DNA of 64,000 nt from Paraclostridium bifermentans (GTDB lineage: Bacteria > Bacillota > Clostridia > Peptostreptococcales > Peptostreptococcaceae): contig NZ_CP079737.1 in assembly GCF_019916025.1 (NCBI RefSeq), forward strand, positions 558,001 to 622,000. Reading direction: 5' to 3'. The first letter of the stretch is position 1, and each line of letters opens with the position of its first letter. The notes below the pieces were generated by a model. It was given only the letters and a program-made list of their open reading frames with translations, was not told the origin of the DNA and did no database searches. This document shows positions 1 through 64,000 of this stretch, piece after piece. Position numbers and translations under genes: made by a program.

Positions 1-1
1 G

Positions 2-439
2 GATATAAAAACTGATATTTTATCATTTGAGGAAAATGAAAAGGATGAGTATATAAGACAAGTTTTAAAGATAAATAATGAAAATGAAAAGGTATATAGA
101 GTTGAAAGGTTAAGGTATATTGAAAACGAACCTTTTGGAATTGAAATAAGTTATATACCAAAAAGTATTTGCAACAACCTGGAAAACGATTTGAAAGAAA
201 AAAACTCTTTATACAATATAATAAATGAAGTTTATGGATATAAGATGAAAAAAGCTGAACAGATAATAGAACCAATGATTTTATCTGAAGAAGAATCAAA
301 ACTTTTAAAACAAAGCAAAAATACTTTAGCGCTTAAACTTAAAAGAACTTCGTACGCAGATGGAGATTTACCTGTAGAGTACACTATATCCATATTTAGA
401 AGTGATAAGTACCAATATGAAATAACATTAAATGCATAG
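2..439 (+). CDS. GntR-family regulator, C-terminal UTRA domain (partial)
   Basis: The reading frame is open from the first bases of the window, so the start and the DNA-binding winged helix lie outside it. The visible 145 residues look like the effector-binding UTRA domain of the HutC/NagR (YvoA) branch of GntR regulators: the stretch with VYRVERLRYIENEPFGIEI and the late RTSYADGDLPVEYT strand pattern are typical. Its stop codon overlaps the ribosome binding site of nagA, so it is probably cotranscribed with nagA and nagB. NagR-type repressors respond to phosphorylated amino sugars; that role is inferred from the neighbours. An internal ATG at 191 is not a credible start. Confidence 0.8.
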   Translation, partial: DIKTDILSFEENEKDEYIRQVLKINNENEKVYRVERLRYIENEPFGIEISYIPKSICNNLENDLKEKNSLYNIINEVYGYKMKKAEQIIEPMILSEEESKLLKQSKNTLALKLKRTSYADGDLPVEYTISIFRSDKYQYEITLNA

Positions 440-450
440 GAGGTATAATT

Positions 451-1584
451 ATGAAGGCTATAATAAATGGAAAAATTTTATTAAGAAATGAAGTATTAGA
501 AAATAAGGTTTTAGTATTTGATAAAAAGATTATAGATATAACAGATGAAGTTCCAAGTGGATGTGAAGTTATAGATGTTAAAGGTAAGTTAGTATCTCCA
601 GGGTTAATAGATATACATATACATGGGAATATGGGAAAAGATACGATGGAAGGTACAGATGAGGCTATAGATATTATATCTAAATCAGTAGCAAGACATG
701 GTGTTACGTCATATCTACCTACTACTATGACAATGGATGAAGAATCAATTTTAAAAGCATTAGAATCTATAAGACGAGGTATGAATAGAAGTACTGAGGG
801 AGCTAGGGTTATAGGAGCTCATTTAGAAGGGCCGTTTATAAATAAAATATACAAAGGCGCACAAAATGGAAACTATATAACTAATCCTAGTTATGAATTA
901 GTGAAAAAATATGAAGATGTAATAAAAGTTATAACTTATGCACCAGAAGAAGATATAGATTTTACATTTACAAAATCTATAAAAAGTAATACTAATATAG
1001 TTTTATCTATAGGTCATAGTGCGGCTACATTTATAGAGGCTAGAGAAGCTATACGATTAGGTGCTAGCAATATCACTCATACATTCAATGGAATGACAGG
1101 TTTAAATCATAGGGATCCAGGGGTTGTTGGAGCTGCATTGACAACAGATGCATATTGCGAATTTATATGTGACACTATACACATAACTAAAGATCTATTC
1201 CAATTTATATTAGATAGTAAAGGTAAAGAAAGAGTGGTATTAATAACTGACTCTATGGAAGCAGGAGGATTAGAAAACGGAACATATAGTTTAGGTGGAC
1301 AGGCTGTAATAGTTAAGGATGGAGCAGCTAGATTAGAAAATGGGTCTCTTGCAGGAAGTGTTTCAAGTTTAAATAATATGGTGAAGAATTTTTATAAAAA
1401 TACAAATTTAAATATAAATGAAGCAATACACTTAGCTTCTTTAAATCCAGCTAGTTCACTAGGAATAAGCAATGATAAGGGAAGTTTAGATATAGGAAAA
1501 GATGCAGATATAGCTATATTTGATAATGAATTAAATTGTTACATGACTATTGTAGATGGAAATATAGTTTTTAAAAGAAATTAA
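451..1584 (+). CDS. nagA: N-acetylglucosamine-6-phosphate deacetylase
   Basis: A 377-residue cytosolic enzyme of the amidohydrolase superfamily that removes acetate from GlcNAc-6-P, giving glucosamine-6-P for NagB. Visible family signatures are the metal site IDIHIHG near residue 55, LEGPF near residue 125, the HTFNGM segment near 212 and the catalytic aspartate in LITDSMEAGG near 268. Length is normal for the family (about 380-390). The ATG is preceded by TAGGAGGT at 438-445, which overlaps the stop of the regulator. It sits 19 bases ahead of nagB and forms with it a standard GlcNAc recycling or uptake-linked operon. Confidence 0.95.
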   Translation: MKAIINGKILLRNEVLENKVLVFDKKIIDITDEVPSGCEVIDVKGKLVSPGLIDIHIHGNMGKDTMEGTDEAIDIISKSVARHGVTSYLPTTMTMDEESILKALESIRRGMNRSTEGARVIGAHLEGPFINKIYKGAQNGNYITNPSYELVKKYEDVIKVITYAPEEDIDFTFTKSIKSNTNIVLSIGHSAATFIEAREAIRLGASNITHTFNGMTGLNHRDPGVVGAALTTDAYCEFICDTIHITKDLFQFILDSKGKERVVLITDSMEAGGLENGTYSLGGQAVIVKDGAARLENGSLAGSVSSLNNMVKNFYKNTNLNINEAIHLASLNPASSLGISNDKGSLDIGKDADIAIFDNELNCYMTIVDGNIVFKRN

Positions 1585-1603
1585 TTATAGGTGGAGGGTT
1601 AAT

Positions 1604-2353
1604 ATGAGAATACTAGTTTGTAAAAATTATGATGAAATGAGCAAAAAAGCTGCTCAAATAATAGCAAGTCAGGTTACTTTAAAATCAGATTCTATACTAG
1701 GTCTAGCAACAGGGAGCACGCCTATAGGAATGTATAAGAATTTAGTGGAAATGTATAAGGAAGGTACATTAGATTTTTCTGAGGTAAAATCATTCAATTT
1801 AGATGAGTATTACCAGTTACCGAGAGAGAATGATCAAAGTTACTATCATTTTATGCATGAAAACTTATTCAATCATATAAATATAAAGGAAGAAAATGTA
1901 AATATACCGAATGGTATGACTAAGGATATAACACTTGAATGTAAACAATATGATGATTCTATCAAAAATATTGGAGGAATAGACATACAGGTTTTAGGTA
2001 TAGGACTTAACGCACACATAGGATTCAATGAACCATCAGATGTATTTGTCAAAGGAACAAACTTAGTTGATTTAAAAGAATCTACTATAGAGGCAAATGC
2101 AAGATTCTTTGAATCTATAGATGAAGTTCCTAAAAAAGCAGTAACTATGGGAATTGGTTCTATATTTAAATCTAAAAAGATAATTTTGCTGGCATCAGGA
2201 GAAGGTAAAGCTGATGCTATACACAATACTGTATATGGAGACATAACTCCTCAAGTTCCATCATCTATACTTCAACTTCACAGAGATACAATATTGATTT
2301 TAGATGAAGGTGCGGCAAGTAAGTTAAAAGAGGAAGACTATAAATTAATATAA
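1604..2353 (+). CDS. nagB: Glucosamine-6-phosphate deaminase
   Basis: A 249-residue enzyme that converts glucosamine-6-P to fructose-6-P and ammonia, sending amino sugars into glycolysis. Signatures are GLATGSTPIGMY near residue 34, NLDEYY near 66, GIGLNAHIGFNEPS near 130 and GEGKADAI near 202. The start is an ATG after GTGGAGGG. It is the last gene of the nag operon and is followed by a hairpin at 2362-2387. Family length is about 240-266, so the protein is complete. Confidence 0.95.
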   Translation: MRILVCKNYDEMSKKAAQIIASQVTLKSDSILGLATGSTPIGMYKNLVEMYKEGTLDFSEVKSFNLDEYYQLPRENDQSYYHFMHENLFNHINIKEENVNIPNGMTKDITLECKQYDDSIKNIGGIDIQVLGIGLNAHIGFNEPSDVFVKGTNLVDLKESTIEANARFFESIDEVPKKAVTMGIGSIFKSKKIILLASGEGKADAIHNTVYGDITPQVPSSILQLHRDTILILDEGAASKLKEEDYKLI

Positions 2354-2361
2354 ATTGTATA

Positions 2362-2390
2362 AATAGCCTGCTAAATAGCAGGTTATTTGC
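2362..2390 (+). terminator. Hairpin after nagB, probable weak terminator
   Basis: An 11-bp stem (AATAGCCTGCT pairing with AGCAGGTTATT, one G-U pair) with a 4-base loop lies 9 bases after the nagB stop. The following T-tract is broken (TGCATTTT), so termination may be incomplete. The rest of the 307-base gap to the next gene holds only AT-rich sequence and the promoter at 2565. Confidence 0.6.
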
Positions 2391-2564
2391 ATTTTATAAA
2401 CTAAAATTAGGAATAAAATAGCAAAATATAATAAAAAAAATATAATTAGGCATACTAAACTTTATGAATATTAATATAAACTAAAATAAATGCTAAATCT
2501 ACAAATCCTTAAAAACACTGGGTTTTAAAGTGGGAATTAATATAAAAAAATATTTAAAAAAGTA

Positions 2565-2593
2565 TTGAAATTTGTAGCTTAATTTTATATAAT
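2565..2593 (+). promoter_or_regulatory. Sigma-A promoter of the polyamine operon
   Basis: TTGAAA at 2565-2570, a 17-base spacer and a consensus TATAAT at 2588-2593 lie 67 bases ahead of the regulator start. This is a near-ideal housekeeping promoter and probably drives the whole regulator-potABCD unit. Confidence 0.8.
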
Positions 2594-2660
2594 ATGTCTT
2601 GTTGTTTAGAAATTTTAAACAAAAGGTTTAGTAAAAATGATTTAAAATAGGAGGTGGACC

Positions 2661-3200
2661 ATGGATATAGGTGAAAAAATTAAACGATTAAGAATAGAAA
2701 AACAGTTAACACAAGAAGAGTTAGCAAATAGATGTGAACTTTCTAAGGGATTTATATCTCAATTAGAAAACAATTTAACATCACCATCCATAGCTACACT
2801 TATAGATATATTAGAAATTTTGGGAACGAACTTAAAAGAATTTTTTAATGAAATGGATAATGAGAAAATTTGTTTTTCAAAAGAAGATATGTTTGAAACT
2901 GAGGATGAAGAATTAAAATATACATTTAAGTGGTTGGTTCCAAACTCTCAGAAAAATGAAATGGAGCCAATATTAATATCTTTATCTCCAGGAGGTCAAT
3001 ATAAAGAAGAAAAGCCTCATGAAGGAGAAGAATTTGGTTATGTATTAGCCGGTTCAATTTACTTACACATAGGAGATAAGAAGAATAAAGTTAGAAAAGG
3101 CGAGAGTTTTTACTTTAAGCCTAGAGCAAATCATTATATATCAAATGCTGGGAAAACAGAAGCTAAGGTTATATGGGTGAGTACACCACCATCATTTTAA
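2661..3200 (+). CDS. XRE-family regulator with C-terminal cupin domain
   Basis: A 179-residue cytosolic regulator. Residues 1-65 are a Cro/C1-type helix-turn-helix (IGEKIKRLRIEKQLTQEELA followed by SKGFISQLENN), and residues about 105-175 are a small cupin barrel with PHEGEEFGYVLAGS and the late HYISNAG strand. This PuuR-like architecture is commonly found with polyamine transport operons. The ATG follows GGAGGTGG at 2651-2658. It is the first gene of a tightly packed operon with potABCD (18 bases to potA), so it probably controls polyamine uptake in response to a small molecule bound in the cupin; the ligand is not visible. Confidence 0.88.
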   Translation: MDIGEKIKRLRIEKQLTQEELANRCELSKGFISQLENNLTSPSIATLIDILEILGTNLKEFFNEMDNEKICFSKEDMFETEDEELKYTFKWLVPNSQKNEMEPILISLSPGGQYKEEKPHEGEEFGYVLAGSIYLHIGDKKNKVRKGESFYFKPRANHYISNAGKTEAKVIWVSTPPSF

Positions 3201-3218
3201 GAGAAAGAGGTGATATAT

Positions 3219-4262
3219 TTGTTAGAAAACATAATAGAATTAAAAAATCTATCTAAAAGATATGATGACAATCAAGTTTTAGATAACTTGAGTTTAGACA
3301 TTAAGAAAAATGAATTTTTAACATTATTAGGACCAAGTGGATGTGGAAAAACTACAACGCTTAAGATAATAGCTGGATTTGAGTACGCTGATGAAGGTAA
3401 GGTATTATTTGAAGAACGTGATATCACAGATATACCACCTCATGAAAGACAAATAAATACAGTATTCCAAAAATACGCTTTATTTCCTCACATGAATATA
3501 TATGAAAATATAGCTTTTGGTCTTAAAATAAAAAAACTACCTAAAGACGAAATAGATAAAAAAGTAAAAGAAATGCTTAAATTAGTTGCACTTGAGGGGT
3601 TTGAAAGAAGACAAGTAGAATCGCTAAGTGGAGGACAACAGCAAAGGGTAGCTATAGCTAGAGCATTAGTAAACGAGCCTAAAGTTTTATTACTAGATGA
3701 ACCTTTAGGAGCATTAGATTTAAAACTAAGAAAAGAAATGCAAATGGAATTAAAAAAAATACAAAAAAAATTAGGAATAACATTTATTTTTGTAACTCAT
3801 GACCAAGAAGAGGCTTTAACTATGTCGGATAAAATAATTGTTATGAATAAAGGTAAAATTCAACAAATGGGAACTCCTCAAGATATATACAATGAGCCAG
3901 AAAATTCATTTGTTGCTAGATTTATAGGTGAAAGTAATATATTTGATGGAATTATGTTAGAAGACTATTTAGTAGAATTCTGTGGGAAGAAATTCAAGTG
4001 TGTAGATAAAGACTTTGAAAAAAATGAAAATATTGAAGTTGTAATAAGACCGGAAGATGTAAAAATGGTTGAACCAGAAAAAGGAATGTTAAAAGGAAAA
4101 GTTACGTCAGTATTATTTAAAGGTGTTCACTATGAAATTGAAGTTAATGAAAACGGAAGAATGTGGATACTACATAATACACAAAGTGCACAAGTTGGAA
4201 GTGAATTAGGGTTAGATATATATCCAGAAGATATCCATATAATGAGAAAAGTGAGCGAATAG
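3219..4262 (+). CDS. potA: Spermidine/putrescine ABC transporter ATP-binding protein
   Basis: The ATPase of the polyamine importer PotABCD. Walker [10 protein letters not shown], the ABC signature [15 protein letters not shown], Walker [13 protein letters not shown] and the switch histidine in [10 protein letters not shown] are present, followed by a TOBE-type C-terminal domain. A GTG at 3210 is in frame but lies inside the Shine-Dalgarno AGAGGTGAT, so the TTG at 3219 is the likely start, giving 347 residues. It begins 18 bases after the regulator and ends 3 bases before potB. Confidence 0.93.
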
Positions 4263-4265
4263 ATT

Positions 4266-5105
4266 ATGAAGAAAAATAAATCAATTCTTGCTTACCCTTA
4301 TATAATTTGGAGTGCACTATTTATAGTAGTACCTTTAATTCTTGTGCTGGTTTTCAGTTTTACAGTTGAAAATGGAGATAAGCTGATATTTTCTTTAGAA
4401 AATTATAAAAGATTAATTAACCCTATATACTTAAAAGTATTTTTAAGATCTATAGTTTTAGCTGGATCATCAACAATAATATGTTTATTAGTTGGATATC
4501 CAGTTGCATATATAATTTCTAAGGCACATATAAGCAAAAGAAATACTTTAATATTATTATTCATACTTCCAATGTGGATGAACTTCCTTTTAAGAACATA
4601 TGCATGGGTTGCTATTTTAGGTAAAAATGGAATATTAAATTCATTCTTAGGATTATTTGGAATAGAGCCTGTTACATTACTTTATACTAACTTTGCAATA
4701 TTACTTGGAATGGTATATAACTTTTTACCATTTATGGTACTACCAATATACACATCATTATCAAAAATGGATAATGACTTAATTAATGCAGCTAGAGACT
4801 TAGGAGCTAATAGCTTCCAAGTTTTCACTAAAGTTATATTCCCACTTAGTGTACCTGGAGTTATTTCAGGAATAACTATGGTATTTATGCCAGCTGTAAC
4901 TACATTTGCTATCTCAAGATTATTAGGTGGAGGTAAATTTATGTTACTAGGAGACTTAATAGAGCAGCAATTTACAGTAGTTGGAGATTGGAACTTTGGA
5001 TCTGCGATATCGATATTTATGATGATTGTAATATTAATATCTATGGCAGTTATGTCAAGATTTGAAGATGACAGTGATAAGGAAGGCGGTGGGTTATTAT
5101 TTTAA
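4266..5105 (+). CDS. potB: Spermidine/putrescine ABC transporter permease
   Basis: A 279-residue inner-membrane permease with about six membrane helices. The first spans roughly residues 10-33, and the cytoplasmic EAA coupling loop is AARDLGANSFQVF near residue 178. With PotC it forms the membrane channel energised by PotA. It starts 3 bases after the potA stop, and its end overlaps the likely start of potC. Confidence 0.93.
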   Translation: MKKNKSILAYPYIIWSALFIVVPLILVLVFSFTVENGDKLIFSLENYKRLINPIYLKVFLRSIVLAGSSTIICLLVGYPVAYIISKAHISKRNTLILLFILPMWMNFLLRTYAWVAILGKNGILNSFLGLFGIEPVTLLYTNFAILLGMVYNFLPFMVLPIYTSLSKMDNDLINAARDLGANSFQVFTKVIFPLSVPGVISGITMVFMPAVTTFAISRLLGGGKFMLLGDLIEQQFTVVGDWNFGSAISIFMMIVILISMAVMSRFEDDSDKEGGGLLF

Positions 5106-5878
5106 AGAAATTAGCATCGAATATTTACTTAACATTAGTGTTTTTATTTCTATATGCACCAATAATGGCGCTAGCAGTATTTTCATTTAATGATTCTAAA
5201 TCTATGGCCCACTGGAATGGATTTACATTTAAGTGGTATAAGCAACTTATTCATAATGATAGTATAATGAATGCGTTATATTATACTTTGTTAGTAGCTA
5301 TAATTTCATCTATAATAGCTACAATAGTAGGAACTATAAGTGCTATAGGAATACATAAAATGAGAGGTAAAAGAAGAAAGTTAATACTTAATATAAACTA
5401 TCTTCCAGTATTAAATCCAGATATAGTTACAGCAGTAGCATTAATGAGTTTGTATGTATTTTTAAAATTAGAATTTGGATTTACGACTATGTTACTATCT
5501 CACATAATGTTTAGTATTCCTTATGTAATACTATCAGTGCTTCCTAAAATAAAGCAACTTCCTCAAAATATAGAAGAGGCTGCTATGGATTTAGGAGCAA
5601 CACCTATGTATGCTTTAAGAAAAGTTGTTTTACCTCAGATAAAACCAGGGATAATATCTGGATTTTTAATTGCGTTTACAATGTCTATAGATGACTTCAT
5701 AATAAGTTTCTTTAACACTGGAAATGGAGTTAGCAACCTGTCTATAGAGATATATGGTATGGCAAGAAGAGGAATAAAACCTGAAATTAATGCACTATCT
5801 ACAATAATGTTTACAGTTGTATTAATTTTACTTTTAATATCAAATAAGAAACAATCTATAGTAAGGAGTGATAAATAA
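5099..5878 (+). CDS. potC: Spermidine/putrescine ABC transporter permease, probable ATT start
   Basis: The second permease subunit, with EAA loop AAMDLGATPMYALRKV. The first standard start in frame is a GTG at 5138, but it has no ribosome binding site and would remove the first part of membrane helix 1. The frame is open further upstream, where AAGGCGGTG (5083-5091) lies 7 bases ahead of an ATT at 5099, giving an N-terminus (M)LKKLASNIYLTLVFLFLY that is normal for PotC. The likely start is therefore ATT at 5099, inside the end of potB, giving 259 residues. The family call is secure; the start codon is inferred. Confidence 0.85.
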   Translation: MLKKLASNIYLTLVFLFLYAPIMALAVFSFNDSKSMAHWNGFTFKWYKQLIHNDSIMNALYYTLLVAIISSIIATIVGTISAIGIHKMRGKRRKLILNINYLPVLNPDIVTAVALMSLYVFLKLEFGFTTMLLSHIMFSIPYVILSVLPKIKQLPQNIEEAAMDLGATPMYALRKVVLPQIKPGIISGFLIAFTMSIDDFIISFFNTGNGVSNLSIEIYGMARRGIKPEINALSTIMFTVVLILLLISNKKQSIVRSDK

Positions 5879-5880
5879 TT

Positions 5881-6927
5881 ATGAAATTAAGAAAAATATC
5901 AATTTTAATTACTATAGGTTTAATGGTTTCAACTATGCTTACTGGATGTGGGGCTACAGATTCCAAAAAAGTTTTGAATGTATATAATGTCGGAGATTAT
6001 ATAGATGAAAATATAATAACTTTGTTTGAAGAAAAAACAGGAATTGATGTACAGTATGAAACTTATGATACTAATGAAATGATGTATCAAAAAGTTAAAA
6101 GTGGAAGTACTAATTATGATTTAATATTCCCATCTGACTATATGGTTGAAAAAATGAAAAGTGAAGGACTTCTTCAAAAAATAGATTTTAAAAATATACC
6201 AAATATGAAGTATATAGACAAAAGCTTTTTAAATCCTATATATGATGAAACTAATGAATATAGTGTTCCATATATGTGGGGAACTTTTGGTATATTATAT
6301 AATAAAAAAATGGTTAAAGAACCAGTTGATAGTTGGGATATACTTTGGAATCCTAAATATAAAGGGAATATAATGATGTTCGACTCAGTTAGAGATACTA
6401 TGGGAATATCATTAAAAAGATTAGGGTACAGTATGAATACAACTAATCCTAAAGAAATAAATGAAGCAATGAAAGAGTTAATGAAACAAAAAGATTTAGT
6501 ATTAGCATATGTAAATGATGAAGGTAAAGATAGACTTTTAGGAGAAGAAGTGGCTATGGGTATTGCTTACTCAGGAGATGCAGTGACTTTAATGGAAGAA
6601 AATCCTAATTTAGCTTATGCAATACCTAAAGAAGGTACAAATAAATGGGTAGATGCAATGGCAATACCTAAAAGCGCACAAAATAAAAAGGAAGCTGAAA
6701 TGTTTATAAACTTTTTATTAGATCCTGAAATTGCAAAGATGAATGCTGAATATATAGGATATTCAACTCCTAATGTAGGGGCTTTAAAGTTATTAGATAA
6801 AGAGGTAACTTCGAATCCTGTTGCATATCCACCTAAATCTGTTATGGATAAGACTGAAACATTTATTGATTTAGGAGACAAATTAAGATTATATGACGAA
6901 GCTTGGATAAAGCTTAAGTCTAAATAA
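5881..6927 (+). CDS. potD: Spermidine/putrescine-binding lipoprotein
   Basis: A 348-residue extracellular solute-binding protein. It has a signal peptide with lipobox LTGC (cysteine near residue 23), so it is lipid-anchored on the outer face of the membrane. The mature part matches PotD/PotF-type proteins: VYNVGDYIDENIITLFEEKT at the start, then YDLIFPSDYMVEKM, VPYMWGTFGILYN and GIAYSGDA. It delivers polyamine to PotBC. It is the last gene of the operon, 2 bases after potC, and is followed by a strong terminator. Confidence 0.93.
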   Translation: MKLRKISILITIGLMVSTMLTGCGATDSKKVLNVYNVGDYIDENIITLFEEKTGIDVQYETYDTNEMMYQKVKSGSTNYDLIFPSDYMVEKMKSEGLLQKIDFKNIPNMKYIDKSFLNPIYDETNEYSVPYMWGTFGILYNKKMVKEPVDSWDILWNPKYKGNIMMFDSVRDTMGISLKRLGYSMNTTNPKEINEAMKELMKQKDLVLAYVNDEGKDRLLGEEVAMGIAYSGDAVTLMEENPNLAYAIPKEGTNKWVDAMAIPKSAQNKKEAEMFINFLLDPEIAKMNAEYIGYSTPNVGALKLLDKEVTSNPVAYPPKSVMDKTETFIDLGDKLRLYDEAWIKLKSK

Positions 6928-6957
6928 AAAAAGCTCATTTAAATGAGCTTTTTTATT
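6926..6957 (+). terminator. Terminator of the pot operon
   Basis: A perfect inverted repeat (AAGCTCATTT/AAATGAGCTT) flanked by an A-run and a T-run directly after the potD stop. The hairpin can act in both directions. Confidence 0.92.
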
Positions 6958-7028
6958 TTTTTGCATAAATTAGCATATAAAAGTTTACAAGATGATATTA
7001 TAATATAAATTAGAAAGTGGAGGGTAGC

Positions 7029-7682
7029 ATGGGGATAAGAAAAAAGAGAAACTTTAGAAGAAAATTTAAGATTAATAATAAAAAAAATAAAGAGTTGCTT
7101 CAAAGTCTTAGTTTGATTTTAGTTTTATCATTTGTTGTGGGAGGAATATACACTGTATATGAAAATAAAAATTACGAAAAAAAAATAGCTAAAATAGAGT
7201 CATTGAAGATCGAAGAGGAAAAAATTAAATTTATTAAAGATATTGAAAAAGAAGCTGAAAGTAGTTATAAGGAATATGGGGTATTGCCATCTATAACTAT
7301 ATCTCAGGCTATACTTGAGTCTGGTTGGGGGCAATCAGAATTAACAAAAATCAGTAATAATTTATTTGGAATAAAAGCGGATAAAAGATGGAAAGGTGAA
7401 AATGTAGAAGTAGCAACATCAGAAAATTATAGTGATGAAGTAATGGCTAAATTCAGAAAATACAACTCATTAAATGATTCAATAAGAGATCATGCAAAGT
7501 TTTTAAAAGAAAATCCGAGATATGCAGAACATGGTTTGTTTGAAGGAAAAGACTATAAATCACAAGCTCAAGCATTAGAAGATGCAGGTTATAGCACTAA
7601 AAAAAATGAACAAGGGGAAGCTATATATGCAGATATGCTAATAGATTTAATAGAAAGATATAACTTAAATTTAATAGATTAA
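7029..7682 (+). CDS. Membrane-anchored GH73 endo-beta-N-acetylglucosaminidase
   Basis: A 217-residue peptidoglycan hydrolase. A basic N-terminus (residues 1-27) and one membrane helix (about 28-45) are followed by a short charged linker and a GH73 domain from about residue 65. The catalytic glutamate lies in SQAILESGWGQSEL, followed by NNLFGIKADKRWKG; the late LEDAGYST motif is also typical. It should cleave the glycan strand between GlcNAc and MurNAc at the outer membrane face. An upstream GTG at 7017 overlaps the Shine-Dalgarno; ATG 7029 after GTGGAGGGT is preferred. It is a single gene between the pot operon and the rRNA operon. Confidence 0.9.
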   Translation: MGIRKKRNFRRKFKINNKKNKELLQSLSLILVLSFVVGGIYTVYENKNYEKKIAKIESLKIEEEKIKFIKDIEKEAESSYKEYGVLPSITISQAILESGWGQSELTKISNNLFGIKADKRWKGENVEVATSENYSDEVMAKFRKYNSLNDSIRDHAKFLKENPRYAEHGLFEGKDYKSQAQALEDAGYSTKKNEQGEAIYADMLIDLIERYNLNLID

Positions 7683-7702
7683 TAAAAAAATATAAAAAAG
7701 TG

Positions 7703-7731
7703 TTGACTTCAAAAAAAAAGGATGATATTAT
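7703..7731 (+). promoter_or_regulatory. rRNA operon promoter
   Basis: TTGACT at 7703-7708, a 17-base spacer and TATTAT at 7726-7731 lie about 150 bases ahead of the 16S gene. A boxA-like GAACTTTGAAAA element follows at about 7762, resembling antitermination leaders; a related CTTTGAAAA occurs ahead of the 23S gene. Confidence 0.85.
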
Positions 7732-7769
7732 TATACATGTGCTCAAGAGAGCATGAGTTAAGAACTTTG

Positions 7770-7792
7770 AAAATTAAACAGTAGGTTAATTA
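7770..7792 (+). other. 5' arm of the pre-16S processing stem
   Basis: This stretch is complementary to 9392-9413, just after the 16S gene, with a single base inserted. The two arms can form a helix of about 22 bp enclosing the 16S precursor, the usual substrate for RNase III-type processing. Confidence 0.75.
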
Positions 7793-7882
7793 TAAAAATT
7801 CTTTTTTAAAGAATTAAACACAAACAACCAAGCCAGATATTCAGATAATGATTAGCTGAGCGATGGACAACTTTTTAAATTA

Positions 7883-9389
<1,507 letters not shown>

Positions 9390-9441
9390 AGTAATTACCT
9401 ACTGTTTAATTTTGAGAGTTCTTAAATGAACTTTATATTGT

Positions 9442-9517
9442 GGGGGTGTAGCTCAGCTGGGAGAGCACTTGCCTTGCACGCAAGGGGTCAGGAGTTCGAT
9501 CCTCCTCATCTCCACCA
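9442..9517 (+). tRNA. tRNA-Ala (anticodon TGC)
   Basis: A 76-base tRNA in the 16S-23S spacer. The acceptor GGGGGTG pairs with CATCTCC including G-U pairs. The anticodon loop CTTGCAC carries TGC, the T-loop is GTTCGATC, and CCA is encoded. It is the only spacer tRNA; no tRNA-Ile accompanies it. Confidence 0.96.
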
Positions 9518-9682
9518 TATTAGTACTTAATTGTACTTTAGTACTTTGAAAACTGCATAACATTTAGTGATGATTAAATAAACCAATTATAAGAGAAGAA
9601 AACTCTTTAAAAAATAACACTTTTAAGCAATGGGACATGAGTCATATTGACGAATGGACATTGGCGAAGTCATTTAATAACT

Positions 9683-12599
<2,917 letters not shown>

Positions 12600-12655
12600 T
12601 TATTTAATCTTAATAAATGTTATTCAGTTTTTAGAGTACTAACTCTAAATAAAGA

Positions 12656-12771
<116 letters not shown>

Positions 12772-12775
<4 letters not shown>

Positions 12776-12923
12776 AATCTTTTTTATTTTACGTGGATTT
12801 GTGTGGTGGTTAGGATTTAGTTTGCACTTGGGTCATAAAGCTGAAAAGATGCTTTGAATGACCACGGCGTTGCAAACTAAATCCTAACCACTTTTTGTTG
12901 TGTAAAATAAAAAAGGATTACGC
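12772..12923 (+). repeat. Long imperfect palindrome after the 5S gene
   Basis: The left arm starts in the last bases of the 5S gene (GCGTAATC, 12772-12779) and matches the right arm end GATTACGC at 12916-12923. Inside, TTTTTTATTTTAC pairs with GTAAAATAAAAAA, a perfect 21-bp arm lies at 12806-12826 against 12871-12891, and GGTCAT plus AAAGC pair with GCTTT and ATGACC around a loop at about 12842-12850. The transcript would fold into one long hairpin. It may terminate or process the rRNA transcript or be a repeat element. No open reading frame is present. Confidence 0.8.
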
Positions 12924-13034
12924 TTGTACAGTATGAGATAAAGGATAAGAAAAGATGCTTTAAATGACCACTGAGTTGCAAACTAAATCCTAACCACTTT
13001 TTGTTGTGTAAAATAAAGAATGATTACGTTTGTG
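12843..13034 (+). repeat. Direct repeat of the palindrome's right half
   Basis: About 85 bases starting GAAAAGATGCTTT at 12843 recur at 12949 with a few substitutions, including the TGCAAACTAAATCCTAACCAC arm, the TTTTTGTTGTGTAAAATAAA tail and GATTACG. The second copy lacks a matching left arm. The remainder up to the epimerase gene is AT-rich with no gene visible. Confidence 0.8.
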
Positions 13035-13152
13035 CGAGATGGGATTAAAATAAAATATAGGAAATAGGGAAAATATATTTAAAGGTATCTATATTTGGAT
13101 ATAACTATACTTAGTTAAGATTCGAATAATAAATTTAAAGGAGATGATAGCT

Positions 13153-14265
13153 TTGAATAAGATTAAGGTTATGACCGTTTTTGGAACGAGGCCAGAGGCC
13201 ATAAAAATGGCGCCTTTAGTAAAAGAACTCGAGAGTAGAGAAGAAATTGAAAGTATTGTATGTGTAACAGCTCAACATAGACAAATGCTAGATCAAGTTT
13301 TAGATATATTTAATATAAATGCAGACTTTGATCTGAATTTAATGAAAAATAATCAGACGCTAACATCTATAACAGTTAGTGCATTAGAAGGAATAGATGA
13401 GGTAATAAGAAGATCAAAGCCAGATATAGTGTTGGTACATGGAGATACGACAACAACATTGTCTGCTAGTTTAGCAGCATTTTATAATAAATGTGATGTT
13501 GGACATGTGGAGGCAGGGCTTAGGACTTATAATAAATACTCTCCATATCCAGAGGAAATAAATAGACAAGTTACAGGCATTATAGCAGATATGCATTTTA
13601 CTCCAACTAATACATCAAAGGAAAATTTAATAAAAGAAGGAAAGTGTAGTGATGATATTTATGTAACTGGAAATACGGCTATAGATGCTTTAAAAATAAC
13701 TATAAAAAAAGGGTATAACAATAAAATATTAGATAAAATTAAAAGTGACAGAATGATTCTACTTACTGCTCACAGAAGAGAGAACTTGGGCGGAAATATG
13801 GAAAATATATTTAAAGCCATAAATAAGATAGTAAGCGAATTTAATGATGTTCAAGTAGTATATCCTGTACATTTAAACCCTAAAGTTAAAACTATTGCTG
13901 AGGATATTTTAGGTAATAATGAGAGAATACATTTAATAGAGCCTTTAAACGTTATAGATTTTCATAATTTTATGAGCAAGTCTTATTTAATAATGACTGA
14001 TAGTGGAGGTATCCAAGAAGAAGCTCCGTCTCTTGGAAGACCAGTTTTAGTTCTTAGAGATACAACGGAAAGACCTGAAGGAGTAGAAGCGGGGACATTA
14101 AAATTAGTGGGAACAAATTCAAAAGATATATATGATACGGCAAAGGAATTATTAATAGATAAAGAAAGCTATGAAAAAATGTCTAAAGCTTCAAATCCAT
14201 ATGGAGATGGTCTTGCAAGTAAGTACATCGTTGATAGTATAATAAAAAAATACTTGAATAAATAG
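13153..14265 (+). CDS. wecB: UDP-N-acetylglucosamine 2-epimerase (non-hydrolysing)
   Basis: A 370-residue cytosolic enzyme interconverting UDP-GlcNAc and UDP-ManNAc for cell-surface polymers. Motifs are VFGTRPEAIKMAPLVKEL at the N-terminus, HGDTTTT near residue 92, HVEAGLRT near 117, PEEINRQ near 132, TAHRREN near 205 and the UDP-binding SGGIQEEAPSLGRPVLVLR near 285. An in-frame ATG at 13144 lies within the Shine-Dalgarno AAAGGAGATGAT, so TTG at 13153 is the probable start. It stands alone after the rRNA operon, with no other polysaccharide genes nearby. The same enzyme is called mnaA in some genomes. Confidence 0.93.
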   Translation: MNKIKVMTVFGTRPEAIKMAPLVKELESREEIESIVCVTAQHRQMLDQVLDIFNINADFDLNLMKNNQTLTSITVSALEGIDEVIRRSKPDIVLVHGDTTTTLSASLAAFYNKCDVGHVEAGLRTYNKYSPYPEEINRQVTGIIADMHFTPTNTSKENLIKEGKCSDDIYVTGNTAIDALKITIKKGYNNKILDKIKSDRMILLTAHRRENLGGNMENIFKAINKIVSEFNDVQVVYPVHLNPKVKTIAEDILGNNERIHLIEPLNVIDFHNFMSKSYLIMTDSGGIQEEAPSLGRPVLVLRDTTERPEGVEAGTLKLVGTNSKDIYDTAKELLIDKESYEKMSKASNPYGDGLASKYIVDSIIKKYLNK

Positions 14266-14339
14266 GTAAAAGTGAATAAAAACAGTAAGTCCAATAAATA
14301 ATTATAATATAGACTAAATTGTTTAATTGGAGGAATTTT

Positions 14340-14522
14340 ATGTATAGAGTTGTATTAAAGTGTATTAATACAGATTATCTAAATGAGAACATGATATTTG
14401 ATTGTCAGTATATTGATTTTGATAGTTCAAAGTATAGGTTTGAAAATATAGTTATGAATAATTTTGTTATAAAAGACTTTGAAGTTAATAATGAAGATAT
14501 AGCATTGATAAAAATAATGTAA
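14340..14522 (+). CDS. Small hypothetical protein
   Basis: A 60-residue protein beginning MYRVVLKCINTDYLNENMIF. The ATG at 14340 has a clear ribosome binding site (TTGGAGGA), and an intrinsic hairpin overlaps the stop codon, which together support a real gene. It is soluble, rich in Asn, Asp and aromatic residues, with no membrane helix and no recognised domain. It lies 74 bases after wecB. Function unknown. Confidence 0.65.
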   Translation: MYRVVLKCINTDYLNENMIFDCQYIDFDSSKYRFENIVMNNFVIKDFEVNNEDIALIKIM

Positions 14523-14552
14523 TAAGTGTGTAGTTATAACTACACACTTATT
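14521..14552 (+). terminator. Perfect 32-base palindrome
   Basis: Two 14-base arms (AATAAGTGTGTAGT and its complement) flank TATA. The left arm overlaps the stop codon of the small gene. The T-tract is poor, so it is a probable terminator but could also be a protein-binding site. Confidence 0.65.
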
Positions 14553-14608
14553 ACATTATACGGACAATTTTAATAACAGTATTATAGCCGAAAGCATGTT
14601 CTTTTATA

Positions 14609-14617
14609 TGGTATAAT
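14609..14617 (+). promoter_or_regulatory. Extended -10 promoter of the add gene cluster
   Basis: TGG directly followed by TATAAT at 14612-14617 forms an extended -10 element 26 bases before the first gene of the five-gene add cluster. No good -35 is seen. Confidence 0.55.
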
Positions 14618-14642
14618 TACTTTATAAAGGAAGGGATAGTTT

Positions 14643-16547
14643 ATGAATATTATAGTAAATGATATTTTAAATGATAGAAAAATTAATGATATTAAGGATA
14701 AATATATAGAGTTTGCAAATAAAGAGTCATATAAAACAAATAATATTTTATTATTAGTACCAAACAACAAAATTAAATTTAAATATAACAAGTTAATAAA
14801 CTTAAAGGTAAGTGAAGAAATAAATATTTCAACATACAACTCATTTTTAATAAAAGAAGTAGTGAAGTTTTGGCCAATTATACAGCAAAAATATAATAAT
14901 ATAATCAGTCATAAAGTAAAACCATCTATTATAAATAGTAGTTTGACCGATTATATTTTAAATAAAATAGTTAAAGAAAAAAGGACTGTAGAGGGATTTT
15001 TTAACGATATAACTGCATCTAACAGAAATATTGCAAGTAGTATTAGCTTTAATATAAATAAGGGATGTCAAAGTTTAATAGATTTAAATGATATAGGTAA
15101 TAGAATTTATTACTCTAAACATAACCAAAGTAAGCTGGATAGATTTTCATACAGTCAAATGCAAGAAATAATAAATGAGTACCTAGATTTATTAGTAAAA
15201 AACTCAACTATGGATAATTCAATAGCAATTTATTTGTATAATGAATTTTTATTAAAAGATGAGGAATATGTAAATAACTTGAGAAGAAGAGTGAATTATT
15301 TAATAGTAGATAGTTTGGAAAACTGTACAGCAAGTGAAGTTGATTTTATAGATACATTGTTAGACAGTGTAAAAGAATCATATATGTATATAAATCAGAC
15401 GAAAGACTATGCTGCATTTAATAATGTAGATATGAAATATATTAAAGACAAATTATTTGATAAATGTAAGTTTATTAAAAATAGCGAAGCAAGTGAAGTT
15501 AATATAAGTGAATTATTTAAATTAAATAAAGACATCGAATTAAATCAAAATATACAACTGTATAGTCAGATGTTAATTGAGGTCAGTAATAAAGTTGTAG
15601 AATTAATTAACAAGGGTTATAGAGCAAAGGATATAGCTATTATTTCACCAATAAACAATACTATTACGGAGTATGAAATAAAAAATATATTATTAAAAAA
15701 TAACATAGGATTTTATAGTACAAAGCAAGATAAAAGAATAGTTGATTATCCTTATGCACATGCACTAATGGTGGCTTCATGTATATTTTATGAATGTGAA
15801 GAACTTTTAAATAATGAAGATTATATTAACTTTATAAGCCTTTTATTAAATACGAACAAAATTAGAGCTAAAAAAGTATTAAGTAAAAAATTAGAGTCAG
15901 ATAAATACAATGAAATAATAAATTACATAAGAAGTAAGAAGTCAGATGATGTAAATATTTATGAATTTTTAATTAAATTTTATATTGATAAATTATTAGA
16001 ACTTCCAAAAGGAAAAGAAAATGTGAAGATTTGTAAAAAGATAATTCAAGAAAGTGAGAATTTTACAGAGAATATATCTTTATTAGGAATAAATAATAAT
16101 AAATCAAAGGAAAAAATATTTATAGAGGCACTAAAATCAAGCATAAAAGATTATTATACTTTATTAGAATTAGAAGATTTTAAAGATGAAGACTTAGTTG
16201 TATTGACTACTCCATATACTTACATATCCCATAATATGAAAAATGATATGCAAATTTGGTTGGATATAGGCAGTAACATGTGGAGCATGAAATCTGAAAA
16301 AGAAATAAGTAATGTACATGTTTTAAAAAAATCTTTTATTGAAGGAAACATATATACTGAAGATATTGAAGAATTTTATAAAGAGTATTATTTAAAAAAT
16401 ACAATATATAATCTTCTTTTAAATACTGAAAAAGTATATGCATATAAAAGTGAATATACAGTAAATGGGTACATACAAGAAGGAAGTTTGTATGGATTGA
16501 TTTTAAAGTTAATAGATAAAGGTGATTTTAATGGAAATAAATTATAG
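14643..16547 (+). CDS. AddB-like protein without ATPase or nuclease motifs
   Basis: A 634-residue protein not recognised as a named family. Its layout follows the helicase-like half of AddB. ILLLVPNNKIKFKYNKLI near residue 36 matches AddB's VPEQYTFE segment in position, TYNSFLIKEVV near 64 matches the SFKTL segment, VNYLIVDSLENCTASEVDFI near 220 sits where Walker B would be, and AKDIAIISPINNTITEYEIK near 327 corresponds to YRDITVVTRDLNRYDFLV. There is no Walker A and no nuclease domain. It overlaps the following helicase gene by 17 bases, so translation is probably coupled. Likely a structural or DNA-scanning partner of that helicase; the homology is inferred by eye. Confidence 0.7.
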   Translation: MNIIVNDILNDRKINDIKDKYIEFANKESYKTNNILLLVPNNKIKFKYNKLINLKVSEEINISTYNSFLIKEVVKFWPIIQQKYNNIISHKVKPSIINSSLTDYILNKIVKEKRTVEGFFNDITASNRNIASSISFNINKGCQSLIDLNDIGNRIYYSKHNQSKLDRFSYSQMQEIINEYLDLLVKNSTMDNSIAIYLYNEFLLKDEEYVNNLRRRVNYLIVDSLENCTASEVDFIDTLLDSVKESYMYINQTKDYAAFNNVDMKYIKDKLFDKCKFIKNSEASEVNISELFKLNKDIELNQNIQLYSQMLIEVSNKVVELINKGYRAKDIAIISPINNTITEYEIKNILLKNNIGFYSTKQDKRIVDYPYAHALMVASCIFYECEELLNNEDYINFISLLLNTNKIRAKKVLSKKLESDKYNEIINYIRSKKSDDVNIYEFLIKFYIDKLLELPKGKENVKICKKIIQESENFTENISLLGINNNKSKEKIFIEALKSSIKDYYTLLELEDFKDEDLVVLTTPYTYISHNMKNDMQIWLDIGSNMWSMKSEKEISNVHVLKKSFIEGNIYTEDIEEFYKEYYLKNTIYNLLLNTEKVYAYKSEYTVNGYIQEGSLYGLILKLIDKGDFNGNKL

Positions 16548-18741
16548 AGAAGATCAAACGCCTATAATAAATTATGAAGGTGGAACTATGGCGGTACCAG
16601 CAGTACCAGGAGCTGGAAAAACTTTTATAGTTACAAATTTAGTTGCGAAATTAATAAGTCAAGGCAAGCATAGACCAGGGAAAATACTAATACTTACTTA
16701 TATGAATAGTGCAGTTAATAATTTTAAAGGTAGAATAGCAAAATTATTAGATGAAAAGGGTATAGATGATAAAAATTCATATGAAGTAATGACTATTCAT
16801 AGTTTGGCAGTAAAGATAATAAAAGAAAAGCCCGAGATTGTAATGTTAAGTGATGAATTTAGCATAGTGGACGACTTAAAGAAAAGTATTATATTAAATG
16901 AGAGTATAAATAACTTCAAAAATAATGGAGGAGAAAAAGCTTTTAATTTTTTTGTTAAAGAGCAAAGAGATGAAGAATGGAGAAATAGATGTTTAGAGTC
17001 ATGGAATCAAGGTTTTTTTGATTTAGTTACAAACTCTATAAGTGAGTTAAAATACAAGGATATTTCACCAGAAAAACTAGAAAATATAATTTTAAATGGA
17101 CACAAAGGAATATTAAAATGTATTTTACCTATATACAAAGACTATGAAAGAAAGTTGAAAAATAATGGATTATTAGATTATGATGATATTTTAATATTAG
17201 CATATAAAGCACTTATCAGTGATGAAGATTTAAAAATTAAATTTCAAAAGCGATATTCATATATATTTGAAGATGAATGCCAGGATTCAAATGAACTTCA
17301 AGGAAAAATAATAAAGCTATTATCCGAAGATAATAATAATTTAGTTCGTGTTGGAGATGTAAACCAAAGTATAAATGGAACATTCTCATCATCAGATCCA
17401 ATGTTTTTTAAGCAGTTTATGGAAGAAGCTGATAGTTGTTACAAAATGGATATGTCTAACAGAAGTTCTAAAGACATTATCGAATTATCAAATAGACTAG
17501 TAAAATTAATTACAAAAGAATTTTATTTAGAAGAGTGTAAAAGTGCGCTAGAAGATATGGAAATAAAAACAGTTCCAGATGGTAAGGGATATAAAGAAAA
17601 TCCTAAACCCGATAAATATTTACTGAATGCAAAATGGTATGAAACATGGGAAAAAGAAATAGTACAAACTGTAAAGTTTGTAGAGTATATAAAAGCTAAT
17701 ACGCCAGATAAGAGTATAGGTATATTGGTTCCATTCAATAATCAAGTAAGGGAAGTAGCTCAAGTTTTGGAAGCTCATAACTTAGAGTTTGATGAACTAG
17801 GACCAAACTCATCACATAAAAGGAAGATAATAAATAACATAGGTTATATAATTGATTTTTTATCTCAGTGTGATAGTACAGAAAAATTAATTAATGTTTT
17901 AGAAAAGGTGTATATAAATTCTGATAATAAAATAGGTAAAGATGAGTTTTTATGTAAATTAAAAAAATATGAAAGTGAAGATATAATATATGACACAGAA
18001 ACAGTTATAGAAGATATTGTTATAGATAATAGAGATGAAATATATTTAACCTTTAAAAAAGGGATAGAATGTTTAAAAAATATAATAGAGTATGAATCTA
18101 TAAAAGTAGATGAACTAATATTGATAATTGGCGAAAATATAGAAATATCAGATGAAGAAAAGGCTATGGTAGAATATATAGCATTTTATGTTAGATACCT
18201 AATACTTGATAATCCAAATACAAGCTTATACGATATATCAAAAATACTTTTAGATGATAGAAATAGAGTATTTAATTACATAAGCGAAATAATATATGAA
18301 ATAAATGGATATGAACCTAAGCCAGGAGGAATTACTGTTTGTACATACCATAAGTCAAAGGGTATGGAATGGGATGTTGTATTTTTACTTGATTTAACAG
18401 AATTTAAATTTCCAGCAGATATAAAACAAAAATTCCAAGGAGAATTATGGTATTTAAAAGATAAATATAAAAATCCAGTAGCTATAGCAAAATCTGAGGT
18501 TGAGTCAATAGTAACTGGTGATGCCCCTAAGGATTTTATGTACAAGCATAAAATAGATATAATAAATGAAAAAATAAGATTATTATATGTGGGGATAACA
18601 AGGGCAAAAGAAATGTTGATGTTATCAGGACATAGTTATAAAGATAATACAACAAATAAAAAGCAACAACAAAAACCATCTTTTTATTTTAATAGTTTAG
18701 GTAGATTTATAAAAGTTAAGAGAGGTGATATTGTTGAATAA
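16531..18741 (+). CDS. UvrD/AddA-like SF1 DNA helicase
   Basis: A 736-residue superfamily 1A helicase. Motif I is AVPGAGKTF, Ia ILTYMNSAVNNFKGR, Ib TIHSLA, II FEDECQDSNELQ (DECQD in place of the usual DEYQD), III VRVGDVNQSINGTF, V CTYHKSKGMEWDVVFL and VI LLYVGITRAKEMLMLSGH. It ends soon after motif VI and lacks the nuclease domain of AddA. GTG 16522 lies in the ribosome binding site; ATG 16531 is preferred. It overlaps its upstream partner, and its stop overlaps the start of the nuclease gene, so the three are coupled. Likely role: unwinding DNA ends in repair or recombination. Confidence 0.88.
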   Translation: MEINYREDQTPIINYEGGTMAVPAVPGAGKTFIVTNLVAKLISQGKHRPGKILILTYMNSAVNNFKGRIAKLLDEKGIDDKNSYEVMTIHSLAVKIIKEKPEIVMLSDEFSIVDDLKKSIILNESINNFKNNGGEKAFNFFVKEQRDEEWRNRCLESWNQGFFDLVTNSISELKYKDISPEKLENIILNGHKGILKCILPIYKDYERKLKNNGLLDYDDILILAYKALISDEDLKIKFQKRYSYIFEDECQDSNELQGKIIKLLSEDNNNLVRVGDVNQSINGTFSSSDPMFFKQFMEEADSCYKMDMSNRSSKDIIELSNRLVKLITKEFYLEECKSALEDMEIKTVPDGKGYKENPKPDKYLLNAKWYETWEKEIVQTVKFVEYIKANTPDKSIGILVPFNNQVREVAQVLEAHNLEFDELGPNSSHKRKIINNIGYIIDFLSQCDSTEKLINVLEKVYINSDNKIGKDEFLCKLKKYESEDIIYDTETVIEDIVIDNRDEIYLTFKKGIECLKNIIEYESIKVDELILIIGENIEISDEEKAMVEYIAFYVRYLILDNPNTSLYDISKILLDDRNRVFNYISEIIYEINGYEPKPGGITVCTYHKSKGMEWDVVFLLDLTEFKFPADIKQKFQGELWYLKDKYKNPVAIAKSEVESIVTGDAPKDFMYKHKIDIINEKIRLLYVGITRAKEMLMLSGHSYKDNTTNKKQQQKPSFYFNSLGRFIKVKRGDIVE

Positions 18742-19495
18742 AAAATTAGAGAATTTCTTATTTAGTCAAAACTCTATAAATACTTATAGAAGTTGCCCAT
18801 TAAAATTTAAATTTAAATATGTAGATAAATTAAATTGGAAACAAGATGATGAAGGAAGCAGAGATTACTATGAAAATCTTAAATTGGGTTCAGATTTCCA
18901 TTTAATATGTGAGAGGTATTTTAGTAATATACCAACTGGAATAGAATTTTTAAATAATGAAGAATTCAATATATGGTTAGAAAAAATTAAAAGATTGATA
19001 CCTATAAAAGATGATAAGTTATATCTTCCAGAGTATGAGGTTAGATATAGTTTGAATAATTTTAAAATACAGGCTAAATTTGATTTAGTTGTAGTAGATA
19101 AGGATAGTATAAGTATCTGGGATTGGAAAACAGAAAATAGAAAGATAGAATATAAAGATGTAGAAAATAGAATTCAAACTTTAGTTTACTTATTTTTAGC
19201 AAGTGAAACTATTGGTAAAATATATAATTTAGATATAGATTATGAAAATATAAAATTAAGTTATTATCAACCAGAGCATTATAATGAGCCTATAACAATT
19301 ACATATAGTAATGAAAAACATAAAATAAATAAAAAACAATTAGAAAACTACATAGGAAATATATTAAATACAAATTACGATGAAGAAAAAAATATAAAAA
19401 ATATTAAACATTGCAAGTTTTGTGAGTTTAATAAATTATGCAATAATGAAGCTGTAAACTATAGCACATTGGAGGAAGAAATATATGAGCCTTAG
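18734..19495 (+). CDS. PD-(D/E)XK nuclease, Cas4/AddB-type with Fe-S cysteines
   Basis: A protein of about 253 residues. INTYRSCPLKFKFKYVDKL opens the domain, FDLVV and IWDWKTENRK supply the catalytic D and D-x-K, and RIQTLVYLFL is the Q-x3-Y motif. One early cysteine plus the C-terminal cluster CKFCEFNKLC form the four-cysteine pattern of a 4Fe-4S cluster as in Cas4 and the AddB nuclease. The start is TTG 18734 or 18731 after AGAGGTGAT; the GTG at 18725 is inside that site. It overlaps the helicase gene and addB. It is probably the nuclease subunit of the upstream split complex. Confidence 0.85.
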   Translation: MNKKLENFLFSQNSINTYRSCPLKFKFKYVDKLNWKQDDEGSRDYYENLKLGSDFHLICERYFSNIPTGIEFLNNEEFNIWLEKIKRLIPIKDDKLYLPEYEVRYSLNNFKIQAKFDLVVVDKDSISIWDWKTENRKIEYKDVENRIQTLVYLFLASETIGKIYNLDIDYENIKLSYYQPEHYNEPITITYSNEKHKINKKQLENYIGNILNTNYDEEKNIKNIKHCKFCEFNKLCNNEAVNYSTLEEEIYEP

Positions 19496-22400
19496 ATTTA
19501 TATTTGGAAGAGGCGGGAGTGGGAAAACAACATATTGTTTAGAAGAAATTTCTAAGCAAGTGCTTGATGATGGAACATCTCCTATAATACTGCTAGTTCC
19601 AGAACAATATACATTTGAAAGTGAAAAAAGACTAAGTAATTATTTAAAAAAAGATCCATACCTTAGAGCTAGAGTACTTAGTTTTAAAACATTAAGTAAC
19701 ATAGTATTTTCTCAGGTTGGAGGATTAACAGATATAAATATAAATGCTAGTGGTAGATCTATGATGATTTATAAAGCGTTAGAAGGGGTTAGTGAAGACC
19801 TTGAAATATTTTCAAAGGCAGCATCTCAACCTGGATTTATAGGTACCATAGCTGATATGATATCAGAACTTAAGCAATATAGTATTTCTCATGAATCTTT
19901 AGAAAATATAGCTGGAGAAGTACAAAGTGAAACACTTAAACTAAAACTTCAGGATATAAGTAAGATATATGCTAATTATGAAAACATACTACATGAAAAT
20001 TATATAGATTCACAAGATTTATTAGCATCGTTAGCGGACAAGATAGAAAGTTGTAATTACTTTGACAATGCAATAATTTACATTGATGAATTTACAGGTT
20101 TTACTCCAAATCAATATAGAGTAATAAAGAGTTTGCTACATAAAGCCGCAGAAGTAAATGTAACTTTGACATTAGATAACAACTTAGTTAAGACTTACAA
20201 TAAGACAGATGTTTTTTCTCGTACTAAATTTACAGAAGAGAAATTAAAAAAATTATGTTTAGAATCAGGAGTTAGAATTAAGCCTGAAATAAGTTTAAAT
20301 GCAAGTAAAATAAAAAGATTTGAAGGAAACAAAGAATTAGAACATCTTGAAAGAAATTACTATTCATATCCTTATAAAATATATGAAGAGGAAACAGAAA
20401 GTATAGCTATAAAAGAGTTTAGTAACTTATACTCAGAAGTAGAGCAAATAGCTAAAGAAATAGTATTTTTAGTTAGAGATAAAAAAGCAAGATATAGAGA
20501 TATAACGGTAGTAACTAGAGATTTAAATAGATATGATTTTTTAGTTCAATCTATATTTAATGAATATGAAATACCTAATTTTATAGATAGTAAAAAAGAA
20601 GCTAAAAGTAATCCTATTATAGTTTTGATAATAGCAGCATTAGAAATGCAAAATAGGAGATATAACTATGAAACTATGTTTAGATATTTAAAAAGTGGTC
20701 TTTTAGGAATAAGTATAGAAGATATTAGCCTAATAGAAAATTATGTTTTGGCAAATGGAATAAAAGGGAAAAGATGGTTTGAAGAAAAGTGGAACTATAG
20801 AGTATATCATAAATTAAATGAAGATGAGAATGACTATGAAATAGATATAATAAACAGAGTTAATGAGATTAAAGATTTAATAATAAAACCTATAATTAAA
20901 TTACAAGAAAAACTTAAAGGGAAAAATAAAGCAAAAGATATATGCAAATATATATATGAATTTTTATTAGATATAAATATACCTAACACTATACAAATAA
21001 TGATTGATAAATTTAAAGAAAATAATGAAATAGATCTAGCTAATCAGTATGCTCAGGTTTGGGAGATTGTTGTTGATATACTAGACCAAATAGTAGAGAT
21101 TATGGGAGAGGATACGATAAATTTAGATAAATTCATAAAAGTAATAAGTATTGGTTTTGATGAGTATGAATTAGCAACAGTACCCCCAAGTCTAGACCAG
21201 GTTTTAGTAAGTAGTGTAGACAGAATGAAAAACCCAAATACAAAGCATTTATATTTAATGGGAACTACAGATGGAATTTTTCCACTAATATCAAAAGATG
21301 ATGGAATATTAAATGACAGTGATAGAAAAAATTTAGGGGATAATGGAGTAGAAGTTGATATTGACAGTAAAACTAAAACATTTGAAGAACAATTTTTAGT
21401 TTATAGAGCTTTAACATCAACTAAATGTTCATTAACAGTTACATACCCAATTGCTGATCATGAAGGAAAAACATTAAGACCATCGATAATAGTGTCTAGA
21501 CTTAAAAAGATATTTCCAAATATAAAAAATACAAGCTATTTAAGTGATGTAAAATATTGTTCAAGTGAAGAAATAGTAGAAAATATAACTACTAAAGCAC
21601 CTGTATTTAATGAACTTATAAAATCTATAAAAGAATTTGAAGAAGAAAAATATATAGATTCTGTGTGGCTAGATGCATATAAATATTTCATACAAAATGA
21701 TGACTATTACATTAGAGCAAAAAATATAATAGAAGGTTTAAATTATACAAATCAAGTTAAGCAGATAGAAAGTGAAAAAATAAGAGCATTATATGACAAT
21801 AAAATATTCAGTGTTTCTAGGCTAGAAAAATATGCTCAATGTCCATTTGCTTATTTTATACAATATGGGTTGAAAGCAAAAGAAAGAAAAGAATTTGAGT
21901 TTACTCCTCCTGATTTTGGAACATTTGTACACAATATATTAGATAAGTTTTCAAAACAGTTATCTAAAGATAATTTAGACTGGAGAGAGATAACAGATGA
22001 ATATATAGTAGAAAAAGTAACTATAATAGTGGATGATTTAATAGCTAAGATACCGGGATATATATTACAGAGTTCAGCAAGATATAAGTACTTGGCATAT
22101 AGGTTAAGAAATATGCTTGTTTCAGCTATATCTATTATAAGCAATCAAATTAAAAAAGGATCATTTGATCCTGCAGACTATGAAGTAGAGTTTGGAGGAA
22201 AGGGTAAATATCCACCTATTAAAATTGTTTTAGAAAATGGAGAAGAGATAAACTTAATAGGGCAAATAGATAGAGTAGACATGTTTGAAGATGGGCAAGA
22301 AAAATATATAAGAATTGTAGACTATAAATCTGGAAACAAAGATATGAGTCTTACAGATGTATATCATGGATTACAGCTACAGTTACTAGTTTATCTAGAT

Positions 22401-22931
22401 GCAATATTAGAAAGTGCTAAATATAATGATGGAGATATAAATCCTGCTGCTATACTTTATTTTAAAATAGATGATCCTATTATTAAATCTAATGAAGATA
22501 AAGAAGATGATAGTATAAGAGAAGAAATACTGAAGAAGCTTAAAATGAAAGGTCTTGTATTAAAGGATAGCAATATAATTAGAAAGATGGACAATACATT
22601 ACCTGAAGGAGAAAAAGCAACATCATTAGTTATACCAGCTTCTATAAACAAAGATGGAACTATTTCAAAAAACACATCAGGTGTAAATGAAGAAGAGTTT
22701 TCAATACTTAGAAAATATGTAAAACATACAATCAAAGAGTTAAGCAAAAATATGCTTGAAGGACATATTGGAATAGCTCCATATAAGACTAAAGAATCAA
22801 CATCTTGTGATTTTTGCAGTTTTGCAACTATATGTTTATTTGATAGTACATTTAAAGACAATAGTTATAGAATTATAAACAAAAAAAGCCAAGATGAAAT
22901 AATTAATAAAATGAGAGGAGAGGTTGAATAA
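19485..22931 (+). CDS. addB: Helicase-nuclease AddAB subunit B
   Basis: A 1148-residue subunit of the double-strand-break end-resection enzyme AddAB. Walker A GRGGSGKTTY is at the extreme N-terminus, and helicase-fold elements continue to about residue 780. The C-terminal RecB-type nuclease shows CPFAYFIQYGLKAKER, GQIDRVDMF, RIVDYKSG and LQLQLLVYLDAI. The iron-sulfur cysteines are in YAQCPF and CDFCSFATIC. It starts at an ATG inside the preceding nuclease gene (11-base overlap), and its TAA shares a base with the addA ATG. Length is typical (about 1150). Confidence 0.96.
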   Translation: MSLRFIFGRGGSGKTTYCLEEISKQVLDDGTSPIILLVPEQYTFESEKRLSNYLKKDPYLRARVLSFKTLSNIVFSQVGGLTDININASGRSMMIYKALEGVSEDLEIFSKAASQPGFIGTIADMISELKQYSISHESLENIAGEVQSETLKLKLQDISKIYANYENILHENYIDSQDLLASLADKIESCNYFDNAIIYIDEFTGFTPNQYRVIKSLLHKAAEVNVTLTLDNNLVKTYNKTDVFSRTKFTEEKLKKLCLESGVRIKPEISLNASKIKRFEGNKELEHLERNYYSYPYKIYEEETESIAIKEFSNLYSEVEQIAKEIVFLVRDKKARYRDITVVTRDLNRYDFLVQSIFNEYEIPNFIDSKKEAKSNPIIVLIIAALEMQNRRYNYETMFRYLKSGLLGISIEDISLIENYVLANGIKGKRWFEEKWNYRVYHKLNEDENDYEIDIINRVNEIKDLIIKPIIKLQEKLKGKNKAKDICKYIYEFLLDINIPNTIQIMIDKFKENNEIDLANQYAQVWEIVVDILDQIVEIMGEDTINLDKFIKVISIGFDEYELATVPPSLDQVLVSSVDRMKNPNTKHLYLMGTTDGIFPLISKDDGILNDSDRKNLGDNGVEVDIDSKTKTFEEQFLVYRALTSTKCSLTVTYPIADHEGKTLRPSIIVSRLKKIFPNIKNTSYLSDVKYCSSEEIVENITTKAPVFNELIKSIKEFEEEKYIDSVWLDAYKYFIQNDDYYIRAKNIIEGLNYTNQVKQIESEKIRALYDNKIFSVSRLEKYAQCPFAYFIQYGLKAKERKEFEFTPPDFGTFVHNILDKFSKQLSKDNLDWREITDEYIVEKVTIIVDDLIAKIPGYILQSSARYKYLAYRLRNMLVSAISIISNQIKKGSFDPADYEVEFGGKGKYPPIKIVLENGEEINLIGQIDRVDMFEDGQEKYIRIVDYKSGNKDMSLTDVYHGLQLQLLVYLDAILESAKYNDGDINPAAILYFKIDDPIIKSNEDKEDDSIREEILKKLKMKGLVLKDSNIIRKMDNTLPEGEKATSLVIPASINKDGTISKNTSGVNEEEFSILRKYVKHTIKELSKNMLEGHIGIAPYKTKESTSCDFCSFATICLFDSTFKDNSYRIINKKSQDEIINKMRGEVE

Positions 22932-25900
22932 TGAGTTCTCCTAAGTGGACAGACGAACAACAAGCTGTAATAGATAGCAGAAATTGTAATCTTCTAGTAG
23001 CAGCTGCTGCAGGTTCAGGGAAAACAGCAGTACTAGTTGAACGTATTATACAGATAATAACAGATACTAAAAAGCCAGTAGATATAGATAAATTATTAGT
23101 AGTTACATTTACAAATGCAGCTGCTTCAGAAATGAGAGAGCGTATAGGAGATGCCATAGCTAAGGCATTAGATAAAAATCCTGAAAATAGCCATTTACAA
23201 AATCAATTAGTTTTATTAAATAGAGCAAGCATTACAACTATACATTCATTCTGTTTAGATGTAATAAAATCAAATTTTCATAAAATAAATATAGATCCTA
23301 ACTTTAGAATAGGAGATCAAACAGAATGTTCTCTTTTAAAGCAAGAATGTATAGAAGAAATTTTTGAACAATACTATGAATCAAGAGATAAGGGATTTTT
23401 AAATTTAGTGGAAAGTTATGCAGAAAAAAGAGGAGATAAAGATTTACAAGATATAATATTATCTATATATAACTTCTCAATGGCATCACCATACCCTAAA
23501 AAATGGTTAGAAGATTCAGCTGAATTATTTAATATAAATGATGATTTTGATTTTTCAAATTCAATATGGTCAGAATCAATATTAAGTAATGTAAAAATAG
23601 AGATAGATGGAATAGCATCTAGTATGAAAAGTGCGATTGAATACGTAGATGGAATTGAGGAATTAGAAACTTATAAGGAAAAATTAAATATAGAGTATTC
23701 TCAAATATTAAATATATTAAGTGCTTGTAATGAAGGCTGGGATAAGACATATTACTTTATGAGCAATATGCAATTTGAAAACTTCGCAAAAGGAGTTAAA
23801 AGATTAGGAAAAGATACGCCTGACTACATAAAAAAAGCAAGAGAAAATGCTAAATCTATAAGAGATAAAAATAAAAAATCATTAGAGAGCATAATAGGAT
23901 CAACTTTTTATAAAAGTAATGAACAGATTTGTCATGAAATAAAGTATTTATATCCAGTTGTAACTTCTATTTCAAACCTTATAATAGCGTTTGAAGAAAA
24001 GTATCAAGAAAAGAAAAGAGAAAAAGGAATTATAGATTTTAATGATATAGAGCATTTTGCATTAGCTATATTAACAGATGAAGATGAAGATGGAAATATA
24101 ATACCATCAGATGTAGCTAAGATATATGTAGAAAAATTCTCAGAGATATTTATAGATGAATATCAAGATAGTAATTTGGTTCAAGAAGTTTTATTAAGTA
24201 CTATCGCTAGTATTGAAAATCCAAATCGATTTATGGTTGGAGATGTAAAACAAAGTATATACAGATTTAGACAAGCAAAACCAGAAATATTTTTAGAAAA
24301 ATATGCAACTTACGATACAGAAGAAGGTACTAAAAATAGAAAGATAATGCTATATAAGAACTTTAGAAGTAGGAAAGAAGTTGTAGATTGTGCGAACTAT
24401 ATTTTTGAAAATATAATGAGTAAAAATATAGGTGAAATCGAATATAGTGAAAAAGAAAGATTAAATCTAGGCGCAAGCTTTAAAGAGTGTGAAGAAGAAA
24501 ATGTGTTAGTGGGAGGACCTGCCCAAATACATTTAATACAAAAAAATATTAAAGCTAAAAATGAATCAGATGAACCTGAGGAGAATGAGGAAGAACAAGA
24601 AGAAATAGATAACATACAATTAGAAGCTAGAATGTTAGGAAATATAATCAAAAACTTAATGAAACCCAATGAAGATGGGAAGGTAACAAAAGTTTATGAT
24701 AAAAAAATTGATGGATATAGAAATGTAGAATTTAAAGATATAGTAATACTCTTGAGAGCAACATCTAGTTGGGCACCTGTATTTGTTGAAGAGCTAATGA
24801 ATATGGATATACCTACATATGCAGATACAGGTATTGGATATTTTGATACTATAGAGATAAAAACAATACTAGCATTACTTCAAATAATTGATAATCCAAT
24901 GCAAGATATTCCTTTAATTGCAGTATTGAAGTCGCCTATGTTTGGGTTTACACCAGAAGAGCTAATTGATATAAGAATAGAAGATAGACAGAAAAGTTTT
25001 TATGAAGCTTTACAAATAGCAGGTAGTAAAGATGGAGATTTAGGTGAAAAAATAAAATATTTCTTAGATAGATTAGAAAATTTTAAAAATAAATCACTTT
25101 ATATGAGTACCGATGAATTTTTATGGTACATATACATAGAAACTGGTTATTATGCATATGTAGGAGCACTACCAGCAGGAACACAAAGACAAGCTAATTT
25201 AAAGGTATTATTTGAAAGAGCTAAGCAATTTGAATCAACAAGCTTTAAAGGGATTTTCAATTTTATAAACTTTGTAAAGAAATTAAAGAGATCGAACTCT
25301 GATATGGGAAGTGCTAAAACATTAGGAGAAAATGCAAATGTAGTAAGAATCATGAGTATACATAAAAGTAAAGGGCTAGAGTTTCCTATAGTTATATGTG
25401 CAGGAATGGGTAAAAATTTCAATACTCAAGATTTTAGAAAAGACATTCTATATCACCATAGGTTAGGGTTTGGGCCTCAGCTAGTAGATTATGAGAGAAG
25501 AATATCATATCCTAGTATAGCTAAAGAAGCATTAAAAACAACTATAAACATGGAAAACTTATCAGAAGAAATGAGAGTTTTATATGTTGCATTTACAAGA
25601 CCTAAAGAGAAGTTAATCATAACAGGTTCTGTAAGAGATATAGAGAGCAGCATAAAAAAATGGTCTGAAGATCTAGATAATGAGGGACCTGTTTCAGAAT
25701 ATCAAATTTTAAAAGGAAAGAACTTTTTAGATTGGATAATGCCTGCAGTTATAAAGCATAAAGATTTAGATGAACTACGCAGTATAATTGAATTAGATGC
25801 TAATTACTTAAATAATCATGAATCAAATTGGGAAACTAGAATATGGGAAAGATCGGATATATTAATAGAAAAGACTTCTAATGATGAAGAGGAAAGCATA

Positions 25901-26686
25901 GATACAATTTTATCTAATTTAGATATGAGCGAAAATGAAAGTGAATTCTATGAAGATATTAAATATAAGCTAGATTATAAATATCCATTCATGGAATCTG
26001 TTAATAGGGCAGGAACTATATCTGTTACTGAAATAAAACGATTAGAAAATAAAGCAGAGATTGATTATAGTGCTCAAGAATTAATTGAAAAGCAAACTGA
26101 AATAAAAGCTCCATTATTTATACAAGAAGATGTAAGTAAAAATAAATTAACTGGAGCTCAAAAAGGTACTATAATGCATTTATTCATGCAGATTGTTGAT
26201 TTAACTAAAGTAAGCAATTTAAATGAAATTAATGAAGAAATTAATTTAGCTGTAAAAAAGAAAGTATTAACACAAACTCAGGCAGATACTATAAATCCAT
26301 ATAAAGTATTAAAGTTTTTTAAATCTAATTTAGGAAAGAGAATGTTAAATTCTTATTACTTAAAAAGAGAACAAGCTTTCTATTTACAAATAAATATGAG
26401 TGATATATTCAAAAATGATGATAGAGTAGAAATTATAGAAAATGAAGATAAACTTATGGTAAGAGGAATAATAGATGCTTACTTTGAAGAAAATGAAGAA
26501 CTTGTTATAGTAGATTATAAAACTGACTTTGTAAATGAAGAAAATAAAGATACTATTACAGAAAAATATACTAAACAGCTTGAAATATACAGTAGGGCGT
26601 TGAGTACATTAACAGGCAAGAAAGTTAAAGAAGCATATATATACTTATTTGGAACTGAGGAAGAAGTTTTATATAAGTTTGATTAA
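22931..26686 (+). CDS. addA: Helicase-nuclease AddAB subunit A
   Basis: A 1251-residue motor and nuclease subunit of AddAB. SF1 helicase motifs are AAAAGSGKTAVLVERII (I), VTFTNAAASEMRERI (Ia), TTIHSFC (Ib), FIDEYQDSN (II), MVGDVKQSIYRFRQAKP (III), MSIHKSKGLEFPIVIC (V) and VLYVAFTRPKEKLIITG (VI). The C-terminal nuclease shows GIIDAYFEENEELVIVDYKT. An acidic insert rich in Glu lies near residue 555. It overlaps addB by one base (TAATG), ensuring equal synthesis, and ends the operon at a strong terminator. Confidence 0.97.
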   Translation: MSSPKWTDEQQAVIDSRNCNLLVAAAAGSGKTAVLVERIIQIITDTKKPVDIDKLLVVTFTNAAASEMRERIGDAIAKALDKNPENSHLQNQLVLLNRASITTIHSFCLDVIKSNFHKINIDPNFRIGDQTECSLLKQECIEEIFEQYYESRDKGFLNLVESYAEKRGDKDLQDIILSIYNFSMASPYPKKWLEDSAELFNINDDFDFSNSIWSESILSNVKIEIDGIASSMKSAIEYVDGIEELETYKEKLNIEYSQILNILSACNEGWDKTYYFMSNMQFENFAKGVKRLGKDTPDYIKKARENAKSIRDKNKKSLESIIGSTFYKSNEQICHEIKYLYPVVTSISNLIIAFEEKYQEKKREKGIIDFNDIEHFALAILTDEDEDGNIIPSDVAKIYVEKFSEIFIDEYQDSNLVQEVLLSTIASIENPNRFMVGDVKQSIYRFRQAKPEIFLEKYATYDTEEGTKNRKIMLYKNFRSRKEVVDCANYIFENIMSKNIGEIEYSEKERLNLGASFKECEEENVLVGGPAQIHLIQKNIKAKNESDEPEENEEEQEEIDNIQLEARMLGNIIKNLMKPNEDGKVTKVYDKKIDGYRNVEFKDIVILLRATSSWAPVFVEELMNMDIPTYADTGIGYFDTIEIKTILALLQIIDNPMQDIPLIAVLKSPMFGFTPEELIDIRIEDRQKSFYEALQIAGSKDGDLGEKIKYFLDRLENFKNKSLYMSTDEFLWYIYIETGYYAYVGALPAGTQRQANLKVLFERAKQFESTSFKGIFNFINFVKKLKRSNSDMGSAKTLGENANVVRIMSIHKSKGLEFPIVICAGMGKNFNTQDFRKDILYHHRLGFGPQLVDYERRISYPSIAKEALKTTINMENLSEEMRVLYVAFTRPKEKLIITGSVRDIESSIKKWSEDLDNEGPVSEYQILKGKNFLDWIMPAVIKHKDLDELRSIIELDANYLNNHESNWETRIWERSDILIEKTSNDEEESIDTILSNLDMSENESEFYEDIKYKLDYKYPFMESVNRAGTISVTEIKRLENKAEIDYSAQELIEKQTEIKAPLFIQEDVSKNKLTGAQKGTIMHLFMQIVDLTKVSNLNEINEEINLAVKKKVLTQTQADTINPYKVLKFFKSNLGKRMLNSYYLKREQAFYLQINMSDIFKNDDRVEIIENEDKLMVRGIIDAYFEENEELVIVDYKTDFVNEENKDTITEKYTKQLEIYSRALSTLTGKKVKEAYIYLFGTEEEVLYKFD

Positions 26687-26687
26687 T

Positions 26688-26729
26688 AAAAAAGGTGCGA
26701 TGGTTTTATAAAACCATCGCACTTTTTTA
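26688..26729 (+). terminator. Terminator of the addBA operon
   Basis: A stem of at least 13 bp (GTGCGATGGTTTT with its complement) flanked by A- and T-runs, one base after the addA stop. Confidence 0.93.
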
Positions 26730-26813
26730 TTAGGGGAGAGATATAAAATTATATTTTTCGTATACTATAATTATTTACAAATTTAAGATTTATATACAGG
26801 AAAAAATAAAAAA

Positions 26814-26851
26814 ATCACCTATACAAGGGGGGTATAGGTGATAATGGGGGG
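26814..26851 (+). other. Hairpin with G-rich loop and trailing G-run
   Basis: ATCACCTATAC (26814-26824) pairs perfectly with GTATAGGTGAT (26832-26842) around a G-rich loop. Two runs of six G occur at 26827-26832 and 26846-26851, which stands out in this AT-rich gap. No T-tract follows. It may be part of a small RNA or a protein-binding site. The strand is uncertain, and the rest of 26730-27030 has no gene. Confidence 0.35.
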
Positions 26852-26932
26852 ATAAAAATTATTTATTTTCCGATCATATTTTAATTATTAACAACCATTT
26901 GATTATTATTCATAGTTATTAAGTTTTTTTTT

Positions 26933-26964
26933 ATTAAGAAAGGCTATTAACTTCCTTTCTTAAT
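26933..26964. other. 11-bp hairpin downstream of the siroheme reductase
   Basis: ATTAAGAAAGG pairs with CCTTTCTTAAT around a 10-base loop. It lies 67 bases beyond the end of the minus-strand reductase gene. T-rich sequence flanks it on both sides of the plus strand, so it is not a clear terminator in either direction. Confidence 0.4.
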
Positions 26965-27030
26965 TTTAATATATTCATAAAAAGAATATTTGTTACTATT
27001 TTCAACATAAATTAATAAATTTCTTATTAT

Positions 27031-27705
27031 TTAGTTTTTATATTTAGCTAAATCAAAGTTTGCAGCAAATTCTTCAAATCCAACTCTATCTATATATGCT
27101 CCTAAACGTTCTTTGTTATTTGCATTGTCTGAATACAAGTTAACTATATCATCTACTAAATCTAAAACTTTTTCATCAGGTATACCCATGACAAGTCTAT
27201 CTCCTAGTCTAGGAATTGTACCACCTTTGCCACCTACGAAAACAGTCCAGCCTTTTGGAGTACCCATTAATCCAATATCTCTAGTATGATTGTCGGCACA
27301 ACTATTAGGACATCCACTCACACCTATTTTTAACTTGTTTGGTAAATTCATTCCGTGATATCTATCATCTAATTTTAGACCTATACTTACAGAGTCTTTA
27401 AAACCTCTTTTACAAAAAGATGTTCCAGGACATGTTTTAATACTTCGTACACACAAGCCTATAGCAGCTCCAGGTTTCATACCTAAATCTTGCCATGCAG
27501 AGTCAATATCATTCTCTTCAAGTCCAACTAGAGCTATACGTTGAGCAGCTGTTATTTTTATAGCTTGAGCATTATACTTATCGGCAACATCGGCAAGCTT
27601 TCTAAGTTGATCAGAAGTTATCAAACCAGCAGGAACATGAGGAGCAATTGCATAAGTTTTTTTATCTCTTTGAAGGACTGCACCTTTATCTAATAAATCT
27701 TTCAT
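27031..27705 (-). CDS. Compact siroheme/4Fe-4S nitrite-sulfite reductase-like protein
   Basis: A 224-residue protein with one ferredoxin-like nitrite/sulfite reductase half-domain (residues about 1-65, GLITSDQLRKLADVADKY) and one siroheme-4Fe-4S domain. The ligand cysteines are in KTCPGTSFCKRG (C-x5-C) and GVSGCPNSCADN (C-x3-C). Full assimilatory enzymes are more than twice as long with duplicated halves, so this belongs to the minimal single-repeat group seen in anaerobes. The substrate (sulfite, nitrite or other) cannot be told. The ATG follows TAGGAGGTAGTT. It is monocistronic with no redox partner beside it. Confidence 0.85.
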   Translation of the reverse strand: MKDLLDKGAVLQRDKKTYAIAPHVPAGLITSDQLRKLADVADKYNAQAIKITAAQRIALVGLEENDIDSAWQDLGMKPGAAIGLCVRSIKTCPGTSFCKRGFKDSVSIGLKLDDRYHGMNLPNKLKIGVSGCPNSCADNHTRDIGLMGTPKGWTVFVGGKGGTIPRLGDRLVMGIPDEKVLDLVDDIVNLYSDNANNKERLGAYIDRVGFEEFAANFDLAKYKN

Positions 27706-27886
27706 AACTACCTCCTAAATATGTATTTAGAAATATTATATGGATATATAAAAAAAATATAAGATATATGATATTTTTTAATTTAATGAACAATATATAT
27801 AAGTGAAGGCTATTATTTATATTGATAAATAAGCTTATTCTTTATGCAAGTTTTTCCAGGTGAAATTTCCAAATTTTAAAATACTA

Positions 27887-27895
27887 TGATATAAT
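27887..27895 (+). promoter_or_regulatory. Extended -10 promoter of the CNNM-family gene
   Basis: TGA directly followed by TATAAT at 27890-27895 forms an extended -10 element, 45 bases upstream of the coding start. The -35 (TTCCAA at 27867) is weak. Confidence 0.5.
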
Positions 27896-27939
27896 TATTG
27901 TAATAAATAAAAAGTATAAATTTAGGAGTGTGGTAAAGA

Positions 27940-29196
27940 TTGGATTCGACCGGTGGTAATACTATTATTCAAATAGTGATGCTAGTAATTTTACTAATAG
28001 GATCAGGTTTCTTCTCAGCATCAGAGACAGCTTTGATGTCCCTTAGTAGAATTAGAGTTAGACATATGCAAGAAGAAGGAGTAAAGGGAGCTAAATTAGT
28101 TGGGAAATTAACTGAAGATTCAGGTAAACTTTTAAGCTCAATATTAGTAGGGAACAATGTTGTTAATATAGCGGCAACATCTATATCAACATCATTATTT
28201 ATAAGTATACTGGGGACACAAGGGGTTGCAGTAGCAACTGCTTTAATGACTATATTAGTTTTAATCTTTGGAGAAATAACACCAAAGACAATAGCAGCTA
28301 ATAACTCAGAAAAAATAGCTATATTAGTTTCAAAACCTATAAAGGTAATCATATTAATTTTAACGCCAGTAGTATGGGTATTTAACATAATTACAAATAT
28401 TATATTTAAAATATTTGGAATTAAGTCTAAATCAGGGCAACCATACATAACAGAAGAAGAATTAAGAACTATGGTTAATGTGAGTCAAGAAGAAGGCGTT
28501 TTAGAAATAGAAGAGAGACAAATAATAAATAATGTATTTCAATTTGGAGATATGCAGGCTAAGGAAGCTATGGTTCAAAGACTTGACATGGTATGTATAG
28601 ATGCAGACGATGGATATAAAGAGATAATAAGCTTATTTAAAGAAGAACAATTTAGTAGAATGCCTGTATATGAAGAGTCAGCAGATGATATAATTGGAAT
28701 AGTTAATATAAAAGATATTATATTTTTAGAGGAAGAGGAAATAGCTAATTTTGATATAAGAAATTATGTCAGAGAGGCATTTTTTACTTACGAGTTTAAA
28801 AAGATAACAGAGTTACTTGAAGAAATGAAAAAAGATAAGAGTCAAATGGCCATAGTTGTAGATGAGTATGGTGGGACTGCAGGACTTATAACAATAGAAG
28901 ACTTAGTTGAAGAAATTGTTGGTGAAATAGAAGATGAATATGACGAAGATGAATCGGATATTGAAGTTATAAAAGAAGATGAATATATAATAGATGGTAG
29001 TAAAAAAATATCAGAGGTAAATGAACTTATAGGAACAAATTTAGAATCGGAAGAATTTGATTCTATTGGTGGATTTATAATTGGTCATTTAAAAAGACTT
29101 CCAGAGGAACATGAAGTTATCGAAGTCGATGGTGTTAAACTTTGTATAGAGAGTCTAGATAAAAATAGAATAAAGAAAATCAGAGTATTTACATAA
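27940..29196 (+). CDS. CNNM/CorC-type membrane protein with CBS pair (HlyC family)
   Basis: A 418-residue membrane protein annotated in many genomes as hemolysin-related. The N-terminal DUF21/CNNM domain has about four hydrophobic helices (residues 8-30, 60-80, 90-110, 125-150). Then comes EERQIINNVFQFGDMQAKEAM, a CBS-domain pair (about 200-330, with VDEYGGTAGLITIEDLVEEI) and a C-terminal CorC_HlyC domain. Family members are implicated in Mg2+ or other cation transport. The start is TTG 27940 after TTAGGAGTG. Monocistronic, ending at a terminator. Confidence 0.9.
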   Translation: MDSTGGNTIIQIVMLVILLIGSGFFSASETALMSLSRIRVRHMQEEGVKGAKLVGKLTEDSGKLLSSILVGNNVVNIAATSISTSLFISILGTQGVAVATALMTILVLIFGEITPKTIAANNSEKIAILVSKPIKVIILILTPVVWVFNIITNIIFKIFGIKSKSGQPYITEEELRTMVNVSQEEGVLEIEERQIINNVFQFGDMQAKEAMVQRLDMVCIDADDGYKEIISLFKEEQFSRMPVYEESADDIIGIVNIKDIIFLEEEEIANFDIRNYVREAFFTYEFKKITELLEEMKKDKSQMAIVVDEYGGTAGLITIEDLVEEIVGEIEDEYDEDESDIEVIKEDEYIIDGSKKISEVNELIGTNLESEEFDSIGGFIIGHLKRLPEEHEVIEVDGVKLCIESLDKNRIKKIRVFT

Positions 29197-29222
29197 GGTG
29201 TCATTTTGGCACCTTATTTTTT
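29193..29222 (+). terminator. Terminator after the CNNM-family gene
   Basis: ATAAGGTG pairs with CACCTTAT around a short loop, followed by a T-run. It overlaps the stop codon. Confidence 0.88.
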
Positions 29223-29274
29223 TATAAATAAAGAATTTATACACAAATTTAACAATTTATTACAAAGACTTTAT

Positions 29275-29303
29275 TTGATAAATTTCAAAGAAAGTATTAT
29301 AAT
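29275..29303 (+). promoter_or_regulatory. Promoter of pepT
   Basis: TTGATA at 29275-29280, a 17-base spacer and TATAAT at 29298-29303, about 72 bases before the pepT start. Confidence 0.75.
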
Positions 29304-29374
29304 TAAAACGTATTCATTTAATTACAATAGGGTGGATTAAAGAAACGAATTAGAATATATGGAGGGACTTTAAA

Positions 29375-30601
29375 GTGAAAGAAAAAGTACTTGAAAGATT
29401 TTTAAAATATGTGGCATTTGATACAACTGCAGATCCAAAAAACTCAAATTGTCCATCAAGCGAAGGGCAAAGAGTATTTGCTAAATATTTAGTTGAAGAA
29501 TTAAAAGGATTAGGGATTGAAGATGCAAATGTTGATGAAAATAGCTATGTAATGGCTACATTAAAAGGAAATGTAGAAGGAGTTCCTACTATAGGATTTA
29601 TATCTCACTTAGATACAGCTCCAGACGTAACTGGAAAAGATGTAAAGCCTAGAATAATAGAAAACTATGATGGAAAAGATATAGTTTTAAATGAAGAATT
29701 AAACGTAGTTACATCTACTAAAGATTACCCAGAAATGAAAACTTTAGCTGGACAAGATATAATAGTTACAGATGGTACTACTTTACTAGGAGCAGATGAT
29801 AAAGCTGGTATAGCTGAAATCGTAACTGCAATAGAATACTTAGTAAATAATCCAGAAATAAAACACGGGGATATAAAAATAGGATTTACTCCAGATGAAG
29901 AAGTAGGTAGAGGAGCAGATTTATTTGACGTTGAAAAATTTGGAGCAAAATATGCATACACTATAGATGGTGGTATACTTGGAGAGCTTCAATATGAAAA
30001 CTTCAATGCAGCTGCAGCTACTATAACTATACAAGGTAGAAACGTACATCCAGGTAGTGCAAAAAATAAATTAGTAAATGCATTACATATAGCAGCAGAA
30101 ATATCTGAGATGTTCCCTGCTAGCGAAAGACCAGAAACTACTGAAGGATATGAAGGTTTCTATCATTTAAATGATATAAATGGTAATGTTGAAAGTACTA
30201 CTATGATATATATAATAAGAGATCATGATAAAGCTAAGTTTGAAGAAAGAAAAGCATTCATGACATCTGCAATAGAGAAAATAAACGAGAAGTATGAAGG
30301 AAGAGTAAAATTAGATTTAAATGACCAATACTACAATATGAAAGAAAAAGTAGAACCAGTTAAATTTGTAGTAGATATAGTTGAAGAAGCTATGAAAGAA
30401 ACTGAAATAGCACCTTTAATAGTACCTATAAGAGGTGGAACTGATGGAGCTAGATTATCATTCATGGGATTACCTTGTCCAAACATATTTACTGGAGGAT
30501 TAAACTTCCACAGTAAAAATGAATGTATATCAGTTCAAGCTATGGAAAAAGGAGCTAACTTAATAGTTAAGATAGCTGAAAAATACACTGAAGTAAAATA
30601 A
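29375..30601 (+). CDS. pepT: Tripeptide aminopeptidase (peptidase T)
   Basis: A 408-residue cytosolic M20-family zinc exopeptidase that releases N-terminal residues from tripeptides. Metal ligands and catalytic residues lie in FISHLDTAPD, LLGADDKAG, TPDEEVGRGAD, TIDGG and the late GGLNFHSKNE; RGGTDGARLS is also typical. The start is GTG 29375, with GGAGGG about 8 bases upstream. Length is normal for PepT. Monocistronic; it shares a bidirectional terminator with the convergent yfcE-like gene. Confidence 0.95.
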   Translation: MKEKVLERFLKYVAFDTTADPKNSNCPSSEGQRVFAKYLVEELKGLGIEDANVDENSYVMATLKGNVEGVPTIGFISHLDTAPDVTGKDVKPRIIENYDGKDIVLNEELNVVTSTKDYPEMKTLAGQDIIVTDGTTLLGADDKAGIAEIVTAIEYLVNNPEIKHGDIKIGFTPDEEVGRGADLFDVEKFGAKYAYTIDGGILGELQYENFNAAAATITIQGRNVHPGSAKNKLVNALHIAAEISEMFPASERPETTEGYEGFYHLNDINGNVESTTMIYIIRDHDKAKFEERKAFMTSAIEKINEKYEGRVKLDLNDQYYNMKEKVEPVKFVVDIVEEAMKETEIAPLIVPIRGGTDGARLSFMGLPCPNIFTGGLNFHSKNECISVQAMEKGANLIVKIAEKYTEVK

Positions 30602-30612
30602 TAAATAATAAA

Positions 30613-30651
30613 TAAAAATGAACTCTATACTAGTATAGGGTTCATTTTTTA
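30613..30651. terminator. Bidirectional terminator between pepT and the yfcE-like gene
   Basis: An interrupted stem (AAAATGAAC-CTATA against TATAG-GTTCATTTT) with A/T runs on both sides serves the two convergent genes. Confidence 0.88.
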
Positions 30652-30655
30652 TTTA

Positions 30656-31213
30656 TTATAAATTTATAATTTCATTTGAGTTTATATCAATTAGATTTAT
30701 ATCTAAATCTAATTCATGAGAACTTTCTAGCATATCTATAATTGCAACTGAATGAGAACCATCTTTTGGAATAGAAGTACTTCCAGGATTTATAACTATA
30801 AGATTTTCATCAATAAAAAGCTCTTTTACATGAGTATGACCAAGTATTAAAATATCAGCACCCATAGATTTTGCCTTTTTTATAGTTTCTTCTTTAGAAT
30901 CTACATATCCATGATTTATTAATATTCTAGCTTCTCCAAATTGACTTAAAACATAAGGGCCTTGTATAGGGTGCTTTATAACCATTTGGTCTACATCTGC
31001 ATCACAATTCCCGCGAGCTATAAGTATATTATCTAATTCATTTATTTTAGATATAACACCTTTAGGATTGTATCCATCAGGTAAATCATTTCTAGGACCA
31101 TGGTATAAAACATCTCCAGCATGAAGTATAATATCACATTCAGATAAAGTATCTAAAGCTTTTTCAAAATAAAGTAAGCTACCATGTGTATCGCTCATTA
31201 CACCTATTTTCAT
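30656..31213 (-). CDS. YfcE/MJ0936-type metallophosphodiesterase
   Basis: A 185-residue calcineurin-like phosphoesterase. The metal-binding motifs run in order: DTHGS near residue 9, HAGDVLYHGPRND near 36, RGNCD near 67, INHGY near 104 and LGHTHV near 127, ending in INPGSTSIPKDG. Such enzymes hydrolyse phosphodiesters in vitro; the physiological substrate is unclear. It follows nadK by 19 bases on the same strand, so the two form an operon. Confidence 0.9.
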   Translation of the reverse strand: MKIGVMSDTHGSLLYFEKALDTLSECDIILHAGDVLYHGPRNDLPDGYNPKGVISKINELDNILIARGNCDADVDQMVIKHPIQGPYVLSQFGEARILINHGYVDSKEETIKKAKSMGADILILGHTHVKELFIDENLIVINPGSTSIPKDGSHSVAIIDMLESSHELDLDINLIDINSNEIINL

Positions 31214-31232
31214 AAAATTAACCTCCTAAATA

Positions 31233-32033
31233 TTATAAAAATTTTTCAGAGACTCTGCTCCAAAATTCATAGTTATCGAGTCTAACTAATTTAACAAATA
31301 CGTCTGATGTAGTAATTGATATGCTTGTTATTCTTTCGAATCTATGCTCAACTCCATCAACGACTATTAATAAAGAATCTTCAAATCTATACTCTGGCAA
31401 AATGCCAATTAATGCATCATGAGGAAATATAATACTAGAAGTAAAGCACCTATATGCATTAGTATTTATAGGGTGTAGAGGAGTTAACTGCATAAGTTTT
31501 AAGCTAGGATCAACTATACTACCACCAGCAGCATAGTTATAAGCTGTTGAACCAGTTGGCGTAGAAATTAATAGCCCATCTCCACTAAAGTTTTGAATAT
31601 CTTTATTATTGACATTTAAATTAAGATGTATAGTTCTAGATTTATCTCCTTTTATGACAACATCATTGACCGCAAACATATCTATACAGCTTCCTTTTGT
31701 ACATATAGTTGCTTGTACAAGAGGTATATCTTGTAGTATAAAGTTACCTTTTTTATAATCATCAATAAATTTATCAATAAAATTAGGATATACATCGGTA
31801 AAAAACCCCAGATGACCAGTATTTATACCTAAAATAGGTATTTCAGGAAAATCGAAGTCATGAACAGTTTTTAAAAAAGAACCATCACCGCCAATTGATA
31901 TTATAAGCTCAGCAGCACTATCAAAAGCATAGCTTACATTAAAGCCAGCACAAATTAGTTTTTCAGTTAGTACATCTCTTGTTTTAATAGATAGATCTAA
32001 TGAATTTGAGTTTATTATTATCGTTCTTTTCAT
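31233..32033 (-). CDS. nadK: NAD kinase
   Basis: A 266-residue cytosolic enzyme that phosphorylates NAD to NADP. The GGDGSFLKTVHDF motif with the catalytic aspartate is at residue about 50, followed by GINTGHLGFFTD, VNDVVIKG and the NAD-binding GDGLLISTPTGSTAYNYAAGG. The ATG follows AAAGAGGTGGGG, and a TATAAT lies just upstream on the minus strand. First gene of a two-gene operon with the phosphoesterase. Confidence 0.95.
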   Translation of the reverse strand: MKRTIIINSNSLDLSIKTRDVLTEKLICAGFNVSYAFDSAAELIISIGGDGSFLKTVHDFDFPEIPILGINTGHLGFFTDVYPNFIDKFIDDYKKGNFILQDIPLVQATICTKGSCIDMFAVNDVVIKGDKSRTIHLNLNVNNKDIQNFSGDGLLISTPTGSTAYNYAAGGSIVDPSLKLMQLTPLHPINTNAYRCFTSSIIFPHDALIGILPEYRFEDSLLIVVDGVEHRFERITSISITTSDVFVKLVRLDNYEFWSRVSEKFL

Positions 32034-32184
32034 ATCCCCACCTCTTTACATTTGTATTATAACATAATTTAAAAATTAATTGATAACTTAGTAAAATATG
32101 TAATGGATAAATAAAAAGTCTTATCTATTCTGCAAAAATAGTATAAAATAGATAATGTTATTATAATTGAAAGTAGGTGTAAAT

Positions 32185-33087
32185 TTGTTCAAAAAAGAAG
32201 AACAAAGATATGATGTTATATCTTACACAAGTGAGGAAAATGCAACTTTAAAAGAAATGTTATTAGATAAGTTGAATTTCTCAGTAAGATCTTTATCAAA
32301 AATGAAAAGAAACCAAAGTGTTTTAGTAAATGGTACGTTTAAAAAGCCAAGTACTACTATAGAAAAAGGTGACCTAATAGAGGTTAAAATAGAAGAAGAT
32401 ATGGCAAATTTTATGCCTCAAGATTTAAATTTGGAAGTGATTTATGATGATTTTGACTTAATAATGGTAAATAAGCCTCCATTTATAGTTGTACATCCAA
32501 CAAAGAGTCACAATATAAATACAATTGCAAATGGAATTACAGATTATATAATTAAGAGAAATGAAAAAGTTAAAATAAGATTTGTAAACAGATTAGATAT
32601 GAATACATCAGGATTAGTAATAGTAGCTAAAAATGCATATGCTCATTATACTCTATCTAAAGATATGAGTGATGATAAGGTAATAAAAAAATATATAACT
32701 ATTGTAAAGGGAATTGTAAAAGATGATTTTGGGACTATAAATGAGCCTATATACAGACCTGGTGAAGATAGTATAAAAAGAGTAATTGATGATAGAGGGC
32801 AAGAATCAGTTACTCATTATAAAGTTTTAGAAAGATTAAATGATGCCACTGTACTAGAAATTAAACTAGAAACAGGTAGAACTCATCAAATAAGAGTTCA
32901 TATGAGCCATATTGGTCATGGTATAATTGGAGATGAGCTATATGGATATGTAGATGAAGAATTAATAAATAGACAAGCTTTACACGCTTATAGTCTAGAG
33001 TTTAATCAGCCAAGAACAAAAGAAAGTTTAAAATTTAAAGCGGAAATTCCACAAGATATGAAAGAGTTAATAGAAAAATTAAGATAG
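32185..33087 (+). CDS. RluA-family 23S rRNA pseudouridine synthase
   Basis: A protein of about 300 residues. An N-terminal S4-like RNA-binding region (about 20-75) is followed by the RluA catalytic domain with VNKPPFIVVHP, the active-site aspartate in RFVNRLDMNTSGLVIVAK, and GRTHQIRVHMSHIGHGIIGD. It isomerises uridines in RNA; the target is not predictable. TTG 32167 has no ribosome binding site; TTG 32185 after GTAGGTGT is preferred. The next gene starts 10 bases after its end. Confidence 0.9.
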   Translation: MFKKEEQRYDVISYTSEENATLKEMLLDKLNFSVRSLSKMKRNQSVLVNGTFKKPSTTIEKGDLIEVKIEEDMANFMPQDLNLEVIYDDFDLIMVNKPPFIVVHPTKSHNINTIANGITDYIIKRNEKVKIRFVNRLDMNTSGLVIVAKNAYAHYTLSKDMSDDKVIKKYITIVKGIVKDDFGTINEPIYRPGEDSIKRVIDDRGQESVTHYKVLERLNDATVLEIKLETGRTHQIRVHMSHIGHGIIGDELYGYVDEELINRQALHAYSLEFNQPRTKESLKFKAEIPQDMKELIEKLR

Positions 33088-33097
33088 AGGTGAAATT

Positions 33098-34102
33098 ATG
33101 ATAATACATAAGTTTATAGTACATGTACTAGATAAAAATAGTGAAGTTCCTATATTAAATGATTTTGAGGGTAAAATTAGTCAAGAAGTTGATAAATTTT
33201 TCCAAAAAATAATCAAAAGAGTTAGTAAAGATGATGATTTAAGAAAAGGTATATTTAAAGATTACGAAAACAATATAGTTAAAAATTGTTGTGAGCAAAT
33301 AATCTATGATGAAAATACATTTTTAGAAAATTCAAAAGAGATAGCTGCATATTTATTTGATACAATGAAAATAAATGCAGAATTAGAGTCATGTGATTTA
33401 GCTATATGCTTATATACTGTGAAAGATGAAAAGTATGTAGGTATATTAAAATTAGATTACAAAAGATTATATACTCATTCTATAGAGTTTGTAGATGATA
33501 AATTCAATATACAAATGGTTCCAAATGAAATAGGAATACCAGAGACACAAAGACAAAAGCAATGTGCAATAGTAGGCTTAACTGGAATGAATGATGAATA
33601 TCACTTAAGACTTTTAGATAAGGATGCAGAAAAGGAAGAGTTAGAATCTAAATTTATAAGTGATTTTTTAAATGCTGAGAAAATTGTTGATGATAAACAC
33701 AAAACTAAGGTATTTAAAAATAGTGCAGAAACATGGATAACTAATGCACTAGCTAATGATATAAAACAAGCAGAAGACGTAAGAAGTGTATTAAACTATA
33801 CTTTAAAAGAAAAAGAAGAAATAGATTTAAATGACTTTGTAGAAAAAACAATTGATAATACAGACTTAAAAGAAAGTTTCAAAGAGCATATGGAAGATAA
33901 AGGTTTAGAAAAATCTTTTAGTATTGATAAGCAGTGGGTAGAAAAAAAATTAAAGAAAAGAAGTATAAAGACTGATACTGGATTTGATGTAAGAGGAGAA
34001 CTAAGTAATTTTGAAGATCCGATGAAGTATAGTGTAAAACAAAATCCAGATGGAAGTATTGATATAACTATAAAAAATGTTAAGTTTTATGAGGAAAAAT
34101 AA
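33098..34102 (+). CDS. Nucleoid-associated protein (NdpA/YejK-like)
   Basis: A 334-residue protein resembling the 37-kDa nucleoid-associated family: MIIHKFIVHVLDKNSEVPIL at the N-terminus, a central beta-rich core with YVGILKLDYKRLYTHSIEF, and a charged C-terminal half. No catalytic motif. The family binds double-stranded DNA in E. coli; its role in Firmicutes is little known. Ribosome binding site AGAGGTGAAATT; cotranscribed with the pseudouridine synthase and ended by a bidirectional terminator. Confidence 0.78.
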   Translation: MIIHKFIVHVLDKNSEVPILNDFEGKISQEVDKFFQKIIKRVSKDDDLRKGIFKDYENNIVKNCCEQIIYDENTFLENSKEIAAYLFDTMKINAELESCDLAICLYTVKDEKYVGILKLDYKRLYTHSIEFVDDKFNIQMVPNEIGIPETQRQKQCAIVGLTGMNDEYHLRLLDKDAEKEELESKFISDFLNAEKIVDDKHKTKVFKNSAETWITNALANDIKQAEDVRSVLNYTLKEKEEIDLNDFVEKTIDNTDLKESFKEHMEDKGLEKSFSIDKQWVEKKLKKRSIKTDTGFDVRGELSNFEDPMKYSVKQNPDGSIDITIKNVKFYEEK

Positions 34103-34104
34103 AT

Positions 34105-34139
34105 AAAAAAACCGAGTTTAAAAACTCGGCTTTTTTTTA
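34105..34139. terminator. Bidirectional terminator between the NdpA-like gene and acpP
   Basis: CCGAGTTT pairs with AAACTCGG, flanked by seven A and eight T. The convergent acpP gene ends inside it. Confidence 0.92.
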
Positions 34140-34364
34140 TTTATGCTCTTCTATAAAAGAGCAAATATCACCTATACAAGTAAATTTTTCAGCAGCTTCA
34201 TCAGGAATTTCTATTCCAAATTCATCTTCTAAAGCCATTATAACTTCAACAGCATCTAAAGAATCAGCCTCCAAATCTTCAGTTAAAGATGTATTTAAAG
34301 TGATACTATCTAGATTATCAATACCTAGTTGATCAGCGATTATTTCCCTAACTCTTTCAAACAT
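34137..34364 (-). CDS. acpP: Acyl carrier protein
   Basis: A 75-residue acidic protein carrying the phosphopantetheine attachment serine in [15 protein letters not shown]. It shuttles acyl chains during fatty-acid synthesis. The start is the ATG at 34364 behind TTAGGAGGTTT on the minus strand; longer in-frame starts lie upstream of that site and are not used. Unusually it stands alone, away from fab genes. Confidence 0.94.
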
Positions 34365-34510
34365 AATAAACCTCCTAATAAATAAATTCATAATTTAATT
34401 GTAGTTTAATATAATAAGTGAAATTTTTCAATATTAAATTATATAAATTTTAGAATAATATAGTAAAACAAGCATATATATTTTATAAAGAAAACATAGG
34501 AGGAATGATT

Positions 34511-34942
34511 ATGAAATATATAGGTTTATTAGCATCATCTGTATGCGTTGTAGTTGTGTTACTAATAAACTCATATTACAGTATCATAAACTTAGATATC
34601 CAAAAGATAAGTTCGTATGTAGTAGAAAGTAATATGATTCTAGAAGACATTATAACTAAAGAAGAGAATGTTTCAAAAGATAATAAAGAGTACATAGATA
34701 GACTTCAAAATTTAAAAAAATGTATAGAGGACACAAAGACATCTTTTTTTACAAGTAAATATAAAGATTATAGAATTAAATCAGTAGAAAGCATGATTGA
34801 AAGTATATCTAATGATAAGAAGAATAATGAACATTTAAATATGGTGAAAAAATATAATGAGCTATCAGAAAAAGAGCTGGATAGTATATTAGAGAAAAAT
34901 TTTTTCGAAGTAACATACTTATATACCCTAGCATATGAATAA
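34511..34942 (+). CDS. Hypothetical protein with one N-terminal membrane helix
   Basis: A 143-residue protein, not recognised. Residues 3-24 form one hydrophobic helix, and the rest is a charged, helical, probably coiled-coil domain (residues 30-135) rich in Lys, Glu, Ser and Asn. ATG 34511 follows ATAGGAGGA; ATG 34505 is too close to that site. It sits just upstream of the first small Trp/Cys-rich protein, separated by a short hairpin, and could be cotranscribed with it. A spore-related role is only a guess from context. Confidence 0.72.
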   Translation: MKYIGLLASSVCVVVVLLINSYYSIINLDIQKISSYVVESNMILEDIITKEENVSKDNKEYIDRLQNLKKCIEDTKTSFFTSKYKDYRIKSVESMIESISNDKKNNEHLNMVKKYNELSEKELDSILEKNFFEVTYLYTLAYE

Positions 34943-34988
34943 TTAAGAGAAACTATAGGTTTCTCAACATTGAAAAGGGGGTAACCAT

Positions 34989-35195
34989 ATGTCAAAACTA
35001 GATAACCTTTTAAGAAGTTTTGGATGTGGATGCAATTCATCCTTTGGAGGTTCGAGTTTATTAATAATAGCTGTTGTTGTATTCTTATTATTATGTACTG
35101 ACCTACTTGACAACTTTTTCTGCGATGATAATTCATGGATATGGATAATACTTGTAATCCTTTTATTATTCAATTTTGATGATGGATGTTGCTAA
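34989..35195 (+). CDS. Small Cys/Trp-rich double-helix membrane protein, divergent member
   Basis: A 68-residue protein: Cys/Gly/Ser-rich head (SFGCGCNSSFGGSS), hydrophobic stretch SLLIIAVVVFLLLC, short acidic loop with FCDDNSWIW, a second hydrophobic stretch IILVILLLF, and an acidic Cys tail DDGCC. The layout matches the four related proteins downstream, but sequence identity is low, and the loop has SWIW where they have AWIP. The ribosome binding site is AAAGGGGGT. It is followed by its own terminator. Function unknown. Confidence 0.78.
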   Translation: MSKLDNLLRSFGCGCNSSFGGSSLLIIAVVVFLLLCTDLLDNFFCDDNSWIWIILVILLLFNFDDGCC

Positions 35196-35223
35196 AAAAA
35201 GCTCCGATAGGAGCTTTTTTTAT
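35194..35223 (+). terminator. Terminator after the first small Cys-rich gene
   Basis: AAAAAAAGCTCC pairs with GGAGCTTTTTT around GATA, directly after the stop. Confidence 0.92.
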
Positions 35224-35271
35224 ATTTAGTAATAAAAAAATAAATTTATATAAAAATAAAATTGTATAGTA

Positions 35272-35298
35272 ACCGTTTTTTTCAATTCCCATAGTATA
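35272..35298 (+). promoter_or_regulatory. Sigma-K-like promoter upstream of a small membrane protein gene
   Basis: AC at 35272-35273, 16 bases, then CATAGTATA at 35290-35298. This fits the AC-N16/17-CATAnnnTA pattern of late mother-cell promoters, about 100 bases before the coding start at 35401. The motif is short and AT-rich, so chance is possible. Confidence 0.45.
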
Positions 35299-35400
35299 AA
35301 TTAAGTGCATAATACATTTGAGATAAGACTTCTGAAATTTTAATATGGGTTAGCTAATAAGGGAATAAAATTTTAGCAATCCAAAAAACAGGGGGTATAT

Positions 35401-35610
35401 ATGGGCAGTTTAAGTAGAATATTTGGATCAGGTGGATTCTTTAGTGGAGGAGCATGGTGGATAATAGTATTATTCTTCCTATTCTTAGCTTTTCAAGAGT
35501 GCTTTGCAGAGATATGCATAACTGACTGGATTCCATTTTTAATATTACTTCTTATTGTTTGTTCATGTGGAATGGATGGATGCGGAGAGGACTTCGACTG
35601 TGGTTGTTAA
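35401..35610 (+). CDS. Small Trp/Cys-rich membrane protein, paralogue 1
   Basis: A 69-residue protein: glycine-rich head (IFGSGGFFSGG), conserved AWWIIVLFFLFLAF helix, the loop QECFAEICITDWIPF, a second helix LILLLIVC and a Cys/Asp tail CSCGMDGCGEDFDCGC. It shares the AWWIIVLFFLFLAF and WIPFLI blocks with the genes at 35778, 36005 and 36326. The ATG follows AGGGGGTATAT. It is flanked by its own promoter-like motif and terminator. Probably a spore-envelope or membrane microprotein; function unknown. Confidence 0.82.
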   Translation: MGSLSRIFGSGGFFSGGAWWIIVLFFLFLAFQECFAEICITDWIPFLILLLIVCSCGMDGCGEDFDCGC

Positions 35611-35621
35611 TTAAAAGGGGG

Positions 35622-35652
35622 AAGGCTACCTAATATTAGGTAGCCTTTTTAG
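35622..35652 (+). terminator. Terminator after paralogue 1
   Basis: AAGGCTACCTA pairs perfectly with TAGGTAGCCTT around ATAT, then a T-run. Confidence 0.92.
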
Positions 35653-35719
35653 TATTTAAAGTGATTAAAAAAATACTATTAAAAAATTATAAAATTATTA
35701 TCAAAAAGTAAAGGCTATG

Positions 35720-35728
35720 CATAGTATA
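35720..35728 (+). promoter_or_regulatory. Sigma-K/E-like -10 element
   Basis: CATAGTATA, identical to the element upstream of the previous paralogue, 50 bases before the start at 35778. No AC is found at the expected -35 position. Confidence 0.35.
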
Positions 35729-35777
35729 TGTTAAGAGCGAAAGCTCAAATAATTAATCATCAACAGGAGGTAACACA

Positions 35778-35951
35778 ATGTTAGATAGACTATTTGGTGA
35801 AGATGGATGTTTTGGAGGAGCATGGTGGATAATCGTACTATTCTTCTTATTCTTAGCATTTGGTGACTGCTGGGAAGAACTAGATATATGTGCATGGATA
35901 CCATTCTTAATAGTTTTATTAATATTATGTAGTTGTGGTGGATGCTTCTAG
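35778..35951 (+). CDS. Small Trp/Cys-rich membrane protein, paralogue 2
   Basis: A 57-residue protein starting MLDRLFGEDGCFGGAWWIIV, then LFFLFLAFGDCWEELDICAW, IPFLIVLLILCSCGGCF. Two hydrophobic helices are separated by an acidic loop with conserved Trp and Cys, and the tail is CSCGGCF. The ATG has a perfect ribosome binding site (CAGGAGGTAACACA). It is nearly identical to paralogue 3, and the two are 53 bases apart with no terminator between, so they are probably one transcript. Too short for many gene finders. Confidence 0.85.
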   Translation: MLDRLFGEDGCFGGAWWIIVLFFLFLAFGDCWEELDICAWIPFLIVLLILCSCGGCF

Positions 35952-36004
35952 TTCACTATAAAAAATTAAGACAATACTAGAAATAGACAACAGGAGGTAA
36001 CAAA

Positions 36005-36175
36005 ATGTTAGATAGATTATTTGGTGGAGAAGACTTTGGATGTGGATGGATAATCATAGTATTATTCTTCTTATTCTTAGCATTTGGAGATTGTTGGGCA
36101 GAACTAGATATATGTGCATGGATACCATTCTTAATAGTACTTTTAATCTTATGTAGCTGTGGAGAATGCTTCTAA
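36005..36175 (+). CDS. Small Trp/Cys-rich membrane protein, paralogue 3
   Basis: A 56-residue protein starting MLDRLFGGEDFGCGWIIIVL and ending LLILCSCGECF. From FFLFLAFGDCW to CSCG it matches paralogue 2 except for a few residues. The leader CAACAGGAGGTAACAAA is also duplicated, showing that this is a recent tandem gene duplication including the ribosome binding site. The product should be a small hairpin-like membrane protein with thiols at both ends of the second helix. Confidence 0.85.
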   Translation: MLDRLFGGEDFGCGWIIIVLFFLFLAFGDCWAELDICAWIPFLIVLLILCSCGECF

Positions 36176-36230
36176 CAATCGATTTAAATAACCAGTATAT
36201 AAATTATATATAGATAAAAAAATAAAAGTA

Positions 36231-36258
36231 ACCAATATACAGATAAATTCATATTATA
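36231..36258 (+). promoter_or_regulatory. Sigma-K-like promoter upstream of paralogue 4
   Basis: AC at 36231-36232, 17 bases, then CATATTATA at 36250-36258, 68 bases before the start at 36326. The spacing and the -10 fit the AC-N16/17-CATAnnnTA consensus. Confidence 0.45.
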
Positions 36259-36325
36259 TAAAATAGCTAGCTAATAAAAATTAACTAGCATTATAACTAA
36301 ATGAGTTCAATTAGGAGGTAACTTT

Positions 36326-36529
36326 ATGTTAGACAGATTTTTTGGTAACGATGGATGTTTCGGCGGAGGAGCATGGTGGATAATAGTATTATTCTTCCTA
36401 TTCTTAGCATTTGGAGAAACTTGGGCAGAAATAGACGTATGTGCATGGATACCATTCTTAATATTATTATTAATAGCTTGTTCATGTGGAGGATTCTTTG
36501 ATGGCGACGATGGATGTGGATGCTGCTAA
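36326..36529 (+). CDS. Small Trp/Cys-rich membrane protein, paralogue 4
   Basis: A 67-residue protein with the shared blocks MLDRFFG, GGAWWIIVLFFLFLAFGE, WAEIDVCAWIPFLILLLI and CSCG, and a longer tail FFDGDDGCGCC similar to the tail of paralogue 1. Ribosome binding site AGGAGGTAACTTT. It is the last member of the array before a strong terminator and ccpA. Function unknown; synteny with genes next to ccpA in C. difficile, some reported from spores as far as I recall, suggests a spore role. Confidence 0.85.
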   Translation: MLDRFFGNDGCFGGGAWWIIVLFFLFLAFGETWAEIDVCAWIPFLILLLIACSCGGFFDGDDGCGCC

Positions 36530-36548
36530 TCACTGAATAACTAAATAC

Positions 36549-36588
36549 AAAAATAACACGCCAGTAATTAACTGGCGTGTTATTTTTT
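36549..36588 (+). terminator. Terminator after paralogue 4
   Basis: A 17-bp perfect stem (AAAAATAACACGCCAGT and complement) around TAATT, then a T-run. Confidence 0.95.
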
Positions 36589-36698
36589 GTCGAAATATAT
36601 TTAAATTGTTTAAAAGTTATGATAAAATTAATTTTTACAAAGACTTAAGAATAGATTTCATAAAATATAGTAAAAATTAAGATAAGGAGGAATGCTAA

Positions 36699-37712
36699 AT
36701 GAAAACCAATATAACAATAAAAGATGTAGCTAAAAAAGCGGGCGTTTCTATATCTACAGTATCTAGAGTAATAAATGATTCGAAACCAGTTACGGATGAA
36801 GTTAAACAAAAAGTATTAGACGTAATAAAAGAGACTGGTTATGTTCCAAATCCGTTGGCTAGAAGTTTAGTGACAAAGAAAAGTCAACTAATAGGAGTTA
36901 TCGTACCAGAGGTATCAGATTCTTTTGTAAGTGAACTGGTAAACGGTATAGAGGAAGTTGCTAAAATGTATGATTATGATATATTATTAGCAAATACATA
37001 CTCTGATAAAGAACAAGAATTAAAGAGTTTAAATTTATTAAGAGCTAAACAAGTAGAAGGTATCGTTATGATGTCTTGGAAAGTAGATGAAGAGCATTTA
37101 GAATATATACAAAATTGTAGAATGCCTGCTGTATATGTAAGTAAAACTGCTAGAAACTACGATGTATATTCAGTAAGTATAAGTAATACTGATGCAACAT
37201 ATGATATGACTAAATATCTTATAGATAAGGGTCATAAAAATATATCTTTCATAATGACAAGTGAAGACGATACTGTTTTAGAATCTGAAAGATATTTAGG
37301 ATTTGAAAAAGCTATGAATGACAATAACCTAGAAATAGATAAATCTCTAGTAAAAAATGCTGGAACGACATATACGTACGGATATGATAGCATGAAAGAA
37401 ATACTAGATGAAGGTAAAAAGCCGGACGCTGTATTTGTTACAGGGGACGAAGCCGCTATAGGAGCTCTTAACGCAATATGTGATGCAGGATATAAAGTAC
37501 CTGAAGACATATCTGTTGCAGGATTTAATGATGCAAAAATAGCAGCTATGTACAGACCTAAATTAACTACAGTACACCAACCATTATATGATATGGGTGC
37601 TGTTGCAATAAGAATGGTAATAAAAATGATTGATAAGGAACCTTTAGAAAATAAAAAGGTTGAACTGCCATACAGAATAGTTGAAAGAGAAAGCGTAATA
37701 GATAGAAACTAA
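36699..37712 (+). CDS. ccpA: LacI-family regulator, probable catabolite control protein A
   Basis: A 337-residue regulator. The LacI helix-turn-helix is TIKDVAKKAGVSISTVSRVI at residues 5-25, with hinge helix NPLARSL near 53. The core is periplasmic-binding-protein-like. It has features shared with CcpA, such as GVIVPEVSDSFVSELVNGIE early and QPLYDMGAVAIRMVIKM late, but no full alignment was possible. CcpA binds cre sites with HPr-Ser-P to control carbon use. Ribosome binding site AAGGAGGA; terminators on both sides make it monocistronic. As I recall, C. difficile ccpA lies close to cotL and cdeC, which would fit this neighbourhood. Confidence 0.78.
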   Translation: MKTNITIKDVAKKAGVSISTVSRVINDSKPVTDEVKQKVLDVIKETGYVPNPLARSLVTKKSQLIGVIVPEVSDSFVSELVNGIEEVAKMYDYDILLANTYSDKEQELKSLNLLRAKQVEGIVMMSWKVDEEHLEYIQNCRMPAVYVSKTARNYDVYSVSISNTDATYDMTKYLIDKGHKNISFIMTSEDDTVLESERYLGFEKAMNDNNLEIDKSLVKNAGTTYTYGYDSMKEILDEGKKPDAVFVTGDEAAIGALNAICDAGYKVPEDISVAGFNDAKIAAMYRPKLTTVHQPLYDMGAVAIRMVIKMIDKEPLENKKVELPYRIVERESVIDRN

Positions 37713-37713
37713 T

Positions 37714-37752
37714 AAAAAAGCATGTTATCTAAAAGATAATGTGCTTTTTTTG
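37714..37752 (+). terminator. Terminator after ccpA
   Basis: AAAAAAGCATGTTATCT pairs with AGATAATGTGCTTTTTT (one G-U) around AAA, directly after the stop. Confidence 0.92.
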
Positions 37753-37926
37753 TTTTAATTAATTATATATAATTTATATTAATTATTTATATACAAAAAA
37801 TAATATATAAATAATTAACAATATATAAATAAATGAAAGGACTTTCGAAAAATATGTAGAAGCTATTAAATTACAAGACTAAAACCGTATTTCATAATTT
37901 TATTATATATATAGGGGGATTTTTGT

Positions 37927-39492
37927 ATGAATAAAATAATTATAGACGGTAGAGACCTTACTATAGAAGATGTAGTAAATGTATCTCGAAATGGATATAA
38001 AGTTGAGTTAGGGGAAGAAGCGTTAAAAAAAGTTAAAGTAGCAAGAGATTTAGTTGATAAATTTGTAGATGAACAAAAGGTTGTATATGGAATAACTACA
38101 GGATTTGGAAAATTTTCAGATGTAACCATATCAAAAGAAGAAACTCATAACTTGCAAAGAAATCTAATTATAAGTCATGCCTGTGGAGTAGGAAAACCTT
38201 TTGAAGAAGATATAGTAAGAGCTATAATGCTTCTGAGAGTAAATAATTTATCAAAAGGATACTCTGGCGTAAGAATTGAAACTTTGAATACATTAGTAAA
38301 TATGCTTAATAATAATGTCTGTCCAGTAATTCCAGAAAAAGGATCACTAGGAGCATCTGGAGACTTAGCTCCTTTATCACACATGGTACTTACTATGATA
38401 GGTGAGGGAGAAGCATTTTATGAAGGTGAGAAAATTCCATCAGTAGAAGCTATGAAACTCGCTGGAGTAGATGTTTTACCAGAGTTATCATCAAAAGAAG
38501 GTTTAGCTCTTATAAATGGAACGCAAGTTATGACTGCGGTAGGAGCACTTACAACGTATGATGCAATGAATTTATTAAAGCTTTCGGATGTTGCATTGTC
38601 GTTAACTATGGAGTCTCTAAATGGAATTACATGTGCTATGGATGAAAGAGTACATTTGGTAAGAGCTCATAGAGGTCAAATCAACACTGCAAGAAATATA
38701 CTAGAAATACTAAATGGAAGTGAGATGACAACAAAACAAGGTGATTTAAGAGTTCAAGATGCATATTCGATTAGATGTTCACCTCAAATCCATGGAGCAA
38801 GTAAAGATGCAATTGAATACGTAAAAAATAAAATTAATATAGAAATCAATTCAGTAACAGACAACCCAATAATATTCCCAGAACAAGAAGATGTAATATC
38901 AGGTGGAAACTTCCATGGACAACCAATGGCTTTAAGTTTTGACTTTTTGGGGATAGCTTTATCAGAAATAGCTAACGTATCAGAAAGAAGACTTGAAAGA
39001 CTAGTAAACCCAGCTTTAAGTAATGGATTACCAGCATTTTTAACTAAAAATGGTGGAGTTAATTCAGGATTTATGATAGTGCAATATAGTGCAGCATCAT
39101 TAGTTTCAGAAAATAAAGTATTAGCACATCCAGCGAGTGTAGATTCAATACCATCATCAGCAAATCAAGAAGACCATGTTTCTATGGGAACAATAGCAGC
39201 GAGAAAAGCAAAAGAAATAATGGAAAATACAAGAAATGTATTAGCTATGGAGTTATTAGCAGCAGCTCAGGCTATAGATTTAAGAGGTAAGAAAAAATTA
39301 GGCGTTGGTACAGATGCAGCATATAACGTTATAAGAAATCATACTAAATTTATAGATGAAGATTTAGTTATGTATAAAGAAATAAATAAATGTGAAGATA
39401 TTATCAAAGAAAACTTAGTAGTAGAAGCTGTAGAAAAAGCTTTAAACAATGAACTTTTACTAAATGAAGAGGTTGCGTTAAGTGAAATATAA
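37927..39492 (+). CDS. hutH: Histidine ammonia-lyase
   Basis: A 521-residue enzyme that deaminates L-histidine to trans-urocanate and ammonia. The self-forming MIO cofactor tripeptide Ala-Ser-Gly lies in GSLGASGDLAPLSHM near residue 143. Other family blocks are YGITTGFGKFSD near 60, QDAYSIRCSPQIHGA near 280 and NFHGQPMALSFDF near 330. First gene of the hut cluster, with ribosome binding site TAGGGGGA. Length is typical (about 510). Confidence 0.96.
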   Translation: MNKIIIDGRDLTIEDVVNVSRNGYKVELGEEALKKVKVARDLVDKFVDEQKVVYGITTGFGKFSDVTISKEETHNLQRNLIISHACGVGKPFEEDIVRAIMLLRVNNLSKGYSGVRIETLNTLVNMLNNNVCPVIPEKGSLGASGDLAPLSHMVLTMIGEGEAFYEGEKIPSVEAMKLAGVDVLPELSSKEGLALINGTQVMTAVGALTTYDAMNLLKLSDVALSLTMESLNGITCAMDERVHLVRAHRGQINTARNILEILNGSEMTTKQGDLRVQDAYSIRCSPQIHGASKDAIEYVKNKINIEINSVTDNPIIFPEQEDVISGGNFHGQPMALSFDFLGIALSEIANVSERRLERLVNPALSNGLPAFLTKNGGVNSGFMIVQYSAASLVSENKVLAHPASVDSIPSSANQEDHVSMGTIAARKAKEIMENTRNVLAMELLAAAQAIDLRGKKKLGVGTDAAYNVIRNHTKFIDEDLVMYKEINKCEDIIKENLVVEAVEKALNNELLLNEEVALSEI

Positions 39493-39515
39493 AACTGTAT
39501 AAGGGAGTAGATATT

Positions 39516-41561
39516 ATGGTTACTTTAGAAAAAGTTATGAATGTTACTAATGAAGAAATTAAAGATGCAATGACTATAAAATTGGATTATGTACCAAGTG
39601 AAATACCACAATTTATAGAAGGCATAAGAAGGGCTCCAAAAAGAGAGGCAAAATTATCTCAATCAGATATAAAATTAGCATTAAACAATGCATTAAGATA
39701 TATACCAGAAGAATATCATGAAAAATTAGCTCCAGAATTTTTAAATGAATTAATGACTACTGGAAGAATTTATGGATATAGATTCAGACCAGAAGGTAAT
39801 ATAAAAGCAAAAACAATAGATGAATATAAAGGGAAATGTACTGAAGCTAGAGCATTCCAAGTAATGATAGACAATAACTTGGATTTTGATATAGCTTTAT
39901 ATCCATATGAGTTAGTTACTTATGGTGAAACAGGCCAAGTATTCCAAAACTGGATGCAGTACAATTTGATTAAAAAATATTTAGAAGTAATGAACCAAGA
40001 TCAAACATTAGTAATACAATCAGGACATCCTGTTGGATTATTTAAATCTAAGCCAGATGCGCCTAGAGTAATAATAACTAATGGTCTGATGATAGGAATG
40101 TTTGATAATCAAGAGGACTGGAAAAGAGCAGCAGCTATAGGTGTATCTAATTATGGGCAAATGACAGCTGGAGGATGGATGTATATAGGACCACAAGGTA
40201 TTGTTCATGGTACTTACTCAACATTATTAAACGCTGGAAGGTTAATACTTGGAATACCAGAAAAAGATGATTTAGCTGGAAAACTATTTGTAACTTCAGG
40301 ACTTGGAGGAATGAGTGGAGCTCAAGGAAAAGCTGTAGAAATCGCTGGTGGAGTAGGTATAATAGCTGAAGTTGATTATTCAAGAATAGAAACTAGATAC
40401 ACTCAAGGCTGGGTAAGTAAAGTTGCTAAAACATGCGAAGAGGCATTTATTCTAGCTAAAGAATGTATGGATAAAAAAGAAGCTTGTGCAATAGCTTATA
40501 ATGGCAACATAGTGGACTTATTAGAATATGCAGTAGAAAAAGATATACATATAGATTTATTATCAGACCAAACATCTTGTCATGCCGTTTATGATGGAGG
40601 ATATTGCCCTCAAGGGATAACTTTTGAAGAAAGAACGAAACTTTTAGCTAATGATAAAGATAAGTTTGTACAATTAGTAGATGAAACTCTAAAGGCTCAC
40701 TTTAAAGTAATTCAAAAATTAACAAACAAAGGAAGTTACTTCTTTGATTATGGGAATAGTTTTATGAAAGCTATTTATGATGCTGGATGCCAAGAGATAT
40801 CTAAAAATGGAGTAGATGAAAAAGATGGATTTATATTCCCATCATATGTTGAAGATATATTAGGACCACAACTATTTGACTATGGATATGGGCCGTTTAG
40901 ATGGGTATGTTTAAGTGGAAAAAGAGAAGATTTAATAAAAACTGATAAAGCAGCTATGGATTGTATAGATCCAAATAGAAGATATCAAGATAGAGATAAC
41001 TGGATATGGATAAGAGATGCTGAGAAAAATGGTTTAGTTGTAGGATCTCAAGCTAGAATACTTTACCAAGATGCTATGGGAAGAACTAATATAGCTCTTA
41101 AGTTCAATGAAATGGTAAGAAAAGGAGAAATAGGACCTGTTATACTAGGTAGAGACCATCATGATGTGTCAGGAACAGATTCTCCATTTAGAGAAACATC
41201 TAATATAAAAGATGGAAGCAATATAATGGCTGATATGGCTACTCATTGCTTTGCGGGTAATGCAGCTAGAGGAATGAGTTTAATAGCTCTACATAATGGT
41301 GGTGGAGTAGGAATAGGAAAATCTATAAATGGCGGATTTGGAATGGTTCTTGATGGATCTCATAGAGTAGATGAAATATTAAGAACAGCTATGCCTTGGG
41401 ATGTTATGGGAGGAGTTGCTAGACGTGCTTGGGCTAGAAATGAAAACTCTATAACAACAGTTATGGAATACAATAAAATGTGTTATGGTCAAGACCATAT
41501 AACACTACCATATATAGTAGATGAAGATTTAATAAATCAAGTTATAGAGGCAAGTAAATAA
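39516..41561 (+). CDS. hutU: Urocanate hydratase
   Basis: A 681-residue NAD-dependent enzyme converting urocanate to imidazolone propionate. Motifs include SGHPVGLFKS, GGWMYIGPQGIVHGTY near residue 213, TSGLGGMSGAQGKA near 259 and GRDHHDVSGTDSPFRET near 547. It belongs to the longer urocanase form (about 660-680) rather than the 550-residue form. It starts 23 bases after hutH and is followed by a large hairpin. Confidence 0.96.
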   Translation: MVTLEKVMNVTNEEIKDAMTIKLDYVPSEIPQFIEGIRRAPKREAKLSQSDIKLALNNALRYIPEEYHEKLAPEFLNELMTTGRIYGYRFRPEGNIKAKTIDEYKGKCTEARAFQVMIDNNLDFDIALYPYELVTYGETGQVFQNWMQYNLIKKYLEVMNQDQTLVIQSGHPVGLFKSKPDAPRVIITNGLMIGMFDNQEDWKRAAAIGVSNYGQMTAGGWMYIGPQGIVHGTYSTLLNAGRLILGIPEKDDLAGKLFVTSGLGGMSGAQGKAVEIAGGVGIIAEVDYSRIETRYTQGWVSKVAKTCEEAFILAKECMDKKEACAIAYNGNIVDLLEYAVEKDIHIDLLSDQTSCHAVYDGGYCPQGITFEERTKLLANDKDKFVQLVDETLKAHFKVIQKLTNKGSYFFDYGNSFMKAIYDAGCQEISKNGVDEKDGFIFPSYVEDILGPQLFDYGYGPFRWVCLSGKREDLIKTDKAAMDCIDPNRRYQDRDNWIWIRDAEKNGLVVGSQARILYQDAMGRTNIALKFNEMVRKGEIGPVILGRDHHDVSGTDSPFRETSNIKDGSNIMADMATHCFAGNAARGMSLIALHNGGGVGIGKSINGGFGMVLDGSHRVDEILRTAMPWDVMGGVARRAWARNENSITTVMEYNKMCYGQDHITLPYIVDEDLINQVIEASK

Positions 41562-41569
41562 TAAGGTTA

Positions 41570-41618
41570 AAATTTTAAGTTACTGCGCTTATTGCGCTAG
41601 CGTAGTAACTTAAAATTT
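41570..41618 (+). other. 20-bp hairpin between hutU and ftcD
   Basis: AAATTTTAAGTTACTGCGCT (41570-41589) pairs with AGCGTAGTAACTTAAAATTT (41599-41618) with one G-U, around a 9-base loop. No T-run follows, so it is more likely an RNA-processing or stability element within the operon than a full terminator. Confidence 0.75.
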
Positions 41619-41664
41619 ATATATAACATAACTATTAAAATTAGAATATAGGGGGAGAATTAAT

Positions 41665-42558
41665 ATGGCTATAGTGCAATGTGTACCTAATTTTAGTGAA
41701 GGTAGGGATTTAGAAAAAATTGAAAAGATAGTATCACCACTTAGAGGAAAAGAGGGAGTTAAGCTTTTAAACTATGAAGCAGACAAGGATTATAATAGAG
41801 TAGTAGTTACTGTTATAGGTGAGCCTAAGGCAGTTAAAAATGCAGTGTTAGAGTCTATAGGGGTAGCTAAAGATTTAATAGATATGAACACTCATAAAGG
41901 ACAACACTCTAGATTTGGAGCTACAGATGTTTGCCCATTTATACCTATAAAGGGCATGACAATGGATGAAGCTGTAGAGCTTGCAAAAGAGTTAGGTGAA
42001 GATGTTGCAAAATTATATAATATACCTGTGTTTTTATATGAATGTGCAGCTTCAAAACCTGAAAGAGAAAATCTAGCTAAGGTAAGAAAAGGAGAGTATG
42101 AAGGATTAGATGCTAAATTTGAAGATCCTAATTGGGTACCTGATTTTGGACAAGCTAAAAAGCATCCGAATGCAGGTGCTATAGCTATAGGAGCTAGAAA
42201 ACCTTTGATAGCTTATAATATAAACTTGGATACTCCAAATATAGATATAGCATCAAGCATAGCAAAAACTATAAGACACTCAAGTGGAGGATATAAATTT
42301 ATAAAAGCTGGACCTGTAGAGATTCCAGAAAGAGGAATAACTCAGGTTACTATGAATTTAACTGATTATTCAAAAACTGCTATGTATAGAGCTTTTGAAG
42401 CTGTAAAAATGGAAGCAAAAAGATATGGAGTTAATGTAATGGGAAGTGAAATCGTAGGGCTTTGTCCTATGGAAGCTTTAGTTGACTGTGCTTCTTATTA
42501 TTTAGGACTTGAAAATTTCTCTTTAGATAAAGTTCTAGAGACTAGTTTAATGGAGTAG
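41665..42558 (+). CDS. ftcD: Glutamate formimidoyltransferase
   Basis: A 297-residue enzyme moving the formimino group of N-formimino-L-glutamate to tetrahydrofolate, releasing glutamate. Family motifs: CVPNFSEGRD at the N-terminus, HKGQHSRFGATDVCPF near residue 78, HPNAGAIAIGARKPLIAYN near 168 and EIVGLCPMEAL near 270. It is the single-domain form; the cyclodeaminase is a separate gene (fchA) in the same cluster. Ribosome binding site AGGGGGAGA. Confidence 0.94.
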   Translation: MAIVQCVPNFSEGRDLEKIEKIVSPLRGKEGVKLLNYEADKDYNRVVVTVIGEPKAVKNAVLESIGVAKDLIDMNTHKGQHSRFGATDVCPFIPIKGMTMDEAVELAKELGEDVAKLYNIPVFLYECAASKPERENLAKVRKGEYEGLDAKFEDPNWVPDFGQAKKHPNAGAIAIGARKPLIAYNINLDTPNIDIASSIAKTIRHSSGGYKFIKAGPVEIPERGITQVTMNLTDYSKTAMYRAFEAVKMEAKRYGVNVMGSEIVGLCPMEALVDCASYYLGLENFSLDKVLETSLME

Positions 42559-42563
42559 AATAT

Positions 42564-43850
42564 ATGGTTGCTGATCTAATTATTAAAAATATAGGAAAAC
42601 TAGCTACTATGAAAGGTGATGCACCTTTTATAGGAAAAGCGATGAATGATATAGAAATAATAGAAAATGCATATGTTGCAATAAAAGATGGTAGATTTTG
42701 CGATATAGGAATAGATGATGGTTATAAACATCTAATAAATCAAAATACAGAAATTAAAGATGCAGAAGGAAAATTGGTAACTCCAGGGCTTATAGATGCA
42801 CATACACATCTAGTTCATGGAGGAAGTAGAGAGAATGAATTTGCAAAAAAACTTGCAGGAGTGCCTTATTTAGAAATATTAAAAAGTGGAGGAGGAATAT
42901 TAAGTACAGTCAAAAGTACTAAAAGTTCTACGTTTAAAGAGTTATATGAAAAAGCATATAAAAGTTTAGATAGAATGTTAGAATTTGGAGTAACAACAGT
43001 AGAAGCAAAAAGTGGATATGGATTAGAAATAGATACAGAAATAAAACAATTAGAGGTAGCTAAAGCTTTAAGCGAAAAACACTCTATAGATTTAGTCAGT
43101 ACTTTTTTGGGCGCTCACGCGATTCCTGTTGAATATAAAGAAAATCCGGATAAATTTGTAGATATTTTGATAAATGATATGATGCCAAAGGTTAAGGATC
43201 TTGATTTAGCTGAATTTTGTGATGTATTTTGCGAGGATGCAGTATTTGATATAAAACAGACTAGAAAAATATTTAAAAGAGCAAAAGAACTAGGGTACAA
43301 GTTAAAAATACACGCGGATGAAATAGTTTCTTTAGGTGGAGCTGAGCTTTCAGCTGAAATGGGATGTATATCGGCTGATCACTTAATGGCAGCTAGTGAT
43401 AATGGGATAATGGCGATGGCTGATAAAGGTGTTATTGCTAATATTCTTCCAGGAACATCTTTTAACCTAAATAAAAATTACGCTGATGCTAGAAAAATGA
43501 TAAACTCTGGAGTTGCAGTATCCTTATCTAGCGATTATAATCCAGGAAGTTGTCCAAGTGAAAATCTTCAGTTTGTAATGCAGTTAGGTTGTCTAGGGCT
43601 TAAAATGACGCCTAATGAGGTTTTAAGTGGTGTTACAATAAACGCTGCATGTGCGATAGATAGAGATAGTGAAATTGGATCCATTGAAATAGGGAAAAAA
43701 GCTGACTTAGTAATATTTGACGCTCCAAATGTGGAGTACTTAATGTATCATTTTGGTATAAATCACACGCACTGTGTATATAAAAATGGAGAGCTTGTTG
43801 TAAATAATAAACAAATACTAAAAAAAGAAACTGAGAGTATTTTAAGTTAG
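42564..43850 (+). CDS. hutI: Imidazolonepropionase
   Basis: A 428-residue metal-dependent amidohydrolase opening imidazolone propionate to N-formimino-L-glutamate. Metal and substrate motifs are LIDAHTHLVHGGSRENEF near residue 77, EAKSGYGL near 150, FLGAHAIP near 185, KIHADEI near 248 and LSSDYNPGSCPSENLQF near 322. The start is ATG 42564, 5 bases after ftcD, so the two are translationally close. Confidence 0.95.
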   Translation: MVADLIIKNIGKLATMKGDAPFIGKAMNDIEIIENAYVAIKDGRFCDIGIDDGYKHLINQNTEIKDAEGKLVTPGLIDAHTHLVHGGSRENEFAKKLAGVPYLEILKSGGGILSTVKSTKSSTFKELYEKAYKSLDRMLEFGVTTVEAKSGYGLEIDTEIKQLEVAKALSEKHSIDLVSTFLGAHAIPVEYKENPDKFVDILINDMMPKVKDLDLAEFCDVFCEDAVFDIKQTRKIFKRAKELGYKLKIHADEIVSLGGAELSAEMGCISADHLMAASDNGIMAMADKGVIANILPGTSFNLNKNYADARKMINSGVAVSLSSDYNPGSCPSENLQFVMQLGCLGLKMTPNEVLSGVTINAACAIDRDSEIGSIEIGKKADLVIFDAPNVEYLMYHFGINHTHCVYKNGELVVNNKQILKKETESILS

Positions 43851-43884
43851 TTATTAGCAAAAATCTTTAAGGGAGGATTTTAAT

Positions 43885-44538
43885 ATGAGATTAGTTGAAA
43901 TGACGGTAGAAGATTTTTCAAAAGAAGTAGATTCAAACTCTCCTGCACCAGGGGGAGGATCTGTTTCAGCTCTAGCATCAAATATAGGTGTAAGTTTAGC
44001 TAGAATGATGGCCAACTTGAGTTTTGGAAAGAAAAAATATGAGAGCTTGGATGAAGATATACGAAAAGAATTTACAGAAAGATTTAATAAATTAGGAGAT
44101 ATAAGAGAAGAATTATTAATATTAGTAGATAAAGATACTGAATCATTTGATGCATATATGAAAGCATTAAAAATGCCTAAAGAAACAGATGAAGAAAAAA
44201 TTGTTAGAAAAGAAGCTATAAAATGTGCAACTGAATTTTCTATAGAGGTTCCTTTTAAAACAGCATCTATATCTTTAGAATCTTTAAAACTATTAAGTTT
44301 TATGGCTAAGTATGGAAATCAAAATGCAATTACGGATATAGGGGTAGGAACTCTTCTTATATACACAGGTATAGAAGGGGCTATACTTAATGTTAAAGTG
44401 AATTTACTTGGATTAGATGATGAGTCTATGGTAAGTGAATATACTAAAGATTGTAATACTATATTAAATAAAGCTTGTGAGATTAAAGATGAGATACTTG
44501 GAAATATACATAATGATTTAAATCCAATTAAAGCGTAA
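43885..44538 (+). CDS. fchA: Formiminotetrahydrofolate cyclodeaminase/methenyl-THF cyclohydrolase family
   Basis: A 217-residue helical protein starting MRLVEMTVEDFSKEVDSNSP with the glycine-rich APGGGSVSALASNIGVSLA motif. Members remove ammonia from 5-formimino-THF to give methenyl-THF or act as methenyl-THF cyclohydrolase. Beside ftcD, the cyclodeaminase role is the natural reading and completes histidine degradation into the one-carbon pool. Ribosome binding site AAGGGAGG. Last gene of the hut cluster. Confidence 0.9.
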   Translation: MRLVEMTVEDFSKEVDSNSPAPGGGSVSALASNIGVSLARMMANLSFGKKKYESLDEDIRKEFTERFNKLGDIREELLILVDKDTESFDAYMKALKMPKETDEEKIVRKEAIKCATEFSIEVPFKTASISLESLKLLSFMAKYGNQNAITDIGVGTLLIYTGIEGAILNVKVNLLGLDDESMVSEYTKDCNTILNKACEIKDEILGNIHNDLNPIKA

Positions 44539-44606
44539 AAAAAATTGATATCATTATGTTGCATAAGTTATCCACAAAAATTAGTTAGTATAATTTACTT
44601 AAGCGT

Positions 44607-44642
44607 AAAAAATGTAACCTATATTAGGTTACATTTTTTATT
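44607..44642. terminator. Bidirectional terminator between fchA and the CotL-like gene
   Basis: AAAAAATGTAACCT pairs with AGGTTACATTTTTT around ATATT. It lies between convergent genes. Confidence 0.92.
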
Positions 44643-44649
44643 TATATAT

Positions 44650-45108
44650 TTATTCATCTTGTTTTTTTACTTTTTTTACAATCTTTTTCACTTTTTTACT
44701 TGGAGTGCTTTCTTCAGTTGTTTTTTCAGATTTACCAGATTTAGTTTTTTTCTTGCTATCAGATTTGCTTGAATTAGAATTCTTAGAGTTTTTAGAATCT
44801 TTACTTGGTTGATCTGAAGACTTAGACTTTTTAGCTTTTTTACTACTTATCTTATCTTTAGCTTCAGCAGCAGAAATTTTAGTCATTATACTATCTATTT
44901 TCTTTCTTTGATTTTCATCTAAAAAAGTTTTAAACTTTTCAACAACTTCTTCTTTTCCTTGAAGAGTTTTTCCTATTTTAACAAGCTCATCCATAAGTTC
45001 ATCTTCTGATTTATCTTTATAGCCATCTGCTATTTCTTCAATTTTGCCTTTATCAATATTTTTTTCCTTTGCGAATTTTTCCATTGCTTCTTTATCTATT
45101 TTTTTCAT
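44650..45108 (-). CDS. Lysine-rich protein, possible spore coat protein CotL
   Basis: A 152-residue protein with about 43 lysines (28%). Residues 1-85 are helical and mixed-charge (MKKIDKEAMEKFAKEKNIDK at the start). Residues 90-152 are a low-complexity Lys/Ser tail ending KKIVKKVKKQDE. As I recall, C. difficile CotL, a coat morphogenetic protein, is also a small protein of about 26% lysine encoded near ccpA and cdeC, so composition and neighbourhood both fit. Without alignment, the CotL name is tentative. Ribosome binding site AAAGAGGTG. Confidence 0.6.
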   Translation of the reverse strand: MKKIDKEAMEKFAKEKNIDKGKIEEIADGYKDKSEDELMDELVKIGKTLQGKEEVVEKFKTFLDENQRKKIDSIMTKISAAEAKDKISSKKAKKSKSSDQPSKDSKNSKNSNSSKSDSKKKTKSGKSEKTTEESTPSKKVKKIVKKVKKQDE

Positions 45109-45248
45109 AAAAGCACCTCTTTCAATAATATATATTTGATTATGTTCATATTATTTATATATAGAAGTATCTAATAAATTATGATTAATAATATGAAAAA
45201 ATAAAAAATACCTATAAATAATATATATGCGAATTTATAAAAAAAGTA

Positions 45249-45276
45249 ACAATAATAGTAAATAAAACATAGTTTA
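45249..45276 (+). promoter_or_regulatory. Sigma-K-like promoter of the acidic protein gene
   Basis: AC at 45249-45250, 17 bases, then CATAGTTTA at 45268-45276, 36 bases before the coding start. It fits AC-N16/17-CATAnnnTA. Confidence 0.5.
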
Positions 45277-45312
45277 TATATTAGGAGTAGTATATAGTAA
45301 GGGGTGACAAAG

Positions 45313-46203
45313 GTGAACAGTTTACTATTTATATTAGGGATGATAGCTTTAAGTAATGGAAATATATCATTGTCAGATAATAAAACTGGTAGTTTAGATA
45401 TAAATCAAGAAATGGGAAGTATGAGGTCAAAATTAAATAAGAAAAATAATAAAATCAAGTTAAAAAACAAATTTAGACCAAAAAATATCGAAGATGAAGA
45501 AATTGATGAAGAAGATGAAGACGAGTTTGTTGAGGAATCTGATTATATTGATTCAGTATCTAGTTTTAACATAAATGATCTTGATAAAGGAATGAAAATG
45601 TTAGAATTAAGTGATGATGATTTAGATAGAGGTTTAGAAATAATAACCAGAACTAAAAAGTATATGGATAAAGATGAACGAAAAGTATTAATAAAAATAG
45701 AGAGCGTTTTAGATTTAGTAAGAGGTATAAAAAAACTTAGTAGTGTTGATTTGGTAGATAACGAAGATGAATCAGATTTTTTTAGAAGCATGGAAGAAGA
45801 AGATAAAAAAAATATGATGATTAAAGAGATAATAGAAGTTTTTCCGGAAAGCAAAAAAGAATCTGTTGAGAGAGCTCTAGACATGAAAAAGAAAATTGAA
45901 CTATTTGCAGAATTGTTCTTGCCTGATGATATAGGAGAAGAAAATAGTTCTGGATTTAGTTTAAGTTCATTGGCTAGTATAAATAATATAGGAAGTTTAA
46001 ATAACTTGAAGCTTTTAGGTAATCTTTTAAGAAGTGATAATAAACAGAGCAATTATACAAAAAATAATAAATATAATCATGTAAATAAAGAAGAAAATGA
46101 GGAAGAAGAGGAAGAAAATGATTTTGAAGATATGTTAGATGAAGATGAAAACTATGAAACAGATGACTATATAGACTATGATTATGTAAGGATAGATAAA
46201 TAA
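45313..46203 (+). CDS. Acidic hypothetical protein, possible spore-surface protein
   Basis: A 296-residue protein of no recognised family. A short hydrophobic N-terminus (SLLFILGMIALSNGN) is followed by a basic patch (residues about 40-55), an acidic run (DEEIDEEDEDEFVEESDYID), a helical middle (80-200), a Ser/Leu/Asn-rich segment and a second very acidic Asp/Glu/Tyr tail. GTG 45313 after AAGGGGTGA is preferred over GTG 45304 inside that site. A sigma-K-like promoter and the CotL-like and CdeC-like neighbours suggest a late spore-layer protein; this is inference. Confidence 0.72.
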   Translation: MNSLLFILGMIALSNGNISLSDNKTGSLDINQEMGSMRSKLNKKNNKIKLKNKFRPKNIEDEEIDEEDEDEFVEESDYIDSVSSFNINDLDKGMKMLELSDDDLDRGLEIITRTKKYMDKDERKVLIKIESVLDLVRGIKKLSSVDLVDNEDESDFFRSMEEEDKKNMMIKEIIEVFPESKKESVERALDMKKKIELFAELFLPDDIGEENSSGFSLSSLASINNIGSLNNLKLLGNLLRSDNKQSNYTKNNKYNHVNKEENEEEEEENDFEDMLDEDENYETDDYIDYDYVRIDK

Positions 46204-46286
46204 AAGTAGAAAAAGAACGAAAAATTTATAAATTTGCTAATTAAAAATGCTTTCAAAAATTTGAAATTTATTATATAATAAAAATA

Positions 46287-46506
46287 TGAAATCCTGGAGC
46301 ATGCGACAGTGCTTATTTAAATTCAACCGACAAAGTTTGAACGGGAGTATGAGTTTAGCGGTGGATAAAATGCCCCTTCATAATTATGGGGGACTTTAAA
46401 AACTGCTAGTAGTACACCCACCTGGGAGATTCTCGGGTATGAATTTAGAGGGCCATCGGTGTTCTGGGGTAAAAAAAGTATTGTGATTTTCACAATACTT
46501 TTTTTA
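46287..46506 (+). ncRNA. ssrS: Structured non-coding RNA, probable 6S RNA
   Basis: A 309-base gap holds a TATAAT at 46274-46279 and a transcript of about 215 bases ending in a strong terminator. The ends pair: ATCCTGGAGCAT near 46291 with GGTGTTCTGGGGT near 46458, using several G-U pairs. Inner helices such as TAGCGGT with ACTGCTA and a CCCC/GGGG apical hairpin give one long irregular rod, the shape of 6S RNA. GC content is above the surroundings. No reading frame. The 6S identity rests on shape and size only. Confidence 0.6.
46478..46506 (+). terminator. Terminator of the non-coding RNA
   Basis: AGTATTGTGA pairs perfectly with TCACAATACT, flanked by seven A before and a T-run after. Confidence 0.93.
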
Positions 46507-46512
46507 TTATTA

Positions 46513-47529
46513 TCAATTGTAAAAGTTGCCCAATATTCCGAAAGGGTCTTTGCTTACAAAAACATTAGTAGATATATAATCTTTATCAGGTAAATAATTA
46601 GATTTAAAACAAGCCCTTATAAACTTATCATTTATACTAAACTCATCCTCATATGCTTCACTCCAAGTACAACCTAAATCATCCGAATAACAAGTATATA
46701 AAATATTTTTATATACATAAGATATGAATATCGAAGAGTTATACTTTAATATGGATGGATATAGATATAAGGATCCATCAGTTATAAACTTATTAATATT
46801 TTCATCAAATGAATTGTTATTTAAATATCCGTTTAAATATTTAATACTATATTTAAAGTCATTACTTTCACAATATGTTATATGGTAAAAATTAAGTTTA
46901 TCTTTTAGAACAGATAGATATATTTTATTTTCTAAAGAATTAGTTATACATATAGGATCATTCCAACTTAGGTTACTTAAATTAAAATGTGTACAATAAA
47001 CTTGTGGAAATTCATTATTTTCCTTAAAGTAAAAAATTGTTGGAACTTTTTCATTAAAATAAATTGTAAAGTTATCTAAAATAGGTAAATTTATAAAATC
47101 AATTTTATTTTCAAACCACTGTTTACCATTATTATAATGATGGAATAAGATAGTAGTAGCACAATCTTTATTAGTTAGATAATAAAATATATGTATTGTG
47201 TTGTTTATAAATTTTATATATGGAAATGTTATAGTATAGTTTTCAGAATCATAATCTATTGTATGGAGAGTTAAAAATTTATTACTATCATTATTTAGTT
47301 TTAAAATGTTTATTTTAGAATCTGAAAAAATTCCATATACATTGTCATTTGAATCTATATCAAAATAATAACTAGAAAAATCAATAGGAACGAGTGTTAC
47401 ACTTTCAGAATGAACCATTGAATTACTATTTTTAAAATATTTATAGCTCAGTCCGTTTTCACTTTTTATAAGTATCATATCTTTATTAGATTTTCTTACA
47501 ACATATGAACATTCATTAAAAAATCCCAT
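46513..47529 (-). CDS. Beta-propeller-like hypothetical protein
   Basis: A 338-residue protein without signal peptide or membrane helix, built of repeating short beta-strand units rich in Tyr, Phe, Asn and Ser. One unit, YSDDLGCTWSEAYED near residue 292, is a BNR/sialidase-type Asp-box sequence, and related SWNDPI and QWFENKI units occur, so a propeller fold is likely. No catalytic signature. ATG 47529 follows AGGAGGTAGTT. It is divergent from the CdeC-like gene and resembles the 197-residue protein on the other side of it. Possibly a spore-surface protein; function unknown. Confidence 0.75.
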   Translation of the reverse strand: MGFFNECSYVVRKSNKDMILIKSENGLSYKYFKNSNSMVHSESVTLVPIDFSSYYFDIDSNDNVYGIFSDSKINILKLNNDSNKFLTLHTIDYDSENYTITFPYIKFINNTIHIFYYLTNKDCATTILFHHYNNGKQWFENKIDFINLPILDNFTIYFNEKVPTIFYFKENNEFPQVYCTHFNLSNLSWNDPICITNSLENKIYLSVLKDKLNFYHITYCESNDFKYSIKYLNGYLNNNSFDENINKFITDGSLYLYPSILKYNSSIFISYVYKNILYTCYSDDLGCTWSEAYEDEFSINDKFIRACFKSNYLPDKDYISTNVFVSKDPFGILGNFYN

Positions 47530-47622
47530 AACTACCTCCTAAAATATATATTCTATAAATATATATTAACTCAGCAGTAAATTATTCTAATAAGAATTAA
47601 TTAATAAAAGACTAATTAAGTA

Positions 47623-47650
47623 ACAATTAGCAAAATACATGCATATTATT
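47623..47650 (+). promoter_or_regulatory. Sigma-K-like promoter of the CdeC-like gene
   Basis: AC at 47623-47624, 17 bases, then CATATTATT at 47642-47650, about 62 bases before the coding start. It misses the last consensus base. Confidence 0.4.
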
Positions 47651-47711
47651 AATTAGGCATAAACAAGAGCCTACATTTTTATAAGACGATCAAAAGGGAG
47701 GCCAAAACTGA

Positions 47712-48878
47712 ATGAAGGATTTAATGAGAGCCAAAAAAGTAGTTAACAAAAGAGTAATACAGCCTAATCAAAATATAGATTCAGGAAGAAGCTATATAGA
47801 AACGAATGAAATAGAAGAGGAGCTAAGAGGATGCAAGCCACAATGCCATCCATATGTACAATGTGATTGTAATAATGATTGCAATAATGATTGCAACCAT
47901 CATAATCATAATTGTGGATGTAATCCAGGATGCTGTGATTGCAAAGATGAAGAAGATTGTACAGACAATTGCTTCCCAAACCCTTGTCCAGAAGAGTGTG
48001 CTCATCCTTTAGTACCACCAAAATTTCCAATATCACAAGCAGCATTGTTTCCAATAGAAACTAATAGAATATTTGATACTATAATGTTTAGAGTATTTAC
48101 AGATGGTAAAATGGCAAATGGAGAAGATTTAAACTTTGACTATGAATTAGGTAGTTTACGTGGACCATTGCCAAATGCTACTCAAACTAATGCTACTATA
48201 GAGAAAGTTTGTATAAATTATTCAAGTATAAGAATAAATCCAGGAACAACATCTTTAGAGAATTTAAGCATTGATAAAGCTAATAAACATGGTAGAAGAT
48301 GTGAAACAATATTTGAATATGATGTGTGTGGTCAATTAAATAGATGCTGCAACGAGAAGTGTTTGGGACAAAATGTAGTTTATAAACAAAAAGGATTAAA
48401 TGTTATAGTTAAAGATTTAGAAATAGAATTAATAGGTAGATTTGGATGTTCTGAATTTACTGCTATAGCTACACCAGTTGAGAAGTGCCATAAAGGCGAT
48501 GAATCAAATGAGGTAGTATTCTTTTTTAACACTTTATCAAGTGATATAGTAGTTCCAGCAGATGGAAGAGGTTTTACGCTAAGACAAGATTTCCAAACTC
48601 AACTAACAGTTGACTGCATAGGAAAAGCAATAATAACTCAACACATAGTAAACAATAAACCTTGCTTTGAGTTACAAATTCCTAATGGAATAGACTTAGT
48701 ATTATGCTTACAAAATATAGTTAGTGTATTAATAGAAGAACAAATAGTAGTTTTAGGTGGACCTACAAGAATAAAACCTAGATTAGTAGACACATTTGGT
48801 AATGTTTGCGATTTCTCTCAATTCAATGGAGATTGTGAAGAAAAACATGATCACTGCCATAAAGATAATAAATGCTAA
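47712..48878 (+). CDS. cdeC: Cysteine-rich exosporium protein, CdeC-like
   Basis: A 388-residue protein with about 30 cysteines. A charged head (residues 1-40, ending EIEEELRGCK) is followed by a Cys/Asn/His/Asp low-complexity segment (about 40-100, with CDCNNDCNNDC and PNPCPEEC), a conserved-looking beta-rich core (about 105-370, with PISQAALFPIETNRIFDTI) and a Cys/His tail. Size, architecture and location near ccpA fit CdeC, the C. difficile exosporium morphogen, which is about 405 residues by my recollection. Ribosome binding site GGGAGG. No signal peptide, as expected for a mother-cell product. Confidence 0.72.
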   Translation: MKDLMRAKKVVNKRVIQPNQNIDSGRSYIETNEIEEELRGCKPQCHPYVQCDCNNDCNNDCNHHNHNCGCNPGCCDCKDEEDCTDNCFPNPCPEECAHPLVPPKFPISQAALFPIETNRIFDTIMFRVFTDGKMANGEDLNFDYELGSLRGPLPNATQTNATIEKVCINYSSIRINPGTTSLENLSIDKANKHGRRCETIFEYDVCGQLNRCCNEKCLGQNVVYKQKGLNVIVKDLEIELIGRFGCSEFTAIATPVEKCHKGDESNEVVFFFNTLSSDIVVPADGRGFTLRQDFQTQLTVDCIGKAIITQHIVNNKPCFELQIPNGIDLVLCLQNIVSVLIEEQIVVLGGPTRIKPRLVDTFGNVCDFSQFNGDCEEKHDHCHKDNKC

Positions 48879-48896
48879 TTAAAAAATATATACACT

Positions 48897-48953
48897 AATA
48901 TTGAAAATAAAAAGAGCATTGATAAAATCAATGCTCTTTTTATTTTCAATATT
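48897..48953. terminator. Perfect 57-base palindromic bidirectional terminator
   Basis: Two 27-base arms with no mismatch surround AAA. The right arm overlaps the stop codon of the convergent minus-strand gene. It contains GAGCATTGAT/ATCAATGCTC at its centre and A/T-rich outer arms. Confidence 0.95.
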
Positions 48954-49539
48954 TTATAGAATCACAGTACTTAAATAAAATATTACTAGTTTTTACATTT
49001 GAAAAGTATGACCAGCGTTTTTCAGTATCATTGTAAACCATGGACTCTAAATTTATTTTATTTTTTGATTTGACATAATAGGAGCATATAATATGGTCAT
49101 TTGATAAGTTAATAGTATAAAGAGGGAGCTTACTTTTAAAAGCATTTCTAATATCGAATTCTAAAAGTTCATTATTATAAAAATTATAGTTTAAATGATA
49201 TATATTGTGATAATGCTTGTTTAGAGACTTAGAAAAAAATATATTTATAGAATTATTCAATAAGTACATTGAAAGCTTACTAATTTTTTTTGAACTAATA
49301 TTTAACTTAAATGATGAAATCAGATTCAAAGAGCCAGTATTGTAAGTGTAGTAATAGAAGCAGTTTTTTAAGTCTATAAAACAAATGTGGATGTCATCAT
49401 ATTTATCGATTAACGCTGAGTATAAATAAACGTTATTTGAAATAGTTTCAATCTTATTTGTATGATTCTTTATGTATAAACAATTATTTTTATTAAAAAT
49501 AGATAAAGATAAATTCGCATCTTTATTTAGAATAATCAT
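48946..49539 (-). CDS. Beta-strand-rich hypothetical protein, propeller-like
   Basis: A 197-residue protein starting MIILNKDANLSLSIFNKNNC. It shows short repeating beta units rich in Tyr, Asn, Ser and Ile (for example YDDIHICFIDLKNCFYYYTY) similar in style to the 338-residue protein at 46513, but shorter, about half a propeller. GTG 49551 overlaps the ribosome binding site AAGGTGG; ATG 49539 is preferred. It lies 13 bases after the SpoVB-like gene in the same operon. Function unknown; spore context. Confidence 0.7.
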   Translation of the reverse strand: MIILNKDANLSLSIFNKNNCLYIKNHTNKIETISNNVYLYSALIDKYDDIHICFIDLKNCFYYYTYNTGSLNLISSFKLNISSKKISKLSMYLLNNSINIFFSKSLNKHYHNIYHLNYNFYNNELLEFDIRNAFKSKLPLYTINLSNDHIICSYYVKSKNKINLESMVYNDTEKRWSYFSNVKTSNILFKYCDSIKY

Positions 49540-49552
49540 AAAATTAACCACC

Positions 49553-50875
49553 TTAGTATAATGATTTTAAAGATTTAAATAAAACATGAGAATTAAATAT
49601 AAAAGTTATTATAGGAACTACTGTAAGAATCAATATATAGCCCCATAAGCCTGCATCTGGTATTGGAAGTATAAAGTATAGGCAAAGTGTTTGTATAAGC
49701 ATAGAAGAGATTCCTATAACGCTAGCAATAAATTCTTTTCCAATAGAATGAAGAATACCAGAGATAACATGATTTAAACTTAAGAATAAAGGGACTAAGT
49801 ACATGTATTTTAAATAGAATCCTGCAACTTTATTTTTAAATGTATATAAGCAAATTTTTTCTCCGAATAGATAAAATATCAAGGAACATAAAAACCCCAT
49901 AACAAGAGTAAGGACTAAAGCAAATAATACTTTACTTTTTATAGATTTAATATTTTTTCTGCTTACGTCCAATGATATGCTAGGTATTATATTTACAACT
50001 AATGCAGAAACCAGCATAAATGGGAGGTAGACAAAAGGAAATACCATACCGGCAATAGTTCCATAAATTCCTAAAGCAGTTGTATATGTAATTCCAGAAA
50101 GAGCTAATCTAGATGGAATAATCATAGAACTAATAGAATTAAGAACTATACTAGACATACGATTACAGGTAATAGGTATTGACATTCTAACTGTATCATA
50201 TGAGGATTTCATAAATTCTTTTATGTCTATAGTGTATTTATTATCTATATATGGCTTTCTAGCTAATCCTAATGTCATTAATGATAAACTTACACATTCA
50301 CCTATTGATATACCTATTATTGCAGATAGACATATTAAAGTTGGATCATTAAAGTTTTTTACTATCAAATAAACAAAAATAATTTTTGAAATTTGCTCTA
50401 AAATTTGAGAGATAGCAGGTATATCTACTTGCTTTATTCCATAGTAGTAACCTCTGACAATATTTGAAAGTGTTATAGCTATTATTGATGGACAAAGTGC
50501 AAGTATAAAGATAGAGCTATTATTGCTATGTAATAATTTAATCGATAAAGATTCAGAGCTAACTGACACGAAAAAAGCAATAAGTGATGCTATAAAAAAG
50601 GATATATATATTGCCGATATAAAAAGTGAATTTGTGCTGTGCTTATCGTTAAATGCTTTTTTTCTTGCAACTAAACAACTAAGAGCAGTGGGTATACCTG
50701 TTGTGGTAAGAGCAATACAAATCATTAAAAAGTTAAATACCATGTGATATATTCCTAAGTGAACTTCTGATAAATTATTTGACAAAAATATCTTATATAA
50801 AAAACCTATTATTCTAACTATAAAATTAGATAAAAAAAGCACCAAAGTTGAATATACAAGATTAGGAATCTTCAA
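49553..50875 (-). CDS. spoVB: SpoVB/MurJ-type lipid flippase of the MATE-like superfamily
   Basis: A polytopic membrane protein of about 440 residues with 12-14 predicted helices. The N-terminus LSNFIVRIIGFLYKIFLSNN and the segments GIPTALSCLVARKKA, VRGYYYGIKQ and MVFPFVYLPFMLVSALVVNI are typical of stage V sporulation protein B and related polysaccharide exporters. SpoVB supports cortex peptidoglycan synthesis. GTG 50884 is inside AGGAGGTGAT, so TTG 50875 is the likely start. It leads an operon with the propeller-like gene. A non-sporulation exporter role cannot be excluded. Confidence 0.8.
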   Translation of the reverse strand: MKIPNLVYSTLVLFLSNFIVRIIGFLYKIFLSNNLSEVHLGIYHMVFNFLMICIALTTTGIPTALSCLVARKKAFNDKHSTNSLFISAIYISFFIASLIAFFVSVSSESLSIKLLHSNNSSIFILALCPSIIAITLSNIVRGYYYGIKQVDIPAISQILEQISKIIFVYLIVKNFNDPTLICLSAIIGISIGECVSLSLMTLGLARKPYIDNKYTIDIKEFMKSSYDTVRMSIPITCNRMSSIVLNSISSMIIPSRLALSGITYTTALGIYGTIAGMVFPFVYLPFMLVSALVVNIIPSISLDVSRKNIKSIKSKVLFALVLTLVMGFLCSLIFYLFGEKICLYTFKNKVAGFYLKYMYLVPLFLSLNHVISGILHSIGKEFIASVIGISSMLIQTLCLYFILPIPDAGLWGYILILTVVPIITFIFNSHVLFKSLKSLY

Positions 50876-50923
50876 ATATATCACCTCCTATCTTAAGTTA
50901 TATTCAATAATTAATATAAAAAT

Positions 50924-50986
50924 GAAAAAAATAACTCATATCTAAAAAGATAGAGTTATTTTTTTTACCCACAAATTCAGGTGGGT
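50924..50986 (-). terminator. Terminator of the PHP phosphatase gene, two hairpins
   Basis: On the minus strand, a hairpin ACCCAC/GTGGGT (50967-50986) is followed by a second stem ATAACTC/GAGTTAT (about 50930-50959) and a T-run. Confidence 0.8.
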
Positions 50987-50988
50987 TT

Positions 50989-51801
50989 CTATTTATTTAA
51001 AATGCTTTTTATACTTACAAATTGAGGTTTCATTTTATCAAAAGTTGATATGTATTTAAATCCAAGTTCATCAAGTCTATTATATATATAGTCAAACTTA
51101 TAAGCTACTTGAGATGGGATATGAGAATCAGAACCAGTAGTTATTATCTCTCCACCAAGTTCTTTATACATTTTTAGTATATAGTTTGAAGGAGTTAAGT
51201 CTTTTAAACCATATCTAAAACATGACGTGTTTATTTCTATACCTTTTCCACTATGAATAACTTCTTTTAAAATTGATTCTAATATATCAGAAAAAAGTTT
51301 ATCATCAAGTTCTTCATTGTAATCTCCATATCTCTTAATTAAATCAAGATGTCCTAAAACAGAATAGTCTTTATAATTTTTAACTATATAATATAAAAGT
51401 TCATAATACTTTTCATAAGCTTCGTGTTGAGATTTATCATTAAAGAAAGTTCCATTGTACAAATCAATTTTATCTATTGCATGCATTGAACATATAACAA
51501 AATCGAATGGATAGTTCTTTATATCATTTGAGCATTTTTCTATGATATGAGGTTGAACTCCCATTTCAATTCCTTTTTTTATAGTAATTTGATTTTTAAA
51601 TTTATCTTTAAGATTATCAATACTTTTTAAGTAAGATATATAGTCTGTTTCAAATGGAACATCACTTATTATGTCGTAATCAACATGATCAGTAAAACAG
51701 ATTTCCTTTAAGCCTAAATCAATAGATTTTTTGACCATATCTTCCATAGGTGTTTGACTATCTCCGGAAAAGTTTGAATGCATATGATAATCGTAGTACA
51801 T
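50989..51801 (-). CDS. PHP-family histidinol-phosphatase-like phosphoesterase
   Basis: A 270-residue PHP-domain protein. The metal-binding motifs are DYHMHSNFSGD at the N-terminus, CFTDHVDYD near residue 35, GIEMGVQPHIIEKC near 79, CSMHAID near 105, VLGHLDLIKRYG near 153 and TGSDSHIPSQV near 227. It most resembles HisK/HisJ histidinol-phosphate phosphatases, but no other his biosynthetic genes are here, so the substrate is uncertain. Monocistronic with a minus-strand terminator. Confidence 0.85.
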   Translation of the reverse strand: MYYDYHMHSNFSGDSQTPMEDMVKKSIDLGLKEICFTDHVDYDIISDVPFETDYISYLKSIDNLKDKFKNQITIKKGIEMGVQPHIIEKCSNDIKNYPFDFVICSMHAIDKIDLYNGTFFNDKSQHEAYEKYYELLYYIVKNYKDYSVLGHLDLIKRYGDYNEELDDKLFSDILESILKEVIHSGKGIEINTSCFRYGLKDLTPSNYILKMYKELGGEIITTGSDSHIPSQVAYKFDYIYNRLDELGFKYISTFDKMKPQFVSIKSILNK

Positions 51802-51916
51802 AATTAGTATCCCCTTTTTTTATAAATTTTGGTATTATATATACATAATAATATCAAATATAGTTATAGGCATCAATAAACACATGTATAACAATATCAT
51901 TTGAAGTGGTGATTAA

Positions 51917-53341
51917 ATGGATAAATATAAGTTAGTAATAGAAGATAATAGTCCAAAGTATTTACAAATTTATAATCATATAAAAACAATGATTATAAAT
52001 AATGAAATAGAAGTAAATAAAAAGCTTCCACCTATAAGATCTATAGCAAAGCTATTAAATGTTAATAACACTACAATAGTAAAGGCATATGAATTACTAG
52101 AAAAAGAAGGATATGTATATAAAATTATTGGTAGTGGAACATTTGTGTCAGACACTAGAGTAAAAGCAAATAGTGATGAAAACACACTTATAGAAGGAAT
52201 AATTAGATTTGACAATGGGAATCCTTCAATAGATATGTTTCCAGTAGAAGAGTTTAAAAAATCCATAAATATAGCTCTTGAAAAAGAAGGAAATTCAATG
52301 TTTGAATATGATGATGGATTAGGGTTTATAAAGTTAAGGTCTAAACTCGTAGAATACTTAAAAACTCTAAATATAAATACTAATAAAGATAATATACAAA
52401 TTATATCTGGAGCTCAACAAGGTATAGACATAGTTTGTAAAGGTTTAATAAATTACTCAGATTTAGTATTTGTTGAAGAACCAACTTACAGAGGTGCACT
52501 TGAAGTATTTAAAAATAGAGGGTCAAAAATTATAAGTATACCGATGTTAGAAGATGGAATAGATATAGGTATACTTAAGTTAAAACTTGAAAAAATAAGA
52601 CCGAAGATACTTTATACAATGCCTAATTACCAAAATCCAACTGGAATATCTTACTCAGAATATAAAAAGAAAAAGCTAATTGAATTAGCTGAAAAATATG
52701 ATTTTTATATATTAGAAGATGATTTTATGAGCGATTTGAAATTTGAATCAACAGAGCATTATCCTCTAAGAAGTTATGATGATAAGGGAAGAGTAATTTA
52801 TATAAAAAGTTTCTCAAAATTACTTATGCCAGGAATTAGAATAGGATTAGTTGAAATGCCTAATGAAATTTTAAATAAAATACTATGGGCAAAGTATTCC
52901 TCAGATATATCAACATCAGGTATAATTCAAAGATCTATGTATTATTATATGGAAAACTTCAACTGGAACAACTACATAAAGAATGTAGAGTATGCTTATT
53001 ATGAAAAATTTAAATTAGCACTAGAACTTATACAAAGCAAATTAGCTAATAAACTTAAATTAAAAGTACCTACAGGAGGGATAAATTTCTTTTTGGAATT
53101 ACCAAGAGGATACTCAGCAAAAGCATTTAGTAAATTCTTAAGAAAAAAAGGAGTAGCTATTTTATCAGGTGGACACTTCTTTGACACATCTATAGACGAT
53201 AGATTTTTTAGAATAAATATTGCACAAACAAGCTTAGATGAAATACAAAAGGGAATATATATAATATCGGATAATATAGATGAATTTTTAAAATGCTACA
53301 AAAATACAGAAGAATTTAAAGAAAATAAATTATTTTTTTAG
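51917..53341 (+). CDS. MocR-type GntR regulator with aminotransferase domain
   Basis: A 474-residue protein. A winged helix-turn-helix (residues about 10-75, LQIYNHIKTMIINNEIEVNK and INTTIVKAYELLEKEGYV-like segment) is fused to a class I aminotransferase-like PLP domain (about 110-450). The PLP lysine is in YIKSFSKLLMPGIRIGLVE, with TMPNYQNPTGISYS upstream. Such proteins usually regulate vitamin B6, GABA or amino-acid genes. The ATG follows AGTGGTGA. It is followed closely by a DUF896 gene (11 bases), which may be cotranscribed. Confidence 0.92.
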   Translation: MDKYKLVIEDNSPKYLQIYNHIKTMIINNEIEVNKKLPPIRSIAKLLNVNNTTIVKAYELLEKEGYVYKIIGSGTFVSDTRVKANSDENTLIEGIIRFDNGNPSIDMFPVEEFKKSINIALEKEGNSMFEYDDGLGFIKLRSKLVEYLKTLNINTNKDNIQIISGAQQGIDIVCKGLINYSDLVFVEEPTYRGALEVFKNRGSKIISIPMLEDGIDIGILKLKLEKIRPKILYTMPNYQNPTGISYSEYKKKKLIELAEKYDFYILEDDFMSDLKFESTEHYPLRSYDDKGRVIYIKSFSKLLMPGIRIGLVEMPNEILNKILWAKYSSDISTSGIIQRSMYYYMENFNWNNYIKNVEYAYYEKFKLALELIQSKLANKLKLKVPTGGINFFLELPRGYSAKAFSKFLRKKGVAILSGGHFFDTSIDDRFFRINIAQTSLDEIQKGIYIISDNIDEFLKCYKNTEEFKENKLFF

Positions 53342-53352
53342 GAGTGAATAAT

Positions 53353-53571
53353 ATGAATAACGAATTTGATAAAAAGAAATTAAATAGAATAAATGAATTA
53401 GCAAAAAAGCATAAAGGTGAAGGCTTAACTGAAGATGAACATAAAGAAAGAGAAGGCTTAAGAAAAGAATATTTAGAACATTTTAGAGGTCATTTTAGAT
53501 CAAGATTAGAAAACATAAAAGTAGTTTCACCAGAGGAATATGAAGAAGCAATGAAAAACAAAAAGAACTAG
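53353..53571 (+). CDS. DUF896 family protein
   Basis: A 72-residue, highly charged helical protein. KLNRINELAKKHKGEGLTED and the following HKEREGLRKEYLEHFRGHFR are the DUF896 (YnzC-like) signature. ATG 53353 follows TAGGAGTGA; the GTG at 53344 overlaps that site. The molecular function of the family is unknown; in Bacillus a relative belongs to an SOS-linked operon. Here it follows a MocR gene. Confidence 0.9.
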   Translation: MNNEFDKKKLNRINELAKKHKGEGLTEDEHKEREGLRKEYLEHFRGHFRSRLENIKVVSPEEYEEAMKNKKN

Positions 53572-53600
53572 AAAAATTTAACATTTGACAAATGCAAGTG

Positions 53601-53609
53601 TGCTATAAT
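53601..53609 (+). promoter_or_regulatory. Extended -10 promoter of the M18 aminopeptidase gene
   Basis: TGCTATAAT at 53601-53609 is an extended -10. A TTGACA at 53585 is present, but only 13 bases upstream of the TATAAT, too close for a normal pair. Confidence 0.55.
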
Positions 53610-53649
53610 TATCACGAGGGTATTTTAATAAAGAAAGGGAGTATTAAGT

Positions 53650-55044
53650 ATGAATTTAAGACATGAATTTAAAAATGCATGGGAACAAATTAAAGAAAAC
53701 AAAGAACTTGATGCTGTGATGAATTACTCAAATGAATACATGAAGTTCCTAGATGCAGGTAAAACAGAAAGAACTTCAGCAAGAGAGATAATAAGACAAG
53801 CTAAAGAACATGGTTTTATATCAATAAACGATGCGATGTCATCAGAATGTTTAACTGCAGGTACTAAAGTATATGCAGAAAATAAAGATAAAGGCGTTGC
53901 TTTATTCGTAATTGGACAAGAAGAATTACAAAAAGGAATGAGAATTGTTGGGGGACATATAGATTCTCCAAGATTAGATTTAAAACCAAATCCATTATAT
54001 GAAGATGGAAATTTAGCTCTTTTCAAAACTCACTATTATGGTGGAATAAAAAAATATCAATGGACAGCATTACCACTTGCAATACATGGTGTAGTTATAC
54101 TACAAGATGGAACTAAAGTTGATATATGTATAGGTGAAGATGATAATGATCCAGTATTTTGCATAACAGATCTATTAATACATTTAGCAGGAGATCAAAT
54201 GCAAAAAAAATTAGCTGATGGAGTAACTGGTGAAGGCTTAAATCTTTTAGTAGGGCATATGCCATTAGAAGGTGAAGAGAAAGATGCAGTTGAAGCTAAT
54301 GTACTTAAATTATTAAATGAAAAATATAATATGACTCAAAAAGATTTCTTAACAGCTGAGATAGAAATTGTTCCAGCTGGTAAAGCTAGACATTTAGGAT
54401 TTGATAAAGGAATGGTTCTAGCTTATGGTCATGATGATAGAGTTTGTTCATATGCAGCTGTAAAATCTATATTTGATATTGAAAATCCAAAATATACTGC
54501 AGTAGCATTATGTGTAGATAAAGAAGAAGTTGGATCTCAAGGAAATACAGGAATGCAATCTAAATTCTTTGAAAATGCAGTAGCTGAACTTATAAACTTA
54601 CAAGGAGATTATTGTGATCTTAAAGTAAGAAGAGCTATGGCAAATTCAAAAGTTTTATCAGCTGATGTTTCAGCTGGATTTGATCCAACATACCCAGATG
54701 TTTTAGATAAGAGAAATGCATGTTTCATGGGACATGGTTTAGCTTTAACTAAATACACAGGCGCAAGAGGTAAAGGTGGATGCAATGATGCTAACGCTGA
54801 ATTTGCTTCAGAAGTAAGAAGAATATTTGATAAAGCTAATGTTGTTTGGCAAATATCAGAACTTGGTAAAGTTGACCAAGGTGGCGGTGGAACTATCGCT
54901 TACATATTAGCTGAATATGGTGCAGAAGTAATAGACTGTGGAGTTGGTGTATTAAATATGCATGCTCCATATGAGATAGTATCTAAAGCAGATATATATG
55001 AAATGTATAAAGGATATAAAGCTTTCTATGAAATAGAAGCTTAA
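53650..55044 (+). CDS. M18-family zinc aminopeptidase
   Basis: A 464-residue cytosolic metallopeptidase of the aspartyl/aminopeptidase I group. Active-site blocks: GGHIDSPRLDLKPNPL near residue 101, YGHDDRVCSYAA near 258, DKEEVGSQGNTGMQ near 292 and TGARGKGGCNDANAEF near 373. It removes N-terminal residues from peptides, complementing PepT. Ribosome binding site AAAGGGAGT. Monocistronic; it ends at a palindrome shared with the convergent lysR gene. Confidence 0.93.
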   Translation: MNLRHEFKNAWEQIKENKELDAVMNYSNEYMKFLDAGKTERTSAREIIRQAKEHGFISINDAMSSECLTAGTKVYAENKDKGVALFVIGQEELQKGMRIVGGHIDSPRLDLKPNPLYEDGNLALFKTHYYGGIKKYQWTALPLAIHGVVILQDGTKVDICIGEDDNDPVFCITDLLIHLAGDQMQKKLADGVTGEGLNLLVGHMPLEGEEKDAVEANVLKLLNEKYNMTQKDFLTAEIEIVPAGKARHLGFDKGMVLAYGHDDRVCSYAAVKSIFDIENPKYTAVALCVDKEEVGSQGNTGMQSKFFENAVAELINLQGDYCDLKVRRAMANSKVLSADVSAGFDPTYPDVLDKRNACFMGHGLALTKYTGARGKGGCNDANAEFASEVRRIFDKANVVWQISELGKVDQGGGGTIAYILAEYGAEVIDCGVGVLNMHAPYEIVSKADIYEMYKGYKAFYEIEA

Positions 55045-55087
55045 TATAAAAAAAGATAAGTGATTAATCACTTATCTTTTTTTATAT
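55044..55087. terminator. Perfect 44-base palindrome, bidirectional terminator
   Basis: The sequence from 55044 to 55087 equals its own complement, centred on TGATTAATCA. It terminates the aminopeptidase gene and at the same time encodes the last residues and stop of the convergent lysR gene. Confidence 0.95.
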
Positions 55088-55988
55088 GTTCTAAATTAAA
55101 ATAGTCACATACTCCATCTAAGAATTTATACTCAAGAGGAGTAAAAGCTTTTTTCTTAGAGTATATAAAATAAAATTTTCTATCAAAACTCATATTTTTA
55201 ATTTTGTAGAAGTTTAACTTATTTGAGTTTATATCTTCAATAATTGAAGTGTAAGATACAAATGAAACCCCAAGTCCTAACTTAACCATTTCTTTTATTG
55301 ATTCATTAGATTCAACGTAAGCAATTGTATCTAAGCTATTAAGCGGTATTTTGTTTGATTTTAACTTATTAATCACGATACTTTGAGTCCCAGAACCGTC
55401 TTTTCTCATTATGAATTTTAAATTATAAAGTTTTTCTATATCAATAAAACCATTTTCATTTTCTATAATTAAATTTTTAGGAGCAATTAAAACTAGCTCA
55501 TCATCTATTAAATCTATATATTCAATTTGTTTATTGTTTACCTTAGAACCTACAAATCCAAAACTTATACGTTCATTTAAAATTTCTGATATAGCATCTT
55601 GAGAATCATAACGACTTATACTAAACTTAACATTTGGATAATTAGTATAAAAACTTTTTAAAAAGTCAGGAAGTATATATGTTTCAGGTATAGAACTACA
55701 TGCAAGATCTATGACCCCTTCTATCTTTCCGCTATATTCCTTTATATCATAAACAGCTTTTTTGCAATTATTTAAAATATAAATAGCGTGTTCATATAAT
55801 ATTTCGCCTGCCTTTGTAAGTGTAATTACTTTATTATTTCTATTAACTAGTACTGTATCAAGGCTTTTTTCAAGATTTTGAATATGGGCACTAACTGTAG
55901 GTTGTGTAAGAAAAAGCTCTTTAGCAGCTTTAGAAAAGCTATTATATTTAGCTACAGCTACAAAAACTTCAAGTTGTTTTAAGTCCAT
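55068..55988 (-). CDS. LysR-family transcriptional regulator
   Basis: A 306-residue regulator. The helix-turn-helix is SFSKAAKELFLTQPTVSAHI at residues 16-36, followed by the linker helix and a two-lobed effector domain (about 90-295). The overall sequence, with DLACSSIPETYILPDFLKSF, recalls the YeiE/CysB-like subgroup often linked to sulfur or selenium metabolism; the target is unknown. No divergent metabolic gene accompanies it: upstream is a lipoprotein gene facing away, 189 bases off. Ribosome binding site GGGGGAGGA. Confidence 0.88.
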   Translation of the reverse strand: MDLKQLEVFVAVAKYNSFSKAAKELFLTQPTVSAHIQNLEKSLDTVLVNRNNKVITLTKAGEILYEHAIYILNNCKKAVYDIKEYSGKIEGVIDLACSSIPETYILPDFLKSFYTNYPNVKFSISRYDSQDAISEILNERISFGFVGSKVNNKQIEYIDLIDDELVLIAPKNLIIENENGFIDIEKLYNLKFIMRKDGSGTQSIVINKLKSNKIPLNSLDTIAYVESNESIKEMVKLGLGVSFVSYTSIIEDINSNKLNFYKIKNMSFDRKFYFIYSKKKAFTPLEYKFLDGVCDYFNLEHIKKDK

Positions 55989-56177
55989 AAAAATATCCTC
56001 CCCCTAAATATGTCCTTACATATTATAACACACAAAAAAGTATCTAGGATAAAATAAAAATTAAATGTCAATATACGGAATAAGTCTTACAAAAATATTA
56101 CAATATAACTTTTTAGGTTATTTAATGTAAATAAATAATATATAATTAGATATAAGTAAATTTAGGAGGATTAGTGT

Positions 56178-56900
56178 ATGAAAAAAAGTTTGCTAATTAG
56201 CATCATGCTAATAGTCATACTAATGTTCTCAGGATGCAGTATGAAAAGTGGAAAAAAAGTAGACAAAGCTACGCAACAAAAAAATATAACTAAAATTCAA
56301 AATGATGTTAGTGAAGTTATGGGGAAAAATTATGAATATGTTATGGATACTATGGGAGATCCATATATGACGACATATTATATAAATACAGAAAAATATG
56401 GGGAGTTTGAACATTTAGATAAAGAAGGAATTTTAAAAAATCTAAATATTGAAATGGTATATCCAAAAGAAGGGTATGAAAGTAGTGCTTTATATGTAGA
56501 TATAAGCAAAGACAAGGTTGTTGATGTAGAAAGCGATGAATTTGTTGGGTTCTCTTCTGGATTTGAAGATTTACCTCAAAAGGCAAGGTCGGCTAACGTA
56601 ATAGTTGATTTTTATAATGACCAATCATTTATTGATTCTAGTAAAGTTGATTTAAAATCAATAAAGTCTTATATAGGTAAAAATATTGAAGAGTTAGTTA
56701 GAGATACTAGCTTAGATATGCCAAATGCGGTTGCATATAGTAAAAACAAAGAAAAAATTATAAATTATTATATTTTACAAAGTAAAAATAATAATACAGT
56801 TTTCGTTGTATCAGTAACTGAAGATAAGGGAAAAATTTTAGATATAACACAAGTTTCAGATGCTTCATTGATAAAAGAATTAATAAATATGTCAAATTAA
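56178..56900 (+). CDS. Hypothetical lipoprotein
   Basis: A 240-residue secreted lipoprotein: signal peptide with lipobox FSGC (cysteine near residue 20), then about 220 residues with no recognised domain. Two segments look alike, GKNYEYVMDTMGDP near residue 48 and GKNIEELVRDTSLDMP near 172, suggesting an internal duplication of a small alpha/beta unit, loosely like BamE/SmpA-type lipoprotein repeats. Ribosome binding site TTAGGAGGA. Monocistronic, with a strong terminator. Function unknown. Confidence 0.85.
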   Translation: MKKSLLISIMLIVILMFSGCSMKSGKKVDKATQQKNITKIQNDVSEVMGKNYEYVMDTMGDPYMTTYYINTEKYGEFEHLDKEGILKNLNIEMVYPKEGYESSALYVDISKDKVVDVESDEFVGFSSGFEDLPQKARSANVIVDFYNDQSFIDSSKVDLKSIKSYIGKNIEELVRDTSLDMPNAVAYSKNKEKIINYYILQSKNNNTVFVVSVTEDKGKILDITQVSDASLIKELINMSN

Positions 56901-56901
56901 A

Positions 56902-56937
56902 AAATACTCTCTATATTTTAAATATAGAGAGTATTTT
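56902..56937 (+). terminator. Terminator after the lipoprotein gene
   Basis: AATACTCTCTATATT pairs perfectly with AATATAGAGAGTATT around TTAA, then TTTG. Confidence 0.9.
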
Positions 56938-57035
56938 GTTTGCTTACTTATAGTATATATAACAAAATAATGTAAATAATAAATTAGTGAGTATAAAACT
57001 AAATTACATAATGTAAGTATATATAGGAGGCTTAA

Positions 57036-60569
<3,534 letters not shown>

Positions 60570-60571
60570 TT

Positions 60572-60602
60572 AAAAAAGAGAGAATTTTATTCTCTCTTTT
60601 TT
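60572..60602 (+). terminator. Terminator after nifJ
   Basis: AAAAAAGAGAGAA pairs with TTCTCTCTTTTTT around a short T/A loop. Confidence 0.92.
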
Positions 60603-60619
60603 CTAATTGAGTTTTTATA

Positions 60620-60647
60620 GAATAATAATATATTGATTTGCAAATTA
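60620..60647 (+). promoter_or_regulatory. Sigma-G-like promoter of the SASP gene
   Basis: GAATA at 60620-60624, 16 bases, then CAAATTA at 60641-60647, 34 bases before the coding start. It resembles the forespore consensus GNATA-N16/18-CATNNTA with one -10 mismatch, and SASP genes are classic sigma-G targets. Confidence 0.5.
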
Positions 60648-60680
60648 TATACTAGAAGACACTTTAAGGAGGACATAAAA

Positions 60681-60902
60681 ATGGCGAATAAACCATTAGT
60701 GAGTAATGCAAAGCAAGCTTTAAATGAAATGAAATTAGAAATAGCCAATGAATTAGGTCCCTTGAATCTTAATTTAGAACAAAGTAATATTTCATTTAAT
60801 AAAAATGAAGATATACCTGGAAGTTTAGGAGCAGTTATGTCTAAAAAATTAGTTCAAATGGGAGAAGAAATTCTATTAAGAGAATACAATAATAAAAAAT
60901 AA
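60681..60902 (+). CDS. Alpha/beta-type small acid-soluble spore protein
   Basis: A 73-residue DNA-binding protein of the spore core. The GPR protease cleavage region EIANELGPLNLN is near residue 19, and the second conserved block PGSLGAVMSKKLVQMGEEIL is near 46. It coats DNA in the dormant spore, protecting it from damage. ATG 60681 follows AAGGAGGAC; the longer frame from 60633 is not used. Monocistronic, flanked by terminators. Proves that the organism sporulates. Confidence 0.94.
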   Translation: MANKPLVSNAKQALNEMKLEIANELGPLNLNLEQSNISFNKNEDIPGSLGAVMSKKLVQMGEEILLREYNNKK

Positions 60903-61002
60903 TATTAAATTTAATTTCTAGAATTTATTTAAGGTTATTTTAAGCTTTATGATTTATAATAATTTTATAATAAAATAAAAAACTATCAAAATACTTTCCC
61001 TT

Positions 61003-61033
61003 AAAAATCACTTACATTATGTAAGTGATTTTT
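61003..61033 (+). terminator. Terminator after the SASP gene
   Basis: AAAAATCACTTAC pairs with GTAAGTGATTTTT around ATTAT, then a T-run. It lies about 100 bases after the stop; the sequence between is AT-rich and empty. Confidence 0.88.
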
Positions 61034-61039
61034 TTATTT

Positions 61040-61078
61040 GAAAAAATAAAAGAGCTTCAACAAAATAGTTGAAGCCCT
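61040..61078 (-). terminator. Terminator of the tRNA-Leu gene
   Basis: On the minus strand, GCTTCAAC and GTTGAAGC (61054-61075) form a stem followed by CTTTTATTTTTT, 14 bases beyond the tRNA 3' end. Confidence 0.85.
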
Positions 61079-61091
61079 TCTAAAAACTTAT

Positions 61092-61178
61092 TGGTGCCGG
61101 TTGTGGGACTTGAACCCACACGGTATCACTACCAACGGATTTTGAGTCCGCCCCGTCTGCCGATTCCAGCAAACCGGC
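61092..61178 (-). tRNA. tRNA-Leu (anticodon CAA)
   Basis: An 87-base class II tRNA. The acceptor GCCGGTT pairs with AACCGGC. Anticodon stem GCGGA/TCCGT encloses CTCAAAA with anticodon CAA. A long variable arm (TGGTAGTGATACCG) and T-loop GTTCAAGTC are present, and CCA is encoded. It reads UUG codons. Confidence 0.95.
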
Positions 61179-61191
61179 TCGTTACAATTCT

Positions 61192-61220
61192 ATTATAACA
61201 GTAATAAAAACGTTTTGCAA
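61192..61220 (-). promoter_or_regulatory. Promoter of tRNA-Leu
   Basis: On the minus strand, TTGCAA (61215-61220), a 17-base spacer and TATAAT (61192-61197) lie 13 bases before the tRNA 5' end. Confidence 0.85.
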
Positions 61221-61316
61221 TATATTTAGCCTTAATATACATTCAATAATATGGTAATATTAAATATAATACGAATTGGTAATAATAGAGAGGATAAATA
61301 ATTAGGAGTGATAAAT

Positions 61317-63941
61317 TTGGAAAAAACGTTAATTATAATAGATGGAAATTCAATTGTTAATAGGGCATTTTATGCATTGCCTGATTTAACTAATAAAAAA
61401 GGGCTACATACAAATGCAATATTTGGTTTCACAAATATGCTATTTAAGTTGATAGATACATATAAACCTACACATATTAGTGTTGCATTTGATAAAAAAG
61501 CTCCGACTTTTAGACATTTAGAGTATAAGGAATATAAAGCTGGAAGAAAAAAAATGCCAGATGAATTAAAACAACAGTTAGAACCGTTAAAAAATTTATT
61601 AGATGCATTTAATATAAATCGTTTAGAAATTGAAGGATATGAAGCTGATGACATAATAGGTACTGTATCTTTAAAAGCAGAGCAAGATGGATATAAAGTT
61701 TATATAGTAACAGGAGACAAAGATGCAATTCAATTAGCTTCAAAGACTACAACTACGCTTATAACTAAAAAAGGAGTAGGAGAAGTTGAAGAATATGATT
61801 TCAATGGAGTTGAGGAAAAGTATGGAATGACACCTACTCAATTTATAGATTTAAAAGGGCTTATGGGAGATAAGTCAGATAACATACCTGGAGTACCTGG
61901 AATTGGAGAGGTTACAGGTATTAAACTTATAAAAGAATTCGGAAGTATTGAAAATATAATAGAAAATATTGATTCAGTAAAAGGAAGTCCTAGGAAAAAA
62001 ATCGAAGAAAATAAAGAGCTTGCTATAATGAGTAAAAGGTTAGCTACAATAATTAGAGATGTTCCAATTGATTTTGATTTAGAAAAATTAGAATTTGGAA
62101 ATTATGATAAGTCAAAACTAATAGAGGTATTTAATGAACTTGATTTCAACAGCTTAATAGCTAGGTTGGATTCAAACGCAGAAGAATTAAAAGTAATAGT
62201 AAATAAACTTGAAGACGTTAAAGAATTTATAAACAAAGCAAAAAATAGTAAAAAGCTAATATTAAAAACTATTTCTAAAAGCGGAAATATTCTAGAAAAA
62301 AACATAATGCAAATTTATTTAAGTGTTGATGGAGAAGAATTATTTTGGGTTGATGAAAGTCAAATAGATGAAATAAAGGAACTATTAGTAGATGAAGATT
62401 TAAGAGTTTATGGATATAACTTAAAAGAAGATTATATAGCTCTAAGACCTTATGGAATATCTTTAAGTAATATTTACTTTGATATAGCTATAGCAGAGTA
62501 TTTAATAGACTCTAGCAGCTCTAACTATACATATGATTCAATTGCGATGAACTATTTTGGACAAAAAATAAAATCATCTGAAGAATTGTTAGGGAAAGGC
62601 GTTAAAGCAAAACAATATGAAGATCTAGAAAAAGAAGAACTAGACAATACAATTGGAAGCATAGTTCAATTAGTTGAAAAAGTAACTCCTAAAATGGAAG
62701 AAAAATTAGTTGATATGGATATGGACGGTCTGTTTTACCATGTAGAAATGCCTTTAGTAGAAGTGCTAGGATATATGGAGTATGAAGGTGTTATGGTAGA
62801 TAAAGATAAATTAATAGAATTAGGTGAAGAATTTAAAATATCTATAGATAAACTAGAAAAAGACATATACAATCTTGCAGGAGAAGAATTTAACATTAAT
62901 TCTCCAAAACAGTTAGGTGTTATTTTATTTGAAAAATTAGAACTTCCAGTAATTAAAAAGACTAAAACAGGATATTCAACTAATGCTGAAGTATTAGAAC
63001 ACTTAAGTGATAAGCATGAAATTATAGACAAGATAACTGAATATAGACAAATTGTAAAGTTAAAATCTACTTATGTAGACGGGCTTATAAATATAATAAA
63101 TCCTATAAGTCACAGAATCCATTCATCATTTAATCAAACAATAACAACAACTGGAAGGATTTCATCTACAGATCCTAACTTACAAAACATACCTGTAAGG
63201 TTAGAATTAGGTAGAAATATAAGAAAAGTATTTATAGCAGATAAAGGCTTTAAATTAGTAGATGCAGACTACTCACAAATCGAATTAAGGGTTCTAGCAC
63301 ATATGAGTCAAGATGAGCATATGATAGATGCATTTAACCATAACGTAGATATTCATACTAAAACTGCATCACAAGTATTTGGTATTGATATAAATGATGT
63401 AACAAGTGAGCAAAGAAGTGCCGCAAAAGCAGTAAACTTTGGTATAGTATATGGTATAAGTGATTTTGGATTAGCTAAAAATTTACATATACCAGTTAAG
63501 GAAGCAAAAAACTATATTGATAGTTACTTAAATACTTATGAAGATATAAAATCATATATGGATAGTACAATTGAAGAAGCAAAAGAAGATGGATACGTAA
63601 AAACTATTTTAAATAGAAGAAGATATATACCGGAAATAAAATCTTCTAATACAATACTTAAAAATTTAGGAAAAAGATTGGCTATGAATGCGCCGATACA
63701 AGGAAGTGCCGCTGACATCATAAAAATAGCTATGGTTAATGTGCATAAAAAATTAGAAGAAAGAGATTTAAAATCCAAATTAGTGCTTCAAGTTCACGAT
63801 GAACTTATAATTGAATGCATTGAAGATGAAGTAGAAGAAGTATCTAAGATTGTAAAAGATGAAATGGAACATGCTGTATCTATGGATGTTAATTTAGATG
63901 TAGATTTAAATACCGGATACTCTTGGTATGAAACAAAGTAG
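61317..63941 (+). CDS. polA: DNA polymerase I
   Basis: A polymerase of about 874 residues. The 5'-3' exonuclease domain (1-290) shows IDGNSIVNRAFYALP, EADDIIGT, VTGDKDAIQLA and MGDKSDNIPGVPGIG. The middle 3'-5' exonuclease-like domain (about 295-460) lacks the usual DxE at its start, so proofreading is probably inactive, as in Bacillus enzymes. The polymerase domain has motif A DADYSQIELRVLAH, motif B RSAAKAVNFGIVYG and motif C QVHDELIIE. GTG 61308 is inside TTAGGAGTGAT; TTG 61317 is preferred. Followed 8 bases later by coaE. Confidence 0.96.
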   Translation: MEKTLIIIDGNSIVNRAFYALPDLTNKKGLHTNAIFGFTNMLFKLIDTYKPTHISVAFDKKAPTFRHLEYKEYKAGRKKMPDELKQQLEPLKNLLDAFNINRLEIEGYEADDIIGTVSLKAEQDGYKVYIVTGDKDAIQLASKTTTTLITKKGVGEVEEYDFNGVEEKYGMTPTQFIDLKGLMGDKSDNIPGVPGIGEVTGIKLIKEFGSIENIIENIDSVKGSPRKKIEENKELAIMSKRLATIIRDVPIDFDLEKLEFGNYDKSKLIEVFNELDFNSLIARLDSNAEELKVIVNKLEDVKEFINKAKNSKKLILKTISKSGNILEKNIMQIYLSVDGEELFWVDESQIDEIKELLVDEDLRVYGYNLKEDYIALRPYGISLSNIYFDIAIAEYLIDSSSSNYTYDSIAMNYFGQKIKSSEELLGKGVKAKQYEDLEKEELDNTIGSIVQLVEKVTPKMEEKLVDMDMDGLFYHVEMPLVEVLGYMEYEGVMVDKDKLIELGEEFKISIDKLEKDIYNLAGEEFNINSPKQLGVILFEKLELPVIKKTKTGYSTNAEVLEHLSDKHEIIDKITEYRQIVKLKSTYVDGLINIINPISHRIHSSFNQTITTTGRISSTDPNLQNIPVRLELGRNIRKVFIADKGFKLVDADYSQIELRVLAHMSQDEHMIDAFNHNVDIHTKTASQVFGIDINDVTSEQRSAAKAVNFGIVYGISDFGLAKNLHIPVKEAKNYIDSYLNTYEDIKSYMDSTIEEAKEDGYVKTILNRRRYIPEIKSSNTILKNLGKRLAMNAPIQGSAADIIKIAMVNVHKKLEERDLKSKLVLQVHDELIIECIEDEVEEVSKIVKDEMEHAVSMDVNLDVDLNTGYSWYETK

Positions 63942-63949
63942 GTGATAAG

Positions 63950-64000
63950 ATGTTGGTAATTGGACTAACAGGAAACATAGGCTGTGGAAAAAGCAGTTTG
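63950..64000 (+). CDS. coaE: Dephospho-CoA kinase, N-terminus only
   Basis: The first 17 codons are visible before the window ends. They read MLVIGLTGNIGCGKSSL, with the P-loop GNIGCGKS and the GLTGNI start typical of CoaE, which phosphorylates dephospho-CoA. The ribosome binding site TAGGTGAT overlaps the polA stop, and the polA-coaE order is common in Firmicutes. Confidence 0.85.
   Translation, partial: MLVIGLTGNIGCGKSSL

Follow-up and report, generated by a model that had tools for sequence, protein, structure and literature searches.

C. difficile and related bacteria build a spore envelope unlike the one known from Bacillus. A family of very small proteins occurs in all but one of the SpoIVA-positive genomes among 71 of the family examined here, clustered with cotL and cdeC, and yet has no matching Pfam or NCBIfam model. 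What do these proteins do? We address this question for a tandem array in Paraclostridium bifermentans, which lies within a 64,000-nucleotide stretch of DNA that was analysed as a whole and is referred to as the window.

Layout of the array

The first-pass annotation had described a tandem array of Trp/Cys-rich microproteins upstream of ccpA, with four paralogues, a divergent fifth member and two members of only 56-57 residues. This layout was confirmed for all five open reading frames, starts included. Four close paralogues, p1 to p4, and a remote fifth member, p0, lie in tandem 5' of ccpA on the forward strand. All five combine an acidic loop and a Cys-rich tail with two hydrophobic segments, both short. 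The first of these, p0 (34989-35195, 68 aa), was called as an open reading frame; its place and its sequence (64% over the best segment) both identify it as the counterpart, by orthology, of C. difficile CD1063.1. It is followed by p1 (35401-35610, 69 aa; open reading frame, alignment and tree), p2 (35778-35951, 57 aa; open reading frame and alignment), p3 (36005-36175, 56 aa; open reading frame, alignment and tree) and p4 (36326-36529, 67 aa; open reading frame, alignment and structure model). The products of p1 to p4 are hairpin-like proteins. A purine-rich stretch resembling a ribosome-binding site precedes each of the five genes. A hairpin scan placed a terminator-like hairpin 3' of p0 (35193-35222, forward strand), and a near-perfect, terminator-like inverted repeat 3' of p4 (36549-36587) was reported on the reverse strand, although, read forward, it too closes with a run of T. 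In searches of Pfam and NCBIfam, no model reached its cut-off on the array proteins.

The array is flanked on the same strand by conserved genes. Upstream, at 34505-34942, lies the orthologue of CD1063, encoding a 145-aa protein with an N-terminal hydrophobic segment (49% identity, same place in C. difficile). Downstream, the ccpA orthologue (36699-37712) encodes a product with 80% identity to the C. difficile protein, which scores 329.6 bits with NCBIfam TIGR01481, under the cut-off of 442.

Kinship and duplication of the array genes

Identity to p4 is 70% for p1, 82% for p2 and 73% for p3. The WIPFLI block and CSCG tail that had been proposed as shared are invariant among p1 to p4, as is the block IIVLFFLFLAF. 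With p4 as the query and a threshold of E<=1, just four places in the 3.57 Mb genome were matched, those of p1 to p4, with p4's own among them (E 5.2e-42 to 1.8e-19); p0 was not recovered. The p0 of the window also fails to reach E 1e-3 against a p1-p4 profile. Proteins of p0 type from 12 other loci do reach this profile, at E 2e-6 to 8e-4, and a profile-profile comparison of the two types gave a probability of 96.2 and E 2e-9, scores that hydrophobic profiles may inflate. Most p0-type proteins have an N-terminal R-F-F-G in common, and an acidic loop and a C-terminal Cys are also present, which argues for true kinship. It is thus probable that p0 is a remote homologue of p1 to p4; its membership, although borne out in this form, was the weakest part of the initial observation.

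It had further been claimed that p2 and p3 were duplicated together with their leader. The two genes are alike at 145 of 171 aligned coding bases, and p3 arose recently by copying of p2. The leader part of the claim did not stand: upstream, the two have only the ribosome-binding stretch in common, a single identical run of 15 bases around the site (34 of 60 bases alike overall), much of which p4 also carries, and the comparison revealed no second copied promoter. In a family tree of 145 rows and 64 columns, in which many forks are open, p3 copies branch from within the p2 copies, inside a clade of eight rows (support 99/91). The only sources of these rows are the window, [Eubacterium] tenue and two Paraclostridium records; p3 is accordingly a lineage-specific copy. 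Copies of p1 type form one clade of 24 rows from several genera (support 99/91). Substitutions between the window and three relatives are mostly synonymous: in 30 pairwise comparisons of p0 to p4, dN/dS stayed under 0.5 in 28, was undefined in one, and reached 1.56, on few sites, in one p4 pair. The ccpA values in the same genomes were 0.016-0.040. The array evolves faster than ccpA, yet as protein-coding genes.

Anatomy of the proteins

We collected 131 distinct p1-p4-type proteins with a median length of 63 aa. A first hydrophobic run measures 13 or 14 residues in 126 of them, and a second, from W-I-P onward, 14 or 15 residues in 115; at 13-15 residues, such segments are short if they are to cross the entire bilayer. 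Within the 13 residues ahead of WIPF, all 131 proteins have three to six acidic residues and 124 have no basic residue. Net charge ranges from -4 to -10. The W-I-P-F core is invariant in 94 aligned proteins. The richness in Trp and Cys recognized in the window extends to the whole set (5.8% and 9.8% of residues, respectively). None of the 131 proteins has fewer than two Cys in the part that starts where the second segment ends, and 116 carry CC or C-x-C within the last eight residues. Lys and Arg, in contrast, are very scarce in p1 to p4, and surveys of tryptic peptides may therefore overlook these proteins.

An AlphaFold2 model based on 94 sequences places helices at residues 17-28 and 38-54 with low confidence (pLDDT 64, pTM 0.41), in support of the two-helix shape proposed earlier. 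Trp would open helix 1 and W-I-P would open helix 2, as at membrane interfaces. In p4 the single arginine is close to the N terminus, and this suggests that both ends may lie on the mother-cell side, with the acidic loop across the membrane. The p0 model (pLDDT 59) has four helical pieces, and we place no weight on it. A search of solved structures returned as its best match a 31-residue chain at E 0.28, and Foldseek a single match at E 10, both without meaning.

Gene neighbourhood

The order at the C. difficile locus L055 is an rluD-like gene, NA37, acpP (opposite strand), CD1063, CD1063.1 (p0), the array, ccpA, cotL (opposite strand), CD1066 and cdeC. The names NA37 and ccpA rest on the analysis, whereas rluD-like and acpP are names that we assume; the C. 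difficile reference reading frames for cotL and cdeC are presumably CD1065 and CD1067. The window has this entire gene set. Reading frames at 37927-44538, which we take to be histidine-utilisation genes, part ccpA from the orthologues of the coat morphogenetic gene cotL (44650-45108, reverse strand; 71% over the best segment against the reference reading frame), CD1066 (45304-46203, forward strand; 55% over the best segment) and cdeC, for a cysteine-rich exosporium protein (47712-48878, forward strand; 48% over the best segment against the reference reading frame).

A contig scan with the four-member alignment yielded 112 pattern stretches, 65 of which were confirmed, giving 63 distinct loci in other genomes. 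We take these to belong to Peptostreptococcaceae, Tepidibacter, Alkalithermobacter, and 'Clostridium' and uncultured isolates whose proteins are placed among them in the tree. Many of the loci stop at contig ends, and ccpA was found near family genes in 29 of the 63, with cotL as well in 11 and cdeC as well in 9. Six loci from Tepidibacter and Alkalithermobacter (L063-L066, L068, L069) hold three to five copies, still before ccpA, and this place is therefore taken as ancestral. Conservation is not complete, since at two Terrisporobacter loci (L021, L022) a ccpA gene was not found in the roughly 6 kb around the array. In a further type of locus, seen 24 times among the 63, the family gene is present once and has a DUF1846-like gene rather than ccpA nearby; the genome of the window has no copy at this second type of locus.

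CotL was matched in 51 of 71 genomes, with weak partial matches in g2, g21 and g22, and CdeC in 45 of 71. A single-sequence search at E<=0.001 found no CdeC in 8 of the 53 array-bearing genomes (G001, G002, G059-G064). The array thus needs no CdeC.

Distribution among sporulating genomes

A profile search across the Peptostreptococcaceae had been proposed as a check. We found the array family in 53 of 71 whole genomes of the window's family, in 18 of 23 genera. In a sample of the order it was present in 53 of 297 genomes, all within this family, and in 0 of the 226 others. A class-wide search with the A4 profile (391 sampled genomes, E<=0.05) gave matches in 29 genomes, of which three had clear members (G000, G010, G051). 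The other 26, among them G038 inside the window's family, had one partial match each, the best at E 3.3e-4. Seven of these 26 matches were followed to their loci (L104-L110), and inspection of five of the seven, L104, L105, L108, L109 and L110, revealed no family-like reading frame. Within this scope, the search of the 391 class genomes gave no clear member outside the window's family.

SpoIVA (PF09547) is encoded in 54 of the same 71 genomes. The array family is present in 53 of these 54 SpoIVA-positive genomes and in none of the 17 SpoIVA-negative ones (Fisher p 1.7e-15, relatedness ignored). This is the opposite of a restriction to non-sporulating lineages, which the first-pass annotation had named as an outcome that would speak against its proposal. 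The only SpoIVA-positive genome without the array is G025, which is 84% complete. Five genera (g8, g10, g11, g12, g13) are without both SpoIVA and the array and may represent few losses. G030, from the window's own genus and 75% complete, is also without both, perhaps through incompleteness.

Sigma-K-type promoter sites

For promoters we defined a strict sigma-K motif, AC-N15-17-CATANNNTA, and the sites reported here are sequence sites only. On the forward strand, AC-N16-CATAGTATA precedes p1 (35272-35298, 102 nt ahead of the ATG) and AC-N17-CATATTATA precedes p4 (36231-36258, 67 nt ahead). The strict motif also precedes the CD1063-like gene (34370-34397). Neither p0 nor p2 of the window has it. 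Upstream of p2 there is a -10-like CATAGTATA without an AC -35 element (35720-35728, forward strand, about 50 nt ahead of p2), and upstream of p0 only a weaker box, CATATGAATA, at about 49 nt. The CD1063.2-type gene of C. difficile has an identical CATAGTATA box at 48 nt, also without AC at that distance, and a sigma-K promoter has been reported at this gene despite the missing AC (PMC3789822). The 53-nt gap between p2 and p3 contains no sigma-K-type site, and p3 is therefore probably co-transcribed with p2.

Across the family, 71 of 117 genes with at least 100 nt of upstream space have the strict motif, against an expectation for 117 regions of 2.2 on average and 8 at most (200 first-order Markov resamplings); these regions are non-identical, with those cut by a locus end dropped, but they are homologous, so that the motif counts are not independent. 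In the same loci and the window, the motif precedes 24 of 433 long reading frames (150 residues or more). When the sites were counted again with start calls that differed slightly, the motif was present in 69 of 114 regions in forward and 2 of 114 in reverse orientation, with 67 of the 69 sites located 32-110 nt ahead of the ATG. The motif was found at 4 of 32 closely spaced genes, 5 of 24 second-locus copies and none of the eight C. difficile regions examined. A sigma-70 scan was uninformative (21 sites, 16.8 expected).

Orthologues in C. difficile

Besides a 40-residue TTG frame, the interval from CD1063 to ccpA at locus L055 contains three small same-strand reading frames: the first is a p0-type gene, and the other two are of p1-p4 type. 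By position and gene order these are probably CD1063.1, CD1063.2 and CD1063.3, also called CD1063A-C. The last two are 34 nt apart, which suits the published CD1063.2-CD1063.3 operon. The C. difficile loci have two p1-p4-type copies at this place compared to four in the window, and we saw no copy of p1 type in them. Like the CD1063.1-.3 group, the array of the window occupies the orthologous place between CD1063 and ccpA, and it has sigma-K-type sequence sites (at p1 and p4; p0 and p2 are without the strict motif). CcpA is CD1064 in C. difficile (PMC3865298).

For C. difficile, sigma-K expression is already published. The expression ratio of CD1063.1 was 0.17 in a sigE and 0.21 in a sigK mutant, and CD1063.2 and CD1063.3 were both at 0.01 in the sigE and 0.04 in the sigK mutant; the study assigns sigma-K promoters to CD1063.1 and to the CD1063.2-.3 operon, and CD1063 itself is sigma-E dependent (PMC3789822). 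The same source marks CD1063.1 as detected in spores and lists it with four other proteins as most likely spore coat proteins; CD1063.2 and CD1063.3, the nearest relatives of p1 to p4, carry no such mark of detection in spores (PMC3789822). A faecal-water study placed the genes from CD1063A to CD1067 under sigma-E or sigma-K and filed CD1063A-C under sigma-E, differing from the above (PMC6232153). CD630_10631 is described as a membrane protein that changed with one WalR variant only (PMC9210968), and expression may thus not be strictly bound to sporulation. A HexR table contains CDR20291_0921 and _0922 together with genes for coat and exosporium proteins (PMC10128005); these tags are not tied to the array family and were not used. 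In the available text of a 2022 review, which names seven C. difficile morphogenetic proteins, '1063' is absent (PMC9542656). We found no functional study of the array genes or their C. difficile orthologues in the literature searched, which comprised few subscription papers and no supplements. The earlier statement that no function is assigned therefore stands as far as tested functions are concerned, but not for the C. difficile orthologues, already published as sigma-K genes and, for CD1063.1, as a likely spore coat protein.

Interpretation of the array

A role of the array in sporulation, as the first-pass annotation had suspected, is well supported by the co-occurrence with SpoIVA, the sigma-K dependence of the C. 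difficile orthologues and the cluster with cotL and cdeC. On balance, we consider it fairly probable that the array encodes late-sporulation structural proteins, transcribed by sigma-K in the mother cell, that form part of the spore envelope. Transcription in the mother cell under sigma-K is suggested here by the promoter sites and was shown by others in C. difficile. The products would join the spore envelope, as reported from spores for the p0-type member of C. difficile and as would apply by extension to the rest. Each protein most likely folds as a helical hairpin, short and hydrophobic, whose turn carries negative charge; it may sit in the outer forespore membrane or be part of the packing of the inner coat. 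Its Cys-rich tail would face the coat and could form disulfides, after mother-cell lysis, with neighbouring copies or with further Cys-rich proteins of the coat, and the several similar copies may provide dosage and slightly different tails. The membrane seating and the cross-linking, which the first-pass annotation also suggested, as well as the spore layer are inferred. A bolder version, to which we give only a small chance, is a lineage-specific proteolipid layer in which hairpins are densely packed in the outer forespore membrane and their Cys tails, at mother-cell lysis, become zipped to one another and also to the coat, so that the coat would be fastened by a membrane-bound lattice rather than mainly by SpoVM. 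Such a layer, if it exists, could predate CdeC in the lineage.

Small membrane proteins can also act as regulators, as do SpoVM and CmpA, and the array proteins might guide coat or cortex assembly instead of serving as bulk material. The strong conservation of the W-I-P-F core, the place before ccpA kept as far as Tepidibacter and Alkalithermobacter, and the morphogenetic neighbours cotL and cdeC (PMC9542656) would agree with this. However, multiple similar copies, variable tails and very strong sigma-K dependence better fit structural proteins of dosage type, and sigma-K would be late for an organiser of the basement layer; we regard a regulatory role as unlikely. A function as holin-like, membrane-permeabilising peptides, made late under sigma-K and aiding spore release by mother-cell lysis, is quite unlikely. 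It would account for the two short hydrophobic segments, the small size and the several copies, and the orthologues are sigma-K controlled, the sigma-K regulon as a whole being tied to mother-cell lysis (PMC3789822). But the p0 orthologue was reported from spores (PMC3789822), the segments are short, and the Cys-rich tails would be left unexplained. No holin model exceeded its cut-off (p1 against Holin-X, 11.5 bits, cut-off 28.4), and the best PHROG match of the four paralogues had E 0.048.

The CC or C-x-C tails raise the thought that the Cys bind metal and load it into the coat rather than form disulfides. We consider this very unlikely, because a protein may have as few as 2 or as many as 10 Cys, and a single position class, one Cys where the second segment ends, is occupied throughout the 131 proteins; a dedicated metal site would look different. 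Finally, small, hydrophobic, tandem and duplicated genes recall type I toxins or other selfish peptides. Here, in contrast, the array is limited to SpoIVA-positive genomes of one family, is syntenic across genera, has sigma-K-type sites and shows mostly low dN/dS. No type I toxin model passed its cut-off (Ibs_toxin matched p0 only, at 7.2 bits, cut-off 27), and all five Rfam matches over 33500-37800, in a comparison that covers described RNAs (antisense RNAs included) only, were below their gathering scores, which makes this reading extremely improbable.

Comparison with known spore proteins

As candidate structural proteins of the spore envelope, the array proteins can be compared with known ones. 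The YjcZ-type sporulation proteins of Bacillus are likewise tiny, with a Gly-rich start and one hydrophobic run. Their model (TIGR01732, tiny_TM_bacill, cut-off 21.35 bits) matched neither the array proteins nor anything else in the window's genome at E<=10, and this kinship is not supported. The exosporium proteins CdeC and CdeM, whose genes we take to be CD1067 and CD1581, are Cys-rich like the array proteins, and cdeC belongs to the array's cluster. They are far larger, at 44.7 and 19.1 kDa (PMC9542656), and CD1067 and CD1581 are present in the sigma-K table (PMC3789822).

The paralogue at the second locus has the same hairpin and tail as the array proteins, but is a single copy elsewhere in the genome. 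Its neighbours are what we take to be DUF1846-, dinB- and opuCA-like genes, and by gene order we presume it to be CD0896 of C. difficile. CD0896 has a reported sigma-K promoter and ratios of 0.05 in the sigE and 0.02 in the sigK mutant (PMC3789822).

Genomic context of the array

The cluster that joins ccpA to cotL is unbroken in C. difficile and in Romboutsia timonensis (loci L055 and L012) and is interrupted in the window by ORFs at 37927-44538, which appear to form a histidine-utilization operon. Two further ORFs, at 46513-47529 and 48946-49551, flank cdeC on either side, both on the minus strand, opposite to cdeC.

In Asaccharospora irregularis (L010, 4012-9318), the three array genes are antiparallel to ccpA, to the remote member p0 and to the CD1063 orthologue, an arrangement that would result from an in-place inversion restricted to the array. 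The distance from p0 to the array is about 4.6-4.9 kb at four loci (L019, L025, L029 and L054) from Intestinibacter bartlettii and two "Clostridium" records. In two Terrisporobacter genomes (L021 and L022), the array and a p0-like gene are no longer beside ccpA, and no match to ccpA, the rluD-like gene or NA37 was found within these 12-kb loci.

Divergence of family members

Comparison of the p4 orthologues (6001-6195) of L009 and L018 gave a dN/dS of 1.56 from few sites (2.5 synonymous and 15.5 nonsynonymous changes); for ccpA of the same pair, the ratio was 0.016. In this pair, p4 has perhaps undergone gene conversion or diversification.

Each of 24 loci carries a single additional family member close to a DUF1846-like gene: L042 (5959-6147), L013, L030, L034-L036, L038, L040, L041, L043-L046, L048-L051, L053, L058, L060-L062, L067 and L070. 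The strict sigma-K motif (AC-N15-17 plus a -10-type box) is absent from 19 of these 24 members. Judging by gene order, the C. difficile copy is probably CD0896. Despite the frequent absence of the motif at the second locus, CD0896 appears in a list of sigma-K-dependent genes of C. difficile (PMC3789822).

A divergent, longer member of 86 amino acids, with an extended, Gly-rich N terminus, is encoded in a Clostridioides metagenome-assembled genome (L070, 5845-6102).
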